NCBI GenBank assembly: GCA_947631625.1
Contig: CANRMA010000003.1
Span: 1 to 64,000, forward strand
Direction of reading: 5' to 3'
Source of the DNA: an uncultured Lachnospiraceae bacterium
GTDB lineage: Bacteria > Bacillota > Clostridia > Lachnospirales > Lachnospiraceae
DNA: 64,000 bases
In this document: positions 1 to 64,000 of the stretch, in pieces
Position numbering within the stretch: position 1 is the stretch's first letter
How the letters are laid out: every line of letters begins with the position of its first letter
The notes under the pieces: generated by a model
What the model was told of the DNA's origin: nothing
Database searches by the model: none
The model's input: the letters and a program-made list of their open reading frames with translations, nothing else
Program-made: the position numbers and the translations under genes

Positions 1-416
1 CGGTAAACTTTCAACCCGACCATTTATATACCACATATCGGTCAGTGGTAAACTTTCCTTGTGCTATTATTCTAGCAAGCACAAGGCATAAAGTCAATAT
101 GGCTTCCTTAAAATTTTATGTTTTTACCGCATAGTTTATACATATTGAGAAATCACTCAAACTCTGTTGTGTTCTGCTGTTACAGTGTGTTTTATTTTCT
201 CTGTTGTGTTCTAATCGTTTTCTACTGTATTCTCTCTGTTTTTCCGCCTTATACGACACAGCTTAAACTTTCTCCGCTGTAATTTCAGCTTATGATTTTT
301 CTTTGTAACTATCATATCCGGCGCACATTTTTTCATAAAAGGCGGAATCTTTTTTGGTTTTTTCAGGCAAGAAAATCGTTAAGCTGACGCGCTAAGCCGC
401 ATAAAACCGGGAAAGT
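1..416. other. Gene-poor left edge
   Basis: I find no convincing gene here. The stretch is AT-rich. It has a short motif, GGTAAACTTTC, at about 2-12 and again at about 46-56. The 14-base string CTCTGTTGTGTTCT also occurs twice, near 172 and 200. These may be debris of the mobile-element remnant immediately to the right, but no transposase, terminal repeats or target duplication can be shown. Confidence 0.5.
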
Positions 417-663
417 TCAAAATATGCCCCTTAATTTGATGACATTGTAACTGTCGGGAAGGTTTTTTGTATCTTCTCCCGGCTTCAGCATATGCGCGTC
501 CAACAGGCTGCTGTTATATCTTGCTCTCTTTGTGCCTGCTCCCGAGTCTGAACGTTGGATCTAGATTATCCTCAAGGCAGGCCGTCATAAACTCATCGTC
601 CATATACCTGAGTGATTTCAGGCGTTCCAAATCTCTTTTATGTATCTGTTTTGCTTTACTCAA
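417..663 (-). pseudogene. Remnant of PD-(D/E)XK nuclease-family transposase
   Basis: Two pieces of one protein family lie in different frames. The first starts at TTG 663 behind an AAGGAG site. It reads as a typical N-terminus of this family (residues include KRDLERLKSLRYMDDEFMT) and stops at 514. The second, from about 562 to 417, is in a shifted frame. It contains the family's central block with IQRSDSG, KRARYNSSLLDA and LPDSYNVI, which in intact members surrounds the nuclease core (the EVQR-type motif). The segment that should join the two parts, carrying the first catalytic acids, is missing. An internal deletion plus a frameshift therefore killed the gene. Such proteins are abundant selfish genes in Lachnospiraceae. 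The family call rests on remembered consensus and no terminal repeats were found. Confidence 0.7.
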
Positions 664-752
664 CAAATATTCTCCTTTTTATTATACACATTTATATATC
701 GTTTGAAAACTCATTTATTAACTAAATTTTGTCAATTATTAACTAAATTTTG

Positions 753-1934
753 TTAATTTTTTACAAAATAGCTGCCGCCTATCCGGCTTGCGCTTCCGTC
801 AAGGCATAACTTGATCAGTTCGTTCATAAGCTCCTGCAGTGAGATATCGTGTTTATAATTTAATAACATATGTTGTTTTATTGTATCTACATCCTGTGGG
901 GTGTAATCAAGGATGTTCAGGATTTCTGTACGGGTTTTATTAAGAGGGTTTGATCCGCCATCGGGCATATCAGCAGAATTTTTAAGATTTTCAGCATTGT
1001 ATCCCGGCGATAAGATAACGCCTGATATGTTTTCAGAAATGCTTTGTATGAGGTCCTGCGGTGAAACCGCTATTCCAGCTCCCTGTCGTATGAGGCGGTT
1101 ACAGCCATCGCTCAGCGCGTCGGTGATGCGTCCCGGCAGCGCGTATACTTCCCTGCCCTGCTCCAAGGCCATATCCACTGTGATAAGGGTCCCGCTTCTG
1201 TTTCCGGCTTCGATGACAAGCACTATATCGGACATCGCGCTTATTATACGGTTTCTTGGCGGAAAAAGGGTGTTTTTCGGCATGGTATGCGGCGGATATT
1301 CGGAGCATATGCCACCTTTTTCAATGAGCATGTCGTATAGTTCCTTATTTTCGGAGGGATAGCAGATATCCACACCGCAGCCCATCACGCCGAGCGAGTA
1401 TCCGCCTGCAAGAAGCGCCGCCTTTTGTCCTATGCCGTCTATTCCGCGTGCCATGCCGCTTATGATCTGCACTCCTGCCATTGCCAGTTCTCTTCCGAAA
1501 CGCTCTGCCATATTTCTGCCGTATCCGGAGCAGTTCCTTGCTCCTATTATAGCGACGGAAGGTTTTTCCCGAGCCGGGAGTCTGCCTTTATAATAAAGTC
1601 CGTATGGGGCGTCCGGGGCGTTTGCCAGTCTTTGCGGATATTTTTCATGTCCCAGACACGTAAAATATATATTTTCATTTAATAACAGTTGATATTCTTT
1701 GTGTATATCCCTGTTTTGCTTAAACTTTTCCAAATGCTGCGCAAGATCGCGCTTTCTCTGCTGCTGTGTCAAATGTGGAAGCAGTTGTTGGGTTGAAAGG
1801 TTATATATAGTACGCGGAGAACCGAACTTAGAAAGCAGATATTTAATGGTCCTGCCGCCTACTCCGTCGATATTCCAAAGCCAGTGCGCATACGGAAGCT
1901 GACTTTCGTCCGTGTGAAATTTTTTAGTTTCCAT
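753..1934 (-). CDS. dprA: DNA-processing protein DprA
   Basis: DprA binds incoming single-stranded DNA during natural transformation and loads RecA onto it in the cytoplasm. In this 393-residue protein an N-terminal helical SAM-like region (about 15-60) precedes a Rossmann-like core (about 125-290). The core has the family blocks GARNCSGYG (131-139), SGMARGIDG (159-167), CGVDICYPSEN, FPPRNRIIS and GNRSGTLIT. A winged-helix-like C-terminus covers about 330-393. I chose ATG 1934 because AAGGAG lies eight bases upstream. An in-frame ATG at 1967 has no such site. The gene follows comM on the same strand, and a tandem repeat array fills the gap. Whether the host is actually transformable is not shown by this window. 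Confidence 0.95.
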   Translation of the reverse strand: METKKFHTDESQLPYAHWLWNIDGVGGRTIKYLLSKFGSPRTIYNLSTQQLLPHLTQQQRKRDLAQHLEKFKQNRDIHKEYQLLLNENIYFTCLGHEKYPQRLANAPDAPYGLYYKGRLPAREKPSVAIIGARNCSGYGRNMAERFGRELAMAGVQIISGMARGIDGIGQKAALLAGGYSLGVMGCGVDICYPSENKELYDMLIEKGGICSEYPPHTMPKNTLFPPRNRIISAMSDIVLVIEAGNRSGTLITVDMALEQGREVYALPGRITDALSDGCNRLIRQGAGIAVSPQDLIQSISENISGVILSPGYNAENLKNSADMPDGGSNPLNKTRTEILNILDYTPQDVDTIKQHMLLNYKHDISLQELMNELIKLCLDGSASRIGGSYFVKN

Positions 1935-1950
1935 GTATTTTACTCCTTCT

Positions 1951-2132
1951 GCAATATCATCATTCATTTCCAGTATTCAATATAATTCAGTTCCTATGCC
2001 AATATCATTCAGTTCCAATATTTAATATCATTCATTTCCTATGCCAATATCATCTTTCATTTCCAATATTCAATATCATTCAGTTCCTATGCCAATATCA
2101 TTTATTTCCAATATTTAATATCATTCATTTCC
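1951..2132. repeat. Tandem array, eight units of 21-25 bp
   Basis: Eight contiguous units begin at 1951, 1972, 1995, 2017, 2040, 2065, 2088 and 2110. On the minus strand each reads roughly GGAAATGAATGATATT followed by a variable AT-rich or GGCATA tail. Two tail types largely alternate, giving a higher-order period of about 45 bp. The array fills the gap between comM and dprA. Its last unit contains the comM stop codon, and the first ends next to the dprA ribosome-binding site. Units abut with no spacers. Confidence 0.9.
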
Positions 2133-3672
2133 AATATCCAAGATCCGCCGCCCGGTAACACAACGCCTCCGTGAGATGTTCTTCGCGTATATCCGCGCTG
2201 TCGGCCAGATCGGCTATGGTGCGGGCGACTTTTAATATGCGATGGTAGGTGCGGGCGGTAAGTCCGAGTTTTACAAAAAGTTTTTCCAACAGTTTTTCTT
2301 CTTTATAACCGAGGCCGCAGTATTTTACGATATCTTTCGCTCCCATGTCGGCGTTGAAACGGAGCGTGCTTCCCTCAAAGCGCCGCTGCTGTATATATCT
2401 CGCCTGCATGACTCGGTTTCGTATCTCTTCGCTGCTTTCAGCGCGTCTGCCGGCAGTAAGCTCAGATACCCGTACCGGAGCCGCTTCCACGCAGATATCG
2501 ATCCGGTCTAAGATAGGGCCCGATATACGTTCTAAATACCGATGCACTTCATGCGGGCTGCATCTGCATTTGTTCATATCGGGATAGTAACCGCAGGGAC
2601 AGGGGTTCATGGCCCCAACCAACATGAAATCCGCGGGGTAGACATAATTGCCGCTGCTTCTTGCTATATGTACCTGTTTATCTTCCATGGGCTGTCTTAA
2701 AATATCTATGGTCTCTCTCTTAAATTCCGGAAGCTCGTCCAGAAAGAGGACTCCTCTGTGGGCCAGGGTGATAAGTCCCGCCGAAGGTACTTTTCCCCCT
2801 CCTGCAAGGGCTTGTTTGGTCACGGTATGGTGGGGCGCTATGAAAGGTCTTGACTTCATAAGAACTTCTCCTGACAGAAATGCTCCTGATATGCTGTAGA
2901 TAGATGAGACTTCCATGCTTTCTTCGAGTGAAAGCGGCGGCAGGATTGAAGGAATGCGTCTGGCTATCATGGTTTTGCCGGAACCGGGCGGCCCTATTAT
3001 AAGAAGGTGGTGAAATCCTGCCGCCGCTATCTCTGCAGCTCTCTTAACCGCGCTCTGACCGTTTACATCGGCAAAATCCGGCTGTATGGCGTTTTTGCTT
3101 TCGTTAAACAAAGCATTCACATCCACTTTATGCGGCGCGATGATCTCATTTCTCCTGTCGCCTTTTTCGGATAAATACTCCAGAGTCTGCACTATATCGG
3201 AAACGCCTATTATTTCCATATCCTGTACAAACGCCCCTTCTCCGGCGTTGGCTTTTGGCAGTATACAACGTTTAATGCCCTGTTTTTGGGCCTCTCTTAC
3301 GATCGGAAGGACTCCTTTTACCGGCTTTACTTCACCGTTTAAGCCTAATTCTCCGATTATCATTATGTCTTCGCTGTTTTCGGGCGGGAAATATCCGAGC
3401 GCCCCCAGAATGGATACCGCTACGGGAAGGTCGAACAATGCGCCTTCTTTACGCATGTCCGCAGGTGAAAGGTTTACGTTGATACACAAAGCCGGCAGCG
3501 GTATCCCTGCATTTTTCAGCGCTACCTTAACCCGTTCCCTGGCTTCTTTTATCTCGCAGCCCAACAGCCCTACCATCTGAAAGCACGGCAGTCCCTGCGA
3601 CACATCAACCTCTACCTTTATCAGACAGGCGTCAATGCCGTGAACGGTTCCTGATGTAATTGATCTGAACAA
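2125..3672 (-). CDS. comM: YifB/ComM-family Mg-chelatase-like AAA ATPase
   Basis: ComM-type proteins are AAA+ helicases. In Haemophilus and Vibrio they drive branch migration during transformation. This 515-residue protein has the usual length and order. An N-terminal ChlI-like domain (about 20-170) is followed by an AAA+ module with Walker A GPPGSGKT at 227-234, a Walker B block near GVLFLDELPEF, the cysteine-rich segment NPCPCGYYPD and a C-terminal helical domain. The start is TTG at 3672, preceded by AGGAGG eight bases upstream. The stop codon lies inside the last unit of the tandem array that separates this gene from dprA. Adjacency to dprA supports a shared role in handling imported DNA, though many bacteria that are not known to be transformable also keep comM. 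Confidence 0.93.
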   Translation of the reverse strand: MFRSITSGTVHGIDACLIKVEVDVSQGLPCFQMVGLLGCEIKEARERVKVALKNAGIPLPALCINVNLSPADMRKEGALFDLPVAVSILGALGYFPPENSEDIMIIGELGLNGEVKPVKGVLPIVREAQKQGIKRCILPKANAGEGAFVQDMEIIGVSDIVQTLEYLSEKGDRRNEIIAPHKVDVNALFNESKNAIQPDFADVNGQSAVKRAAEIAAAGFHHLLIIGPPGSGKTMIARRIPSILPPLSLEESMEVSSIYSISGAFLSGEVLMKSRPFIAPHHTVTKQALAGGGKVPSAGLITLAHRGVLFLDELPEFKRETIDILRQPMEDKQVHIARSSGNYVYPADFMLVGAMNPCPCGYYPDMNKCRCSPHEVHRYLERISGPILDRIDICVEAAPVRVSELTAGRRAESSEEIRNRVMQARYIQQRRFEGSTLRFNADMGAKDIVKYCGLGYKEEKLLEKLFVKLGLTARTYHRILKVARTIADLADSADIREEHLTEALCYRAADLGYWK

Positions 3673-3849
3673 AAAATATTCCTCCTATCATTAATGTGCA
3701 ATAAATAACATGTGTTACGTTGAATATACGGCGATATGCCGGAATTTCTGAACAATGTGGATATGTTTAGGCACAGCGCCCACACTCCGACGCTTTAGTG
3801 TTAATAATATATCACTATATGGTACGGAATGCAAGCGCCATTTTTCAGA

Positions 3850-4908
3850 TTACATGATCTTGTTGGCCATGCCGTCCGGATCTACCGCAAACTGGATAGC
3901 CATTTCTCTTCCTATCTTTCCCTCATAGTAGAGCTGCAAAATGCTCTCATCCATGGTTATCATGCCCATCTTGCGGTTAGTCTGCATAACGGACACGAGC
4001 TGATGAGATTTACCTTCGCGGATAAGGTTCCTTACCGCATGATTGGCATGCATGACCTCAAAAGCCGCCACACGCCCGCCTCCGTCGCGAGTCGGTATAA
4101 GCTGCTGTGATATAACGGCTTCCAGAACGCCCGCGAACTGTACACGGATCTGCTGCTGCTGATAGGGCGGGAAAACATCGATAACACGGTCAACGGTGCT
4201 GGCCGCGCCGATGGTATGTAAGGTTGAAAGCACGAGATGTCCTGTTTCGGCCGCGGTTATCGCGATACTGATAGTTTCGAAATCACGCATCTCGCCCACG
4301 AGTATAACGTCAGGATCTTCACGCAGCGCAGCGCGAAGGGCATTGTTGTAGCTTTGTGAATCAAGCCCTATCTCACGCTGATTGATCATGGCCATTTTAT
4401 GGGTATGAAGATACTCGATTGGGTCCTCAAGCGTTATTATATGGGCATCCCTGTTGTTATTAACTTTGTCGATGATCGCGGCAAGAGTGGTGGATTTACC
4501 GCTTCCCGTAGGGCCTGTAACAAGAATAAGCCCTCTTTTCCGCTCATACAGATCGATAACGGAGGACGGGACCCCCAATACTTCAGGCGACGGCACACTG
4601 GTATTAACAACACGAAAAGCTATCGCGTCCGAGTTTCTCTGTCTGAATATATTTACACGGTAACGGCTGAAGCCCGGTATCGCATAGGACATATCGACTT
4701 CTCCATGCTCCTCGTAACGCTCGCGCTGACTGTCATTCATGACCGCAGTTGCAATTTCATGCGTATCACGCTGTTCCAACACGGGGTAAGCATCCATTGT
4801 GACAAGTTTTCCGTTCACCCTCATCTTAGGAGGTATGCCTACGGTTATATGTACGTCGGAGGCGCCGGCTTCACTTGCCGTCCTCAAAATCTCTTCTATT
4901 AATGGCAT
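3850..4908 (-). CDS. pilT: Type IV pilus retraction ATPase PilT
   Basis: PilT is the hexameric cytoplasmic motor that depolymerises type IV pili. It powers twitching and, in competent bacteria, DNA uptake. The 352-residue sequence carries Walker A GPTGSGKST (132-140), the Asp box TLEDPIEY (159-166), Walker B DVILVGEMRD (200-209) and the His box GHLVLSTLHT. It also has a C-terminal AVRNLIREGK motif, which matches the AIRNLIRE signature of PilT rather than PilB. No other pilus gene is in this window, so the rest of the machine must lie elsewhere. It follows the degenerate HD-GYP gene by about 30 bp and probably shares its transcript. About 180 bp separate it from comM. Confidence 0.92.
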   Translation of the reverse strand: MPLIEEILRTASEAGASDVHITVGIPPKMRVNGKLVTMDAYPVLEQRDTHEIATAVMNDSQRERYEEHGEVDMSYAIPGFSRYRVNIFRQRNSDAIAFRVVNTSVPSPEVLGVPSSVIDLYERKRGLILVTGPTGSGKSTTLAAIIDKVNNNRDAHIITLEDPIEYLHTHKMAMINQREIGLDSQSYNNALRAALREDPDVILVGEMRDFETISIAITAAETGHLVLSTLHTIGAASTVDRVIDVFPPYQQQQIRVQFAGVLEAVISQQLIPTRDGGGRVAAFEVMHANHAVRNLIREGKSHQLVSVMQTNRKMGMITMDESILQLYYEGKIGREMAIQFAVDPDGMANKIM

Positions 4909-4937
4909 TTTTGATATTTTCTCCCTTTCTGTATTTA

Positions 4938-6173
4938 CTAAAAGGCGCCCGGAACATATTCTTCGGCATCGTCATCCTGCGCATCCGTTCTTTCAGCCTT
5001 TGTTTTCTCATCATCCGGTTCGCTTCCCGGAATTTCCACCATGCTTGGAGACGCGCCTACGTAAGCGGTATCTTCAATCTTTATTCCGTGTTTCTCCAGG
5101 AATTTCTTATTCATCTCATAACGATTATCCATCGTCTTCATTATATCCACGATCTCAAGCCTGCCTTCGTATTCCTTCTTAGACAGATCTATAAGTTTAT
5201 TGTCGGCAAACGTCAGTATAATGGGTTTTAAGATATTATCGGGATTTTCCGACAACACCAGTCCTTTCTCTTTCGTATTTAACTCTACGCTCACCCCTGC
5301 AAACAGGATCTTTACTGAGTCGCAAAGCGCCTTTACCACATCCGCGTCAAAAAAGTCCGGATTACCGATAAGGTATTTGAGCGCGGCCACTTCAGAAGCC
5401 GGCGGCTTATCTATCTGCATCGCCGTCATGGTATCAAAAGTTTCCGCAACCATAAGTATCTTGGAGCCGATAAGCAGTTTCACCGCTTCCGGCGAATCGC
5501 CGTTCTCAAGATTTTCCAACGCCTTTCTTGCCTGCATGCATATCCTTTTTACGTTGGGAGCCGTGGCAAAAACCTGATCCAGAATATCAATACCCGCTAT
5601 CTCAGCCGCCCTTATCTGCGCTTTCTCCTCCGGCGTGGGATTATCGCTTGTCAGAGCCTCTTTGGGCGCGGCAAGCTTACCTATGTCATGCGCTATGGCT
5701 GCAGTCACCGTATCAAGCTGTTCCGCCACGGATACATTCATCGTATGGGTTATGAGCGCGCACAAAATAGCGACATTTAATGAATGTTTATACGTATAGT
5801 CTTCCTTGCTGCGCAGGTTCTGCATAAGGTATATCTTTCTGTCCATATGACCGTAATTCTTGATGATATTCGCTGTGATGGACTGCATCTTGGCAGCCTT
5901 CTTAGTCTCTAAGATCTTATCAAGTTCCTCTTTGATGGCAAAGACATATATAGTCTGAAATCTTTCAAAATATATATCGTCCTGCGTCATCGGAGGCACA
6001 GGTTCTGCCGGCTCAAGCACAAAAATACCTATCAGGCCAAAATTCCTGATACTGTTAATGCCCTGATATGTGAGTCTGGAATCCCTTTCATACAAAAGAA
6101 CTCCGTTTTTATTATAAACAGGCCTTGCTAATCTCATTCCGGTCTTTAAATCATCTGTTTTTACAAAGATCAT
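4938..6173 (-). CDS. Degenerate HD-GYP-like protein
   Basis: The 411-residue protein has the layout of a cyclic-di-GMP phosphodiesterase, with an N-terminal DUF3391-like region (about 1-60) followed by an HD domain. His130 (KHSLNVAILC) and AHDIGK (161-166) are kept. The downstream landmarks are not: the MxxH histidine is replaced within IRAAEIAGIDIL, and neither HHE nor the GYP motif is present. A trace of the later block survives as ILMVAETFDTMTA. From family knowledge, catalysis needs those metal-binding histidines, so this is probably a non-catalytic sensor or a divergent HD hydrolase. The C-terminal 40 residues are acidic and disordered. It sits between sigK and pilT on one strand, and GGGAGAG precedes the ATG. 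Confidence 0.7.
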   Translation of the reverse strand: MIFVKTDDLKTGMRLARPVYNKNGVLLYERDSRLTYQGINSIRNFGLIGIFVLEPAEPVPPMTQDDIYFERFQTIYVFAIKEELDKILETKKAAKMQSITANIIKNYGHMDRKIYLMQNLRSKEDYTYKHSLNVAILCALITHTMNVSVAEQLDTVTAAIAHDIGKLAAPKEALTSDNPTPEEKAQIRAAEIAGIDILDQVFATAPNVKRICMQARKALENLENGDSPEAVKLLIGSKILMVAETFDTMTAMQIDKPPASEVAALKYLIGNPDFFDADVVKALCDSVKILFAGVSVELNTKEKGLVLSENPDNILKPIILTFADNKLIDLSKKEYEGRLEIVDIMKTMDNRYEMNKKFLEKHGIKIEDTAYVGASPSMVEIPGSEPDDEKTKAERTDAQDDDAEEYVPGAF

Positions 6174-6197
6174 CTGACTTCTCTCCCTGTATATTGC

Positions 6198-6827
6198 CTA
6201 ATCAAAGCCTTCCCGAAGCTTCTCTAACGCTCTTTTTTCGATCCTGGAGACATAACTTCTGGAAATACCAAGTCTTTTACCGATCTCGCGCTGCGTGACC
6301 TCCCTGTCGCCGGTAAGGCCGTAGCGCAGGATAAGTATCTCCTTCTCACGTTCGTCCAGTTTCTCATTAAGCAGTCCCGATAATCGCTTCAGACGTTCCC
6401 TGACATCCATCCGCTCCACTATATCTGCCTGCTCCTGCTCTATTATATCAAGCAGGTTGATCTCATTGCCTTCCCTGTCAGTCCCTATCGGCTCATACAG
6501 CGATACTTCCCTGGATTTCTTTTTCCCTGCCCTGAGCAGCATCAACAGTTCATTATCGATACATCTTGAAGCGTAGGTACTGAGTTTGCCTTTGCCTTCA
6601 TCAAAAGAGTCTATCGCTTTAATGAGACCTATCGTTCCGGTCGAGATAAGATCTTCCATGTCCTCGTCCGCATTCTGATACTTCTTAGCAATATATGCCA
6701 CCAGACGAAGATTATGCTCAACCAACAGTTCTTTAGCCTCCCGCTTTTGCCTTATATCTCCGGTCTTAAGCTGCCTTAAGTATTCGGCTTCTTCTTTCGC
6801 TGTAAGCGGCTGCTTAAATGTTTTCAA
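6198..6827 (-). CDS. sigK: Sporulation-type sigma factor (SigK-like)
   Basis: This 209-residue sigma-70 family factor directs RNA polymerase to alternative promoters, and the best family match I recognise is SigK. Region 2 is clear (HNLRLVAYIAKKY, DLISTGTIGLIKAIDSF, LSTYASRCIDNE). The VSLYEPIGTDREGNE block follows the SigK/SigE pattern. Region 4 has the helix-turn-helix TQREIGKRLGISRSYVSR. Only about ten residues precede region 1.2, so the cleavable pro-sequence of Bacillus SigK is absent, as in Clostridioides difficile. The start is TTG at 6827 behind GGGGG. A sigma-A-type promoter lies about 105 bp upstream. SigK versus SigE cannot be settled fully without alignment. Confidence 0.75.
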   Translation of the reverse strand: MKTFKQPLTAKEEAEYLRQLKTGDIRQKREAKELLVEHNLRLVAYIAKKYQNADEDMEDLISTGTIGLIKAIDSFDEGKGKLSTYASRCIDNELLMLLRAGKKKSREVSLYEPIGTDREGNEINLLDIIEQEQADIVERMDVRERLKRLSGLLNEKLDEREKEILILRYGLTGDREVTQREIGKRLGISRSYVSRIEKRALEKLREGFD

Positions 6828-6930
6828 AAGAAGCCCCCAAAGTTCATTTACTTTATTCTATGACTCTTTGGCAGCCTGAGTGCCTTTCCACACAAAAATA
6901 AGGCATGGCTATTTTATTTTGACAATATCA

Positions 6931-6965
6931 TTATACACAAAAATTGTATAAAATTCAATACAATC
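6931..6965 (-). promoter_or_regulatory. sigK promoter with inverted repeat
   Basis: On the minus strand TTGAAT (6954-6959) and TATAAT (6931-6936) are separated by 17 bases. A perfect inverted repeat, ATTGTAT (6944-6950) and ATACAAT (6959-6965), straddles the -35 region and could be an operator. No regulator is identified. Confidence 0.6.
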
Positions 6966-6996
6966 TTTAATGTTCGGCACATAAACATACGAAATT

Positions 6997-8142
6997 TTAA
7001 AACAAAAACTTTGCCATAACATAGTTGCTTATATCTGTCCCGTACGGCGTGAGACGGATCGGATCGCCTTCCGAAATAAGACCGTCTTTTCGCAGTTTTT
7101 TAAGCGTTTCTCCATACACTTCTTCGATCGGCAGCGCAAATTTTTTAAAAAAGTCCGCCTTTTTTACCCCTTCCGTCAGGCGCAGCCCCAGGAACATAAA
7201 TTCTTCCATCTGCTCCTGCTTTGTCAGGGAATGCAGGTTTCTTTGGCAGGTCAGGCCGTTTTGCGCGGATAAGAGTGCCTTTTCATATACTTCCATATCA
7301 TCACAGTTATTCCACCGCACGTCGCCGACCATTGACGCAGCGCCCAGGCCGAAGCCGACATAATCTCCTCTCTGCCAGTATACTTTGTTGTGTATGCATT
7401 CATAGCCGTCCTTTGCATAATTGGATATCTCATATCTGTGATAGCCGCAGCTCTCAAGAAACTGCTTTGTCATCTCATAAAGCTGTCTGTCTTCTTCTTC
7501 CGTCGCAAGCTGAAGCCTGTCCCGATTGTCGTAAAACCATGTCCCTTCTTCGAGTATTAGACTGTAAGCCGAGATATGTTCAGGCGCATATGCGGTCACC
7601 TTTTCAAGAGTCGCGCGATAAGAAGCCGCGCTCTGACCGGGGATCGCCGACATCAGATCGACATTTATGTTCTTAAATCCTGCATTTCTTGCCAGTTCAT
7701 ATGCCTTGCAAAAAGCCGCATAATCGTGCAGCCTTCCGAGTGTTTTCAGTTCCTCATCGTCCGCAGTCTGAAGCCCTATACTCAGTCTGTTTATTCCGGC
7801 CTCCGGATATCTTTCCATTTTATCCCGCGTAACCGTGTCGGGGTTTACCTCTATGGTTATCTCGGCGTCCTTTGCTATGTCAAAGCGGTCTTTTAGTTTA
7901 CATAATATTGCCGCAATATCCTCCGCATTCAGAAAAGACGGAGTACCGCCGCCAAAAAATATTGAAATTACTTTGTGGGAAACATAACGGTCGGCCTGCT
8001 GCTCTATCTCGCGCAGCAACAGGTTTACATAATGTGACATTTCATCTTCCGCCGCCGGAAAAGAAAGGAAATCGCAGTACAGGCATTTCCGACGGCAGAA
8101 GGGGATGTGGATATATATGCTAAGAGGGGTTGGTTCATTCAT
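6997..8142 (-). CDS. hemW: Radical SAM heme chaperone HemW
   Basis: HemW is a radical-SAM protein once annotated as oxygen-independent coproporphyrinogen oxidase and now seen as a heme chaperone. The 381-residue sequence opens with IYIHIPFCRRKCLYCDF (about 9-25). That is the CxxxCxxC cluster motif, with Phe following CxYCD as in HemW. SIFFGGGTPS, the SAM-binding block, follows. The C-terminal HemN-like region contains GLGAASM and a winged-helix tail (EEFMFLGLRL). The start has AAGGAG nine bases upstream. It lies 35 bp after lepA on the same strand, an arrangement common in Firmicutes, so it is probably co-transcribed. Heme or porphyrin binding itself cannot be judged from sequence. Confidence 0.93.
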   Translation of the reverse strand: MNEPTPLSIYIHIPFCRRKCLYCDFLSFPAAEDEMSHYVNLLLREIEQQADRYVSHKVISIFFGGGTPSFLNAEDIAAILCKLKDRFDIAKDAEITIEVNPDTVTRDKMERYPEAGINRLSIGLQTADDEELKTLGRLHDYAAFCKAYELARNAGFKNINVDLMSAIPGQSAASYRATLEKVTAYAPEHISAYSLILEEGTWFYDNRDRLQLATEEEDRQLYEMTKQFLESCGYHRYEISNYAKDGYECIHNKVYWQRGDYVGFGLGAASMVGDVRWNNCDDMEVYEKALLSAQNGLTCQRNLHSLTKQEQMEEFMFLGLRLTEGVKKADFFKKFALPIEEVYGETLKKLRKDGLISEGDPIRLTPYGTDISNYVMAKFLF

Positions 8143-8177
8143 TTGCGCAGACTCCTTATTTGTGCCGCCAAACGGAC

Positions 8178-9992
8178 TTAATCTTCATCCAGTTTCAACA
8201 CGCTCATAAACGCGCTCTGCGGTATTTCCACATTTCCTATCTGGCGCATCCTCTTTTTACCCTCTTTCTGCTTCTCGAGCAGCTTCTTCTTACGCGTGAT
8301 GTCTCCGCCGTAACATTTGGCGAGCACATCTTTACGCATTGCTTTGACGGTCTCCCTGGCTATGATCTTGCCGCCTGACGCCGCCTGTATAGGTATCTCG
8401 AATAAGTGTCTGGGTATCTCTTCTTTGAGCTTTTCGCACATCTTCCGTCCTCTTTCGTAGGCGCTGTCGGCATGCACTATAAACGAAAGAGCGTCAACTT
8501 CTTCATGGTTTACCAATATATCCAGTTTGACAAGCTTGGACTCTTCATAGCCTTTCATCTCGTAATCAAAGGACGCATAGCCCCTTGAACGCGATTTTAA
8601 TGCGTCAAAGAAGTCATAGATGATCTCGTTAAGCGGAAGGTCGTATTTTAACAGGGCTCTGGTAGCCTCAATGTATTCCGTGCCGACATAACGCCCCCGC
8701 CTTTCCTGACAAAGCTGCATGATCGGACCTATATATTCCGTCGTGACCATGATCTCCGCGCTCACTACGGGTTCTTCCATATAATCTATCTCCGAAGGAT
8801 CGGGCAGATTTGCCGGATTGGTCAGATCGATCACTTCGCCGTTTGTCTTATGCACCTTATAGATAACGCCGGGAGCAGTGGTCACCAGATCCAGATTATA
8901 TTCGCGCTCAAGCCTCTCCTGTATTATCTCCAGGTGTAAAAGTCCCAAAAAACCGCAGCGGAAACCAAAGCCCAACGCTATCGAGGTCTCGGGCTCATAG
9001 TTAAGGGACGCATCGTTTAATTTAAGTTTTTCAAGCGCGTCGCGAAGATCCGGGTATTTGGCGCCGTCCGCCGGGTACATTCCGCAGTAGACCATTGAAT
9101 TTACTTTTTTATAACCGGGCAGCGGAGCTTCGCAGGGGCGCGCCGCATCGGTTATCGTATCGCCGACCGAGGTGTCTTTAACGTTTTTGATGGAGGCGGT
9201 GAGGTAGCCTACCATTCCCGCGGAAAGCTCTTCGCAGGGAATGAACTGTCCCGGACCGAAATATCCCACTTCCACGACTTCCGCCTCAGCCCCGGTAGCC
9301 ATCATTCTTATGCGGGTCCCTTTGCGTACCACGCCCTCCATTATGCGGCAGAATACTATGACTCCTTTGTAGGAATCATAGACCGAATCAAAGATAAGCG
9401 CCTGCAGAGGGTTGTCCCGGCTTCCTCCCGGCGCAGGTATTTTTTCCACAATGGCTTCGAGCACCTCTTCTATTCCGATTCCGTTCTTGGCTGAAATAAG
9501 AGGCGCATCCTGCGCTTCTATGCCGATCACGTCTTCTATTTCGTTCTTGACGCGCTCAGGCTCCGCGCTAGGCAGATCTATCTTATTAATAACGGGAAAT
9601 ACGTCAAGATCGTGGTCCAACGCCAGATACACGTTGGCAAGCGTCTGGGCTTCTATGCCCTGCGCCGCATCCACTACAAGGATGGCGCCGTCACAGGCCG
9701 CAAGGCTTCTGCTGACTTCATAGTTAAAATCCACATGGCCCGGCGTGTCGATCAGGTTAAAGATATATTCCAGGCCGTCTTTGGCCTTGTATATTATGCG
9801 CACGGTCTGCGCCTTTATCGTTATGCCTCTTTCCCGCTCAAGCTCCATATTGTCAAGAACCTGCGCCTGCATCTCCCTGTTGGTCAGAAGCCCTGTCTTT
9901 TCTATGATCCTGTCGGCAAGCGTAGATTTGCCGTGATCTATGTGCGCTACTATGCAAAAGTTCCTAATCCTGCTCTGATCGATCATTTCCAT
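8178..9992 (-). CDS. lepA: Elongation factor 4 (LepA)
   Basis: LepA/EF-4 is a ribosome-associated translational GTPase. At 604 residues it has standard length. The G1 motif is AHIDHGKS (16-23), G2 lies in [13 protein letters not shown]3 is DTPGH and G4 is NKIDLP. The C-terminal domain unique to LepA is present, including the stretch with [19 protein letters not shown] and the basic [15 protein letters not shown] segment that contacts tRNA and the ribosome. The start is not certain, because the best purine-rich sequence (AGGAAGGA) lies about 13 bases upstream of ATG 9992. An alternative ATG two codons later also fits. The gene is followed closely by hemW and preceded by spoIIP. Confidence 0.97.
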
Positions 9993-10095
9993 CCGCCCAA
10001 TCTGTCCTTCCTCATGATATGCCCTTTACAAACAATATTATTATAATTCAATCAGAGAAAAATAGCAAATACATAAAATTCGGATCGGCTGCGGA

Positions 10096-11406
10096 TCAGT
10101 AATCCTTATCCGGCTCATCGCCTTTTAACACCAGATGAAGCACATGGGCGAGCGGTTCCGTCGCGTTCATTATCTCTTCCACGGTATTGTTCTGCGCGCC
10201 TAACTCTATCAAAAGCGACTTGGGGCGAAGGTGCATATTATACCGGTATGCTTTAAGATAGATCCGCCTTGCGAGCGAGGGATAATATTCGTTGCTCGCG
10301 GTCTGCATCTGAAATGAAAATGCAAGATTATCCTCAAGATACGGGTTCTCCAAAGTGTCTATCGTTTTGCCTCCCGCGGTCCTGCTAAGTCCGTTAAAAA
10401 ACATGAACTGGGCCGTAGGTCTGCCCTGAAGGTCTACAACAAGCCTTCTGTCGGCAGGCATCTCATCTCTATGTAAGTCTATGATAACCTCTATCGACGG
10501 ATTTTGTTCAAGCAGCTTTTCCAGTTCGGGAAGAGAATTACTGTAAGCGTAATCCCTTGCGGGAACATCATAGGCCGACGTGTCATGGATCACATTATAA
10601 CCGTATTTATCCCTTAACAGCTGCGCCAGCTTTTCACCTGCCCCTACTATAGTCGTAGAAGCATCGCCTTCAACCGAATCCGCAAACGCTTCCTGAGAAT
10701 GGGTATGATATATCAATATCTGCGGCTTATCGCTGCTCCCCTGCATCCTCATGTCCTTAGAAAGCAGCTTATCCGTATTAAGAAGTTCTTCCCCGGCCGA
10801 CGTTGTGGAATCTATGGCATAGAAAGCTTTGACCAAAGACTCATAGGTATTCAGGGTATCCCACTTATATCTGTATACAGCCTCTTCCACTTCATGGAAT
10901 GCCGCATCTTTCTGTTCGTTGTTCCGTTCATCCATATTTTCGCCTTCGCCCGCGGCTGCCTGATTTTCGCTTTGCAGCCCGTTTTCGGCAAGCAGGGCTT
11001 CCTCAAGTCCTTTATCGAGATGGATGGCATCGGTCCCATACTCAAGCGCTCCCTCTTCAATTTCCTTTTTATCCTCATCCGTTCCCTCAAGCAAAGCCAG
11101 ATCGTCATAACTGCTTTCTTTAAAAGCCGCATCATCATAAAACGGCTCCTGCTCCATAACACATAAAAACACAGGGTAATTCGCAAGCGCCAGTCTGTCA
11201 AACATATTACCCTCATAAGCTATGGTAAAATCCTGCATTGCCGACGACACAGGCAGCCAGACATCCGAAAACGACTGCTCCATAAAGCTTTGGAACGCCC
11301 GTCCTGATCCTTTTTGATCAGGCTCCGCGCCGTTGTTCACTTCTTGTAAAAATGACACTACTGTCATAATACACAGGGAAATAAAAAGAATACGCCTTAT
11401 TTTCAT
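10096..11406 (-). CDS. spoIIP: Stage II sporulation protein P (SpoIIP)
   Basis: SpoIIP is a cell-wall amidase/endopeptidase that works with SpoIID and SpoIIM to drive engulfment of the forespore. A membrane anchor near the N-terminus (about 4-20 from ATG 11406) is followed by a long acidic, low-complexity linker. The catalytic domain then carries ILIYHTHSQEAF, VIIDLHRDEM and LLIELGAQNNT, the metal-binding and active-site blocks of the family. A longer reading from GTG 11454 is possible. I prefer ATG 11406 because it puts the basic residues KIRR directly before the membrane segment, but neither start has a strong ribosome-binding site. It follows gpr, a pairing conserved in spore formers. Confidence 0.93.
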   Translation of the reverse strand: MKIRRILFISLCIMTVVSFLQEVNNGAEPDQKGSGRAFQSFMEQSFSDVWLPVSSAMQDFTIAYEGNMFDRLALANYPVFLCVMEQEPFYDDAAFKESSYDDLALLEGTDEDKKEIEEGALEYGTDAIHLDKGLEEALLAENGLQSENQAAAGEGENMDERNNEQKDAAFHEVEEAVYRYKWDTLNTYESLVKAFYAIDSTTSAGEELLNTDKLLSKDMRMQGSSDKPQILIYHTHSQEAFADSVEGDASTTIVGAGEKLAQLLRDKYGYNVIHDTSAYDVPARDYAYSNSLPELEKLLEQNPSIEVIIDLHRDEMPADRRLVVDLQGRPTAQFMFFNGLSRTAGGKTIDTLENPYLEDNLAFSFQMQTASNEYYPSLARRIYLKAYRYNMHLRPKSLLIELGAQNNTVEEIMNATEPLAHVLHLVLKGDEPDKDY

Positions 11407-11517
11407 TAATACAATTATCCAATCCACGTATTTGGAGCCTGAAATTGCATCCACTATTCATTATATGCGGCGGCAGACGTTTATAATTCATGACTATGAT
11501 CTGTGTTGCTGTTCTGT

Positions 11518-12393
11518 CTACTGCGGTTCTTTCATGTCCAGCGCTTTATTTAGCGCATCGCAAAGTATGTGGCTTATCTGCTGCACCTGAAAATCCACAT
11601 CCTTACTTGTTACATACATGTTGTTAAGTTCCGAAAGCGCGTTCGGATATTCGCCTACAGCGTCACCCACGATCGTTGCGGCATCCACGACGGTCGGAAC
11701 TCCGATTGCCAGAACCGGCACTTTCAGGCTCTCTTTGGTAAGCGCATTTCTATGGTTGCCAACGCCGGAGCCGGGATGAATGCCGGTATTGGTTATCTGA
11801 ATGGTACGGTTAAGCCGCTTGGTCGATCTTGCGGCAAGCGCGTCTATAACTATGACCTGATCGGGCGACGTCTGATCTATAACGCCTCTGATTATTTCCG
11901 CCGATTCCATTCCGGTCTTGGCCATAACGCCCGGCACTATACAGCTCACCATATGCATTTTGGTGCGGTTATAAGCCACTTTTCCGTATTCCATGACTAT
12001 ATGTCTGTTTATAAAAAGATTATCCGCAACGTTCGGGCCAAGCGAATCCGCGGTAACTTCACGATTTCCAAGACCTACGACCAGGATGGACTGCTCTTTT
12101 TCAGGCTCAGACAAAAGCTTCCTTATCTCGTCGGCCAGCACATCGGAGATTTCCTGATGATAGTCCTCTTCCGGCTCTATCATGGCGGGGGCCTCCAACG
12201 TAACATAGGTTCCCATGGGCTTACCCATTGCTTTGGCGCCGTTTTTGGTCTCGATGATTACGGTTGTAATATGAATATCGCTATCTTCATCATACTCTTC
12301 TTCCACTTTTACACCATGAATTTCACTGTCTTTTCCCTCAATGCTCTCTCTGGCTTCCAATGCCAGGTCCGTTCTGACCTGAAACCAACCCAT
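11518..12393 (-). CDS. gpr: Germination protease GPR
   Basis: GPR is an aspartic endopeptidase stored as a zymogen in the spore core. On germination it degrades small acid-soluble proteins. The protein is 291 residues. It starts with FQVRTDLALEARE, equivalent to the region just after the pro-peptide cleavage site in Bacillus, so any pro-peptide is very short. Family blocks follow: TTVIIETKNGAKAMGKPMGTY split around the catalytic region, VVGLGNREVTADSLGP, VPGVMAKTGMESAEI, VIVIDALAARS and NTGIHPGSGVGNHR. This length is short for Bacillus GPR but plausible for Clostridia. A possible forespore-type promoter lies just upstream. The gene is divergent from rpsT and leads into spoIIP. Confidence 0.95.
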   Translation of the reverse strand: MGWFQVRTDLALEARESIEGKDSEIHGVKVEEEYDEDSDIHITTVIIETKNGAKAMGKPMGTYVTLEAPAMIEPEEDYHQEISDVLADEIRKLLSEPEKEQSILVVGLGNREVTADSLGPNVADNLFINRHIVMEYGKVAYNRTKMHMVSCIVPGVMAKTGMESAEIIRGVIDQTSPDQVIVIDALAARSTKRLNRTIQITNTGIHPGSGVGNHRNALTKESLKVPVLAIGVPTVVDAATIVGDAVGEYPNALSELNNMYVTSKDVDFQVQQISHILCDALNKALDMKEPQ

Positions 12394-12414
12394 AACTTCA
12401 TGTCCTCGTTTCTT

Positions 12415-12444
12415 CTATATGCTTTCTCCATAATACTATATGCA
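12415..12444 (-). promoter_or_regulatory. Possible sigma-G-type promoter of gpr
   Basis: TGCATA (12439-12444) and CATATAG (12415-12421) are separated by 17 bases. This resembles the forespore sigma-G consensus TGAATA-N17/18-CATACTA recalled from Bacillus. The expected start of transcription is very near the GAGG ribosome-binding site, leaving a short leader. The assignment is tentative. Confidence 0.35.
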
Positions 12445-12539
12445 GCTTAAACCCGTCCGGTCATAAGGCGCGGCATGCGCGCGGCGCCGCTTATGCTTTT
12501 AACTGTAAATATCTTTTACAATTATTTTAAAAATATGTA

Positions 12540-12568
12540 TTGACAGAAATTAATGCTTATTCTACAAT
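12540..12568 (+). promoter_or_regulatory. Sigma-A promoter of rpsT
   Basis: A perfect TTGACA (12540-12545) lies 17 bases before TACAAT (12563-12568), about 85 bases ahead of the rpsT start codon. The untranslated leader could hold an S20 autoregulatory site, but none was recognised. Confidence 0.8.
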
Positions 12569-12654
12569 AATATACGTGTGTTTCCATTAAAACGTCCGTG
12601 TCCGGATTTAATGAGACATTTCCATAAAATTAACTGTAATAGGAGGTGTGCATC

Positions 12655-12918
12655 ATGGCTAATATCAAATCTGCAAAGAAAAGGATTTTAGTAAACAGAA
12701 CCAAGGCGGAAAGAAATAAAGCTGTCAAGTCCGGCGTTAAGACTTCTGTTAAAAAAGTAACAGCTGCTATTGCCGCTAACGACAAAGAGGCTGCAAAGGC
12801 TGCTTTACTTGCTGCTACTGCTACTATTGATAAAGCCGCTTCTAAGGGTGTGTTACACAAGAATACGGCTTCAAGAAAAGTATCCAGACTTGCGCAGGCT
12901 GTAAATAAGATGGCTTAG
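12655..12918 (+). CDS. rpsT: 30S ribosomal protein S20
   Basis: S20 binds 16S rRNA early in assembly of the small subunit. The 87-residue, lysine- and alanine-rich helical protein begins MANIKSAKKRILVNRTKAE and ends with the typical TASRKVSRLAQAVNKMA. ATG 12655 is used because AGGAGG lies eight bases upstream. An in-frame GTG three codons earlier overlaps that site. It has its own promoter at 12540 and a terminator after its stop codon, so it is probably monocistronic. Divergent gpr on the left is a common arrangement in Firmicutes. Confidence 0.97.
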   Translation: MANIKSAKKRILVNRTKAERNKAVKSGVKTSVKKVTAAIAANDKEAAKAALLAATATIDKAASKGVLHKNTASRKVSRLAQAVNKMA

Positions 12919-12952
12919 TTTCCAACTTATTATATATAATGAAGACATTAAA

Positions 12953-12990
12953 AACAATCCATTCCGTCATGTGGGTTGTTTTTTCTTTTT
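12953..12990 (+). terminator. Rho-independent terminator of rpsT
   Basis: AACAATCC (12953-12960) pairs with GGGTTGTT (12973-12980) with one G-T wobble. It is followed by a T-rich tract (12979-12990). It lies 35 bases past the rpsT stop codon. Confidence 0.8.
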
Positions 12991-13019
12991 ATAAATCTTA
13001 ACGACCCACAGGGTAAGCT

Positions 13020-14126
13020 ATGGAAAATATGCATGATATAAAATCAAGAAAAACAGAATATGACGCGCCAAAGAGTGAAGCTGCGGATAATCCGGCGGGC
13101 AAAGGAACTACGGATATATTCAGGGGCGTTGCCGCTATAATGGTTGTTCTGTCGCATTACGCGGAATGGTATGCGTGGTTCATACAGCCGCAGGGAAAGG
13201 CCGAAACGCTGCGCCTTGCGCTTACAAAACTTGGAGTATACGGAGTGGATATATTCTTTCTTTTGTCGGGGTATGCGCTTGTCAGATCGCTTGGAGATGC
13301 TAAGGTACGCCTTGGCTTTGTATGGAAAAGGATCAGAAATGTTTTCATACCATATGTTATTATAACAGGCGTTATTGAAATTATTTCGGGCGGTTTTACT
13401 TCTCTTAAGGATTTTTGGCTATATATAAGCGGTTACGATTACTGGTATATGAATGCGCTGTTTGTATTTTATATCGGATTTATGATGATCTATGCCTTTA
13501 TCGGAAATAAGGCGGCAAGAATTGTTTTGCTCAGCCTGTTTGTCAGTATATATTCTTTCAGGCTTTATGAACTTGAAAGGGCCGATTTCTGGTTTGTTTC
13601 AAACATAACATTTGTTATTGGAGTAATATCCGCCGAGTTTGGACAGGCCGTTAAAAAGTTTGTGAATAAATTTGGCATATATTTAGAGATTATATTATTT
13701 ACGGCTATGTTATTAATTGTTAAATCAGGATTAAACTTTGAATATAATAATGCAAATTATACTCCGGAGCAGCAGATACAGCTTAAAATAACAGCCACTA
13801 TTGTATGGAGCCTGCTTATTCTGCTGCTTTGCGCCAAAACTGATACCATTAACAAAACACTGCGCAGACCCTTTTTATTCATTATGGCAGACCGCATACT
13901 TGCCTTCATCGGAAAAAGTTCACTCTACATTTATCTTTTTCATACCTTTATATTCATGCGCTGTATGAACAGCCCGCTGACCGGAGCGCGTCTTGTACAT
14001 GACAATAACAATGCGCTCATGGCGATAATGGCTGTGAGTGTATTAATAACAGTTGTTATTTCATATATCTGTAAGCTGCTCTTTGATATGGCAATAGCGA
14101 AAATACGGGCAGCATACACCGAATAA
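13020..14126 (+). CDS. Membrane acyltransferase (acyltransferase-3 family)
   Basis: This 368-residue integral membrane protein should transfer an acyl group, often acetyl, onto a surface polysaccharide or lipid. After a hydrophilic N-terminus of about 30 residues comes DIFRGVAAIMVVLSHYAEWY, with the histidine typical of the family's active site. VYGVDIFFLLSGYALVRSL follows, then roughly eight to ten membrane segments and a late IGKSSLYIYLFHTFIFM block. No glycosyltransferase or polysaccharide gene adjoins it, so the substrate is unknown. The ribosome-binding site is weak (AGGG). It stands alone between the rpsT terminator and a convergent TPM-domain gene whose stop codon lies 11 bp away. Confidence 0.85.
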   Translation: MENMHDIKSRKTEYDAPKSEAADNPAGKGTTDIFRGVAAIMVVLSHYAEWYAWFIQPQGKAETLRLALTKLGVYGVDIFFLLSGYALVRSLGDAKVRLGFVWKRIRNVFIPYVIITGVIEIISGGFTSLKDFWLYISGYDYWYMNALFVFYIGFMMIYAFIGNKAARIVLLSLFVSIYSFRLYELERADFWFVSNITFVIGVISAEFGQAVKKFVNKFGIYLEIILFTAMLLIVKSGLNFEYNNANYTPEQQIQLKITATIVWSLLILLLCAKTDTINKTLRRPFLFIMADRILAFIGKSSLYIYLFHTFIFMRCMNSPLTGARLVHDNNNALMAIMAVSVLITVVISYICKLLFDMAIAKIRAAYTE

Positions 14127-14137
14127 GACTTATCTTC

Positions 14138-15007
14138 TCATCTGCTATGACCTCTCCCTCCATGACTGCCGCCTCCGTGGTGTCCGCCGCCATGGCCGCC
14201 CGAGCTGCTGCTCGATTGGATGCGGTGTTGGGTAACGCTTCTGCGTATAAATATATCCTGTGCGTTGACAAAATCCGCTCTCTTTCCGCTGACATAAGTA
14301 ACGGGCGTCGTAGTGTTTACTCCGCTTTTGGCTTTCCAGTTGACCGCGATAAAGATGATCGAAGCGATAACGCCCACTATTATAGGAAGAAAACCGGGCG
14401 CGTTAGTATGAAAAAGCCTGTTTCCTCTCATATCGTCATAGAAATCGTTTATATAGGTTTTGTACGCCCTGTACGGGTTGTTCTCGACATATTCGTATAC
14501 TCTGTCCAGTATATGATCTAAGTCCTTATATGAAAATATATCCTCGACGATACCCTTAGACAAAAGCCAGGTATGTATCATTCCGTCGTCGGCTCTCGAC
14601 CAGTTATCCACAAGTATGATACCGTCTCCGTCCGCCTCGTCATAACCGAATTTATTGTCCGCATAAAACTGCTCTGCATAAACCCTTACATATTCGTCGG
14701 AAAAGGCGTCAGGCTCGATAGCTTCGGCATACTCTCTAAGCGGCTCGTTGAGCGTCACCAGAACTATATCGCAGTTGGTCTGCGCCTGTCTTTTTTCTAT
14801 CAATTTGGCAAGCTTTTTTTCTTCCTTATCGCTTAGCACATCGGCGTTGTCAAATACGCGCCGCGTCGTCGCGCATTCCGTATTTGTCCTCTCATAGTGT
14901 TCCATTCTGGAATCGAAGTAGTGAAATCCTCTTATTGCCAGAAATATTGCCAGAAAAATAACAAGCGTTATGTATATCCATCTGAAAAATTTAAAATATT
15001 CTTTCAT
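14138..15007 (-). CDS. TPM-domain membrane protein
   Basis: The 289-residue protein has an N-terminal membrane segment (about 10-27), an extracytoplasmic TPM domain (roughly 50-200, beginning RVFDNADVLSDKEEKKLAKLI) and a second membrane segment near 207-225 (PIIVGVIASIIFIAV). The tail ends in a glycine/histidine-rich stretch with SSSSGGHGGGHHGGGSHGG. TPM domains occur in proteins linked to photosystem repair and to membrane-associated phosphatases, but most bacterial members have no known role. The His/Gly tail may bind metal or membranes. It lies about 100 bp after a zinc-ribbon membrane protein on the same strand, suggesting a two-gene unit. GAGGATAAGG precedes the ATG. Confidence 0.75.
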   Translation of the reverse strand: MKEYFKFFRWIYITLVIFLAIFLAIRGFHYFDSRMEHYERTNTECATTRRVFDNADVLSDKEEKKLAKLIEKRQAQTNCDIVLVTLNEPLREYAEAIEPDAFSDEYVRVYAEQFYADNKFGYDEADGDGIILVDNWSRADDGMIHTWLLSKGIVEDIFSYKDLDHILDRVYEYVENNPYRAYKTYINDFYDDMRGNRLFHTNAPGFLPIIVGVIASIIFIAVNWKAKSGVNTTTPVTYVSGKRADFVNAQDIFIRRSVTQHRIQSSSSSGGHGGGHHGGGSHGGRGHSR

Positions 15008-15109
15008 CCTTATCCTCTTTATTCTTCAATATTGCCGTTCCCGCGAATTGAGATCAGACGCAATTTTCTGCCATCCATATCTGCAGGTGTCTTATCCGTA
15101 CTACAGTAT

Positions 15110-16093
15110 CTACAATATCTCCAGTATCTCGGTAGCCAGATACGCCAATGCGCTTACCGAAAGCAGGGTGGTAAAGCCGTATAAAAGCAGCTTGAGTCTT
15201 GATACCGGCGTCTTGCCGACCACTTTTCCGGTCTGTCCGTTGACATAGAAGCGGTAGGTTTCTCCCCTGTAATCATAGCGGTATATCCATACCGGCAAAA
15301 GCGCGTAATTCAGTCCGTTCCTTGTTAAATTCAGATTTTTGCGATGCGGCGTTACGCTGTTGTACCCCGACAGCGACTGCTGCATAAGCTGTTCCGACGC
15401 GCTTCGCGCCTTTATCTTCGCGCGTTCTTCCAGTTCGTCCGCCCCCGCATTGTAAACCTCTCCAAAAAAACCCGACATATATTTGGGATCAAAATCCATC
15501 AGTTCTTCATATGTATAAGGCTCCATCAGATCCATCTCGCCGTCTTCCATTACATTAGAAGCATCGGCAGGCACTTTGTCAAAATCCGTTTTCATCTGCC
15601 TTATGACATTATAATATGAAGTTTCCGTATATTCCGTATCGCCGCTTATCCATGAACGGACTTTCCTGCCTTCTCCGCTGAAATCATAGTCGGCCTGATA
15701 GTCGTAGAGCCAGAACGGAACATACATTCCTCTTATGTTTTTCAGGCTTTTTTCGGAAAGAAAAGACGCGGGCGTGAATGTTCTTTTGTCAAATTCTTTA
15801 TTTAACGCCTCCACAGCCGCATCTTTATTTACCGTAAAGGGCAGTATGAGGTTCGGCCTGTATCCGCCCTCTATCCTCTCGTTAAACACTAAGCTGCTGC
15901 CGCAGTGCGCGCAATTATCGGAAGACGTGAACTGTCCTACGGTAATGGGCGCCCCGCAGTTGCCGCATACCGTTATCGAACCTTCGTTTACTATGTATTC
16001 ACTGTCCGTACTCTCGCAATGAGGACAGTACATGCTCTTTTTTCCGGCCTCGTATATCATACCGCCGCCGCAGTTTTTACACTTGAAAATCAT
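15110..16093 (-). CDS. Zinc-ribbon protein with C-terminal membrane segment
   Basis: The 327-residue protein begins with three CxxC pairs (CKNCGG, CPHC, CGNCG) and a fourth (CAHC), giving two treble-cleft zinc ribbons within the first 65 residues. A middle region rich in aromatic residues follows (VPFWLYDYQADYDF, LLPVWIYRYDYRG), probably forming beta structure. A hydrophobic helix closes the C-terminus (about 300-322). I do not know a function. Related clostridial proteins are usually annotated only as zinc-ribbon or TFIIB-type domain proteins. It is upstream of the TPM gene on the same strand. GGGGG lies six bases before the ATG. Confidence 0.65.
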   Translation of the reverse strand: MIFKCKNCGGGMIYEAGKKSMYCPHCESTDSEYIVNEGSITVCGNCGAPITVGQFTSSDNCAHCGSSLVFNERIEGGYRPNLILPFTVNKDAAVEALNKEFDKRTFTPASFLSEKSLKNIRGMYVPFWLYDYQADYDFSGEGRKVRSWISGDTEYTETSYYNVIRQMKTDFDKVPADASNVMEDGEMDLMEPYTYEELMDFDPKYMSGFFGEVYNAGADELEERAKIKARSASEQLMQQSLSGYNSVTPHRKNLNLTRNGLNYALLPVWIYRYDYRGETYRFYVNGQTGKVVGKTPVSRLKLLLYGFTTLLSVSALAYLATEILEIL

Positions 16094-16331
16094 AAAAAAC
16101 CCCCATTATCTTATCTTCATCATCACAGGCCGCTGTCTGCCACACGCTTTACTCCTTCGTCCGGCAGCATCCAAAATCATAATAACATAATAATATTAAA
16201 TTGTAAAATAAGTAAATAAGGATGTTTATGTCGGTTATGTTGTAAAAAAGCTCTTTCCATACCTCTCTCATCTGTGTTACAATAATATAGTAAAATTCAC
16301 GTCAAGTGATCACAAAAAGGAGGTTACCCTT

Positions 16332-16496
16332 ATGACACAGGAAGAAAAATTAGACGCTTTACTTGAAAATGTAGCAGCCATCAAGGCACAGCTTGATAAG
16401 CAGGACGAGCAGATCGAATATATCGTAGGCCGCTTAAATCACATGCGCGACAAGGCCCACAGTGAAAGAGAAAGCAAAACCGCATGGCCTAAATAA
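16332..16496 (+). CDS. Small coiled-coil protein, 54 residues
   Basis: A strong AAGGAGG site lies eight bases before ATG 16332. The product is hydrophilic and has a heptad-like run (LDALLENVAAIKAQLDKQ) that suggests a short coiled coil, and it ends in KTAWPK. It resembles nothing I can name. It lies 48 bp upstream of the PurF-like gene on the same strand and is probably co-transcribed with it. A TACAAT -10-like sequence near 16280 may start the transcript. The good ribosome-binding site and the clean reading frame are the main support. Confidence 0.6.
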   Translation: MTQEEKLDALLENVAAIKAQLDKQDEQIEYIVGRLNHMRDKAHSERESKTAWPK

Positions 16497-16544
16497 TGAA
16501 ATGTTGCGATAAAATACGGCAGACTGTCAGATTAGGAGATATTT

Positions 16545-17951
16545 ATGGGTGGATTTTTCGGAGTTGCATCAAAGGAAGACTGTATATTTGACTTATTTTT
16601 CGGTACGGATTACCATTCACATCTTGGGACAAGACGCGCGGGAATGGCGACTTACAGCAAAGAACACGGTTTCGACAGGGCTATTCACAATATTGAAAAC
16701 GCCCCTTTCAGGACCAAATTTGATAAAGACGCCAACACCATGCGCGGCAGCATAGGCATAGGCTCCATATCCGATTATGAGCCGCAGCCGCTGATAGTAC
16801 GTTCCCACCACGGTACGTATGCGATCACAACCGTCGGCAGGATCAATAATAAAGAAGATATAGTAAACAGGCTTTTCAAAAGCGGGCACGCGCACTTCCT
16901 TGAAATGAGCGGCGGCGAGGTAAATTCTACCGAGCTTGTGTCCGCCATAATCGATCAGAAGGAAAATATAATTGAAGGCATTCAATATGCGCAGGAGCTG
17001 ATCGAAGGTTCCATGACCATGCTGATAATGACTCCGAAAGGCATCTACGCCGCAAGGGACCGTCTTGGACGTACCCCGGTCTCAATCGGTAAAAAAGAAG
17101 GCGCGTACTGTGTTTCTTTTGAAAGCTTCGCATACCTCAACCTCGGATATACGCCGGAGAGAGAACTCGGACCCGGCGAGATATTGATAGTTACGCCTGA
17201 AGGCGCGCAGCCGCTTGTCGCTCCGGGAAGGGATATGAAGATCTGTACTTTTTTATGGGTTTACTACGGTTATCCGTCTTCCTCATATGAAGGCATTAGC
17301 GTAGAACAGATGCGCTATAACTGTGGCTCCAAAATGGCCAAACGGGATAAAATAACACCTGATATTGTTGCGGGCGTGCCGGACTCGGGAACCGCGCATG
17401 CAATAGGTTACGCCAATGAATCAGGTATACCTTTTTCCAGGCCTTTTATCAAATATACGCCTACGTGGCCGCGATCTTTTATGCCGACCATCCAGAGCAA
17501 ACGTAATCTTATCGCTAAAATGAAGCTGCTTCCGGTACACGACCTTATCAAAGGCAGAAGTCTTCTTCTGATAGACGACTCTATCGTCCGCGGCACGCAG
17601 CTTAGGGAAACTACCGAATTTCTGTATCAGAGCGGAGCCAAAGAGGTTCATATAAGACCTGCCTGCCCGCCGCTTTTATACGGCTGCAAATACCTTAATT
17701 TCTCACGCTCCACGTCCGAAATGGAGCTTATAACAAGACAGGTAATAAAAGAAATGGAAACCGACAACAAATATCCCGATCTGTCGGTATATGCAGATCC
17801 TGAATCCATACAGTACGGCGATATGTTGGAAAAAATAAGAGAGAAGCTTAATTTCACTTCTCTCCATTACAATCGTCTGGATGACATGATGGATGCCGTC
17901 GGGATCGACAAATGCAAACTATGTACATACTGTTGGGACGGCCGCGAATGA
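16545..17951 (+). CDS. PurF-like protein lacking the glutaminase nucleophile
   Basis: The 468-residue protein has the two-domain layout of amidophosphoribosyltransferase: an N-terminal class II glutaminase fold (about 1-235) and a phosphoribosyltransferase domain with an intact PRPP loop, LLLIDDSIVRGTQ. The glutaminase site is broken. Position 2 is Gly in MGGFFGV, where true PurF has the Cys nucleophile. The usual HNGNL oxyanion block is replaced by VGRINNKED. The C-terminus ends with a CKLCTYC cluster that may hold an Fe-S centre. It may use free ammonia, regulate purF, or do something different. A true purF lies at 20784-22220. The gene faces purA, with a terminator between them. Confidence 0.8.
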   Translation: MGGFFGVASKEDCIFDLFFGTDYHSHLGTRRAGMATYSKEHGFDRAIHNIENAPFRTKFDKDANTMRGSIGIGSISDYEPQPLIVRSHHGTYAITTVGRINNKEDIVNRLFKSGHAHFLEMSGGEVNSTELVSAIIDQKENIIEGIQYAQELIEGSMTMLIMTPKGIYAARDRLGRTPVSIGKKEGAYCVSFESFAYLNLGYTPERELGPGEILIVTPEGAQPLVAPGRDMKICTFLWVYYGYPSSSYEGISVEQMRYNCGSKMAKRDKITPDIVAGVPDSGTAHAIGYANESGIPFSRPFIKYTPTWPRSFMPTIQSKRNLIAKMKLLPVHDLIKGRSLLLIDDSIVRGTQLRETTEFLYQSGAKEVHIRPACPPLLYGCKYLNFSRSTSEMELITRQVIKEMETDNKYPDLSVYADPESIQYGDMLEKIREKLNFTSLHYNRLDDMMDAVGIDKCKLCTYCWDGRE

Positions 17952-17959
17952 TCGCGGCC
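17940..17959 (+). terminator. Hairpin overlapping the PurF-like stop codon
   Basis: GGCCGCGA (17940-17947) pairs perfectly with TCGCGGCC (17952-17959) around a four-base loop that includes most of the stop codon. A modest T-rich tail follows. The 20 bp gap to convergent purA suggests it serves as a terminator. Confidence 0.6.
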
Positions 17960-17971
17960 TCATTTCATTTA

Positions 17972-19264
17972 TCATGACTTAAGAGGGCTATTACGATAGA
18001 TGATATCGTCGCGGCCCGGGCCATTGGATATCATGGTGATTGGATAACCTATCTGTTCTTCAATAAACTCTATATAATTGCGACATTTTTCCGGAAGCTC
18101 CTCATATTTTCTGATGCCGCGTATCTCACATTTCCAGCCTTCCATTTTCTTTATAACAGGTTTGGCTTTTTCAAGTTTATGAGTAACGGGGAAATCTGTC
18201 GTTACTTCACCGTCTATGTCATAGCCTACGCAGATCGGGATCTCATCCAGATAACCGAGCACGTCAAGCACCGTAAAGGCTACATCCGTAGTACCCTGAA
18301 GTCTGCAGCCGTATTTGGAAGCCACGCAGTCAAACCAACCCACACGTCTCGGTCTTCCCGTAGTTGCGCCGTATTCGCCGCCGTCGCCGCCGCGGTGTCT
18401 CAATTCCTCGGCCTCGTCGCCGAATATCTCCGATACAAACGCTCCCGCGCCAACTGCGGAAGAATACGCCTTGCAGACCGTAATGATCTGTTTTATCTCA
18501 TAAGGCGGTATTCCTGCTCCAATCGCTCCGTACGCCGCCAGAGTATGAGAAGACGTGACCATCGGATAAATTCCGTGGTCGGGATCCTTCAATGTGCCAA
18601 GCTGGCCTTCCAAAAGAATGGTCTTATTCTCCTTAACCGCTTTATCCAGATAAGACGCCACATCGCATACATAAGGCTCTATCATATCCCTGTACTGATG
18701 CAGAGTCTCAAGCAGTTCGTCAGCTTTTATGAGCGGTTTTTTATACAGATGCTCAAGCAGGACGTTTTTGGAAACGATGACTCTCTCTACCTTTTCTTTT
18801 AAAAGTTCTTCGTCAAAAAGTTCATTTACCTGAAAACCGATCTTGGCATATTTATCGGAATAAAAAGGCGCGATCCCAGACTTGGTGGAGCCAAAGGACT
18901 TGCCGCCCAGTCTTTCTTCTTCGTACTCATCAAAAAGCACATGGTAGGGCATTACGATCTGGCACCTGTCGGATACAAGTATCTTAGGCTCAGGCACATT
19001 CCTGTCCGTAATGGATCTTATCTCGTTAAAAAGAAGCGGAATATTAAGCGCTACGCCGTTACCGATAATACTGGTCGTGTGATCATAGAAAACCCCAGAC
19101 GGCAAGGTGTGCAGCGCGAATTTTCCGTAGTTGTTTACAATCGTATGTCCTGCGTTGGCGCCGCCCTGAAAACGAATGATTATGTCGGCTTCTTTTGCCA
19201 GCATATCGGTGATCTTACCTTTGCCTTCGTCACCCCAGTTAGCGCCTACTATTGCCTTTACCAT
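17972..19264 (-). CDS. purA: Adenylosuccinate synthetase
   Basis: PurA joins aspartate to IMP using GTP, the first step from IMP to AMP. The 430-residue sequence starts MVKAIVGANWGDEGKGKITD, with the GDEGKGK phosphate loop. QGGANAGHT, GSTKSGIAP and the ATTGRPRRVGWFD block follow in the expected order. GGAGG precedes the ATG. It is the last gene of a minus-strand run purC-purF-purB-purA, 32 bp after purB, so the two AMP-branch genes are adjacent and probably share a transcript. Confidence 0.97.
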   Translation of the reverse strand: MVKAIVGANWGDEGKGKITDMLAKEADIIIRFQGGANAGHTIVNNYGKFALHTLPSGVFYDHTTSIIGNGVALNIPLLFNEIRSITDRNVPEPKILVSDRCQIVMPYHVLFDEYEEERLGGKSFGSTKSGIAPFYSDKYAKIGFQVNELFDEELLKEKVERVIVSKNVLLEHLYKKPLIKADELLETLHQYRDMIEPYVCDVASYLDKAVKENKTILLEGQLGTLKDPDHGIYPMVTSSHTLAAYGAIGAGIPPYEIKQIITVCKAYSSAVGAGAFVSEIFGDEAEELRHRGGDGGEYGATTGRPRRVGWFDCVASKYGCRLQGTTDVAFTVLDVLGYLDEIPICVGYDIDGEVTTDFPVTHKLEKAKPVIKKMEGWKCEIRGIRKYEELPEKCRNYIEFIEEQIGYPITMISNGPGRDDIIYRNSPLKS

Positions 19265-19296
19265 TTTGATACCTCCAAGTTCAAATTTATATTGTT

Positions 19297-20748
19297 TTAT
19301 ACATTTATGTCGGCCTTAATTCCAAGCAATTCTTTGTTTTCGTCGAGGATGGGCCGAATGATCTCTTTAAGGAAGTTTTCAACCTGTACGGGGGCGCAGC
19401 CTATGTATTTGGAAGGATCCATAGTCTCGCCCAGTTCCTCAATGCTCATATTGAATGACTTATCGTTTGCAATAAGTTCAAGCAGGTTGTTTTCCCTGCC
19501 TTCTCTTTTTACGTTCGCGCCGGCTTCCATGGAAAGCTCACGTATCCTCTCATGCAGCTGCTGACGGTCGCCGCCTGCCTTAACGGCGTCCATCATTATA
19601 TTTTCCGTCGCCATAAAGGGCAGTTCGCTCATAAGATGTTTGGTAATAACCTTATCATACACTACCAGTCCGTCCACAACATTCAGACACAGATCCAGAA
19701 TACCGTCAACGGCAAGAAAGGCTTCCGGAATGGAAAGTCTCTTGTTGGCGGAGTCGTCAAGCGTCCTTTCAAACCACTGCGTCGCCGACGTAATGGCGGG
19801 ATTGAGGGCGTCTATAATAACAAAACGGGACAGCGAAGCTATTCTCTCGCTTCTCATAGGATTTCTCTTATACGCCATTGCCGAAGAACCTATCTGGCTT
19901 TTTTCAAAAGGCTCTTCAACTTCTTTAAGGTGCTGCAGCAGCCTTATGTCGTTGGACATTTTATGCGCGGACGCCGCAATTCCGGCAAGGATATTGCAGA
20001 CTCTTGTATCCACTTTACGGGAATAGGTCTGGCCCGATACCGGATAACATTTTTCAAAGCCCATTTTGGCCGCTATCATGGGATCGATCTTGTCAACCGT
20101 CTCCTGATCGCCGTCAAAAAGCTCTAAAAAAGAAGCCTGTGTTCCGGTGGTTCCTTTGGAACCCAACAGTTTCATTGTTGAAAGGACATGATCAAGGTCT
20201 TCCAAGTCCAAACAAAATTCCTGAGCCCACAATGTCGCCCTTTTGCCCACTGTCGTCGGCTGCGCAGGCTGAAAATGCGTAAATGCAAGCGTCGGCAGTT
20301 CTTTATATTTATCGGCAAAATCCGCAATTTTGGCAATAACGTTCACAAGCTTTTTCTTGACAAGTTTAAGCGCCTGAGTCATCACGATAATATCGGTGTT
20401 GTCCCCGACATAGCAGGAGGTGGCTCCCAGATGAATGATGCCCGCCGCCTTCGGACACTGCTTACCGTATGCATAAACGTGGCTCATCACGTCATGGCGC
20501 ACTTCTTTTTCCCTTGCTTTGGCAACGTCGTAATTTATGTCTTCGGCATGAGCCTTTAGTTCGTCGATCTGTTCCTTGGTAATGACCGGTTTTCCGTTCC
20601 GGCTAAGCCCAAGTTCCATCTCGGTTTCCGCAAGCGCTATCCAGAGCTTGCGCCATGTCCTGAATTTCATGTCCGGTGAGAAAATATACTGCATTTCCTT
20701 GCTGGCATATCTTTCTGACAACGGACTTACATATCTGTCTGTGCTCAT
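19297..20748 (-). CDS. purB: Adenylosuccinate lyase
   Basis: PurB removes fumarate from SAICAR and from adenylosuccinate, so it acts in both IMP synthesis and AMP formation. At 483 residues it belongs to the longer type. The fumarase/aspartase superfamily signature GSSAMAYKRNPMRSERI is near the centre. IHLGATSCYVGDNTD, TTVGKRATLW and GTTGTQASF are the other conserved blocks. AAGGAGAAGG precedes the ATG. It lies between purF (35 bp) and purA (32 bp) on one strand. Confidence 0.97.
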   Translation of the reverse strand: MSTDRYVSPLSERYASKEMQYIFSPDMKFRTWRKLWIALAETEMELGLSRNGKPVITKEQIDELKAHAEDINYDVAKAREKEVRHDVMSHVYAYGKQCPKAAGIIHLGATSCYVGDNTDIIVMTQALKLVKKKLVNVIAKIADFADKYKELPTLAFTHFQPAQPTTVGKRATLWAQEFCLDLEDLDHVLSTMKLLGSKGTTGTQASFLELFDGDQETVDKIDPMIAAKMGFEKCYPVSGQTYSRKVDTRVCNILAGIAASAHKMSNDIRLLQHLKEVEEPFEKSQIGSSAMAYKRNPMRSERIASLSRFVIIDALNPAITSATQWFERTLDDSANKRLSIPEAFLAVDGILDLCLNVVDGLVVYDKVITKHLMSELPFMATENIMMDAVKAGGDRQQLHERIRELSMEAGANVKREGRENNLLELIANDKSFNMSIEELGETMDPSKYIGCAPVQVENFLKEIIRPILDENKELLGIKADINV

Positions 20749-20783
20749 ATCCTTCTCCTTATCAAAATTCTACATAACAAGTG

Positions 20784-22220
20784 TTATTTATCGTATTCAC
20801 CTCGAATATCTTCTTTAGGCGGCTCTAGCGGATATCTGCCGGTAAAACAGCCTGTGCATATTCCCAAGCCCCCCGCTATCTCTTTAAGACGCTCTATGTT
20901 AAGATATGCAAGGGTATCCGCTCCTATTATCTGTCTTATCTCTTCTACGGTACGGTTATTGGCGATAAGCTGCTCTTTCGCCGGAACGTCCGTACCGAAA
21001 TAGCAGGGCCACAGAAACGGCGGCGAGCTGACGCGCATATGAACCTCGGCGGCTCCCGCCTCACGCAGCATCCTTACTATCCTGTCGGAAGTCGTGCCTC
21101 GCACTATGGAATCGTCTATCATTATGATCCTTTTACCCCGGACCGCTTCCCTTATCACGTTTAACTTGACCTGAACGCCGCTCTCGCGGTTTTTCTGTTT
21201 GGGGCTGATAAAAGTACGCCCCACGTAGGAATTTTTTACAAAGGCCTGCCCGTACGGTATGTGGGACTGCATGGAATAACCGAGCGCGGCGCAGTTGCCC
21301 GACTCAGGCACTCCCACGACCAGATCCGCGTCCACAGGCGAATCCATAGCGAGGAATTTCCCCGCCATTATCCTTGAATCGTAGACGCTTACACCGTCTA
21401 TGTGGCTGTCCGGCCTTGCAAAATATATATATTCAAATACGCATCTTGCCTGTTTGTCTTTATCTATGCAGAGACTTTTATCGGATTCGACGCCTTTGGA
21501 CGGCGAGATCGTAACTATTTCTCCCGGTTCCACGTCTCTTACATATTCCGCGCCTATGGTATCCAAAGCGCAGGTTTCCGACGCAAGTATATAGGCGTTG
21601 TCGCGCTTTCCGATGCACAGCGGCCTGAAACCGAAAGGATCCCTCGCGCCTATGAGTTTGCGCGGAGACATTATTACAAGGGAATAGGCTCCTTTGATCT
21701 TCTGCATAGCCCGTCTTACCGCTTCTTCAACGGTGGCGCTGTTAAGCCTCTCTCTCGCTATATGGTATGCTATGACTTCGGAATCTATGGTCGTCTGGAA
21801 AATGGCTCCGGAGTATTCCAGTTCATGCCGCAGCTCGGGAGTATTTATAAGGTTGCCGTTGTGCGCCATGGCAAGAGTGCCTTTTACGTAATTAAGCACA
21901 AGCGGCTGAGCGTTTTCCCTGGTACTGCTGCCTGCCGTGGAATACCTGACATGCCCCACTCCGATATCGCCTTTTAAACGCTCAAGGGTCTCCGGCGTGA
22001 AGTTTTCATGTATAAGCCCCATATCTTTGGAGCTTGTGACCTTCCCTTTGGGGCCGTTAGTCTCGCTTACCGCTATTCCGCAGCTCTCCTGTCCTCTGTG
22101 CTGAAGCGCAAAAAGCCCGTAATAGATAGTAGACGCCACATCCGCGCCGTCAAAGTCGTAGATGCCGAAGACGCCGCACTCCTCGCCAAGTTTATCAGAT
22201 CCGCAATTTACGTCCGTCAT
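20784..22220 (-). CDS. purF: Amidophosphoribosyltransferase PurF
   Basis: PurF makes phosphoribosylamine from PRPP and glutamine, the committed step of purine synthesis. The 478-residue protein has a 14-residue pro-peptide ending EE before Cys15 (ECGVFGI), which becomes the N-terminal nucleophile after processing. YGLFALQHRGQESCGI, AHNGNLINT and the PRPP loop IIMIDDSIVRGTTS are intact. Cysteines near the C-terminus (GICTGCFTGRYP) fit the 4Fe-4S type of PurF known from Bacillus subtilis. It lies between purC and purB. The 113 bp leader from purC holds a direct repeat, described separately. Contrast the paralogue at 16545. Confidence 0.97.
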   Translation of the reverse strand: MTDVNCGSDKLGEECGVFGIYDFDGADVASTIYYGLFALQHRGQESCGIAVSETNGPKGKVTSSKDMGLIHENFTPETLERLKGDIGVGHVRYSTAGSSTRENAQPLVLNYVKGTLAMAHNGNLINTPELRHELEYSGAIFQTTIDSEVIAYHIARERLNSATVEEAVRRAMQKIKGAYSLVIMSPRKLIGARDPFGFRPLCIGKRDNAYILASETCALDTIGAEYVRDVEPGEIVTISPSKGVESDKSLCIDKDKQARCVFEYIYFARPDSHIDGVSVYDSRIMAGKFLAMDSPVDADLVVGVPESGNCAALGYSMQSHIPYGQAFVKNSYVGRTFISPKQKNRESGVQVKLNVIREAVRGKRIIMIDDSIVRGTTSDRIVRMLREAGAAEVHMRVSSPPFLWPCYFGTDVPAKEQLIANNRTVEEIRQIIGADTLAYLNIERLKEIAGGLGICTGCFTGRYPLEPPKEDIRGEYDK

Positions 22221-22333
22221 AAATATACCTCATTCCCGTTTAAACCTGATGCACAAATATCATGTAAAACATAGCTGCTCTTTGAAAACAGCTTCTGTTG
22301 TGAAACTTCTGTTGTGAGCGTCAGAATATCTCA
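22221..22333 (-). repeat. Direct repeat and hairpin in purC-purF gap
   Basis: On the minus strand CACAACAGAAG occurs twice, three bases apart, near 22291-22316. AGCTG and CAGCT form a short hairpin about 10 bases further on. This could be a regulatory or processing site between purC and purF. No PurR box or riboswitch was recognised. Confidence 0.4.
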
Positions 22334-23041
22334 TCATGCCAACCCAAGACGCTTAAATACTTCGTTATAAGCCTCTTCCACATTGCCTAAATCTCTGCGG
22401 AAACGATCCTTATCAAGCTTTTCATTGGTATTTACATCCCAAAGTCTGCAGGTGTCGGGGCTGGTTTCGTCGGCCAGGATTATATGTCCGTGATAACGTC
22501 CAAATTCTATCTTAAAATCGATAAGTTTGATATCAGCCTGTAAAAAGTATTTCTTAAGAACTTCATTTACTTTAAACGCATATTTCTTGATCGTCTCGAT
22601 CTCTTCCCATGTCGCAAGCTTCATGGCAACCGCAAAATAGCTATTGATAAGCGGATCGCCAAGCTCGTCATTTTTATAGCTGAATTCTATCGTAGGTTCG
22701 TCAAAAGGAGTTCCCTCTGCAACCCCAAGCCTCTTGGAAAAGCTTCCCGCCGCGACGTTACGGATTATGACCTCAAGCGGTACTATCTCAACCTTCTTGA
22801 CCGCCGTTTCCCTGTCGCTTAACTCTTCTATAAAATGTGTAGGCACGCCTTCTTTTTCAAGAAGTTTAAATACATGGTTGGTCATCCTGTTGTTAATGAC
22901 GCCCTTTCCTACTATGGTGCCTTTCTTTTCCCCGTTAAACGCCGTAGCGTCATCCTTATAATCCACAATCAGAATATCCGGATCGTCTGTCTTAAATACC
23001 TTCTTAGCCTTTCCCTCATATAACTGCTCCAATTTCTGCAT
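22334..23041 (-). CDS. purC: SAICAR synthetase
   Basis: PurC condenses CAIR with aspartate using ATP. The 235-residue protein begins [20 protein letters not shown]. The ATP-site block [13 protein letters not shown], the conserved IPLEV-like [17 protein letters not shown] and the motif [10 protein letters not shown] are all present. GGAGG precedes the ATG. It leads the minus-strand purine genes. An inverted repeat in the 115 bp upstream separates it from the four-gene operon that starts at 30183. Confidence 0.97.
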
Positions 23042-23087
23042 AACCTATCCCTCCGTTTTCTGTAATGTATAAGTATTTATATATTTG

Positions 23088-23127
23088 GACTAAGTCCGCA
23101 AGCTTCGGCCAAAGTCCGGCGCTTGCG
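23088..23127 (-). other. Inverted repeat upstream of purC
   Basis: CGCAAGC (23097-23103) and GCTTGCG (23121-23127) form a seven-base stem with an inner GCC/GGC pair. The adjacent GGACTAAGTCC (about 23087-23097) is itself nearly palindromic. No T tract follows on the minus strand, so this may be a regulatory site for purC rather than a terminator of the gene upstream. Confidence 0.4.
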
Positions 23128-23156
23128 CTTCATGCTATTTTCCATACATTACTATT

Positions 23157-24341
23157 TTACATACTTTTCTCGTACATTTCAACCATTTCTATAATTTCTC
23201 CGGCATACTGGGGATATTGCTTTACAAGTTCCTTGATCTCTTTCTGGGCGCCGCCCGCCGCGACTTCTTTATTATAGTCCATGCGGCGTCTTAAGGACTG
23301 TCTTCTTATTATCAGATTGTGGCGGATCTCCACCATTTCCTTATGATCAAGAATTGCTTCCGTCTGATGAAGCCAGATCGCAGGGTCTTTTATACGGTAG
23401 CGTCTTAATATCTTTATAAGCTCCTGCTGATTATAGTCCAAGTCAAGTTCAGCGCGCCTTATCTTCTCACGCTCCTCTTTTTCCTTATCATAATTCTCCC
23501 AGAGCTTTTGAAGTTCGTCGGCGCTTTTTACGTCGTATTTTAAATAAAGATAATCCAAAAGATTGGTATTGTTCACATATCTGATCTTAACCTTATTGTG
23601 CAGAACTATCAGCTTATTTATGGAAGACTCCACCTTTTTAAGTTCGCGCTTTGCATCGGTATGTTTAACGTATATGACCGTGATTGCGACAGCTCCGACC
23701 GCAGCGGTTATAAGATATCCGGCCCTGGTGTCCATTTCCAACAGGAACTGCAGTATAAGCAGCATTCCAAAGCACAGCACAAGCGCGATCGTGAATATGA
23801 ACGCCATTCCTCTCGTATCCGCGATAATGCCAAGCAGTTCATTCTTACGGTAGTAATAGGCATGTCTTTCGCCTTCCAATCTGTTTAGGTCCTTTTTTAT
23901 AAGTTCCTGATACTGCTCTGCTTCCTTTAACTTGGCGGTCCCTTCTTCAATCTCATCAAGCATCCGCTCTATCTGGTAAAAGCGTTCGTCGCTCATTCTG
24001 CGTTTTCTGACTGTGTAGTCGTCCCTGCTGTTTTGCAGAAGCTCCACTTTTTTTGCGACGTTTTTCAGTTCCTCCGCTTCCTCCTCGGGCAGAGCCTCTA
24101 TTTCCTCCATATCCCGAAGATCTGACGTGACCGTATCGTACTCATACGTAAGGTTCTCCATCTCTTTAGAAGCCTGCGCTATCCGCTCAAGGCGGCCTTT
24201 TACATAGTCCTGACGGAATTCCCGGTTGGTAAAGTCCTGTACTTCCTCTTCTTCCCCAACGCCGTCCCGGTCCTCCTCTTCAAAATCAGGCTCCCTCGTT
24301 ATATCCTTCCATTTTCGTAATAATTTATCTAACCACTTCAT
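23157..24341 (-). CDS. Coiled-coil protein with two membrane segments (operon gene 4)
   Basis: The 394-residue protein is highly charged. Acidic and coiled-coil regions (about 40-165) lead into two adjacent hydrophobic segments (FIFTIALVLCFGMLLILQFLL and GYLITAAVGAVAITVIYV, roughly 180-222). A second long helical, basic region fills the rest. No signal peptide or known domain is seen. Both large parts probably face the cytoplasm, linked by a membrane hairpin. Its ATG directly abuts the stop codon of gene 3, so translation is likely coupled. It is the last member of the four-gene operon and may anchor that system to the membrane. The function is unknown. Confidence 0.6.
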   Translation of the reverse strand: MKWLDKLLRKWKDITREPDFEEEDRDGVGEEEEVQDFTNREFRQDYVKGRLERIAQASKEMENLTYEYDTVTSDLRDMEEIEALPEEEAEELKNVAKKVELLQNSRDDYTVRKRRMSDERFYQIERMLDEIEEGTAKLKEAEQYQELIKKDLNRLEGERHAYYYRKNELLGIIADTRGMAFIFTIALVLCFGMLLILQFLLEMDTRAGYLITAAVGAVAITVIYVKHTDAKRELKKVESSINKLIVLHNKVKIRYVNNTNLLDYLYLKYDVKSADELQKLWENYDKEKEEREKIRRAELDLDYNQQELIKILRRYRIKDPAIWLHQTEAILDHKEMVEIRHNLIIRRQSLRRRMDYNKEVAAGGAQKEIKELVKQYPQYAGEIIEMVEMYEKSM

Positions 24342-25187
24342 TTATCCAGACACACTCTCCCTATATTCGTCTTTAAGCGCAGCCGTCAGGCTTTCTATCT
24401 CATCATAATATTGCACGTCCGCCGCCGTGGCCGCTCCCTCGTCCTTGCATACGCGAAGGGTAAAAAGCATTCTGTTTTCCCGCGTAGCGTCAAACCCCTC
24501 CGCAGCCTCATCTATCATGTGTTCAACCCTGAGTGAGATTTCATGCAGCGCGCTGTTGTCTGCAATATAATCGACATACTCCTTTTCCGTGCTTCCAAGA
24601 CGCTTCGCCGCCAGAAACCGTTCAAGGCTTTCTTCATTTCCGCTTATCTCATACGCCTGCATGAATTCCCGGGCCGCATGGTCAAACATAAAAAGTCCTG
24701 CATAGGCTACTCCGCTGTTATGGTGCAGCGAGGCCTTAAGCGCCTCCTCCTTATCGGCCAATCCGGAAAGCAGGGCCGAATACTGCTCCAGGGCAAGTTT
24801 ATAGCGCCTGTTCCTAAGCAGGTGGTCAGCTCTTGCCTTTTGCTTCTCATAAGGGCTGAGCCCCGCGTTCTCACTGACAAGCGAAACCGTATGCGCTATA
24901 CTTCCGGGCGGATACAGGCCCACATAACTTAGTATGGCCTCCACCCAGGCCGCGGGAGAAGCTTTTTCCTTAATAAGCCTGTACAGCTCGTCGGCAAGAT
25001 CCGGCAGCATACACTGATCTTTTATCCACTTAGCCAGTTTGTCGCTTACTATATCCGTATCCAACATTTCAGCGTTTTCGACAAGGCAGCAGCAGAGTTC
25101 TTCGATTGAAAAAAGGTTTACATAACATTTTTCAAAAAAATACGGAATCCGCGCAATGCTTCCTGTCGTCAATATAATGTTTCCCAT
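24342..25187 (-). CDS. Helical repeat protein of unknown function (operon gene 3)
   Basis: This 281-residue cytoplasmic protein is almost all helical. A central stretch (ARADHLLRNRRYKLALEQY, followed by KASLHHNSGVAYAGLFMFD and HAAREFMQAYEISGN) reads like two or three tetratricopeptide repeats, usually protein-binding platforms. The opening MGNIILTTGSIARIPYFFEK is shared by no family I can name. ATG 25187 was chosen because it falls 20 bp after the stop of gene 2. A longer frame would run back into that gene. Its stop codon touches the start of gene 4. In this operon it probably links the Hsp70-like protein to the membrane protein, which is inference only. Confidence 0.6.
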   Translation of the reverse strand: MGNIILTTGSIARIPYFFEKCYVNLFSIEELCCCLVENAEMLDTDIVSDKLAKWIKDQCMLPDLADELYRLIKEKASPAAWVEAILSYVGLYPPGSIAHTVSLVSENAGLSPYEKQKARADHLLRNRRYKLALEQYSALLSGLADKEEALKASLHHNSGVAYAGLFMFDHAAREFMQAYEISGNEESLERFLAAKRLGSTEKEYVDYIADNSALHEISLRVEHMIDEAAEGFDATRENRMLFTLRVCKDEGAATAADVQYYDEIESLTAALKDEYRESVSG

Positions 25188-25207
25188 ATTCTGACCAAAC
25201 CTTTCCG

Positions 25208-26533
25208 TCAGTCTGCAACAACAAACTGTTTTCTCCATACTTTTCCCGCGGCGGGAAAAAGTTCTCCAAAACCTAAGTCCGTTATCCTGGCCTCAACACA
25301 GGCAACGGAGCTCATTTTTATCTCCATTTCATATCTGCAGAACGCGCCTTCCCTGACCGGCGCTCCCTCCAGAACTATTTCCTGAATTTCCGCGCGTCTG
25401 CCGTTTAGGGGCGTTATCACAAAAGACAGCGTATTTTCTTCACCCGGCAGCAGGAATTCACATACCCTGCGCGCCTCGTACCAGTTCTGACCGGCGTCCA
25501 AAAGCGCATAGTAGGACTCTTTCCCCCGCTTTAACACGTTCATCCCGATATTGGATTTGAGTTTGTCGGCCCCCAAAAATATATGCGCCGCTCCCGCCTC
25601 AGATGGCTGTACTTTCTCAAGCAGGGCATAGCAGGCGCCTTTGCTGAAAAGATTGTTGCCCTGAAAAACTCTGCGGTTGCGGCATAAAAAACGCAGGGAT
25701 TCCTTAGCCCAATCATTCTTAAATCCGTCTCCCAAAAGATAAGCGCACGAGACTATTCTTTCTTCGCATTGCTTTTTCAATATATCGGTAAACTTCGAAT
25801 CCGCCAGACCGTACAGGCTTGCTTTCACGTCCTCTTCTTCATCCGGCTTCGGCAGAATAACGTCGCAATATGTCTGTTCTTCAATTAGCACAACTATGGG
25901 CGTGGTCTTTTTGTTGCGCTCCATACGGTAGGTTTTAAGCCGTTTTCCGTCATGCTCGCAGGCCAGCGTCTGATAATTCCACAGCTCTTCACTCTGATGA
26001 AGCATAAAATTATAGAAACTTTCGGTATGACTCTGAAAATATATGTGCGGCGTCTTAAGATTGAGATTGGCCGCAGCTTTGGCCAGCACTTCCACCATCA
26101 CGTCATCGAGCTCGTCCACGGTAAACATTATCGCCCCGATATTCTCAGGGTCAACTATCATGCTCAGCAGGGAAAGGCTTCTTTTTATAAAAAGCGCCAA
26201 CAGTCCCACTGCCTCCGTTTTTTCCTCCCCTATCTCGATCCTTTCCCCTTTTCTTGCGAGCCCTACCAGATCCGTGATAAGATACGCGCCCTCTTCACCT
26301 GCGCTGTTTAACGCCTCTTTTCCGTAAAGCCACTTACCGCTGTCCTTTAGTTTACATAATGCGAGCGGAATGTTGTACTGCCTGCTCCCCATCACTGTCG
26401 GAACGGTTTCCGCCTCACTGTTTTCGCTGCCATAGATCATGCAGCTTATCTGGGAAAACTCATTATTCAGATCATAGCCGACAAGCGCGCTGCCTTTATG
26501 CGGTTTTTCATTCGCCTTCTTATCAAAAAACAT
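25208..26533 (-). CDS. Hsp70/actin-like fold protein, DUF5716-type (operon gene 2)
   Basis: The 441-residue protein looks like a distant relative of the Hsp70/actin ATPase superfamily. ALVGYDLNNEFSQIS (16-30) matches the first phosphate-loop position (DLGTTNS in Hsp70). IGAIMFTVDEL and the following helix resemble the Hsp70 block before the second lobe. CAYLLGDGFKNDW with NLFSKGACYALL fits the third, adenosine-proximal block. The glycines of the phosphate loops are largely missing, so nucleotide hydrolysis is doubtful. The last about 100 residues are beta-rich, like a small substrate-binding domain. I recall this type as DUF5716 from Lachnospiraceae. It lies 26 bp after the giant gene 1. Confidence 0.6.
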   Translation of the reverse strand: MFFDKKANEKPHKGSALVGYDLNNEFSQISCMIYGSENSEAETVPTVMGSRQYNIPLALCKLKDSGKWLYGKEALNSAGEEGAYLITDLVGLARKGERIEIGEEKTEAVGLLALFIKRSLSLLSMIVDPENIGAIMFTVDELDDVMVEVLAKAAANLNLKTPHIYFQSHTESFYNFMLHQSEELWNYQTLACEHDGKRLKTYRMERNKKTTPIVVLIEEQTYCDVILPKPDEEEDVKASLYGLADSKFTDILKKQCEERIVSCAYLLGDGFKNDWAKESLRFLCRNRRVFQGNNLFSKGACYALLEKVQPSEAGAAHIFLGADKLKSNIGMNVLKRGKESYYALLDAGQNWYEARRVCEFLLPGEENTLSFVITPLNGRRAEIQEIVLEGAPVREGAFCRYEMEIKMSSVACVEARITDLGFGELFPAAGKVWRKQFVVAD

Positions 26534-26559
26534 ATTTATCCTTTCAGAGTTTTGTTATT

Positions 26560-29500
26560 TTATATCGGTTCAAATAATCTCTGCGTTATGAAATCCTTTT
26601 TATAATATTCTTCCAGAAGCTTGTCTACCGTATCATAGTCGTGCAGAGTTTTCCCTATCATTATGTCATTTAGCATATTAAAGCGGCTGCCCTCGCATAC
26701 ACCGTCGGCGCTGCCGTCTCCGATATCGCTTTTGCCTATGCTGCCGCTTAGCATGACTTTCTCCTCGCCGTCAACCTCTTCGGTTATGTAATATTGAAGG
26801 GTCTCGCCGAAAAACAGCACAAATTCCTTTACAAATATCCCCAAAAAGACTTCCCGCATATTTTCTTTTATAAAACCGGGATTGGAAAGGGAGCCTTTCA
26901 GTATCATGTAATGAATGTTCACGCGGTTTCCCGGCATGCTTCTGTACTCGATCAGAGATTTATCCTGTAATATGTCAAGCCGGGGCAGATATCCCTGAAA
27001 TTCTTTATATATCGGCAGGACTATCTGCCGTTCCATCATATCACTCAGAAATTCCTGCAATATTGCTTTGGAATCATCATCAAGCTCATTTTTATTTTCG
27101 GCATAATACTGTATGTAGGCAAGCCTGCATACGGGATGGAGAGACACTCCTTCGCGGCGCATGCGGGCGATGGCGTCAACCAACGCGGAATCGGTAATTT
27201 TTTCCTTTATTACGTAATCATAGCTGTTCTGGGAAAGAAAGGCCACGATTATGTCGTCGTTTCCACCGCCTTTGATATAAGCCGTGAATATATCCATAGC
27301 CTCTCCTATGTAGGCGCCCGTGTAGAGAAGCTGTATTATTATGCGCTCGCAAAGCTCATAGGCATCCACGCCATATCGGACCGCTATATTGCGGATATCG
27401 CGCATATCCTTAAGATTTCCGTTAAAATTACGTATCAGGTATTCCAGTATATATTCGTTGTATTTTCCCCTTTTTACAACATAATGCAGTACTGCAGTCA
27501 TATACTCATCATCTTCATATGTGCCGTCTGCAAGCAGGCCGCTGCAGAGCTTGGCAAGCGTTTTGGCGTCAACACTGTAAAAAGCGCCGTCCTTAATCCA
27601 CTCATAGGCCTCTTTATACATTCCGCGCAGCACAAAAAGCCTTACCGCCTCTTTTCTGTCCTGAAACGCAATATCCGACGGCTTTATTTCATGCAGATAT
27701 TCATCAAGCTCCCACATTCGGTCTTTTTCATAATAAAACTTAAGCAAGGAAAGCTTCATCTTCTGCCTGTTTGGTTCATCGATCAAATCGGAGCCCGCCA
27801 GGAATTTAAACTGCGCAAGATTGGGTTCGTCCGCCACAGCCGCATATTTGCCGCCAAAACATACGTTCAGCGCATAACCGGCATGTTCCGGCACAAACGG
27901 CGCCGCGTATTGCGCAAGCTTCTGCGCAGAGAACAGCTTATGAACGCTAAAAGCAACGGAAGACGCATATCTGTTCCGGTTTTCGTCTTCCAGGATTATA
28001 CTGCACTCGCTGTCATAAATCGGAATTCTGAAGCCGCGTCTATTGACCGCATAAGTCAATTCTTTTTCCGCATAAGGATACACCACTATTATATTCTTAA
28101 TCTCATCTGCGGACCATTCGCCGATATCTTTATCTTCTATCACGATCTCATGCAGAAACAGCATGTCCATGAGGCTCTTTGCAATTTCCTCAGTCACCAT
28201 TGGCTGAGTTATGACGTTACGGTAAAGATACGCCAGATCTTTGTTGATCGCGCCCGCCGCAGCCTGTTTTAACACAAATTTTTCAATGCGGGGCATATAA
28301 CTTATGTAAATATCCTGAAGCTCGTCCTGCCTTTTATGCACATAGGCATACAAATACGCCAGATATTCATGGCTTAAGTCGCTTGGATACGCAAAATACA
28401 TAAGGATCTCATTCGGCAGAGGTTCACTGTTGTCCAAAGGATGCGACATGACATAATATTCATACAGTCCGGTAATACGCAGGTTCTGCTCCACCCCTTC
28501 GCGATACCATTTAAAATAATCCTTACCGTATTTATTGCCTTTTATCAAAAGAGAACATATCGCCTGAAGGATATCGTTTTGCCTCTTTTTCTTATAACAG
28601 CCTGCAAGTATTTTAAAAAGCGGCTCCGAATAACCTTTCTGCGTCTGCGCCAGATAAATAAGCTGCAACAGCACTTCGTCCTTCATGGCATCGTTTTTGA
28701 CCGAATAAGTCAATATATTTATCTCAAAATCATTCAATCTAAGTAAAATGGCCGGATTTATACACAGCAGATTCCATGCCTCGAGATAGAGCATAGGGCT
28801 GTCGCAGCCGTATTCAAACGCTTCTTCCAACAGCTCCCACTTCCTGGCAGGCGTCCTGACTCTTTCATCCTCCAAAAACAAAAGCAGCCATACTATCCGC
28901 CAGTTGCCGCGGTTTCTCTTATATTGTGAAAAAATCTCCTGTGTCGCGCTGTCTATATAAACCTCGTCCTCGCTGCAAAGGGTTGACAGGTACAGATAAT
29001 AACACAGATATTCCGGTTTCTCATCCCCAAGCTCCTCTATTCTGTCCCTGTTATTTTCAAGCAGAAAACGGGCCTCATGAAAACGCTCCTTTGCCATAAG
29101 AAGCTGCGCCTGAAAAAGATCCGTCGCCGGATCGCCGTGATCCAACTCTTTTAAGCGCTCTATAAGCCCGGACGTTTCATCCATCCACGCTCCAACGCCG
29201 ATCTTTTTTAAACGGTAAGCCTGATAGTATTTCATCAGCTTTATTATTATCTTCTGTTTCTCTATGTGATGTTTATGCCTGCCGGGAAATCTGTCCGCGC
29301 ACTTTGTAACGTTCACGGGCACGGTAAGCACGCGTTCATAACTCCTAAGCCTGATACAGCCGTAATTGACGCCGTTATGCAGTTTATCCTTTTGTATGTA
29401 ATAATACAGGTGATAAACATTGCCAAGGAAATCATCGTCTGAGACTTTCTCCTGTTCCACCCTGATAAAATCACCGTCAGTCTCGATCAAAAGGGAAGTG

Positions 29501-30183
29501 TCCCCCCAGCCGTTTCGGTTTATCGTAAGTATGCAGCGCTGTTCTTCACCGGGATCTTCCGTATCCATCTTTATCTCTATTTCTATATGGGTCTTCTCGG
29601 GTATATACTCTATCGCCTTCTTTTTGCCTGTCTGCAGCAAAAACTCTTCAACGTTATGCTCATTGCCGTAAACGGCCGAAAGTCCTTTGTATACGGCGTA
29701 ATAATGGCTGTCATTACCTGTTAAAATTTTCACAAAGTCATCGCCGTAAAAAAATCTGACTGCCTCATCCCAGTCGGCTTTTGCAAGATTTATAAAATGA
29801 AACAGATTCCTGATCTCACCCAGACTTGAATTTATCACTTTACGATCGATAGTGACCGAAAAAGGAAGATAGTATTCTCCCTGATTGGATTCTATATAAA
29901 AATTACCTTTTACGGTATCCGAAACTTTCATTCCCGTGGTATCTATCCGATAATATATTTCGTCCTGAAGCCCGGCAAACTCCGGCGTGAGACATTCCAT
30001 GCGGATATCGGAGGAAAGCGCCTTGCCCTCGGTAACGACCCCTTCTTCCCCGTATATGGTAAAGGATCCCTCATGTACGCAGTCAGGCAGGAGGGTCAGA
30101 TCTATGCGCGGGCATGAAAAATTAAGGGTAGTATTGTCCGCCCTGAAATTGCCTTCCAGTATTTCCCTGATGATCTGTCTCAA
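26560..30183 (-). CDS. Giant beta-sandwich/alpha-solenoid protein, DUF5717-type (operon gene 1)
   Basis: The 1207-residue protein has no signal peptide or membrane segment. Two N-terminal beta-sandwich-like regions (about 15-130 and 200-300, with repeating strand patterns such as GEYYLPFSVTIDRKV and NYGCIRLRSYERVLTVPVNV) precede some 800 residues of amphipathic helices resembling an alpha-solenoid (AQLLMAKERFHEARFLLENN is one TPR-like pair). I recall this type as DUF5717, found next to DUF5716 in Lachnospiraceae, with no known role. The start is TTG at 30183, preceded only by a weak GGTG site. The family-like opening RQIIREILEGNFR supports it. A good promoter lies just upstream. Confidence 0.6.
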   Translation of the reverse strand: MRQIIREILEGNFRADNTTLNFSCPRIDLTLLPDCVHEGSFTIYGEEGVVTEGKALSSDIRMECLTPEFAGLQDEIYYRIDTTGMKVSDTVKGNFYIESNQGEYYLPFSVTIDRKVINSSLGEIRNLFHFINLAKADWDEAVRFFYGDDFVKILTGNDSHYYAVYKGLSAVYGNEHNVEEFLLQTGKKKAIEYIPEKTHIEIEIKMDTEDPGEEQRCILTINRNGWGDTSLLIETDGDFIRVEQEKVSDDDFLGNVYHLYYYIQKDKLHNGVNYGCIRLRSYERVLTVPVNVTKCADRFPGRHKHHIEKQKIIIKLMKYYQAYRLKKIGVGAWMDETSGLIERLKELDHGDPATDLFQAQLLMAKERFHEARFLLENNRDRIEELGDEKPEYLCYYLYLSTLCSEDEVYIDSATQEIFSQYKRNRGNWRIVWLLLFLEDERVRTPARKWELLEEAFEYGCDSPMLYLEAWNLLCINPAILLRLNDFEINILTYSVKNDAMKDEVLLQLIYLAQTQKGYSEPLFKILAGCYKKKRQNDILQAICSLLIKGNKYGKDYFKWYREGVEQNLRITGLYEYYVMSHPLDNSEPLPNEILMYFAYPSDLSHEYLAYLYAYVHKRQDELQDIYISYMPRIEKFVLKQAAAGAINKDLAYLYRNVITQPMVTEEIAKSLMDMLFLHEIVIEDKDIGEWSADEIKNIIVVYPYAEKELTYAVNRRGFRIPIYDSECSIILEDENRNRYASSVAFSVHKLFSAQKLAQYAAPFVPEHAGYALNVCFGGKYAAVADEPNLAQFKFLAGSDLIDEPNRQKMKLSLLKFYYEKDRMWELDEYLHEIKPSDIAFQDRKEAVRLFVLRGMYKEAYEWIKDGAFYSVDAKTLAKLCSGLLADGTYEDDEYMTAVLHYVVKRGKYNEYILEYLIRNFNGNLKDMRDIRNIAVRYGVDAYELCERIIIQLLYTGAYIGEAMDIFTAYIKGGGNDDIIVAFLSQNSYDYVIKEKITDSALVDAIARMRREGVSLHPVCRLAYIQYYAENKNELDDDSKAILQEFLSDMMERQIVLPIYKEFQGYLPRLDILQDKSLIEYRSMPGNRVNIHYMILKGSLSNPGFIKENMREVFLGIFVKEFVLFFGETLQYYITEEVDGEEKVMLSGSIGKSDIGDGSADGVCEGSRFNMLNDIMIGKTLHDYDTVDKLLEEYYKKDFITQRLFEPI

Positions 30184-30221
30184 CTAAGTAACACCACACT
30201 TTGTTTTGTAGTTTTGTTATA

Positions 30222-30250
30222 ATTATACCATTCATAAAAGGGTTAGGCAA
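30222..30250 (-). promoter_or_regulatory. Sigma-A promoter of the four-gene operon
   Basis: TTGCCT (30245-30250) and a perfect TATAAT (30222-30227) are separated by 17 bases. They lie about 40 bases before the TTG start of the giant gene 1, giving a short leader. Confidence 0.7.
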
Positions 30251-30280
30251 TTATGAAATTATTTATGGCATGGGCTTATG

Positions 30281-30321
30281 GCAGACTGACAGCCCGAACC
30301 GCTTAAGGCCGGGCTGTCTGC
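30281..30321 (-). terminator. Hairpin after the pectate lyase gene
   Basis: ACAGCCCG (30289-30296) pairs with CGGGCTGT (30310-30317), and the stem extends through GCAGAC/GTCTGC with a small bulge. It begins seven bases past the stop codon of the pectate lyase. There is no clear T tract on either strand, so efficiency is uncertain. Confidence 0.5.
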
Positions 30322-30327
30322 TTAGAT

Positions 30328-33300
30328 TTATCTTAACAGGCCTGACAAAGCCGCCGCGGCTTCGTCGAACACCTTATCAAGAGGGTTGTTTCCGATATTC
30401 CTTGAAACTATACTGAATTTGGACGATTTTGCTCCCATCAGACCGCTTCCTTCTCGCGGTTTCACAATAACCGTCACTTTGCCCTTATTAACGTTATTGA
30501 CGTAAATTATTTCACAATTTTTTGAAATATCGGGCGTGTTCTTCCCTATTGTCACTTTTACTCCCGCAGGTACGACTTCCTCACCCGTGAACTCGAATTT
30601 GGAAGCCCGGGCAGTAAGCTTATCGTCGCTATAGAATATGACCTTAGCTTTGGAAAGATTGTTTCCGGCGGTAACTTTGGCCTTATTCCATATAGTATAA
30701 CTGCCTGTGACTTCTTTTCCCTCTTCCGTTTTATAATTCTTACCTTTGGCTTTGATCTTCATATACACGGTGGCGGAATCGGCGCCGTTAAACTTCGCTT
30801 TCGGCTTTGAAGTATATGTTCCGTTCTCACTGCCGACGCTGTATGTAACCTCATATTCGGAAGCTTTGACCAATATATTGTTTATCGTCACGTAAGGCGC
30901 TGCTTTACAACTTGCATTCTCTTTACATATCTTGTCTAAAGCCACTGCCTCAATTCCATCAACCGTACTGTCAAGCGCTGCCTTTTCAACCTTAAAGGTT
31001 TGGTTAGCTTCGGCTAACCTTCCCTTGAAATTGCCTTTAAAAGTTATTGTGTACTTAGCATTGGAGTCGGCCTTCTTATTACCGCTGAAAGTAAGCTTAT
31101 AGTCTTTTCCGTTTGTCAAAATATCGCCATTCCATTTAATGATAAGATCGTCGAGCATAGCCCCGCTGCCTGTATAAACAGCAGTATTTTCAGCCCCTTC
31201 TATGACGACTTTATCGGGCGACGCCGTATCCTGTGACGAACCCGTTATGGTTCTTGGCTGAATCTTAACCGATTTACTCACGCTGCATCCACTGTAATCT
31301 CCAAGACCGACCACGGTAAATTTAACTGTCCCGGCGTTTAGAGTATTATCGGGCATTATTACCGCATACTTAGTTCCCAAGCCTTCCGCATTATATATAT
31401 TCTTATCTTTATCGGCCCCGCTTACAGGCGTTATGGCTTTAATGCAGTCAAGTATTTCCCGGTCAAGTTCAGTACCGGAATAAACAAGTTTTTTGACTTT
31501 GTCCCCGTCAAGCGTCACCTTGAATTTAGCTGTTTTATTCTTAAGCTCATCCTTGCTGTATGTCCTGACGTTAATGTTGAGCGCACCCTCGTAATTGCCC
31601 TGACCGACGACCGTCACAGCATCATTTTCACTCCAGTCAGTTTTGGTCTTATCGGCCGCCGTCTTATAAGCATAGTCTTTATTTATCTTAAGTTTAAGTC
31701 CGTTATGGAATATGGCGGGCGCCGATATTTTTTTGCCCTTCTGTATTACTATATCGGCCGCTGCCATGGAATCGTCCGTTACGGCATCGGAGATATCCTT
31801 AGGTCTTATTTCAAATGTTATTGTCTCTTTGCCTGAAATAATTCCTTTACCGGTAATCGTGACCGCAGGCAGTTTATTCTCATTTACAGGTTTATATCCG
31901 CCGTTGGCGTCGGCTTTTACGGACGCATTTACATTATTGCGGTATTTAACCGTGTAGTCGCTGCCTTCGACAAGCGCATTGCCGTTATGACCATACACGG
32001 TTACTGCGGGCTTTATGGCAGCGCCGGTGTATATAAAGGAACTGCCGTCAAGTTCGACGTACCATGCGCCGTAATCGTCATTGCCGCTGTCTCCCCCGAC
32101 CTCATACTTAAATACCGCGGGTTTACTATAGAGCCCCGTTCCGTCCGTCTTTTGCGCAACGGCTCTTATCGTTGTCGTTTTATTGATCGTTATTGCGTCG
32201 CCGGACGCATATTCCTTTCTATTGCCGCCTTCAGCTCTCGGATCGGTATCATCAAGAGTATAATACAGTTTATCGTTTGGATCATTATGGTTAAGAGTCA
32301 CCTTAGCGCCTTTTTCAACATAACCGCCGTCAGGCGCAGGATCGGCAGTGATCCCTGCGTCATAAGGCTCAGGTTCAGTTTCCGAATCCACATCTTCTTC
32401 TACAACAATATAGAGTATGAAATGATCCCCTACGCCGGCTTTTATACTGTGCGTACCTGCCTGCACATTTTCAAATGTATACTCTGTCGGTACGTCGGTA
32501 AGTATGCGTGAAGCATTATCCAACATGACTGTTCTGTTTTCAGTCAACTTATCGGCAGCCACATAGGCGCAGATCGTAACCGTGGCGCTGCCTGTATTTG
32601 TAAATGTTATCTTCCTGTTATCGCTTCCCGAAGCCGACCCGTATTTATACCGCCAGTTATACTTCGTTATTCCGGAACCGGATTTACTGTCAGAGGGGGC
32701 ATCAGCCTCCACCTTAACTCCGCTGCTGTCCGCAGTCTGAAACATCGAAGTCTTTTTAGCGGTATTGACCAGAGTAAAATAACCATTGTTATCTTTTAAG
32801 GTTCCGTACTGTCCGGTAGCTGATATATCCGTATTGTTCGCATATCCTTTCTCCTGTGCTATTAACTGCGGATTAAACTCGTATTTATCAGTCGCCGCAG
32901 TATCTGAAACAACTGTATACACAAACGTGGATACGTTGCTGGATATATATCCCGGCTTTTGCGTATATGCCTTGATCGTTGTTTTATAGTTGATCGTTAT
33001 CGCGCCGTCATAATAAAGATAAACATTGGCATTTTTCGTATCTTTAGGATCGGAGCCATCCGTAGTATACAGGATCTTTACATCGTCGCCCTGCGTGCCG
33101 CTGCTTAAAGTGATCTTTGTCTCTTTTTTCACCTTGCCGGATGAAGGATTGGCCTTAGGCGCTTCAGCATACAGAACTTCCTCTTCATCTTCAAATACCG
33201 TATAAGAAAATTCCGTGATCCCGCTTGTCTTATCCCCTTTAACGGCGATAGCTTTTATGGTTGTATCTTTATCAATTACAACAGGACCGTCGCTCACGTC

Positions 33301-36300
33301 CTCATTGGCATCATTATAAAGGGTTCCATGCTGCGCGGAAGGAGTGGTCCCGTCTATCGTAAAATAAACATCCGCTCCGTCAGTATCACAGCCAAGATAT
33401 ACCTCAGTTCCCTTTTCAACCTTTGAGCCGTCAGGTATGTCGGCCCACGGAGCGGACACTGTATCGGAATCCTCTGCCGCGTCATCCGGTTTAAATTCTA
33501 TGTAATACAGGTTAGCCGAATCGCCTTTGCTAATCTCATGCTGACCTGCTGCAAGATCTTTTACGGTAATTATTCCTGCGGACGCAGTTTCATTATTACC
33601 GTCAACTTTGGTTTTTCCGTTAAAATCCGTTCCGTGGACCAGTATCAGCGTTCCCGCACCGGCTGAAGTAAATTTAATGGACGTAGCCGTTTCCATCTTA
33701 AGAGCAGCCGTCAATTCCAGACCGTTATACGTTACCTTTGGCGGATTGCTTTTCATATTGCCGCTTATGGCATAAAAGTCGCTTGTCTTGCCGCTTATTG
33801 TAAAGTTATGCACATAGCCTCCCGCGGGACTTGGAGTTGTGCCTGTTGAAGAAACAGTATACACAAATGTGACAATTTTACTCCATTCATCACCGCTCTT
33901 AGCCGCCGCCCTTATAGTTACCGTTTCATTTATCGTTATCTCCTTAGAGTCGCCTGTAAATGTTTGAGCGGCGGCGCTGCTTGTAGGGTCCGTACCGTCC
34001 TCCGTATAGTATACCGTTGCTCCTGCCGCATTATTGATAAGTGTTATCTTTTCTCCCTTATTTACTGTCCCTGAGGCCTTACTTGATGTGGGCGCTTTGA
34101 CTGCCCCCGTGTCTTCTCCGGCGCTTGGAATCGTATATGTGTAAGTGGAAACCGTGCTGGATACGCCGTCGAGTACCGCAACCGCCTTTATCACAATATC
34201 TTCATTGACAGTAATTGCCGCCGTATATTCCATGCTTCCCGCTGTCGGAACCGTTCCGTCAGTCGTATAGTAAATCTTAGCGCCGGGAGTTGAAGTTTTT
34301 AAAGTGATGGTTGTTCCCTTTGCCACCTCGCCCGACGCCTTATCCGCATAAGGAGCTGCCACAACCGCGCCTGCCAAACCGCCTGATGTGGATACGCCGT
34401 CAATTCCGCCTATTGATTTAACGCTGCTCTGATAACCTTCCACTATACTCTTAAGCTCCGGAATAACGCCGTAATTGCTGTCTTCAGATGATGAAAAAGT
34501 ATAGCTTATATCTCCTCCGCCCAGGCGTCCCGCCTTAGATGTGACTATATCCTTAACATCATCAGGAGAATCTATATTCTCCGGCTTTACGCCAAGATCA
34601 TATTTATCCGTATCCGTATCAAAATTATTGTATACAGTGCCGCCTTTAACTGTCTTGTATGTAGAAGGAACTTTTTCATCCCTTGCTGACGCGAGATATG
34701 CGTCAAAGCTTACCGGATCCGCCGTCAGAGTGCTGCCTTCTCCATCCGAATTGGCATAAACAAGGCTGTGCGCGCCTTCTATCTTATTATTAAAGGCCTT
34801 GATCATACCGCCGTTCTCACCAGAGAAAGTACCCTTTTCGGCCCGCGCGTCGCTTCCCTGAAGAGAACTCATCATAGGATTCTTACAGCCTCTGAAATAG
34901 TTAGCCTCAACAAACGCATTGCTTCCTTTAGTTGTTCCCACGCCGTATTTGGAGTTTCCGTCAAAGTAGTTATTATAAAGATGAACGGAAGCCACCCTTA
35001 TTCGCGGATGTCTGGAGTCGGAATGGTCAAACCAGTTATGATGATATGTAACCAAAAATTCCGCGCTGTCGCCCATACCGCAGAGCGAACACTTACCTGA
35101 ATCCCAGAAATGGTTATACGATACGGTTATATTGGTAGAAGCTCCTTTAATATCGACTGAACCGTCGCCTTTTGCCTGATCGGAATCTCCGCCGACGGCG
35201 CCGTAAAAAAGCTCTATGTCATGAACCCATACATTACAGTTGCCCGTATCAATGGACACACCGTCGTCCATGAAATTCATTATGGCAAAGTTCCTAAGCT
35301 CAACATTTCCACAGTTTCTAATAAGAAAACCAAAGCCTTTGATCGTTGCGTCTTCTCCTATACCTTCAATGGTCATGTTCATACCTGAGTAATATGCCTT
35401 ACCCTTAACCTGAAGTCCTTCAGAAGCGCTTGAAATATGGTCAAGGTCTTCTCTGTTCAAACAGCCTATAACTCTTATATCAATAACGTCGATATCAGTG
35501 CCGGACTTTTGCTTGGCGTCCAGTATTGACTGCAGACCCGTCACCTCAACTGCAGGTTTGGAAGCGCCGTTTGAATGTATCAGGGCGGTACATGTCTTCG
35601 CCGTATCGGCAGTTACGTAAACGACCTGCGCGCCGCTCCTTAAAGTGCCGTCATCATTATATGCGCCCGAGCCTGTGCCAAACTGAGACTTCTCGGAAAA
35701 TGCAAACCCTGAACGGTCATAGTTTGTCACAGTCATCTTATCCGTTTCTGCCGAAACGATTTTTTTAGATGTGTCCAGATCCTTTTTACCGTCTTTTTCC
35801 GTTACCGATCCGGCTTCGATCTTAATAACATAATTGCTGCCTGCCGCAAGACCTACCGCATCCACTCTCCAATAATCCGGATATTTACGGATAAGCTCAT
35901 TATCTATCCTTTCATAAACGGCTCCGCCGTCCTTACTTATAGAGGCGCGATATCCGTCAGCGCCCTCAACAGCCTCCCACTCCGCATAGACTCCTTCTTC
36001 ATAGCCTCCGCATTCCGTGATCTTAACAGCATCTGCCGCAATATCTTCCGAAACTTCCGCATCCACAGCCTCTTCAGCATTATCAATGACGGCCGTTTCA
36101 TCAGCATCGTCAACGTCTCCCGTTTCATCAGCATCGCCAATGTCACCCGTTTCGTCAGCATCGCCAACATCCCCTGTTTCATCAGCATTGCCAATGTCAC
36201 CCGTTTCATCAGCATTGCTGATATCATCTGCTTCATCAGGATCCGTTTCCACGTCCTGCGGCCCTTCGTCCACTGTATCGGAAACAGACGGCAGTTGTCC

Positions 36301-36585
36301 GCCAGCTTCGCTGCCTGCGCCGTCCACAACTTCCGGTTCGGACTTATTGCCCCCCCCATCATTGCCCGATTCGTTATCGTTTTCAAACTCTGTATCATTC
36401 GTACCTTTTTCATCCTGCGTAATGCCGCCGATGGATTCAGGCCCATCAGAATTAACATAACTATCGTTATTTAATTCTTCCGCCATAACTACTCCTGCGC
36501 TCCCCATAAGATCTGCAGGCAATGCGCTTATGACCATCAATAATGCCATAATACGCGCAATTATCGTTCCTGACCTTTTCTTCAT
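30328..36585 (-). CDS. Giant secreted pectate lyase with CHB_HEX and Ig-like repeats
   Basis: The 2085-residue protein should cleave pectic polygalacturonate outside the cell. Order of parts: signal peptide (about 1-37); acidic linker with a nine-residue repeat ADETGDIGN (about 119-163); a fibronectin-III-like domain; a polysaccharide lyase family 1 beta-helix (about 370-640) with YHHNWFDHSDSRHPRIR, whose Arg residues match the catalytic region, and HLYNNYFDGNS; and five chitobiase C-terminal-type repeats (YYTTDGTVPT, YYTEDGTDPT, YFTIDGTTPS, YTTDGSDP, YYTLDDTDP). Two beta-sandwich modules that may bind carbohydrate are interleaved. The last about 600 residues are Ig/YDG-like repeats. No sortase motif is present. 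ATG 36585 follows AAGGGGGG, and a G8 run lies in the linker. Confidence 0.85.
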   Translation of the reverse strand: MKKRSGTIIARIMALLMVISALPADLMGSAGVVMAEELNNDSYVNSDGPESIGGITQDEKGTNDTEFENDNESGNDGGGNKSEPEVVDGAGSEAGGQLPSVSDTVDEGPQDVETDPDEADDISNADETGDIGNADETGDVGDADETGDIGDADETGDVDDADETAVIDNAEEAVDAEVSEDIAADAVKITECGGYEEGVYAEWEAVEGADGYRASISKDGGAVYERIDNELIRKYPDYWRVDAVGLAAGSNYVIKIEAGSVTEKDGKKDLDTSKKIVSAETDKMTVTNYDRSGFAFSEKSQFGTGSGAYNDDGTLRSGAQVVYVTADTAKTCTALIHSNGASKPAVEVTGLQSILDAKQKSGTDIDVIDIRVIGCLNREDLDHISSASEGLQVKGKAYYSGMNMTIEGIGEDATIKGFGFLIRNCGNVELRNFAIMNFMDDGVSIDTGNCNVWVHDIELFYGAVGGDSDQAKGDGSVDIKGASTNITVSYNHFWDSGKCSLCGMGDSAEFLVTYHHNWFDHSDSRHPRIRVASVHLYNNYFDGNSKYGVGTTKGSNAFVEANYFRGCKNPMMSSLQGSDARAEKGTFSGENGGMIKAFNNKIEGAHSLVYANSDGEGSTLTADPVSFDAYLASARDEKVPSTYKTVKGGTVYNNFDTDTDKYDLGVKPENIDSPDDVKDIVTSKAGRLGGGDISYTFSSSEDSNYGVIPELKSIVEGYQSSVKSIGGIDGVSTSGGLAGAVVAAPYADKASGEVAKGTTITLKTSTPGAKIYYTTDGTVPTAGSMEYTAAITVNEDIVIKAVAVLDGVSSTVSTYTYTIPSAGEDTGAVKAPTSSKASGTVNKGEKITLINNAAGATVYYTEDGTDPTSSAAAQTFTGDSKEITINETVTIRAAAKSGDEWSKIVTFVYTVSSTGTTPSPAGGYVHNFTISGKTSDFYAISGNMKSNPPKVTYNGLELTAALKMETATSIKFTSAGAGTLILVHGTDFNGKTKVDGNNETASAGIITVKDLAAGQHEISKGDSANLYYIEFKPDDAAEDSDTVSAPWADIPDGSKVEKGTEVYLGCDTDGADVYFTIDGTTPSAQHGTLYNDANEDVSDGPVVIDKDTTIKAIAVKGDKTSGITEFSYTVFEDEEEVLYAEAPKANPSSGKVKKETKITLSSGTQGDDVKILYTTDGSDPKDTKNANVYLYYDGAITINYKTTIKAYTQKPGYISSNVSTFVYTVVSDTAATDKYEFNPQLIAQEKGYANNTDISATGQYGTLKDNNGYFTLVNTAKKTSMFQTADSSGVKVEADAPSDSKSGSGITKYNWRYKYGSASGSDNRKITFTNTGSATVTICAYVAADKLTENRTVMLDNASRILTDVPTEYTFENVQAGTHSIKAGVGDHFILYIVVEEDVDSETEPEPYDAGITADPAPDGGYVEKGAKVTLNHNDPNDKLYYTLDDTDPRAEGGNRKEYASGDAITINKTTTIRAVAQKTDGTGLYSKPAVFKYEVGGDSGNDDYGAWYVELDGSSFIYTGAAIKPAVTVYGHNGNALVEGSDYTVKYRNNVNASVKADANGGYKPVNENKLPAVTITGKGIISGKETITFEIRPKDISDAVTDDSMAAADIVIQKGKKISAPAIFHNGLKLKINKDYAYKTAADKTKTDWSENDAVTVVGQGNYEGALNINVRTYSKDELKNKTAKFKVTLDGDKVKKLVYSGTELDREILDCIKAITPVSGADKDKNIYNAEGLGTKYAVIMPDNTLNAGTVKFTVVGLGDYSGCSVSKSVKIQPRTITGSSQDTASPDKVVIEGAENTAVYTGSGAMLDDLIIKWNGDILTNGKDYKLTFSGNKKADSNAKYTITFKGNFKGRLAEANQTFKVEKAALDSTVDGIEAVALDKICKENASCKAAPYVTINNILVKASEYEVTYSVGSENGTYTSKPKAKFNGADSATVYMKIKAKGKNYKTEEGKEVTGSYTIWNKAKVTAGNNLSKAKVIFYSDDKLTARASKFEFTGEEVVPAGVKVTIGKNTPDISKNCEIIYVNNVNKGKVTVIVKPREGSGLMGAKSSKFSIVSRNIGNNPLDKVFDEAAAALSGLLR
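36095..36240. repeat. 27 bp in-frame minisatellite in the pectate lyase gene
   Basis: Five full units (36095, 36122, 36149, 36176, 36203) and a partial sixth code for variants of ADETGDIGN. All units are exactly 27 bp, so copy changes keep the reading frame. Confidence 0.9.
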
Positions 36586-36742
36586 GCTGTTACCCCCCTT
36601 TAAATATTTTTGGAATTCACAAATCAACCTCTCCTGATACCAAATTATCTGCATACAAGTTTATTTTAACATATATTTAAACTCCGGAACAACAAAATTA
36701 TTGTATTTCCAAACTATTCCCGAACCATATTATGGCAATATT

Positions 36743-36776
36743 AAAGGCTCTGCCGGAGAACCCCGGCAAAGCCTTT
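36743..36776 (-). terminator. Strong hairpin terminator after the SleC-like gene
   Basis: AAAGGCTCTGCCGG pairs with CCGGCAAAGCCTTT over 14 positions, with one wobble or mismatch, around a six-base loop. It starts four bases after the stop codon. The outer A/T run makes it usable on both strands. Confidence 0.8.
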
Positions 36777-36780
36777 ATTA

Positions 36781-38046
36781 TCAATTCGGTTCAGATATCC
36801 TGCTTACTCCTACGTATATCCTCGAGATCTCATACCATGTGGGAAAATCCGTGATGCCGGTCTGGGGAAGTCCGAATACCTTCTGAAATACTCTGACCGC
36901 ATCGGCCGTGCGCGAACCGTATACGCCGTCCGCAGTGACCTTCGGAATCGCGGGATAGTTCTGCGCAATACGGTTAAGCTGCTGCTGCAGCTGTCTGACT
37001 TTATCGCCTGAAGACCCTATCGTAAGATTATAACCCGGCCACGAAGACGGAACCCCGGATACACTGGTCGCAGTATTAATGTACATATCGCTTCCGTAAT
37101 AGTAGCGTATTATCTCTATCGCGGAATAACCTTCATCACCAAGATATTTGGACCCCCACTGACTTAAACCGGTACAGCTTACCCTCTGTCCGTCGCAGTA
37201 TGAAGTGAATATCGGCTGTCTGACTCCCGGTCTTGAAAGATAATTTACGAATATACTGTCCACCAGTCTGTCGATATTTTCATATGTGTTTCTTCCGCGT
37301 ATCCATTTATGGTCGTATGCGGTGGAAGAAGTTATGGTAAAATTATAACCCTGACTGCGATACCATTCCGTATATACCCTGTTAAGAGTAAAAGACATAA
37401 TGGCAAGAACATTGGCATATATTGTACTCTCAGGCCATGTCGCATAAATTTCAGAGGATGCGACGTTTTTAATATACTCCTTGTAGTTTACATAATAATT
37501 AGGCGCGCTGCTGTCTGACGGCACGCCGTCATGCACAACAACATACTCCGGAATAACTACGCGGCTTAATACTATCTCGCCGCTCTCATCCATCGGCTTA
37601 ATCTCATCTTCCGGGATTTTGGGCGGATAATCCCCGTATAAAGTATGGTCGGGAATAAATAAAAACTCTTCTTCATTTCCGGCAGTTTCAGTAGGAGTCA
37701 TCCTGATATCCTGCACCGCAGTCACATCGGGAAGCACCTCCACACCGGAAATCATTACCGGCTCATAGCCCTGCGCTTCAACTGTTACATTATATTCGGA
37801 ATAAGGCATCGGAGAGTCCGGATTCAGACTGTATGAAAGGGGCGGCGCAGAAAGACTTACTTCCTGAGCCTGCCCTGAAGAATCCGTCTCAAGTCTCTCC
37901 AAAACATCTTCCGGCGTCCCGGTATATGAGATGGTGATCTCTGCATTCTGAATCGGTATCAATCCTATATCAGAAGTAACGTTGATCTGAAGAGTTCCTG
38001 TCGCTTCTCCTTCCATCTGCGCGCTTTTTATCGCTTTTTGGTCCAT
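36781..38046 (-). CDS. sleC: SleC-like spore cortex-lytic protein
   Basis: In clostridia SleC is made as a zymogen and degrades spore cortex peptidoglycan on germination. The 421-residue protein matches its length (about 438) and order. An N-terminal beta-sandwich pro-region (about 10-120, TGTLQINVTSDIGLIPIQNA) is followed by a SpoIID-like lytic domain (about 180-335, YVNYKEYIKNVASSEIY, NVLAIMSFTLNRVYTEWY). A C-terminal peptidoglycan-binding domain type 1 (about 345-421, GSSGDKVRQLQQQLNRI, DGVYGSRTADAVRVFQ) ends it. Bacterial signal sequences are absent, as expected for a product retained in the spore. I infer SleC from architecture. A more general SpoIID-domain protein is the alternative. 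The Csp protease that activates it is not in this window. Confidence 0.65.
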   Translation of the reverse strand: MDQKAIKSAQMEGEATGTLQINVTSDIGLIPIQNAEITISYTGTPEDVLERLETDSSGQAQEVSLSAPPLSYSLNPDSPMPYSEYNVTVEAQGYEPVMISGVEVLPDVTAVQDIRMTPTETAGNEEEFLFIPDHTLYGDYPPKIPEDEIKPMDESGEIVLSRVVIPEYVVVHDGVPSDSSAPNYYVNYKEYIKNVASSEIYATWPESTIYANVLAIMSFTLNRVYTEWYRSQGYNFTITSSTAYDHKWIRGRNTYENIDRLVDSIFVNYLSRPGVRQPIFTSYCDGQRVSCTGLSQWGSKYLGDEGYSAIEIIRYYYGSDMYINTATSVSGVPSSWPGYNLTIGSSGDKVRQLQQQLNRIAQNYPAIPKVTADGVYGSRTADAVRVFQKVFGLPQTGITDFPTWYEISRIYVGVSRISEPN

Positions 38047-38122
38047 ATAATTACCTGCTTAAACCTTATTATTTTTCTATTTATAATATGCAGGCATCAT
38101 TAAATAGTTCTGCCCCGAACTT

Positions 38123-40336
38123 TTATCGGGCAAGCAGCATCATTATCTCGTTGCTTCTTGCGACGAATTTCGTCATAGCCTCGGGCTCAAGCGGCGCCTG
38201 CTGTATCAGCGCAAGGTCGTAGAGCTGCTCGCAGATAAGCTTCACATTATCTCCCTCTTTATGCTCAAGCACATACTGCACAAGCGGATGATTTGCGTTT
38301 AATATAAGCGTTTCACCCTCTTTGTTTCCGAACATTCCAACATCCATTCCCGGCATAGAATACATCTTCATCATATCCTGCATTCTTCTGGTCTCTTCGG
38401 AAAGAGTTATCATAGAAGAAATCTTCTTATTTTTAAGCTTTTCAACCTTAATGGTTATGGCATCTTTCTTTAAGACCTTCTTCATGATCTTAGCGATCTC
38501 TTCCGCCTGCTCTTCCATCTCTTTCTCTGCCTTCTTGGAAGTCTTGGACTTAAAAGTATCGGTAAGGTCGGCGTCTATCCTCTTAAACTTAATTCCTTCA
38601 TTCTTGGCTTCAAGCTGTGAAATAAAAGGCTGGTCGATGTTATGGGTAAGTATTACCGCATCCATCTTAGCCGCTTTGAACATATTTATATACTGGCTCT
38701 GCTGTTTTTCATCGGTAACGTAATAGATGGTCTTCTCTTTTTTGTCATCCGCAGCCTCGGCTCCGTCTTCATTGACCGCATCAGTCAACGCATCGTCGCT
38801 AGCGCCTGCCTCTGCCTTATCTCCGTTTTCGTCCACTACTTCAGCCTCGACTTTTTCTCCGTTCTCGTCCACTACTTCTGCTTCGACTTTTTCTCCGTTC
38901 TCATCTATTGCAGAAGCCCCTGTAGGCTCACCGCCTTCACCTGCCGTGGCGTTCCCGCCGCTTTCGTCCGCTTTGTCTTCAGCGTTATCCGTCTCGTCAG
39001 GATCGATCTTATTTACCTCCAGGCACTCGGGCAGGGTCAGGAAATCGCCGTCAAGGTTTTTGAACAAAATATAGTCCGTCATCTTTTCACAGAATTTATC
39101 GTCTTTTAAGCAGCCGAATTTGATGAAGGGGCTGATGTCGTCCCAGTATTTCTCATACTCTTCCTTTTCGGTCTTGCACATTCCGGAAAGCTTGTCCGCG
39201 ACTTTTTTCGTGATGTACTCGTTTATCTTATTTACAAAGCCGTCATTCTGCAGCGCGCTTCTTGAAACGTTGAGCGGCAGGTCGGGACAGTCTATCACGC
39301 CCTTGAGCAGCATCAAAAACTCAGGTATTACCTCTTTGATATTGTCGGCAATAAAGACCTGGTTATTATAAAGCTTAATGGTTCCTTCAATGGACTCATA
39401 CTCCATATTGATCTTGGGGAAGTACAAAATACCTTTTAAGTTAAAAGGATAATCCATATTCAGATGTATCCAGAAAAGCGGCTCCTTGTAATCCTGAAAT
39501 ACCTTGCGGTAAAATTCCAGATACTCTTCCTTCGTACAATCATTGGGATGTTTTGCCCAAAGAGGGGTCGTCTCGTTAAGCAGTTCCGGACGTTTCCTGA
39601 TCTTAAGCTTCTGCTCGTCCTCTTCTTTTTCCTTCTTGATCTCTTCTATCACGACATCGCTCTCAAGCTTCTCAGACTCGCTAATAGTCTGGGTGTCGGT
39701 CGTATTGGCCTTGGAAAGATATATCTCAACGGGCATAAATGAGCAGTATTTTTTGATAACTTCTCTCGCCCTGTATTCGTTGCAGAATTCCAGACAGTCT
39801 TCATTTATAAAAAGCGTTATCTCCGTTCCGACTTCGCTTCTTGCGCCGTCTTCCATATCAAACTCGGTGCCGCCGTCGCATTCCCAGTGAACGGCTTTGG
39901 CGCCTTCTTTGCAGGAAAGGGTGTCGATATGCACCTCGTCAGCCACCATGAAAGCGGAATAAAAACCAAGTCCGAAATGGCCTATGATCTGGTCGTCGCT
40001 GGCCTTATCCTTATATTTCTCTATAAAATCCGTCGCGCCGGAAAAAGCAATCTGATTGATATATTCCTCTACCTCGTCGGCAGTCATTCCTATACCGTTA
40101 TCTATAAATTTAAGCGTCTTTTCCTCAGGATTTACTATCACCTCAACCTTAGCTTTATAATCCTCAGGCAGCGTGTACTCGCCCATCATATCCAGCTTCT
40201 TTATCTTCGTAATGGCGTCGCAGCCATTGGAGATCAGTTCCCTGAAAAAGATGTCATGGTCAGAATATAACCACTTCTTGATTATCGGAAATATGTTATC
40301 GCTGTTGATTGATAAATTACCGTGTTTAGTTGACAT
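38123..40336 (-). CDS. htpG: Chaperone HtpG (Hsp90) with acidic repeat insert
   Basis: HtpG is the bacterial Hsp90, an ATP-driven dimeric chaperone. The 737-residue protein has the usual N-terminal ATPase domain (ELISNGCDAITK with the catalytic-site Asn-like block, DNGIGMTADEV, GHFGLGFYSAFMVAD), then middle and C-terminal domains. It is about 100 residues longer than typical. The extra length is an acidic insert (about residues 435-540) in the middle domain, just before KTIYYVTDEKQQSQY. It includes three 12-residue repeats of the form VDENGEKVEAEV. ATG 40336 was chosen because GGTGG lies six bases upstream and family members begin there. A sigma-A promoter and a CIRCE element lie upstream. 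Confidence 0.95.
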   Translation of the reverse strand: MSTKHGNLSINSDNIFPIIKKWLYSDHDIFFRELISNGCDAITKIKKLDMMGEYTLPEDYKAKVEVIVNPEEKTLKFIDNGIGMTADEVEEYINQIAFSGATDFIEKYKDKASDDQIIGHFGLGFYSAFMVADEVHIDTLSCKEGAKAVHWECDGGTEFDMEDGARSEVGTEITLFINEDCLEFCNEYRAREVIKKYCSFMPVEIYLSKANTTDTQTISESEKLESDVVIEEIKKEKEEDEQKLKIRKRPELLNETTPLWAKHPNDCTKEEYLEFYRKVFQDYKEPLFWIHLNMDYPFNLKGILYFPKINMEYESIEGTIKLYNNQVFIADNIKEVIPEFLMLLKGVIDCPDLPLNVSRSALQNDGFVNKINEYITKKVADKLSGMCKTEKEEYEKYWDDISPFIKFGCLKDDKFCEKMTDYILFKNLDGDFLTLPECLEVNKIDPDETDNAEDKADESGGNATAGEGGEPTGASAIDENGEKVEAEVVDENGEKVEAEVVDENGDKAEAGASDDALTDAVNEDGAEAADDKKEKTIYYVTDEKQQSQYINMFKAAKMDAVILTHNIDQPFISQLEAKNEGIKFKRIDADLTDTFKSKTSKKAEKEMEEQAEEIAKIMKKVLKKDAITIKVEKLKNKKISSMITLSEETRRMQDMMKMYSMPGMDVGMFGNKEGETLILNANHPLVQYVLEHKEGDNVKLICEQLYDLALIQQAPLEPEAMTKFVARSNEIMMLLAR
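38801..38908. repeat. 36 bp in-frame minisatellite in htpG
   Basis: Three exact-length 36 bp units (38801-38836, 38837-38872, 38873-38908) encode VDENGDKAEAGA, VDENGEKVEAEV and IDENGEKVEAEV, counting from the left on the minus-strand product's reverse order. Confidence 0.9.
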
Positions 40337-40459
40337 AATATCCACCGTTCCTTCCTTTATGCCTTCAATAGTTATAACTTTACTTAATATATGCATAATA
40401 TTTACATACCGAATAAATATCAAAGGCAGTTTATATATTTAAAATTCAACCTAAAATAA

Positions 40460-40488
40460 AGTTTAATGCCGCCTTTATAAAAAGTCAA
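40460..40488 (-). promoter_or_regulatory. Sigma-A promoter of htpG
   Basis: TTGACT (40483-40488) and TAAACT (40460-40465) are separated by 17 bases. The -35 box lies seven bases downstream of the CIRCE element, so a repressor bound there would touch RNA polymerase. Confidence 0.75.
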
Positions 40489-40495
40489 GAAAAAA

Positions 40496-40522
40496 TTAGC
40501 ACTCGCTTCAAACGAGTGCTAA
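40496..40522. promoter_or_regulatory. CIRCE element (HrcA operator)
   Basis: The sequence is TTAGCACTC-N9-GAGTGCTAA, a perfect match to the consensus recognised by the heat-shock repressor HrcA. On the minus strand it is followed by six T residues, so the same inverted repeat could also end transcription from the upstream prsA gene. Confidence 0.95.
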
Positions 40523-40565
40523 CAGTTGTCTTGAAACTCCGAATTTATCGGTATTTCCTCAATTA

Positions 40566-41639
40566 TTAATTTTTTCTAAAGTATTCATTATATACATCAA
40601 AAAAGCTGTCGGTATTGACGTTGGCGTCACGGATAAAACTTATGCCGTCCCAGAGTTCTTCGTTCAGCCTCTTTGTTAAAGTTTTAACAAAGTTGTCATA
40701 TTCCTGACCGAATACCTCTTCCCTTCGTTTCTCGACTATCTTGATCTTGTTGCTGTCAGTCTCTTCTTTATCAAAAGTGCTGATACATTTGATAATATTA
40801 TAACCGGCTTCCGTCTCCACAACTTTGCTTATCTCGCCTGTTGCAAGGTTAAAAGCCGCTTTTTCAAACTCCGGGTCCATCTCGCCTTTTCCGAAAGAAT
40901 ACGTGCTTTTATCGCCTTCATTGTAATGCCTTATCAGTTCGTCGAAATCTTCCCCTTCTTCAGCCTTTTTCCGGACTTCATATGCGGTATTGCGGGCGTC
41001 TTCCTTAGCCTTATCCGTATACTCGATCTTCTTACCGGTACCGTCTACCGCATATGTTTTAAGAAGAATATTCTGAACCGTTATCGTTCTGGCCTCATCG
41101 TCGCTTATCTCGGGGTTGACGTCCTTGATTATATACTCATACACCTTCCTCGCAAGCGCGTATTCACAATAAAGATCTTTTATGGTTTCCTCAGTGATAC
41201 CCATTGCGCTTATCTCAGTCTCATTGAGTGAATCATAATAGGTTTTGGCCGCAAGCTCCGCTTTGGACTTCTCTTCGTCATCCAACTCTACTTCATATTT
41301 CAGCGCCATCAGATTCATAGTCTTGATCTGCGCGATCTGCGCAAGGGCTATATCCTTGACATTATCTTCAAGCGTTGTATTACCTGAGTCAATATCCCAG
41401 ATCTCTTCGCCATATGCGTTTTCATACTGATCCTGGATATTGGTAATATAGACCATTATCTCAGGCAGGGTGCAGGTCGCGGTCTCGATCCTGAAAACCT
41501 CATCCTTATCAAGTCCCGTGGTCAGCACCACTTTTACGCCGTCATCGCTTTTTCCGCCACAGCCCGCAAGCGAAAAGGCCGCGCACAGCATTATGAGTAT
41601 TATTGCGGTAATTTTTCTATGCTTTCTCATATATTTCAT
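40566..41639 (-). CDS. prsA: PrsA-like foldase lipoprotein
   Basis: PrsA proteins are membrane-anchored parvulin-type prolyl isomerases that help exported proteins fold outside the membrane. The 357-residue protein has a lipoprotein signal with the lipobox LAGC, making Cys27 the probable lipidated residue. A helical N-lobe (about 50-180) is followed by a parvulin-like region (about 185-290) containing ITVQNILLKTY, RKKAEEGEDFDELIRHYNEG, YSFGKGEMDPEFEKAAFNL and GYNIIKCI. A helical C-terminus covers the rest. The family's usual catalytic histidines are not all evident, so chaperone activity is safer than isomerase activity. It lies directly upstream of the htpG promoter on the same strand, so two protein-folding genes sit side by side. 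Confidence 0.8.
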   Translation of the reverse strand: MKYMRKHRKITAIILIMLCAAFSLAGCGGKSDDGVKVVLTTGLDKDEVFRIETATCTLPEIMVYITNIQDQYENAYGEEIWDIDSGNTTLEDNVKDIALAQIAQIKTMNLMALKYEVELDDEEKSKAELAAKTYYDSLNETEISAMGITEETIKDLYCEYALARKVYEYIIKDVNPEISDDEARTITVQNILLKTYAVDGTGKKIEYTDKAKEDARNTAYEVRKKAEEGEDFDELIRHYNEGDKSTYSFGKGEMDPEFEKAAFNLATGEISKVVETEAGYNIIKCISTFDKEETDSNKIKIVEKRREEVFGQEYDNFVKTLTKRLNEELWDGISFIRDANVNTDSFFDVYNEYFRKN

Positions 41640-41701
41640 TTATTTCCGTTGGTTATCCCTTTACTGCCGCCATATCGTAACCGCGTTACCGCCGTCAAAC
41701 A

Positions 41702-42727
41702 TTACCTGATAACCTGGATCCAACCTTCAGGAGCCTCTATGCGTCCCATCTGGATACCCGTAAGCGTATCATAAAGTTTCTGAGTTATCGGTCCCATCTG
41801 GCTCATGCCGCTTGGGAAAGCGATCTCCTTGCCGTGGTCAACGATCTTTCCGACAGGTGATATAACGGCTGCCGTACCGCAGAGTCCGCATTCCGCAAAC
41901 TCCTTAACTTCTTCAAAAGGAACCGGACGTTCTTCAACTTCCAGACCGAGATAATCTTTGGCTACGACCATTAAAGAACGGCGCGTAATGGAAGGAAGTA
42001 TGCTGGACGACTTAGGCGTTACGACCTTATTGTCTTTGGTCACGAATAAGAAATTGGCTCCGCCGGTCTCTTCCACATAAGTCCTTGTTGCGGCGTCCAG
42101 ATACATATTTTCATCAAAACCTTCGTTATGGGCGGTAACTATCGCATGAAGGCTCATGGCGTAGTTAAGGCCTGCCTTAATATGACCGGTTCCATGCGGA
42201 GCCGCTCTGTCAAAATCACTGACTCTAATGGTCAACGGTTTAACGCCGCCTTTAAAGTACGGACCTACCGGAGTCGTGAAGATCCTGAACTGATATTCTT
42301 TGGCAGGACTTACGCCGATCACGGCCGAACTTCCGAACATATAGGGACGGATATATAAGGTAGCGCCTGAACCGTAAGGAGGCACATACGCTTCGTTTGC
42401 TGCCACAGTTTTAACTACGGCCTCAACAAACTTATCCTTGGGGAATACCGGCATTTCAAGTCGTTTACACGAATCTTCCATACGCTGCGCGTTCAGATCC
42501 GGACGGAAAGTAACGATATGTCCGTCCTGCGTGGTATATGCTTTCATACCTTCAAAGCAGGTCTGCGCATACTGGAACACGCCCGCGCACTCATTTATCG
42601 TGATATTGGCGTCGGAGATAAGTTCTCCCTCATCCCATGCCCCGTCTTTATAATTTGCCACAAATCTTTTATCGGTCTCATGATAACCGAAACCTAAGTT
42701 TTCCCAGTCGATATTCTTTTTTTCCAT
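41702..42727 (-). CDS. ilvE: Branched-chain amino acid aminotransferase
   Basis: IlvE transfers amino groups between glutamate and the keto acids of leucine, isoleucine and valine, using pyridoxal phosphate. The 341-residue protein is of the longer class IV aminotransferase type. It starts DWENLGFGYHETDKRF. The cofactor lysine lies in TGHIKAGLNYAMSLHA. The blocks YVEETGGANFLF and SSILPSITRRSLM follow, and CGTAAVISPVGKI is near the C-terminus. AAAGGAG lies eight bases before the ATG. A promoter is visible at 42783-42810. No T-box leader was recognised in the 133 bp upstream gap. It follows the hybrid kinase gene but has its own promoter. Confidence 0.95.
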   Translation of the reverse strand: MEKKNIDWENLGFGYHETDKRFVANYKDGAWDEGELISDANITINECAGVFQYAQTCFEGMKAYTTQDGHIVTFRPDLNAQRMEDSCKRLEMPVFPKDKFVEAVVKTVAANEAYVPPYGSGATLYIRPYMFGSSAVIGVSPAKEYQFRIFTTPVGPYFKGGVKPLTIRVSDFDRAAPHGTGHIKAGLNYAMSLHAIVTAHNEGFDENMYLDAATRTYVEETGGANFLFVTKDNKVVTPKSSSILPSITRRSLMVVAKDYLGLEVEERPVPFEEVKEFAECGLCGTAAVISPVGKIVDHGKEIAFPSGMSQMGPITQKLYDTLTGIQMGRIEAPEGWIQVIR

Positions 42728-42782
42728 AATGTACGCTCCTTTTGCTGTGTAATATGCAGCTTTTATTATAATTCCAAAATTA

Positions 42783-42810
42783 AATATATACCTTTGTTAA
42801 AAAATGTCAA
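42783..42810 (-). promoter_or_regulatory. Sigma-A promoter of ilvE
   Basis: A perfect TTGACA (42805-42810) and TATATT (42783-42788) are separated by 16 bases, about 55 bases before the ilvE start codon. Confidence 0.65.
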
Positions 42811-42860
42811 TACCGCCATGCGTTTTGATGCGGCATACAACTAAATAATTTATGCATGCG

Positions 42861-44867
42861 TCATAATTCAGACGCCACTATGTCCATCGCAACGTCGTAG
42901 GCAAAGTCATTGACCGCCTTTTCACACATGCGCAGTGTCTTTTTCTTATTTTCATCAAGTTTATACTTCTTAATATCATTGAGGCTTTTAGTTATGCCGT
43001 CAGAGTCAAAGTCGTCGAGATACTGATTAAGGATCTTTAATTTTTCCTTCCATTCTTCGTCGGAAAGAAGCTTTTTCTCTTCCGCCGCCTCTATGACTTT
43101 ATTATCATCCTCAACACAATTCTTCTTAATATATTTATCAAGATTTTTCTTAAGCGTGCTCATCATATTAAAAAGGATCGGCGAGCGGACTTCAACCTCT
43201 TCCAAAGCCCCCGCCTTACTCTGCTTTTCAAGTTCAAAGGCTTCCTCGGCAAGATCGTCCGCGCCTATGTTTCTGGCATTTCCTTTGAGAGCATGGACTA
43301 TTATGGCATAACCCGCCATATCCTCTTTTTCAAGATGTTCCCTAAGCTGCCCTTCCTTCTCAATAAGCACTTCCCTGAAATCCTGTAATATCTTCCTGTA
43401 TAGAACGCGGCTTCCGCCCATGTACTTAAGTCCGTGGGAAACATTGATACCCATGTCTATAAGGGTTTCGCTGTCTAAGATATTATCGTCTTCGTCTCCG
43501 TCAGCCTCCTCACTGCCTGTGGAAACATAAACAAGTTCCTTGGGAAGATATTTTATCATCATGTCTTCAAGTTTTTCAGGCTCTATAGGCTTGGTAAGAT
43601 AATCCTCAAAACCTTCGTTAAGATAATAATCCTTGGCTCCCACCACGGCATTCGCCGTCAATGCAATAACCGGAATATCCCTCGACGGATTGCCTTCAAG
43701 CTCTCTGATGGCATGAAGCGTCGCCACGCCGTCCATTCCGGGCATCATGTGATCCATCAGGATAAGATGATATTCCTTGCGCTTAAGCATCTCTATACAT
43801 TCTTCCCCGCTTGACGCCACATCTATCTGAAGCTTGGTCTTACGCAGCAGATCCTGCGCTACCGCCAAGTTCATCGCATTATCGTCCACCACCAGGATCT
43901 TTCCTAACGGCGCTATAAATTTTTCTTTATATCCGATAGAAGTTGTGACACTCCTGTCATATTGCTTCTGGAAATCTCCGAGAGGATCAAAGCTTAACAC
44001 CTTCTGCTTTATTGCAAATGAAAATACCGAACCCTTGCCGTATTCGCTCTCCACTTCCAACTTGCCGCCCATCATCTCCACAAGCCTGTTGGACACGGCA
44101 AGACCAAGGCCCGTTCCCGCCGCATAACTTCCGGCTTCCATATCGAGCTTGGTAAAGGTGTCAAAGATCCTGTGCATATCTTTTTTCTTAATGCCTATAC
44201 CTGTATCTTCAACTGCGATCTTAAGAATTATGCTGTCTTCTTCCTCCGCTTTTTCCCATGAAAGATGAAGCGTCACCATGCCTGCCTTGGTATATTTTAC
44301 GGCGTTGGACAGAAGATTTCCGACTATCTGTCTTAAATGTATCTCATCTCCCATAAGCTTATACGGCACATCCTTGGAAATGTCCAAAGACATCCTGAGC
44401 TTCTTCTTGCGGAGCGGTATCGATATACTGTTGATTATATCATTCAAAAGAGAGCTGATATCATAGGCAGCCTCCATAAGCTCCATTCTGCCCGACTGTA
44501 TCTTGGAAAAGTCCAGGATATCGCTAATAAGCGAGACCAGAATATCCCCCGCCTGCTTGATATCCAAAGCATAGCCGCGAATGGTCTCATCCTGACTCTC
44601 TCTTAATATTAGTTCATTCATGCCCATCATGGTATTTATGGGCGTACGGATCTCATGCGACATATTCGCAAGAAAAAGGTCTTTGGCGCGATTGGCCTTT
44701 CTCGCATCCTCTATGGCGCGCTCAAGCTCTATATTCTTTTTTTCCAGTTCGTCCTTTGCAAGCAGCAGGCTTACCGCCTGCTTTTCAAGTTTGGAAGTAA
44801 ACTTCCCGCCTGACTGAGATGAACCCTGATTTTTGTTTTCGTCTTTGGAGTTTATACTATTGCTCAT
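42861..44867 (-). CDS. Cytoplasmic hybrid histidine kinase (HK-REC-HPt)
   Basis: The 668-residue protein is a self-contained phosphorelay with no membrane segment or recognised sensor domain. A coiled coil (about 25-60) leads to the H box NMSHEIRTPIN with phospho-acceptor His71. The ATPase domain (about 180-300) has NLLSNAVKYT, EDTGIGIKKKD and GTGLGLAVS. A receiver domain follows (ILVVDDNAMN, phospho-acceptor Asp in LILMDHMMPGMDG, and DYLTKPI). An HPt domain has VHALKGNARNIGADDLAEEA. The coiled coil may receive input from a partner protein. The output regulator is not adjacent. It follows the dihydrofolate reductase gene by 22 bp. AAAGGTGAT precedes the ATG. Confidence 0.9.
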   Translation of the reverse strand: MSNSINSKDENKNQGSSQSGGKFTSKLEKQAVSLLLAKDELEKKNIELERAIEDARKANRAKDLFLANMSHEIRTPINTMMGMNELILRESQDETIRGYALDIKQAGDILVSLISDILDFSKIQSGRMELMEAAYDISSLLNDIINSISIPLRKKKLRMSLDISKDVPYKLMGDEIHLRQIVGNLLSNAVKYTKAGMVTLHLSWEKAEEEDSIILKIAVEDTGIGIKKKDMHRIFDTFTKLDMEAGSYAAGTGLGLAVSNRLVEMMGGKLEVESEYGKGSVFSFAIKQKVLSFDPLGDFQKQYDRSVTTSIGYKEKFIAPLGKILVVDDNAMNLAVAQDLLRKTKLQIDVASSGEECIEMLKRKEYHLILMDHMMPGMDGVATLHAIRELEGNPSRDIPVIALTANAVVGAKDYYLNEGFEDYLTKPIEPEKLEDMMIKYLPKELVYVSTGSEEADGDEDDNILDSETLIDMGINVSHGLKYMGGSRVLYRKILQDFREVLIEKEGQLREHLEKEDMAGYAIIVHALKGNARNIGADDLAEEAFELEKQSKAGALEEVEVRSPILFNMMSTLKKNLDKYIKKNCVEDDNKVIEAAEEKKLLSDEEWKEKLKILNQYLDDFDSDGITKSLNDIKKYKLDENKKKTLRMCEKAVNDFAYDVAMDIVASEL

Positions 44868-44889
44868 GGAATATGATCACCTTTCATTA

Positions 44890-45402
44890 TTAATTCAGCT
44901 TCTCTGATTTTTTATTTTTGCGCTCATATTTCGTAAAATTGTACACAATATCAAAATAAGTCTGTTCTTCGCCCACTTCCGTAAGCTCCCAGTCTTTATC
45001 CGCATCCAGGTTGGGAAAATATGCATCGGCTTCGTAGCTTCGGTCTATCTTAGTCACATACGCCGTATCACAATAGGGAAGCAGCTGTTCATATACACTG
45101 GTTCCGCCTATTATGTAAACCTCGTCGTCATTATATTTTTTGAGTTCCTCAAACAGTTCGTCAAGACTGTGTGCCACACAGGCGTCTTTTACCTTATATG
45201 ACTCGTCTTTTGAAAGTATAATATTGGTTCTCCCGCCAAGCGGCATTCCCTGCGGAAAAGTCTCAAGCGTCTTTCTTCCGAGGACTACCACCCTGCCTAT
45301 GGTCTGCTGCCTGAAATTCTTATGATCGTTCGGAATACGCACAAGCAGGCTGCCTTTTAAACCTATGGCCCAGTTATTATCAACAGCTACTATTACATTC
45401 AT
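44890..45402 (-). CDS. folA: Dihydrofolate reductase
   Basis: This enzyme reduces dihydrofolate to tetrahydrofolate with NADPH, replacing the cofactor consumed by ThyA. The 170-residue protein has MNVIVAVDNNWAIGLKGSLL at the start. IPNDHKNFRQQTIGRVVVLGRKTLETFP contains the acidic active-site residue and the NADPH block, and VYIIGGTSVYEQLLPYCD holds the GG pair. TYFDIVYNFTKYER closes the fold. It lies 145 bp after thyA on the same strand, a standard functional pairing. The AT-rich gap holds several tandem copies of a TTATAAATTATAAA-like string. The kinase gene follows closely. Confidence 0.95.
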   Translation of the reverse strand: MNVIVAVDNNWAIGLKGSLLVRIPNDHKNFRQQTIGRVVVLGRKTLETFPQGMPLGGRTNIILSKDESYKVKDACVAHSLDELFEELKKYNDDEVYIIGGTSVYEQLLPYCDTAYVTKIDRSYEADAYFPNLDADKDWELTEVGEEQTYFDIVYNFTKYERKNKKSEKLN

Positions 45403-45547
45403 TATACATGACCTTGGCCTTTCTTTCCATAATTAATTGATAAAATTATAAACTTACCTGAAATTAATAAAATTCCTTGCCTGCAATTCATAATTTATAA
45501 TTTATAATTTATAACTTATAATCTTTTCATAACAAAATATCAGCGGC
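45403..45547. repeat. AT-rich gap with short tandem repeats
   Basis: The 145 bp between dihydrofolate reductase and thyA are strongly AT-rich. Near 45491-45525 the seven-base string TTTATAA recurs four times in a row with small changes. No terminator or clear promoter was seen. Confidence 0.5.
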
Positions 45548-46396
45548 TCAGATCGCAATAGGTATATTCTCTATCTGCTCCCCTGTGACATAATTTTCCA
45601 CGCTCACGTCGTCTCTGGTAAATTCATAAAAATCCTTAATCTCCGGATTGAGATGAAACGTCGGGGCGGCATACGTTTTTCTGTTAATAAGTTCACGTAT
45701 TATCGGTATATGTCTGTCATAAATATGGGCATCCGCTATCACATGCACAAGCTCCCCGACCTTCATATCGCAGACCTGCGCAAGCATGTGCATAAGCACC
45801 GCATACTGGACCACGTTCCAGTTATTAGCCGCCAGTACATCCTGCGAGCGCTGGTTTAAAACGGCATTGAGGGTAAGCTTATCCTCTCCCTTTTTCTGCG
45901 TCACATTAAAGGTCATGCTGTAAGCGCAGGGATAAAGCCTCATCTCATAAAGATCCTGATGCACGTATATATTGGTCATGATGCGGCGGCTGAAAGGATT
46001 ATTTTTAAGGTCATAGATAACCCTGTCAACCTGATCCATCATACCTTCCTTATAACGGTGCTTAACTCCCATCTGATAACCGTAGGCCTTGCCTATCGAA
46101 CCGTCCTCATCGGCCCACTCGTCCCATATATGACTGTGCAGGTCATGGATATTATTGGACTTCTGCTGCCATATCCACAACATCTCGTCGGTAGCGCTCT
46201 TAAGCGCCGTCCTCCTAAGCGTGATAAGCGGAAATTCCTTAGAAAGGTCATAACGGTTCACGACTCCGAATTTCTTGACGGTATAAGCCGGAGTTCCGTC
46301 CTCCCAGTGGGGCCGGACCTTCTCCCCCTCCGTACTGCTGCCGTTCTCCAATATATCCCTGCACATATTTATAAAAATGTCATCAGCCAAACTCAT
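45548..46396 (-). CDS. thyA: Thymidylate synthase
   Basis: ThyA methylates dUMP to dTMP using methylene-tetrahydrofolate. The 282-residue protein has RRTALKSATDEMLWIWQ, the paired arginines in FSRRIM (about 136-141), the catalytic Cys157 in LYPCAYSM, QRSQDVLAANNWNVVQYAVL and the HIYDRH block. The C-terminal residues ENIPIAI follow the usual pattern ending in a hydrophobic residue. ACAGGT precedes the ATG. It lies 26 bp after the beta-CASP nuclease gene and upstream of dihydrofolate reductase. Confidence 0.96.
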   Translation of the reverse strand: MSLADDIFINMCRDILENGSSTEGEKVRPHWEDGTPAYTVKKFGVVNRYDLSKEFPLITLRRTALKSATDEMLWIWQQKSNNIHDLHSHIWDEWADEDGSIGKAYGYQMGVKHRYKEGMMDQVDRVIYDLKNNPFSRRIMTNIYVHQDLYEMRLYPCAYSMTFNVTQKKGEDKLTLNAVLNQRSQDVLAANNWNVVQYAVLMHMLAQVCDMKVGELVHVIADAHIYDRHIPIIRELINRKTYAAPTFHLNPEIKDFYEFTRDDVSVENYVTGEQIENIPIAI

Positions 46397-46422
46397 TGTT
46401 TTTACCTGTCTTACTTTTTATT

Positions 46423-48021
46423 TTATCTGTCATATTTATCACAAAGCGCATTTATCTGGTCAGCAAACCTTCCCAGATCCTTATTCGCCAGACCCTCGTT
46501 TTTATAGATAACAGCCACAAGCCTCTGTCCCGCCGCAACAAGCCTTGCAAATACATCGGATACAATATGGCCTTTCTTCTTAAGCAGAGCAGGCTGCGCC
46601 TCATAGATGAACTCATTTTTTATAAGGTCAAACCGCGTTCCGCTGTAAGGCGCATAGGCATCGAACCCATGTTCTGTTTTCAATGACTCCGTAAAAAGCT
46701 TGCATATGCCGTCCTCGCCATGTACGACAAAGACGCGCTCAGGTTTCTTCTCGAAGCCTTCTATAAAACGCAAAAGACCCGCTTTGTCAGCATGACCGCT
46801 CATACCGATAAGCTGTCCGATCTTGGCCCTTATCTCGATAGTCTCGCCAAAAAGCTTGACTTCCTTAATTCCGTCAATAATTGCGCGGCCAAGCGTACCG
46901 TTCGCCTGATAGCCTACAAAAAGTATCGTACATTCAGGTCGCCAAAGGTTATGCTTGAGATGATGCCTGATACGGCCCGCCTCGCACATGCCCGACGCCG
47001 AAATTATGACCTTGGGCGTACTTTCAAAGTTGATCGCTTTGGATTCCTCGCTGGTTATCGCAAGGTGAAGCCCCGGAAAGGTAATGGGATTTATGCCCTT
47101 TTTAATAAGCTCCATGGCCTCCTCGTCAAAACATTCCACACTGTTTCTCTGGAAGATGCCCGTAGCCTCGACGGCTAACGGACTGTCCACATATACCGGA
47201 AAGTTCTCATGTCCTTCAATGAGTCTGTCTTCTTTTATCTTACGCAGAAAATACAGTATCTCCTGTGTTCTGCCCACCGCAAAGGACGGAATTACAACGT
47301 TGCCGCCTTTATCAAATGTAGATTTTATTATTTTGACAAGGTCGCCTATATAATCCGGTTTTTCATCGGAATGATAGCGGTTGCCGTATGTGGATTCCAT
47401 TATGACATAATCGGCCTCTTTTGTAAGCTTGGGATCTTTAATGAGCGGCTGATCCATATTTCCTATATCGCCGGAAAAAACAAGCTTCTTCGTAACGCCG
47501 CCCTCGCTCGCCCAGACCTCTATGCTTGCCGAGCCAAGAAGATGGCCTATATCCGTAAAACGGATCGTGAGCCCCTCGCATATGGTTATCTCTTTATCAT
47601 ATTCGCAGGGAACGAGCCGCTTTATCACGCCGTCCGCGTCCTCCATTGTATAAAGAGGCTCCACCAGAGCATTATCCGCGCTTCTTTTCGCCTTACGGTT
47701 CTTCCACTCAGCCTCCTGCATCTGTATATGCGCGCTGTCTCTTAACATTATGCTGCAAAGGTCGGCAGTGGCGTCGGTTGTATATATATTCCCCCTGAAG
47801 CCCCTCGCATACAAAAAAGGCAGCATGCCGGAGTGGTCGATATGCGCATGCGTAAGCAATATGTAATCGATCCGCGCCGCCTCAACAGGAAGTTCACAGC
47901 TTTCAAAAGTCTGCGTGCCCTGCTGCATACCGTAGTCAACCAAAATATTTTTCTCATTCACACGAAGATAATGGCAGCTGCCGGTCACTTCGTGATCCGC
48001 CCCAATAAACATAAGTTCCAT
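46423..48021 (-). CDS. Beta-CASP metallo-beta-lactamase-fold nuclease
   Basis: This 532-residue protein belongs to the CPSF73/YSH1-like branch of metallo-beta-lactamase-fold proteins, most of which process RNA. The zinc motif THAHIDHSG (57-65) is followed by DIGHLLGSAS and SGDIGN, carrying further metal ligands. The beta-CASP insert and the RNA-specificity region follow, with PSFAVGRTQEILYFL, SASGMCEAGRIRHHL and the late SGHADKAGLL. Cytoplasmic, with no signal peptide. In bacteria this class includes proteins distinct from RNase J, and targets are largely unknown. GGGGG precedes the ATG. It is followed closely by thyA, though no functional link is known. Confidence 0.88.
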   Translation of the reverse strand: MELMFIGADHEVTGSCHYLRVNEKNILVDYGMQQGTQTFESCELPVEAARIDYILLTHAHIDHSGMLPFLYARGFRGNIYTTDATADLCSIMLRDSAHIQMQEAEWKNRKAKRSADNALVEPLYTMEDADGVIKRLVPCEYDKEITICEGLTIRFTDIGHLLGSASIEVWASEGGVTKKLVFSGDIGNMDQPLIKDPKLTKEADYVIMESTYGNRYHSDEKPDYIGDLVKIIKSTFDKGGNVVIPSFAVGRTQEILYFLRKIKEDRLIEGHENFPVYVDSPLAVEATGIFQRNSVECFDEEAMELIKKGINPITFPGLHLAITSEESKAINFESTPKVIISASGMCEAGRIRHHLKHNLWRPECTILFVGYQANGTLGRAIIDGIKEVKLFGETIEIRAKIGQLIGMSGHADKAGLLRFIEGFEKKPERVFVVHGEDGICKLFTESLKTEHGFDAYAPYSGTRFDLIKNEFIYEAQPALLKKKGHIVSDVFARLVAAGQRLVAVIYKNEGLANKDLGRFADQINALCDKYDR

Positions 48022-48159
48022 AAACAGGCCCCCTTTTATATATCATAACATTTTTCGCAGGTCGAGTACAGTCAAAAAATAAAGAATTACATATTATAAA
48101 GTAAATATTTTATATCACCTGCAAAGGGCCCGCAGGTTCATCGGAAACGGAGTAATCCT

Positions 48160-48801
48160 ATGTATCATTCTATTACGCCACTGTTGCTTTTTATGCTCGC
48201 AGTCTCGGTGGATTCGCTGAGCGCGGGCTTTGTATATGGAAGTTCCAAAGTAAAGGTCAAGCTGCTTTCCGCCATACTTCTCGTATTTATCCCTTCTGTT
48301 TCGATCACGCTTATAACAGGACTTGGCAGCTTCATTTTCTCACTTATCCCGCCGTTTATGTTCTCGACTCTTTCCTTTACCCTGCTTTTTATACTGGGCT
48401 GCGAAAAACTTATCGAAAGCGTTATCCGCCATTTCGCCTCCAGATTTCCCGACAAAATAGGCAACTGGGCCTGTAAGATAAAGCAGATGAACATAATCTT
48501 TACCATATACTTTTCCCCGGAAGACGCCAATAAACAGGATATACAGATACTAAACGCCAAAGAAGCCTTTTTCTTAAGCCTTGCCCTCTCTCTTGACAGT
48601 ATGATAGCCAGCATGGCGTTTTCCTGTCAGGCGGCGTCCCTGGTGATCGTATTCGCATTGGCGGCCATATTTCACTTTGCATTCTTCTTTTCAGGTTTTG
48701 CCGCAGGCGCGCTCGTTGCGCGGAAAAGTTCGGCTGACCTTTCATGGCTAAGCGGCGCGGTTTTACTGCTGTTGTCTTTATATACTCTTCTAAATATATA
48801 G
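48160..48801 (+). CDS. ytaF: Sporulation membrane protein YtaF (MntP-like)
   Basis: The 213-residue protein has six likely membrane segments arranged as two halves. Each half carries the AxSxDS motif of the MntP manganese exporter fold: MLAVSVDSLSAGF near the N-terminus and LALSLDSMIASMAF in the second half. A polar loop separates them. YtaF is found in spore formers and is assumed to act in sporulation, probably moving a divalent cation. CGGAG precedes the ATG. A hairpin (ACCTGC/GCAGGT) lies in the leader at about 48117-48138. I looked for a manganese-type yybP-ykoY riboswitch there and did not find one. The gene is convergent with the calcium ATPase. Confidence 0.85.
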   Translation: MYHSITPLLLFMLAVSVDSLSAGFVYGSSKVKVKLLSAILLVFIPSVSITLITGLGSFIFSLIPPFMFSTLSFTLLFILGCEKLIESVIRHFASRFPDKIGNWACKIKQMNIIFTIYFSPEDANKQDIQILNAKEAFFLSLALSLDSMIASMAFSCQAASLVIVFALAAIFHFAFFFSGFAAGALVARKSSADLSWLSGAVLLLLSLYTLLNI

Positions 48802-48873
48802 GACGCTTCCGTTTTTATTCAGCCGTCTGTGACGATTCGTCGCATGCTCCCGCGCTGCTTCAGGCATAGATTT

Positions 48874-51747
48874 CTACGCTTCTTCAGACGTCAGCTTCTG
48901 CGCTTCTTCGGGCGTCAGCTTCTGCGCCTCTTCTGCCTCGTTCTCCGCCGCGCGTCCCCTGTATACCGCGACCAGAAGTTCGTGCACTATAAGCGGAGTA
49001 AGCGAAAGCGCCATAAGCTGCAGCCATTCGATCAGACCAAGTCTTACCGTTCCAAAAAGCATGATAAGCGGCTCTATTTCCGTCACAACAAACTGCAGAA
49101 CTATCCCAAGTCCTACCGCAAGCAGCATATACGGATTTTTCCTGTGGTTCATTTTAAACACGGATCTGTTTACATCCCTCATTCCTATCGCATGGAAAAG
49201 CTGGCTCATTCCCAAAACCATGAAAGCATGCGTCTGCGCTTTGGCTAATACTGCTGAAATACGATAGCTTTCAAGGATATTATGTAAACTAATTGGAAGC
49301 TGCTCCGCTATCAGTCTGTCATAAGGCACTTTCAAAAAGGCGGCCAGACTCACTCCTCCTATGACCAGTCCGTAGCAGATAACGCACATTAGCCCTCCTT
49401 TTGCAAAAAGCGACTCTCCCTTTTTTCTGGGCGGCTCTTTCATAAGAAGCTCCGTCTCGTTATCGTCCACGCCAAGCGCAAGCGCAGGCAGAGAATCCGT
49501 GATAAGATTTATCCACAGTATAAAACTTGCCTTAAGAGGGCTCGGAAAGCCCGCTATGATAGTAACTAGCATCGTCATGATCTCGCCTAAATTGGATGAA
49601 AGCAGAAAAAGCACCGATTTTCTGATATTTTCATATATCCCTCTGCCTTCTTTTATCGCAAGCTGTATGGTCGCAAAATTATCGTCCATCAGCACAAAAT
49701 CCGCCGCATTTCTTGCCACGTCGGTTCCGTTCATTCCCATTGCGATACCTATATCCGCCGCCTGCAGCGAAGGCGCGTCATTTACGCCGTCGCCTGTCAT
49801 TGCAACGGTTTTGCCAAGCTTCTTAAAGCCGTCTACTATTTTAACCTTATGTTCCGGCGTAACTCTTGCAAACACTTTCAGCTTAGGAAGCTTTTTCAAT
49901 AACACATGTTCTTCTATTTCATCCAGTTCTTTCCCGGAAATACACTCATCGGGCCTTGTCGCGATCTTAAGCTCCTTAGCTATGGAAAAAGCGGTATTGC
50001 GGTGATCCCCGGTTATCATTACGGTTTCAACGCCCGCCTTTTTAAATTCTTCCACCGCAACGGCGGCTTCCGGTCTTACGGGATCCTGCAGACATATAAA
50101 ACCCAGAAATGCCATATTTTTTTCCTGCATACCGCCGTCAGGTTCCATCGCAACCGCAAGCACCCGCCTGCCCTCGTTCATCATATGCTCAAGTACGCCA
50201 TAAAGCGCCCGCCTGTCCGTCTCGCCAAGCTTCACCTTCTGCCCGTTCCTGTATGTAAAATCGCAGTTCTCAAGAATCTGCTCCGCCGCTCCCTTGGAAT
50301 ATGAGAACGTATGTTCGATGTTATTGTTGCCGCTATGGACAGGCGCGTAACAGGTGGTCATCATTTTCCTTACCGAGTCAAAAGCCTTTTCGTCTTTTCT
50401 TATAAAACCTGACCTTACTTTAGAAACGGATATGCCGCACTCCTTTGCCATATTTATAAGCGCGGTTTCAGTTGGGTCTCCGAATACGGCGCCGCCTTTG
50501 TCTGACAACCCATTGGCGCCCGAATACACTGACCTGTCTGCCGACGCGCCCGTATACATTCCGGCTGATGCGGCCGCATCTTCCGAAACCACCGCATCAT
50601 TGCACAATATACAGCCCAATAAAAAATGAGCTTTACCGGGTAACGCCGACGTTTCCGCCAAGTCCGTGAAAATATCTTCATTAAAAGTCTGAGAAAATTT
50701 ATTTCTATCTATTAATTTACCGTCAATGTAACACTCCATGACGGTCATCTTATTCTGTGTCAGGGTTCCGGTCTTATCGGAACAGACCACATCCACCGAG
50801 CCTAAAGTCTCTACCGACGACAATTTACGTACTATGGTCTTGGCTTTTACCATTCGCGAAACGCTGAGCGCGAGAACGATCGTCACGATCGCAGGCAGCC
50901 CCTCCGGCACTGCCGCAACGGTGAGTGATACGGAAGTAAGCAGCATCTCGCCGATATTACGCTTCTGCAATACCGCTATTATGAACAAAAGCGCGCAGAC
51001 AGCCACGGCAAGAATGCTCAATACTTTTCCAAGCTCTCCAAGCTTAAGCTGCAACGGAGTAAGCTTTTCTTTAGTGGAATGCAGCAGATCCGCAATATGG
51101 CCGATCTTGGTATCCATGCCCGTTGCGGTCACTATCCCCATACCTCTTCCTTTGGTCACAAAAGTGGACATGTACGCCATGTTTTCACAGCTGTTATCCC
51201 CTTTTACATCCTCGACAAAAGCGGCATTTTTATCCACCGGAGCCGATTCCCCCGTAAGAGCCGATTCCTCTATCTGCAGTCCCTGCGTCTCAATTAAACG
51301 CAAATCAGCCGGAACCATATTCCCGGCTTCCAATAACACTATATCGCCCATAACCAGCCGCTCGGCAGATATTTTTACGGTTTGTCCGTCTCTTATCACG
51401 ACCGCCTGAGGCGCCGATATCTTCTTTAGGGCCTCTACCGCTTTTCCGGCTTTTCCTTCCTGAATCACGCCTATTGCCGCATTAAGAATAACGACTGTTA
51501 TTATAATAGCTGCATCCCCGACTTCGCCAAGCAGGATGGAAACAGCCATCGCAACAATAAGGATCAGTATCAACGGGTCGTTAAGCTGGGTAAGTATCAT
51601 CTGCCATATGCTCTTTTTTTCCTGTTCCTTAAGCCGGTTAGGGCCTTGTCCTTCGATCCTTTTGAGCGCCTCCGCCTCACTTAAGCCCTTTGCCTTATCG
51701 GACTTAAGTAACTTGATCGTTTCAGCCGCCGATTTCATTTCATACAT
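48874..51747 (-). CDS. Calcium-transporting P-type ATPase
   Basis: The 957-residue type IIA/IIB pump probably exports calcium using ATP. The phosphorylation site is [13 protein letters not shown]. The actuator domain has [12 protein letters not shown], and the hinge has [22 protein letters not shown]. Membrane helix 4 has [11 protein letters not shown], and helices 5-6 have LSSNLGEIM and [13 protein letters not shown], the ion-site pattern of calcium ATPases. Two oddities are a short low-complexity loop in the nucleotide domain ([20 protein letters not shown]) and a C-terminal tail with tandem repeats of EEAQKLT. GAGGAGG precedes the ATG. It faces ytaF, another likely cation transporter. Confidence 0.93.
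48876..48947. repeat. 24 bp in-frame repeat in the ATPase C-terminal tail
   Basis: A 24 bp unit encoding EEAQKLTP or EEAQKLTS is repeated in tandem about two and a half times at the end of the calcium ATPase gene. Confidence 0.8.
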
Positions 51748-51854
51748 ATCTTTTCCTCCTCAAGCAGCACTCTCCCGCCTTGCGTAAGGCCTGTCATGCT
51801 TGTCTCTATTCTCTATACAATATGCCTGTATCAAAAAAGATATGCACTAATACT

Positions 51855-52358
51855 TTAAAAACTGCGCAATTTGTCACTGCCGTCGTCTATGGTGTTCTCG
51901 ATGGATTTAACGACAACATAATATCCGTACCCGGAATTGACCTCAACATAGACCCTGTCGCCGACTTTATGTCCAAGCAGCGCTTTCCCAAGCGGCGACT
52001 CCGTGCTGATAAGCCCTTCAAGCGAGTTTCCGCGCACAGTGGTAACAAGTTTATATTTCTCTGTAATACCGTCTTCTTCAAAAAACACCTCTACCGTATT
52101 GTTCATTCCGACTTCGTCATCAGGCGACTCGTCAGATACGATAACGGCTGTTTTTATCATTCTCTCCAGATAGCGTATACGGCTTTCATTCTGATTTTTT
52201 ACTTTTTTCGCCGCATGATACTCAAAATTCTCGCTCAGGTCTCCATGCGCCCTGGCTTCTTTAACGTCTTCGAGCGCTTCCTTGCGCACGACCAATTTTC
52301 TGTACTCGATCTCCTCCTGCATCTTTTCTATGTCTTTCCTGGTTAATTCGTTATGCAT
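51855..52358 (-). CDS. greA: Transcription elongation factor GreA
   Basis: GreA enters the secondary channel of RNA polymerase and stimulates cleavage of backtracked RNA. The 167-residue protein has an N-terminal coiled coil (about 1-75) whose tip contains ARAHGDLSENFEYHAAK, the conserved acidic residues needed for cleavage. A C-terminal FKBP-like domain includes ISTESPLGKALLGHKVGDRVYVEV. ATG 52358 was chosen because AAAGGAG lies eight bases upstream. It lies about 120 bp after glgD. The tail IENTIDDGSDKLRSF is slightly longer than usual. The gene is conserved and probably housekeeping. Confidence 0.93.
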   Translation of the reverse strand: MHNELTRKDIEKMQEEIEYRKLVVRKEALEDVKEARAHGDLSENFEYHAAKKVKNQNESRIRYLERMIKTAVIVSDESPDDEVGMNNTVEVFFEEDGITEKYKLVTTVRGNSLEGLISTESPLGKALLGHKVGDRVYVEVNSGYGYYVVVKSIENTIDDGSDKLRSF

Positions 52359-52480
52359 CGTTATTGCTCCTTTTATTAACAAGAAGCAGCCGCCTTCGCC
52401 CAAAATAACAGCAGAGGCAGCCGCTCCTTAATTATATATACGTTTATATATACATTAAAACTATTATTAAATAACAGGTG

Positions 52481-53623
52481 TTATACCGTCTGGAATTTTC
52501 CGATATACACAGGGAAAGAATCCGTTCCCTTCATCTCTTTTCCGGCGGATATCGTAACATTCTTGTCCGTAACCAGATACTCGATGGACGCCCCTGACTC
52601 GACAACCGTGCCCTGCATCAATATACAGTTTTTAACGGTCGCGCCCTTTGCGATCTTTACGCCGCGGAAAAGAATGCTGTTCTCAACATTACCCTCTATC
52701 ACGCAGCCGTCAGCCGCCATGATATCCTGAACTTTGGCGCCTTCCAGATATCTGGTGGGATCGCCGCCGTGAAGCTTGGTATAGATCGGGAACCCTGAGA
52801 AAAGCGCGTCCAGATTATAGTCGTCCAAAAGCTTCATATTCTCATCAAAATAACTCTTCATATCAGTTATACGGGCTATGTAACCGTCATATTTATATCC
52901 TTGGATATTCAGTCTGTTGATATTTGAAAGCAAAACGTCGCGTTCAAAATACTGATGTCCGTGGATAGACGCCGTATCGATCAGATCAATAAGCAGCTCC
53001 TTGTCGATCACATATATATTCATCGAAAGGTTCTGTACTCCGCTCTCTTTGGAGTTTACATAAATCTTGCTTATTTTTCCGTCTTCAACATCAAAAGTAT
53101 AATAAAAGCTCTTATCCTTAGGTCCCGATTTAAGGAAACCTTTGGGGATCTCCTGTTCATTGTAAGCGATCGTGACGTCCGCGCCGCTGTCAACGTGAGC
53201 CTGTATCATCGCTTTAAAATCAAAGTTTACGGCAATATTGGTATCAGTCAGAACAACATATTTTTCCTTCTGATCCCTGATAAAATCAAGTATTCCGTAT
53301 AAGGCGTCCACGCGGCCCGTATAAGGCTTGGATGCTTTCTCAGCAAAAGGCGGGAAAATGTGAAGTCCGCCGTTTTTACGAACCAGATCCCACTCGCGCC
53401 CCGAACCGAGGTGGTCCATGAGAGAGTGGTAATTATTATTGACCATAATGGAAACATTTCCGATATCGCTGTGCGTCATGCTGGATAAAATAAAATCGAT
53501 CAGGCGATAGCGGCTGGCAAAAGGAATGGAAGCCATAAGGCGCACGTTTACCAGTTCCGGAATAAGCAAATCATAGCTGTTGGGGAAAATAATGCCAAGA
53601 GCGCTTGTATTTGAAACTACCAT
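52481..53623 (-). CDS. glgD: Glucose-1-phosphate adenylyltransferase subunit GlgD
   Basis: GlgD is the regulatory partner of GlgC in Firmicutes. Together they make ADP-glucose for glycogen. The 380-residue protein has a nucleotidyltransferase-like N-domain ([18 protein letters not shown]) and a left-handed beta-helix C-domain ([19 protein letters not shown]). The N-terminal loop reads LGIIFPN rather than the LAGGQGSRL catalytic loop of GlgC, so it is probably not catalytic on its own. Its ATG overlaps the last codons of glgC by seven bases, implying coupled translation. GGTGG precedes the start. Confidence 0.93.
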
Positions 53624-54825
53624 TGTTCTCCACCTTCTTCCACATTTTTATTGATCATTGCTTTAGGGCCTATCTTGGCATTGTCGCCGATCGTAATTCC
53701 CGCGCCGATAGTTGCGACGTTATTCTCACCGTCCGAAGGCATCTCGCCTACAACGGCATTTTTCCCGATCGTTACATTTTCAGCTATAATGCAGTGCTTA
53801 ACCACAGCCCCCGCCTTGATAACGGAGCAGCCCATAATTACCGCATCCTCTATTATAGCGCCTTTTTCTACCTTAACGCCCTCAAAAAGTATGGAGTGCC
53901 TTACCTCGCCTTTTATATTGCAGCCGTCCGTGATCATGGAATTTTCGATGACCGCGCCCGCGCTTACCTTGTGTCCCGTCATGGTACGCTTGCGGCTGTA
54001 TATCTTCCAGTCGTCGTCAAAAAGGTCGATCCCGCTGTTATCCGGATCGAGCACTTCCATATTCGCTTCCCAGAGAGATGAAATGGTTCCTACGTCCTTC
54101 CAGTAACCGCTGAAATGATATGCGTACATCCTGCGGTTGTCCTTAAGCAGATTAGGGATTATATTGTTTCCGAAATCGTTTTCGGAGTTGGGGTCCGCCT
54201 CGTCTTCCTCAAGATATTTTTTCAATATATCCCAGTTAAAAATATAAATACCCATAGAAGCCAGATTTGACTTAGGATTCTTGGGTTTCTCCTGAAACTC
54301 GGTTATCCTGTCGTCCTCGTCCGCCACCATAAGCCCGAAACGCGGCGCCTCTTCCCAAGGCACCTCCATAACAGCCACACTGAATTCGGCATTCTTTTCC
54401 TTATGGAATCTCAAAAAGTCACTGTAATCCTGTTTACAGATCTGGTCTCCCGAAAGTATGATTACATATTCGGGATCATACCTTTCAATAAAAGAAAGAT
54501 TTTGATAAATCGCATTTGCGGTTCCCTTATACCAGTCCGAACCGCTCGCCTTCTGATAAGGCGGTAAAACATGTACACCCCCGTAGAGACGGTCCAGATC
54601 CCACGGCTGACCGTTTCCTATGTACTCATTCAGTACCAATGGCTGATACTGAGTCAAGATACCAACCGTATCAATCCCCGAATTGACACAGTTAGACAGC
54701 GGGAAATCGATGATGCGGTATTTTCCGCCAAATGGTACTGCCGGTTTTGCAAGTTTCTCAGTCAGCGCATACAGACGCGAACCTTGTCCGCCGGCAAGAA
54801 GCATTGCTATCATTTCTTTAGCCAT
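53617..54825 (-). CDS. glgC: Glucose-1-phosphate adenylyltransferase GlgC
   Basis: GlgC forms ADP-glucose from glucose-1-phosphate and ATP, the committed step of glycogen synthesis. The 402-residue protein has the catalytic loop [15 protein letters not shown], then [40 protein letters not shown] and a C-terminal beta-helix with hexapeptide repeats ([12 protein letters not shown] type). ATG 54825 is preceded by GAGGAGG at about eight bases. A longer upstream frame has no such site. It overlaps glgD by seven bases. Many sporulating clostridia accumulate glycogen-like granules before sporulation, which fits the sporulation genes in this window. No other glg gene lies nearby. Confidence 0.95.
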
Positions 54826-55055
54826 AATGCTGCCCTCCTCGTATGATAATACATTATATAGATAATTGCGAAACTCATGATCAAAGCCTCCGAATGAAAG
54901 ACTGTTCCGCAAATGCCTATGCATTATTATATATATCGTTTAGCTGATTTTATTACTATACCTTATCATAACCATGTTCTACCATGTTCTTAAAGTGCCT
55001 GCGCCGCGCCCTGCAGTTGTCTCATTTATGCCGTACAGCCATACGATCACCGCAC

Positions 55056-56288
55056 CTATGCGGCATCAGTTCTGAAAAGGTCACGATACCATTTAAGCGA
55101 TTCAATATAAGCTTCGTACACCTTGTTCATATCAATTTTCTTAAGCAGCATCTGCCTCGATACTTCCTGCCATGACGCTCTTTCATACTGTATTATAAAA
55201 TCAAGCACGGGCGCAAGCTCCCCCTTATGCTCAATGAGCGCCTCCTTGATATTATCCGACAGCTGCAGCATTTCAAGAGCCTTGTCCATAGGCTTGCCGA
55301 GTATCAGATCTATTACAGAGAAAAGTCCCATCAGGAAAAGTTCCGGCGCAGCCTGCTTCATATCAAAAAGCGGCGCGAGATTTTCCGCAAACTTGGCCCT
55401 AAGCAGCGAGATCCTTGTTATCTCATTGGGCCTGTCGGCGCAAAGCTCGTTAGTGACCGCGGTATTTATCCATTTCTTAAGCTCCCTCTGGCCAAGCATC
55501 GCCGCAGCATGGTCTATGGAAGTCACTCTGGAATTTACGGCCATCTTATTAACTATCTTAAGAAGGGAAATGACAAGCGCGGTATCCCTGCTTATGACCT
55601 TAGCCGCTTCATTCAGATCATAATCGCCGTCATTGACCATATTAAGAAGGTCTATGTAATTCATCTTAAGCGGCGTTACTTCCTCTTCGCCCATGGTTAC
55701 GGGAAGTCTGTAAAACTCGCCTTCATAAAGCGCATACCCTCCGTCGGCCTTAAGCGCTTCAAATTCTTCCTGCGAATCAACGTTCACAACGCATATCCTG
55801 ATATGCGGGTGCATTTTATTGAAATACTTTTTGGTTTCAGCCACATTACAGGTCTTATGATTTATCAATACATAATCCATAAGTTTAAACACTTCAAAAT
55901 ACTCTTCAACTTTATCTTCATCAATATTTCTTATCGCCATTTTGTAGCCAAGGCGCTTAAGCGTCTTAAGACGTGAGATATACATGGCGTCGGGAACTAT
56001 GGTCTGGTCAGCCAAAAGCACCAGCCTCTCATGCGGAGCCGTATACATTGCATTAATATCCGCAAAAACGGAAATATTGTCCACCGCCACAAAAACATCC
56101 CTGTCTCCGCACAAAGTATTGATCCCCATGCTTTCTATAACATCAAGCCCCGGAATGCTTCCCGCTCCGTCAAAAATTCCCGTTCCGGAAAAATTCGGAT
56201 TCAAAAGATAGTTCTTTTTCTGCGCAAATAACGAATATGCGCTTACCGCCATATTTTCATCAAATAATGGTATCAGAGTCGCTAACAT
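55056..56288 (-). CDS. HDOD-domain protein with degenerate EAL-like N-terminus
   Basis: The 410-residue protein has the YuxH-type layout. The N-terminal about 190 residues resemble an EAL phosphodiesterase fold but lack the EAL motif and most metal ligands. The C-terminal HDOD domain (about 200-400) has MNYIDLLNMVND, ISRDTALVISLLKIVNKMA and AAMLGQRELKKWI. HDOD proteins are non-catalytic relatives of HD domains and often act in motility or signalling. ATG 56288 was chosen because AGGAG lies seven bases upstream. It stands alone between glgC and the scar region. With the degenerate HD-GYP at 4938, this is the second cyclic-di-GMP-type relative here with lost catalytic motifs. Confidence 0.8.
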   Translation of the reverse strand: MLATLIPLFDENMAVSAYSLFAQKKNYLLNPNFSGTGIFDGAGSIPGLDVIESMGINTLCGDRDVFVAVDNISVFADINAMYTAPHERLVLLADQTIVPDAMYISRLKTLKRLGYKMAIRNIDEDKVEEYFEVFKLMDYVLINHKTCNVAETKKYFNKMHPHIRICVVNVDSQEEFEALKADGGYALYEGEFYRLPVTMGEEEVTPLKMNYIDLLNMVNDGDYDLNEAAKVISRDTALVISLLKIVNKMAVNSRVTSIDHAAAMLGQRELKKWINTAVTNELCADRPNEITRISLLRAKFAENLAPLFDMKQAAPELFLMGLFSVIDLILGKPMDKALEMLQLSDNIKEALIEHKGELAPVLDFIIQYERASWQEVSRQMLLKKIDMNKVYEAYIESLKWYRDLFRTDAA

Positions 56289-56629
56289 AATTTTTCTCCT
56301 GTCAAAGATAGCATTAAATATCATTACTATATAATAATACTATATTTTCAGAAATATTGATAGATTTTTTTGTTAAAAATTATTAAAAATTTTGTTTTTA
56401 TATAAAAAGTCTCCGTTTAAAAAGTCTCCGTTATGAAACGAAGACTCTGATGACGCGCCTCACTGCCCATATAATCACATCCGCAGATTTTCCCTTGCTG
56501 CACAAAGCAGCAGTTTCATCACAATGCTTGACATTGTAAAACAAAACGCGCACAATAAGAGTGTTCGGCGATTGCGAAACGCTGATTTACATCTTTGAGA
56601 TTGTGCCGATTTAACAAAACCCTTGCAAG
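56289..56629. other. Gene-free stretch left of the toxin remnant
   Basis: No intact gene is seen in this 340 bp. AAAAAGTCTCCGTTT occurs twice in tandem near 56403-56433, the second copy followed by an imperfect hairpin (GTCTCCGTT/AACGAAGAC). An antitoxin would be expected here if the toxin remnant was once part of an operon, but none is recognisable. Confidence 0.5.
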
Positions 56630-56713
56630 CTGCTTATCTATCTGATTGAAAACGACGTGCTGACTCTGACTCTTGTGGACACAGGCTCACATTCCGATAT
56701 TTTCAAGAAATAA
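56630..56713 (+). pseudogene. C-terminal remnant of a RelE/YafQ-family toxin
   Basis: A 27-codon fragment ends a reading frame that has no start. It contains LLIYLIENDVLTLTLVDTGS followed by HSDIFKK and the stop codon. This matches the C-terminal strand pair of YafQ-type mRNA-cutting toxins, including the conserved TGSHSDLF-like end that carries a catalytic histidine. Everything upstream is out of frame or missing. A hairpin terminator follows, as expected at the end of an old toxin-antitoxin operon. The protein is not functional. Confidence 0.65.
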
Positions 56714-56729
56714 AATACTCCCGCAGACA

Positions 56730-56761
56730 ACGGACTGCGTGTATGAAAATGCGCGGTCCGT
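56730..56761 (+). terminator. Hairpin terminator after the toxin remnant
   Basis: ACGGACTGCG (56730-56739) pairs with CGCGGTCCGT (56752-56761) over ten positions with one wobble, followed by TTTAT. Confidence 0.6.
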
Positions 56762-56893
56762 TTATATGTCATGCCAACGATTGCGAATGCATTTCTACAC
56801 AGTACCTATCATCAATAAGCTTGGGGCAGCCCGGGTAAGAGCAGGGATAAATGCCAAAAACAAAAAACAGGAGATAAGAAAGGAAGTATGATT

Positions 56894-57571
56894 ATGACTA
56901 ATGTTGAAAGCAAAGCGCTTTATGAAATGTACCACAATCCTAACCCTGATAAAAGGGAAAAAGCTAAAGAAATGGCTATTATACTTATTAACACCAATAT
57001 CAGGGCGATAATAGCTCAATACTGCAGGGAAGGCTATAACCAATACGATAAAGAGGACATGTATCAGAACGCCTGTATGGCCGCGTTACAAGCACTGGGT
57101 AGATATGACCCGGATAAAAGCATATGGTCTACATGGGCGGTTAAATATGTTAATAATATAATTATGGCAAGTTGTTACGAGAAAATCTATAACACAAGCC
57201 GCCATAAAGCCAAAAAATATAATGTACAGGCTATAGTCAGCTTAGATACATTCATTGACAATGCCGCCGAGGATATAACAGGACTGGATATATTAGCAGG
57301 CAGCAACGATACAGAGAAAGAAGCCGAAAGAAATCTTGATAACGAGATTTTAAGAGAAAGAATAAAAGAAATTATAGAAAAATGTTGTTCACCTTTACAG
57401 GCTAAATGTTTAACTTTAAAGTATGGACTGGACGGCAGAAACCCTTTAGAATACGCGGAAATAGCCGAAATTACAAGCAAAACAGCAAAGCAGGTAAGAT
57501 ATGCCGTATGTAACGCTAAACACCGTTTAAAAGCCTCGGAAGAGTTTCAGGAATTGCGTAAATATATGTAA
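56894..57571 (+). CDS. Sigma-70-family factor, probably acquired
   Basis: The 225-residue protein has a sigma region 2 (LINTNIRAIIAQYCREGY, KEDMYQNACMAALQALGRYD, STWAVKYVNNIIMA) and a region 4 (LTLKYGLDGRNPLEYAEIAE, then TSKTAKQVRYAVCNAKHRLK), but the regions are atypical. It matches no housekeeping or sporulation sigma. The gene is clearly more AT-rich than its neighbours and lies on the opposite strand between a toxin remnant and tRNA-Thr. That suggests it came with a mobile element. ATG 56894 is preferred because AAAGGA is nine bases upstream. An ATG six bases earlier sits too close to that site. Its target promoters are unknown. Confidence 0.75.
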   Translation: MTNVESKALYEMYHNPNPDKREKAKEMAIILINTNIRAIIAQYCREGYNQYDKEDMYQNACMAALQALGRYDPDKSIWSTWAVKYVNNIIMASCYEKIYNTSRHKAKKYNVQAIVSLDTFIDNAAEDITGLDILAGSNDTEKEAERNLDNEILRERIKEIIEKCCSPLQAKCLTLKYGLDGRNPLEYAEIAEITSKTAKQVRYAVCNAKHRLKASEEFQELRKYM

Positions 57572-57598
57572 TATATAGCTTAAGACAACAGACAAGAG

Positions 57599-57639
57599 GG
57601 TGTCGCAAAATCATCAAAAACAGATGATTGAGCGGCACC
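57599..57639 (+). terminator. Two-tier hairpin after the sigma factor
   Basis: GGTGTCGC (57599-57606) pairs with GCGGCACC (57632-57639), and ATCATC/GATGAT forms an inner stem. The outer arm resembles the GGGTGTCGCAAAA end of some insertion sequences, so an element end is the alternative reading. Confidence 0.5.
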
Positions 57640-57690
57640 TTCGTTCATGGATATGCAGGTTATCCAATGTAGATGATGATACGTTTAAAA

Positions 57691-57763
57691 AGCTGCTGAC
57701 GGGAATCGGACCCGTGACCTCCGCACTACCAATGCGACGCACTACCGACTGTGCTACAGCAGC
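57691..57763 (-). tRNA. tRNA-Thr(GGT)
   Basis: The minus strand folds into a cloverleaf: seven-pair acceptor stem GCTGCTG/CAGCAGC, D-arm GCAC/GTGC, anticodon stem TCGCA/TGCGG and T-arm ACGGG/CCCGT. The anticodon loop TTGGTAG gives anticodon GGT. The 3' CCA is not encoded. A promoter lies upstream. The adjoining foreign-looking sigma factor and toxin remnant make this a plausible old integration site. Confidence 0.93.
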
Positions 57764-57804
57764 TTAAAGCATGGCAAAAGGAACAATTCCATTTACCGAA
57801 GTGT

Positions 57805-57834
57805 ATTGTATCATATGAAATTTAAGTTTGTCAA
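57805..57834 (-). promoter_or_regulatory. Sigma-A promoter of tRNA-Thr
   Basis: A perfect TTGACA (57829-57834) and TACAAT (57805-57810) are separated by 18 bases, about 40 bases before the tRNA 5' end. Confidence 0.75.
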
Positions 57835-57837
57835 TAC

Positions 57838-57898
57838 TATGTGCGCCGTTAGTTGATATAATTTTTGCGCGTCGTTGGTTACAGTTAATATAATTTTG
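57838..57898. repeat. Two imperfect ~30 bp direct repeats
   Basis: Both copies contain a GCGCCGTT/GCGTCGTT-like start, then GTTGATATAATTTTTGC or GTTAATATAATTTTGC. They lie immediately after the flagellin stop codon, where a terminator would be expected. No hairpin with a T tract was found. Confidence 0.55.
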
Positions 57899-60800
57899 CT
57901 ATTGGAAAAGGCTCATTATATATTCTCTGGAATGGTTCGCCTGCGCAAGCATTGCGCCTGCAACGTTTTCAAGGATATTTTCTTTGGATAACCTCATTAT
58001 CTCTCCGGCCACATCGGTATCTCTGATGGAAGATTCGGAAGCCTGCATATTTTCGGAGGTATTTTTATTTTTATTTACCGTGCGCTCGAGGCGGTTCTGT
58101 TCGGCGCCAAATTCACTTCTGACTTCCGACACTTTGGTAACGGCCTCTTTTACACGTCTGAGCGCCTTCTCGGCGTATTTCTTTTTGCTTATGACAAGCG
58201 AGTTAAGCCCTAAGGATACCGTATTCATGACCTCTCTTTTTATGGTTATCCCATCGCCGGATTCGCTTCCTACGCGTATCCATATATCTTTTTCACCCTC
58301 CGGGCTGCCGTTCTCCTGAAAGAAGAGCTGCTGCTTGGCGTCTCCCGTTACGTTAGTAATTTTATGTTTCCCATATTTCGTATAACTAAGCTGCAATACC
58401 CCGTCTACATTTTTAGCTACAACAGGCGCCGCCGCATCTTTTAGAAGCTCATTGAGCTTATCTATTATCTCTTTTGATGAGTAGGTCCCTTTGGAAACCG
58501 TAACGGTATAAGTTTTTCCGTCCACATCAAAGGAAAGATCGCTGTCTTTGTCAAGCGTAACGCCTTTTGAAATATCTTTTGTGCCGTTTATATATGCAGT
58601 CTTGATATCTCCGTCCGTCTGATAGAAGACGCTGAATGCGGCTTTGCCGCCGACCCCGTCTATCTTATATTCCACATCAGGCTCAGGCAGTCTGCTGTGT
58701 TTGGACATCTTAAAAACAAGCGCGTTATCATCATTGCTGCCTACTACGCCAGTATTATAGCCGCCGATCTGCGCTTCGATCAGATTTTCCTCAAAGCCGT
58801 TGCGTTTAAGTTCCTCGTTCAGTTTCTGCTGTATATGCCTGATAAGAGAATCGCCGCTGTATTTGCCTGCATCAAGCGTAAACTCCAATTTGATCGGAGC
58901 GTGGTTTCCTATGGTAAAATCCAAACTTAACGTATCGTTGACGCCGCTCGTTATCTCGGTCGTGCCATGGCGTATATCTTTTCTTCCTATGGCGTACACG
59001 TCCGCGTCGTAATAGCCTTTCTCCTCAGAGACCTTCATGGCCGTTGAATTTTCTTTGTTCCTGCGCAGTACATTATAATAAAAGCCGCCGGAAAAACCAT
59101 CCATATCATAGCGTCCGCCTTCTTTTCCCGCTATGATCTTAACTCCGTCTTCTGACACTTCCACTTTAAATTCTCCCGCGCCTGCGGCGGCGTCCAACTT
59201 GGACTGCAGTTCTTTTTGCAATTCGTCGTAGGTATATTCTTTTTCCGTCAATGTGACGTTTATATAGGAATAATTGTTCGGAGAGGTAAACTTATTCTTA
59301 TAATAACGGAAACTAAGCTGTTTGTTCCACCTGTCGATCTTTACCTTATCTTTGTTTATGGCAGCGCCGTCTATTGTGGTGTGAACGGCAGAATGATAAC
59401 CTGCGTACGCTGTGCCGTTTGTTGTTTTTTTGCCGGTCTCCTTTGAACGTTGGAATATACTTCCGTAGTCCGACATTACCTGAAGCTTATCCTTGGTTAC
59501 TTTGCCGTTTTTATCCTTTGCAGTTATAACAAGTTTATTATCCGCATTAAAAGAAGCTTCCAACTTGGGGTGTTCGATCTTAGTGACGCCGAATATATTC
59601 TTCATTGATGAGCCGCCGTCTGAATAAACCATGCGGACGCTCACATTCGGTCCTTTGTCCTTAGTCGTGAGCACGATACGGTTACCGCTTTTGGTTGCGG
59701 CAAGGCCTACCGCTCCAAGCTTGCTGTTGAGTTCTTTGATAAAAGTATCCCTGTTATAAGTTCCGTTTTTTAACGTAACTGTCTTCTTTTGACCGTTTAC
59801 ATAGACGCTGAACTGATTAGAAGTATTGTCGATCTTGATACTGCTCTCCATGTCCCTGTCCAATGTAACTGACGCTGCCGTTTTTTCCAACCCTGCGAAT
59901 ATGGCGTCCGCGGAAGTATTTCCGCTTGAGGTTGAATCATAGCTTATCTCACAGCCATTTCCTTTCGAATCCGTAGACAGCATAAGATAACTGCCGTTTA
60001 ACGACGCGGTCACGCCGATCTTCTGCGCGTCCAGGAGTCTGTTGAGTTCCGCGACTAATTCCTGTCTGGTATTATAGGTTTTTGCCGCAAGTTTTAACTG
60101 AACTTTCTTCTCTGCGCCGCCGTTCTCCTTATAAGTAAATTCAAAGGTATTATTGCTGCTGTTGATAGTAATGCTGCTTTTGAGCGCATATGAATTCAGA
60201 TTAACGGACGCGGCGCTCCTGCTCGTATTCATATCCTTCAAAAAGCTTGAAGACGCGGTGCTGCATTTGATACTGGTCCCTTTGCCGTCCTGTTCCACGC
60301 CGTTGTCAAATAACCTTGCTTTCAAGGTCAGGCTGTTGGAAGACGCCGTGACATCCACTCCTCCGAAGCCTGTGCCAAAAGCGTCATTCAGGCTCTTTTG
60401 AAGCATATCTTTCAAAGCCGAAGCATTACTATATGTCCCGTTTTGAAGTGTGATCTTCTTTTTTACACTGTTTATCTCTATCTCAAGTACATTATTACTG
60501 TCATTTATGGTAAAAGGCGCGCCCGATCTTAAGCTTATCGTGATACTCGCCCCTTCGTTCCTTTTAAATGAACTTCCTGCCGAGCCCTGCCCTATATCGC
60601 TGTCCCCGACATCCGAATAATTTACGGAGTATGCGTTCTCGCTGCCGACTCCGCTTTTGGACATAGTGCCGCCGCTGCCGTAAGCCGAAACATTTGAAAA
60701 GGTATTAGGCGCCTCCTCTGTCCAAGCTTCCTTAAACTGTGCATTTATCTCATCCAAAAGCTCCTGCCTGCTATTATATTGCTTCGCAGTTATATAGATA

Positions 60801-62833
60801 GTTTCGGCTCTTCCGTTTACATATACGGTAAACCGTCTTTTTGACGTCGGTACTTCGGAAACATCATCTATGGCGGTGTTGGTGGTCACACTGCCTTCAC
60901 CCTGCCCCGTATTTTGCTGTTGGTGGGTTACCGTAGTGGTAAAGATATCCTCATAGCCCGTATTTCCGGCAACGGAAGACGCGCTTAAGCTTATCGTCTC
61001 AGACGTCGTATTTAATCTGAACCTGTATCCCGAACTTGCGCTTACATAGGTAGCGGAAACGCTTTCAAGCAGCGCTTTGTCGTCCGCATCGGCAAGTTTT
61101 GAAGCCGCTTCTTTAATAGCCCCATTTATCGCATCAAGCAAGGCGGAAGCGGAATCATATGTATTCTCTTCCAACGCTATTTCAAACGATTTCCCGTCCA
61201 TTTCTATACGGAATTTATCATTTTTGCCTTTTTCAATATCAAACGGCCAGTCGTCGTTTGTAAATATTTTTCCCCCGATATAATACGCAAACGTATCCGT
61301 TCTGCTGTCTCTTGTTTTTTTCTCATTTTCCTGCACGGTATTATACTCGCGCGTTACAAAAAGCGTATTATAAGCGCTGCTGCCGGAATCTATCCCCACA
61401 TCGCTTTCCGCGCCCTTTACGTTAGAAGTTATGATAAGCCCCTTATACGCATTGGCGCCGTAACCTGTCGAGTAGGCAGTGGCGGTAAGCTCCAGTCCGT
61501 TATCTATAAAAAGCCTGTTAAGCTCCGCGCTCATTTCTTCCGCGGTATAATAACCTTCTTTAATCTCAAGCCTTGTTACGTCTTTGCTGCCGTTAGGACT
61601 GACTAACAGTACATTATTGGAGGAAGTTATCTCGAAATGATTGTGTTCTTCATCTGTGGCATTAGTGCTCAAAACCGCTCCTCCGGTCAGAATGCCCGGA
61701 TGCGTTTCGGCTTCGCCATACCTTATATTATCATAAAAGACGGACGTAAAAACAGCTTCTCCCTTAGAAGCATCATCCACCTTGAACATATTGCCTTTTA
61801 ATGCCGTAATTATGCTGTCGTCGCTCTCCAACTTGATGCTAAGTCCGTATTCCACAGCTTTTACGGAAGTATCCTTCAGTTTTTCATTGAGCATATCAAT
61901 AAGCTCTCTTCTGGTATAACTGCCTTCTGCGATAGTCAGATCGATATGCTGTGTCGTGCCGTCCAGACTTTCTATATCAAACTCCATATGGTCATTGACA
62001 TCTTTACGTATAGGCAGTCTCGCATTTTCAGACAGATATTGCGTCGTGCCGATAAGGGAGCCTGTGCTGCCTCCCTCATAAGTATCATATAATAAATACG
62101 CCAGTCCGCCTGTTACCTCTTCTATGCTCGCTCCGCCGTCATAATTCAGGTTACAGGTCCCGCCTATCGTATATTCAAGTGAAAAACCTTTATCTCTAAG
62201 CCCTGCATCTTCCAGAGCCGTATCTATCTCATCCAATAGTTCCTTGGTAGTATATAAGCCTTCGTCCACTTTGATCGAGGCCGTTTTGGTCTCTCCGTAT
62301 GGAGTTTCTTTATATGAAATAATAAGTTCATTCTGACCGTCAACAACATAGTGCATCTGGTCATAATCCCAGTGTTTGTTTCCTTCAAACTGATAATAAG
62401 GGAACTCATGATCCGCAAAAATATGCTGTTCGTTAAATACAGCCGCATCCGTCAGCCTGTCGATCTCTTTCTGAAGCTGCTCGAATTCCGACTGCATAAG
62501 CGCCCTGTCCGCATCTGACCATGTACCGTTTAACGACTTGACTGAAAGTTCAGTCATCCTGTGAAGCATGGCGTGGACTTCTTCCAACGCCCCGTCTCCG
62601 GTCTGAACCCATGAAATGCCGTCCTGAGCGTTTTCGGTTCCCTGATTAAGACCGCGTATCATTCTTCTCATAGTTTCTGAGATATGCAGTCCCGCCGCGT
62701 CGTCTCCGGCTCTGTTTACCTTGTATCCGGAAGAAAGCTTCTCCATGGACTTCGCCTTGCTTACGCTGTGAATGCCAAGCATTCTTTCGGCATTGATACC
62801 TGTAAGATTATGAGAAACAACATTGATACTCAT
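57899..62833 (-). CDS. fliC: Giant flagellin with eleven repeated modules
   Basis: The 1644-residue protein is three to six times the size of ordinary flagellin. The conserved ends that pack in the filament core are present. The N-terminal D0/D1 is about 1-140 (LSSGYKVNRAGDDAAGLHIS, NAQDGISWVQTGDGAL) and the C-terminal part about 1555-1644 (SIRDTDVAGEIMRLSKENIL, AMLAQANHSREYIMSLF). Between them lie about 1400 residues of at least eleven diverged modules. Each has beta strands, then a GTYSSKEIIDKLNELL-like helix and a further strand. No HExxH motif is present, so it is not a flagellinolysin. The modules would project as an enlarged outer surface. A ten-G run lies at the ribosome-binding site and a sigma-28-like box lies further upstream. 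Confidence 0.9.
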   Translation of the reverse strand: MSINVVSHNLTGINAERMLGIHSVSKAKSMEKLSSGYKVNRAGDDAAGLHISETMRRMIRGLNQGTENAQDGISWVQTGDGALEEVHAMLHRMTELSVKSLNGTWSDADRALMQSEFEQLQKEIDRLTDAAVFNEQHIFADHEFPYYQFEGNKHWDYDQMHYVVDGQNELIISYKETPYGETKTASIKVDEGLYTTKELLDEIDTALEDAGLRDKGFSLEYTIGGTCNLNYDGGASIEEVTGGLAYLLYDTYEGGSTGSLIGTTQYLSENARLPIRKDVNDHMEFDIESLDGTTQHIDLTIAEGSYTRRELIDMLNEKLKDTSVKAVEYGLSIKLESDDSIITALKGNMFKVDDASKGEAVFTSVFYDNIRYGEAETHPGILTGGAVLSTNATDEEHNHFEITSSNNVLLVSPNGSKDVTRLEIKEGYYTAEEMSAELNRLFIDNGLELTATAYSTGYGANAYKGLIITSNVKGAESDVGIDSGSSAYNTLFVTREYNTVQENEKKTRDSRTDTFAYYIGGKIFTNDDWPFDIEKGKNDKFRIEMDGKSFEIALEENTYDSASALLDAINGAIKEAASKLADADDKALLESVSATYVSASSGYRFRLNTTSETISLSASSVAGNTGYEDIFTTTVTHQQQNTGQGEGSVTTNTAIDDVSEVPTSKRRFTVYVNGRAETIYITAKQYNSRQELLDEINAQFKEAWTEEAPNTFSNVSAYGSGGTMSKSGVGSENAYSVNYSDVGDSDIGQGSAGSSFKRNEGASITISLRSGAPFTINDSNNVLEIEINSVKKKITLQNGTYSNASALKDMLQKSLNDAFGTGFGGVDVTASSNSLTLKARLFDNGVEQDGKGTSIKCSTASSSFLKDMNTSRSAASVNLNSYALKSSITINSSNNTFEFTYKENGGAEKKVQLKLAAKTYNTRQELVAELNRLLDAQKIGVTASLNGSYLMLSTDSKGNGCEISYDSTSSGNTSADAIFAGLEKTAASVTLDRDMESSIKIDNTSNQFSVYVNGQKKTVTLKNGTYNRDTFIKELNSKLGAVGLAATKSGNRIVLTTKDKGPNVSVRMVYSDGGSSMKNIFGVTKIEHPKLEASFNADNKLVITAKDKNGKVTKDKLQVMSDYGSIFQRSKETGKKTTNGTAYAGYHSAVHTTIDGAAINKDKVKIDRWNKQLSFRYYKNKFTSPNNYSYINVTLTEKEYTYDELQKELQSKLDAAAGAGEFKVEVSEDGVKIIAGKEGGRYDMDGFSGGFYYNVLRRNKENSTAMKVSEEKGYYDADVYAIGRKDIRHGTTEITSGVNDTLSLDFTIGNHAPIKLEFTLDAGKYSGDSLIRHIQQKLNEELKRNGFEENLIEAQIGGYNTGVVGSNDDNALVFKMSKHSRLPEPDVEYKIDGVGGKAAFSVFYQTDGDIKTAYINGTKDISKGVTLDKDSDLSFDVDGKTYTVTVSKGTYSSKEIIDKLNELLKDAAAPVVAKNVDGVLQLSYTKYGKHKITNVTGDAKQQLFFQENGSPEGEKDIWIRVGSESGDGITIKREVMNTVSLGLNSLVISKKKYAEKALRRVKEAVTKVSEVRSEFGAEQNRLERTVNKNKNTSENMQASESSIRDTDVAGEIMRLSKENILENVAGAMLAQANHSREYIMSLFQ

Positions 62834-62842
62834 CAGTTCCCA

Positions 62843-62852
62843 CCCCCCCCCC
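62843..62852 (-). promoter_or_regulatory. Poly-G10 tract at the flagellin ribosome-binding site
   Basis: Ten G residues on the minus strand end nine bases before ATG 62833, exactly where the Shine-Dalgarno sequence belongs. Length changes by replication slippage would alter the site or its spacing. Confidence 0.85.
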
Positions 62853-62961
62853 GAAAAATTTATCTCTCATAATATTTTATTTATAACCGATCCGCCGAAA
62901 AACCTTTATAAGCCTTTCCAAAAAAGTAAACGGTATTTAGCTACAATACGGTATATTTAAT

Positions 62962-62969
62962 ATATCGGC
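62962..62969 (-). promoter_or_regulatory. Possible sigma-28 (FliA/SigD) -10 element of flagellin
   Basis: GCCGATAT on the minus strand matches seven of eight positions of the GCCGATAA flagellar consensus. The expected TAAA box about 15 bases upstream is poor (TATAA or TTTA), so the full promoter is uncertain. Confidence 0.5.
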
Positions 62970-63049
62970 AAAAAAACTGAATTATAAAGTATATAAAAAA
63001 AATTATCAACAAAATTATTGATAATTTTTTAACAATATCTCATATATTT

Positions 63050-63811
63050 TCACTTCACGATACCACACAAATCCTTCACGACTTCACCAGCGATAATAAG
63101 TCCGGCCACCGACGGCACAAAGGCCACGCTGCCCGGTACGGCCCTTCTGCCGGTATGTTTGCGGACATCCCCTGAGGGACAACTGCAGTTATCACCGCAG
63201 TCATCCTCCATATACCCGACAGGCTTTATCGGCTCTTCCTCGGAATACACTACCTTCAATTTATCCACGCCGCGCTTTTTAAGCTCTCTGCGCATAACCT
63301 TCGCAAGCGGACACACTTTGGTCTCATATATATCCGCAACTCTGAACATACTCGCATCCAGCTTGTTTCCCGCGCCCATACTGCTTATGACCGGCACGTT
63401 TTTTTCTTTTGCTTTCATGATAAGTTCAATCTTGGCCGTGACAGTATCTACAGCGTCTACTATATAATCGTAATTTTCAAACGAAAAACCGTCTGCGTTC
63501 TCAGGCAAAAAGAAGCGCTTATGCGCCTTAACCTCCGCGTCGGGATTTATTTCAAGTATCCGCTCTTTCATCACATCGACCTTGTATCTTCCCACGGTTT
63601 TGTGTGTGGCTATTATCTGCCTGTTGAGGTTCGTCAGACAGACCTTGTCGTCATCGATCAGATCAAAGGCTCCTACTCCGCTTCGCACAAGCGCCTCGCA
63701 TACATAGCCTCCTACTCCTCCGATTCCAAAAACGGCGACTCTTGACGCCGCAAGCTTTTCCATTGCCTTTTCTCCAAGCAATAACTCCGTTCGTGAAAAT
63801 TGTGTAAGCAT
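63050..63811 (-). CDS. tcdA: tRNA threonylcarbamoyladenosine dehydratase TcdA
   Basis: TcdA, an E1-like enzyme, cyclises t6A at position 37 of ANN-decoding tRNAs using ATP. The 253-residue protein has the nucleotide loop VAVFGIGGVGGYVCEAL (about 25-41) and DLIDDDKVCLTNLNRQI, followed by DAVDTVTAKIELI and SSMGAGNKLDASMFRVADI, the latter typical of the TcdA/CsdL branch. The extra cysteines (DDCGDNCSCPSGD) are common in clostridial members. ATG 63811 lies ten bases after GAGG. An ATG nine bases earlier overlaps that site. It lies about 220 bp upstream of the flagellin gene on the same strand, with no functional tie known. Confidence 0.9.
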   Translation of the reverse strand: MLTQFSRTELLLGEKAMEKLAASRVAVFGIGGVGGYVCEALVRSGVGAFDLIDDDKVCLTNLNRQIIATHKTVGRYKVDVMKERILEINPDAEVKAHKRFFLPENADGFSFENYDYIVDAVDTVTAKIELIMKAKEKNVPVISSMGAGNKLDASMFRVADIYETKVCPLAKVMRRELKKRGVDKLKVVYSEEEPIKPVGYMEDDCGDNCSCPSGDVRKHTGRRAVPGSVAFVPSVAGLIIAGEVVKDLCGIVK

Positions 63812-63907
63812 ACGTATCATACCTCAGGTTTTCATTAATTGATATTATCTTTTCGCAATCATTTAACTATTAGGACAGGTAATTGCAAAACTCATTTTCA
63901 CAGCATA

Positions 63908-63988
63908 GAATTTAGTAAAAATATACAAATAAGGGGTGACTCTGCGTCCCCGCAACGGAACCCCGTTTTGTATATTTTTGCTAAATTC
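63908..63988. repeat. 81 bp inverted-repeat element
   Basis: Two 22 bp arms (63908-63929 and 63967-63988) are inverted copies with a single mismatch. The outer bases read GAATTTAG and CTAAATTC. Inside lies a second stem, GGGGT/ACCCC, with a CGTCCCCGCAACGGAA loop. It carries no reading frame. It could be a MITE-like element, a strong bidirectional terminator, or the end of a larger element beyond the window. Confidence 0.7.
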
Positions 63989-64000
63989 GGAAGCATATGA

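Follow-up and report, generated by a model that had tools for sequence, protein, structure and literature searches.

Lachnospiraceae belong to the most abundant groups of bacteria in the gut. Of 250 genomes sampled from the family, 247 match gene 2 of the operon studied here, making this a near-universal operon to which the literature searched assigns no function. What such an operon does, and where it came from, is the question addressed here. We analyzed it in a window of 64,000 nucleotides (the whole stretch of DNA considered) from the genome, 81% complete, of an uncultured Lachnospiraceae bacterium. A literature search, with subscription journals mostly outside it, gave no description of DUF5716 or DUF5717 function or of this cluster.

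Layout of the Locus

The same-strand arrangement reported by the first-pass annotation is borne out: four minus-strand open reading frames are separated by gaps of 26, 20, and 0 bp (table 1). These distances apply with the gene 3 ATG at 25187, which has GGAAAGG just upstream; an alternative in-frame ATG farther upstream, at 25238, would overlap gene 2. One clear sigma-A promoter had also been proposed. A site with 10 of 12 consensus matches is indeed present upstream of gene 1, but it does not stand apart from chance matches, the window holding 25 sigma-A-like sites against 20.9 ± 4.8 in shuffles, not clearly commoner than chance; a single promoter and co-transcription of the operon are thus what we infer rather than observe. 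All four genes look to be under purifying selection, with ratios of change at positions 1 + 2 to position 3 of 0.25–0.51 among five close relatives. Heat-shock regulation by HrcA was considered and rejected, because the window operon has no CIRCE site within three mismatches of the consensus; the same search found none at 22 sister loci. The only CIRCE site within the window lies upstream of htpG.

Table 1. Features of the operon, in window coordinates
Feature	Position	Strand	Basis
Putative sigma-A promoter, TTGCCT-17-TATAAT, extended TG	30222..30250	-	Consensus match only; as a class not above chance
Gene 1, DUF5717, 1207 aa, TTG start	26560..30183	-	ORF and Pfam
Gene 2, DUF5716, degenerate Hsp70, 441 aa	25208..26533	-	ORF, Pfam, alignments
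Gene 2, SBD-β-like C-terminal region, about aa 360–430	25244..25456	-	Alignment to DnaK SBD-β and HspC C-terminus; limits approximate
Gene 3, TPR protein, conserved N-terminal domain	24342..25187 (or 25238)	-	ORF, profile
Gene 4, 394 aa, predicted coiled coil and two-helix membrane hairpin, optional	23157..24341	-	ORF, hydrophobicity

Gene 2 and Its Hsp70 Ancestry

Pfam confirms the family names given at first pass, DUF5717 for gene 1 (DUF5717_N, E 1.7e-275; DUF5717, E 7e-95) and DUF5716 for gene 2 (DUF5716_C, E 5.5e-101). Judged from its sequence, gene 2 descends from Hsp70s. Its family profile A1 matches DnaK in the PDB (E 2.3e-5), the aligned portion being the N-terminal nucleotide-binding part, with the best segment at profile positions 8–134; this match came from a diverse alignment, the narrow alignment A5 finding no DnaK there. 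Toward the C-terminus, a segment collinear with DnaK SBD-β is weak when taken alone (about 5 bits). The alignment to HspC, an intact Hsp70 of a cluster found in sister families (see below), spans 413 columns (hhalign E 9.6e-18) and extends over the C-terminus. In a single-sequence search, HspC of the sister locus L200 finds gene 2 (best E 6.6e-13), and it matches open reading frames at 26/40, 48/80, and 2/12 family loci, never more than one at a locus, with gene 2 as the frame among the matches listed. HspB of the same sister locus matches both PF18980 (1.8e-25) and PF00012 (1.9e-16). It is the present analysis that connects DUF5716 with Hsp70s and with the sister-family cluster.

Gene 2 retains lobe I, a reduced lobe II, and what looks like an SBD-β-type C-terminus. 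Across the DnaK 211–300 region, 8 of 90 residues are occupied in all 41 gene 2 sequences, compared with 73 in HspB of the nearest sister locus; subdomain IIB (DnaK about 228–310), including the lobe gripped by GrpE, is absent (41/41), as is the alpha-helical lid, SBD-α, DnaK 526–638 being essentially unoccupied. The Hsp70 ATPase depends on the GGGT phosphate loop, D201, K70, and the catalytic glutamate E171. In gene 2 the first two are unconserved in both MAFFT and hhalign columns, and K70 is unconserved as well. The E171 column contains His or Tyr in the MAFFT alignment, but a conserved Glu lies two columns away (33/41 gene 2, 20/22 HspB sequences) and is paired by hhalign with the catalytic Glu of HspC; being alignment-dependent, the loss of E171 was dropped as evidence for a dead ATPase. 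An acidic residue at D8 (Asp or Glu) and the first glycine of the adenosine motif are each kept in 41/41 sequences, so that, with the nearby Glu, gene 2 may still bind nucleotide and even hydrolyze it slowly. Further parts of lobe I are missing in 6 of the 12 family loci of a set of 12. With key parts of the ATP engine lost, gene 2 is probably a passive, ATP-independent scaffold rather than a motor. The earlier label "chaperone-like" is thus apt by descent, but has to accommodate an unconserved phosphate loop and a missing lobe.

A Multi-Hsp70 Cluster in Sister Families

In ten further families of Lachnospirales, relatives of gene 1 and gene 2 are found in the same genomes. There, a fixed gene order, DUF5717 (mostly split)-HspA-GrpE-HspB-HspC-HspD-VWA-TPR, is complete in 20 of 22 fetched sister loci, drawn from 22 of the 60 genomes outside the family that gave a strong match (the locus of G559 was fetched as well, but is not one of the 22). 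The cluster is split in some genomes (G559, G650), and sometimes includes a membrane hairpin protein. By Pfam, VWA is seen in L200 and L201, and GrpE in L200, L201, and L203; scans of two sister clusters gave no J-domain. DUF5717 is one gene in Lachnospiraceae and mostly two separate genes in the sister families. Outside Lachnospiraceae, a gene-2-type match below 1e-10 occurs in 58/58 genomes with DUF5717_N versus 2/103 without it, the cut-off having been set after seeing a gap between 1.9e-12 and 1.7e-8.

The Hsp70 paralogues of this cluster differ in their catalytic residues. K70, E171, GGGT, and D201 are intact in 21/21 HspA, 22/22 HspC, and the 20 HspD reaching these positions, and HspB is already degenerate, with no Lys at K70 in 22/22 and Arg at D201 in 21/22; the lid is absent in HspA, HspB, and HspC. 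In a tree of 79 rows (drawing on 17 of the 41 gene 2 sequences and on 12 of the 22 sister loci), gene 2 groups with HspB of L201 (SH-aLRT 99), HspB with gene 2 (100), and then these with HspC (100), although long branches and an unusual composition mark the rows of HspB and gene 2. HspA, HspD, and GrpE seeds found no match at the 40, 80, and 12 family loci, a search covering the loci only. On a genome scale, a long GrpE protein is present in 21/21 sister genomes versus 0/51 family genomes, one weak match aside; the 21 were picked for carrying DUF5717_N, and none gave a row of alignment A10.

Partner Proteins and Distribution in Lachnospiraceae

Gene 1 had been described as a beta-sandwich/alpha-solenoid protein. 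The solenoid half shows TPR/PPR-like repeats by profile; the beta part rests on less, the N-terminus (about aa 1–300) being strand-rich by a weak strand-periodicity test and giving no match in the PDB. The TPR-like character of gene 3 is clear from its family profile A2, which finds designed TPR proteins (E 1.4e-37) as well as many natural TPRs, and a sister-family homologue matches PF07719 (E 2.2e-21). Genes 2 and 3 are fused in five other genomes. For gene 4, the predicted two-helix membrane anchor agrees with two hydrophobic stretches, 179–197 and 207–225, two being found in each of 20 aligned sequences; the scan alone is not specific, since it also flags one stretch of gene 2 (109–127).

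Of the 247 Lachnospiraceae genomes that match gene 2, 244 do so once and 3 do so twice. DUF5716 is a near family-wide marker of Lachnospiraceae. Genes 1–3 stand together in 40/40 fetched family loci, drawn from the better-scoring part of the gene 2 matches, and gene 3 is present in these 40/40 and in 80/80 loci of a second set, the best 80 of 579 relatives; as at least two genomes are common to both sets, they are not summed. Gene 3 also occurs in all 47 gene-2-positive genomes out of 50 chosen mainly for weak gene 2 scores, the 50 including the three without gene 2. Gene 4, on the other hand, is matched in 103 of 250 family genomes and unmatched in 147 (two of the 103 matches are weak: G436, E 7.9e-19, and G512, E 1.8e-6); it adjoins the other genes in 60 of 61 genomes, those compared besides the window's own out of the 103. 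All four genes are present in Kineothrix alysoides KNHs209 (locus L108). "Membrane-associated", as the first-pass annotation had it, holds only where gene 4 exists. The same annotation had named widespread absence of genes 3 and 4 as telling against a four-gene set: such absence is seen for gene 4, and not for gene 3.

The genes flanking the operon vary between loci; the fetched sequence includes valS at 13 family loci and at sister locus L201, and purA at 18 loci. These neighbors inform on vertical inheritance only, not on function.

Evolutionary Model and Alternative Readings

The explanation we favor, and consider fairly probable, is that the operon is a reduced remnant of a dedicated multi-Hsp70 machine and no longer encodes an intact ATPase, its surviving Hsp70 acting as a client-binding scaffold. 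Support comes from the grouping of gene 2 with HspB, its lack of DnaK 211–300, the fixed order of the sister cluster, and the gene 2/3 fusions. Reduced content of the locus is visible in sequence, gene order, and phylogeny; HspA, HspC, HspD, and the GrpE protein would have been lost from it, a direction of change, loss over gain, that we infer. In the remaining assembly, the gene 1 solenoid may serve as a platform on which the gene 2/gene 3 pair docks, the SBD-β-like domain of gene 2 would offer a static surface to one or few clients with no ATP cycle, and gene 4, where present, might tether the assembly to the membrane. Near-universal presence in Lachnospiraceae argues for a housekeeping role. 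A broader proposal, to which we give somewhat less than even chances, is that Lachnospirales carry an undescribed Hsp70 assembly machine of 8–9 genes, comprising three active Hsp70s (one fused to VWA), a dead Hsp70, a dedicated GrpE, and a solenoid platform, turned by Lachnospiraceae into an ATP-independent, family-defining structural pseudo-Hsp70 scaffold. If this structural-complex reading is true, a chaperone machine became a near-obligatory cell component of Lachnospiraceae. Multi-Hsp70 ancestry, moreover, recasts two DUF families as a testable chaperone problem.

In a first rival reading, the target of gene 2 would be the canonical DnaK of the cell, which it would serve like Hsp110 or as a partner in client handover, the operon being ATP-driven in trans. 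Hsp110 is a divergent Hsp70 serving DnaK-type Hsp70s, sister HspB adjoins the intact HspC, which is its tree sister, and in the window's genome (at its 81% completeness) canonical DnaK is the only ordinary Hsp70 match, the other PF00012 matches falling in two shorter frames, 331 and 348 aa long, about the length of MreB. Yet factors of the Hsp110 type retain both lobe IIB and the capacity to bind ATP, and with the 211–300 region gone from every gene 2 sequence we regard this role as unlikely. Should gene 2 instead still run a cycle of its own as an unusual but active Hsp70 ATPase, the conserved D8 acid, adenosine-motif glycine, and Glu near E171 would fit; the GGGT loop and D201, unconserved in both alignments, the unconserved K70, the missing 211–300 region, and the further erosion of lobe I at half of the 12 loci leave this little chance of being right.

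Two further proposals look beyond chaperones. Similarity of parts might suggest an anti-invader system of biological conflict: GAP1-N2 GTPase-centric conflict loci carry Hsp70, GrpE, FNIII or TPR proteins (Kaur et al. 2020, PMC7159879), and the sister cluster has Hsp70s, GrpE, VWA, a strand-rich solenoid protein, and TPR. PADLOC candidate models also match some of the nine L200 proteins (PDC-M61B the Hsp70s, best 5.5e-9; PDC-M71B the TPR protein, 2e-9; JetC the homologue of gene 4, 4.7e-5), in what reads as common Hsp70, TPR, and coiled-coil parts. Against it, Pfam shows no GTPase among 20 proteins of two sister loci (10 each), the operon is near-universal in the family and mostly single in each genome, and the four window genes have no PADLOC match at E up to 1; a defense-system reading was rejected for the window genes on these last grounds, the L200 matches being read as shared parts, and a conflict role for the operon seems improbable. 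The idea of a cytoskeletal filament resembling actin or FtsA, partnered by a solenoid protein, draws on the fold shared by Hsp70, actin, MreB, and FtsA, and gene 2 had been annotated as Hsp70/actin-like, its operon as possibly cytoskeletal. The Hsp70 half of that description stands; the actin half finds no support, as hhalign gives E 0.22 to single-sequence FtsA and 0.51 to MreB versus 0.0011 (20% probability) to single-sequence E. coli DnaK, and the gene 2 C-terminus looks SBD-β-like. For want of an FtsA or MreB match, the actin/cytoskeletal reading was rejected, and we hold a filament to be very improbable.

Comparison with Known Systems

Genes 1 and 2 belong firmly to the Pfam families PF18984, PF18983 (DUF5717), and PF18980 (DUF5716_C), for which Pfam gives no function. 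The systems of Kaur et al. (2020), as described in the main text of PMC7159879, where the string "DUF57" is absent, resemble ours in joining Hsp70 and GrpE to TPR/FNIII-type partners in a conserved neighborhood. Unlike them, the sister cluster has four Hsp70 paralogues in fixed order, and its reduced form is near-universal in one family; Pfam scans of the four window genes and of two sister loci, with 10 proteins taken per locus, gave no GAP1-N2 GTPase. Hsp110 and Grp170 are likewise divergent Hsp70 partners, but they retain lobe IIB as well as ATP binding, and gene 2 is without lobe IIB. Compared with DnaK-DnaJ-GrpE, the sister clusters have several Hsp70 paralogues, one of them fused to VWA, together with a giant solenoid, with no J-domain in the two clusters scanned, and the Lachnospiraceae operon has neither the phosphate loop nor the lobe that binds GrpE nor a dedicated GrpE protein. 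The likeness to DnaK-DnaJ-GrpE lies in sister clusters with catalytically intact Hsp70s and a GrpE domain, of which gene 2 appears to be a descendant, and together they form a natural series by which an ATP-driven chaperone may turn into a passive scaffold, from intact Hsp70s through a degenerate HspB to a protein in which the GrpE-binding lobe has gone along with GrpE itself.

Results

Gene 2 of the minus-strand operon is, by sequence relationship, a degenerate Hsp70, the decisive link being the intermediate paralogues HspB and HspC of a larger cluster in sister families of Lachnospirales. Taken singly, gene 2 matched nothing in PDB, and a narrower profile missed DnaK there; a profile from a diverse alignment of 41 family sequences reached DnaK (E 2.3e-5), covering the N-terminal nucleotide-binding domain, with a C-terminal stretch aligned weakly to SBD-beta. 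In hhalign, gene 2 against E. coli DnaK alone scored weakly (E 0.0011, 20% probability), with FtsA and MreB scoring worse; an actin/MreB/FtsA reading was thus rejected, and of the Hsp70/actin-like label in the first-pass annotation the Hsp70 half stands. HspB, the degenerate sister-family paralogue, matches DUF5716_C, and at one locus (L200) also HSP70. The gene 2 profile aligns across 413 columns with HspC, the intact neighbor of HspB, and L200 HspC alone finds one ORF per locus in 26/40, 48/80, and 2/12 family loci (best E 6.6e-13), every one printed being gene 2.

Features of the operon and neighboring genes in the window
Feature	Position	Strand	Assignment
Gene 1	26560-30183	minus	DUF5717 (Pfam)
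Gene 2	25208-26533	minus	DUF5716 (Pfam)
Gene 3	24342-25187	minus	Start taken at 25187
Gene 4	23157-24341	minus	Predicted coiled coils and membrane hairpin
HtpG (Hsp90)	38123-40423	minus	PF00183 7e-62; acidic repeat-like insert
CIRCE element, perfect	40496-40522		Precedes HtpG gene
2108-residue protein	30328-36654	minus	Pectate lyase domain, CBM77, five chitobiase C-terminal-type repeats
purC, purF, purB	19297-23041	minus	After operon; named from translations rather than family search

With this start for gene 3, the four same-strand genes have the gaps of 26, 20, and 0 bp first described, and the names DUF5717 and DUF5716, likewise given at first, were confirmed by Pfam. The "clear" sigma-A promoter fared less well: a sigma-A-like site lies upstream, yet shuffled sequence gives such matches about equally often. 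Genes 3 and 4 gave no Pfam family above cut-off, and genes 1-4 nothing above cut-off in NCBIfam and no PADLOC match at E up to 1; purifying selection is apparent on all four in comparison with five close relatives. Gene 1 combines an apparently strand-rich N-terminus with a solenoid of TPR/PPR-like repeats. Directly upstream of the operon lies the gene for the pectate lyase-domain protein, and some 8 kb upstream HtpG adds another chaperone gene; at 18 other loci the fetched stretch includes a purA-like (adenylosuccinate synthetase) gene.

DUF5716_C was matched in 247/250 Lachnospiraceae genomes, twice in 3 of these. For the three without a gene-2 match (G320, G373, G379), a wider profile gave DnaK-like matches only, and no real gene 3 was found, two having none and G320 a weak TPR match. 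Across the phylum sample, DUF5716_C and DUF5717_N each occur in 4/299 genomes, the identical four, every one of Lachnospiraceae; for DUF5717_N, the class sample gave 14/293 (13 Lachnospiraceae and one weak match below cut-off) and the order sample 93/196 (35 in the family, 58/161 across ten other families). Outside the family, a gene-2-type match below 1e-10, a cut-off chosen after a gap from 1.9e-12 to 1.7e-8 was seen, accompanies DUF5717_N in 58/58 genomes versus 2/103 without it.

Genes 1, 2, and 3 are adjacent in 40/40 fetched family loci, drawn from the better-scoring DUF5716_C places, with gene 4 next in 19/40 and varied other genes following gene 3 elsewhere. Among the best 80 of 579 relatives, gene 3 is present in 80 loci, gene 1 in 79 (the one absence being due to a contig end; in some others the gene is truncated), and gene 4 in 77. 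The anticipated co-occurrence of all four genes thus holds for genes 1-3 but not for gene 4, matched in 103/250 family genomes, two weakly. In 60/61 genomes compared, genes 4 and 2 share a strand, with gene 4 at 729-1246 bp past the domain match of gene 2; in the exception the two are on different contigs. Among 50 genomes selected largely because their gene-2 scores were weak, all 47 gene-2 carriers have gene 3, and five of these 47 hold genes 2 and 3 as a single reading frame of 684-723 codons. Gene fusions commonly mark direct partners, and on the strength of these fusions gene 2 and gene 3 are probably parts of a single unit.

The sister-family cluster has a constant order in 20/22 loci: DUF5717-N, DUF5717-solenoid, HspA, GrpE-domain protein, HspB, HspC, HspD-VWA, and TPR, the last homologous to gene 3. 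These assignments were shown by Pfam for GrpE and VWA at L200 and L201 and for GrpE at L203, the remaining loci being assigned through similarity to L200 proteins. The two DUF5717 parts form one frame in five loci, a gene 4 homologue follows the cluster in 5, at L201 both HspD and the TPR gene are split into two frames each, and the cluster is incomplete within the fetched stretch at L213 and L227. In one genome, G559, it occupies three contigs: GrpE-HspB (L203, G559:C15), HspC-HspD-TPR (L202, G559:C19), and DUF5717-HspA at a contig end (G559:C8). The cluster is therefore not always one unit, and the split pieces hint at sub-modules.

Discussion

What, then, does gene 2 retain of an Hsp70? D8, K70, E171, the GGGT loop, and D201 (DnaK numbering) have established roles in DnaK. 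Aligned with E. coli DnaK by MAFFT, HspA (21/21), HspC (22/22), and the 20 HspD sequences that extend that far keep all of these; the L201 HspD row, the later part of a split frame, falls short of them. In HspB, position K70 lacks K in 22/22 (16 have K or R two columns further on), and D201 is replaced by R in 21/22. That gene 2 might still be an active Hsp70 ATPase accords with two features kept in 41/41, an acidic residue (D or E) at D8 and the adenosine motif's first glycine; the MAFFT column of E171 shows H or Y in 36/41, but loss of this residue was dropped as evidence since a Glu two columns away (33/41) is paired by hhalign with the HspC catalytic Glu. Against this, neither MAFFT nor the hhalign pairing shows conservation of the GGGT loop, D201, or K70, and we consider an active ATPase quite improbable. 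The equivalent of DnaK 211-300, which we take to include most of subdomain IIB, the part gripped by GrpE, is down to 8/90 residues in all 41 gene 2 sequences versus 73 in L201 HspB, the nearest sister. The lid is absent from HspA, HspB, HspC, and gene 2, and part of lobe I is also missing from gene 2 in 6/12 family loci (L234, L239, L240, L241, L244, L245).

An allosteric Hsp70 cycle in gene 2 seems unlikely, because an intact phosphate loop, the cluster GrpE, and the GrpE lobe are all absent; the best-supported reading is that gene 2 acts as a static scaffold binding a client or partner, to which gene 1 would offer its repeat solenoid plus the strand-rich N-terminus. The membrane-associated machine proposed at first finds a basis in the predicted hairpin of gene 4, a gene carried, however, by fewer than half of genomes.

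In a maximum likelihood tree of 79 rows (quick search, SH-aLRT support; 17/41 gene 2 sequences, 12/22 sister loci), gene 2 groups with L201 HspB (99), within HspB plus gene 2 (100), joined to HspC (100); HspA and HspD form separate clades (100 each), and the cluster Hsp70s all stand apart from canonical DnaK. Fine positions are uncertain because HspB and gene 2 are long-branched. Four loci of the window's own genus (L204, L205, L206, L207) carry other Hsp70-like genes, outside the cluster clade, each beside at least one protein with, by eye, a J-domain-like N-terminus.

Within the 40, 80, and 12 family loci, HspA, HspD, and GrpE seeds found no match. The long GrpE protein occurs in 21/21 further sister genomes, chosen as DUF5717_N carriers, and, one weak match (E 1.5e-4, 989-residue frame) apart, in 0/51 family genomes. 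In the window's genome (81% complete) DnaK is the sole ordinary Hsp70, the remaining HSP70-profile matches falling in a pair of shorter, MreB-sized frames. A valS gene adjoins the cluster in L201 and is present within the stretch fetched for 13 family loci, a neighborhood that fits vertical descent. The simplest reading, in which the direction of change is our inference, is that the operon arose by reduction at the base of Lachnospiraceae: HspA and GrpE would have been lost on one side of HspB, HspC and HspD on the other, while DUF5717 turned into one gene.

Within the library covered, our literature search met nothing on DUF5716/DUF5717 function, and what was consulted of a study of DnaK paralogues (PMC11019930) does not cover the cluster described here. 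The nearest description met is that by Kaur et al. (2020; PMC7159879) of GAP1-N2 GTPase systems, which have the HSP70-GrpE theme in common with the sister-family loci; in contrast to these systems, no GTPase was found by Pfam among ten proteins at each of two sister loci or among the four operon genes.
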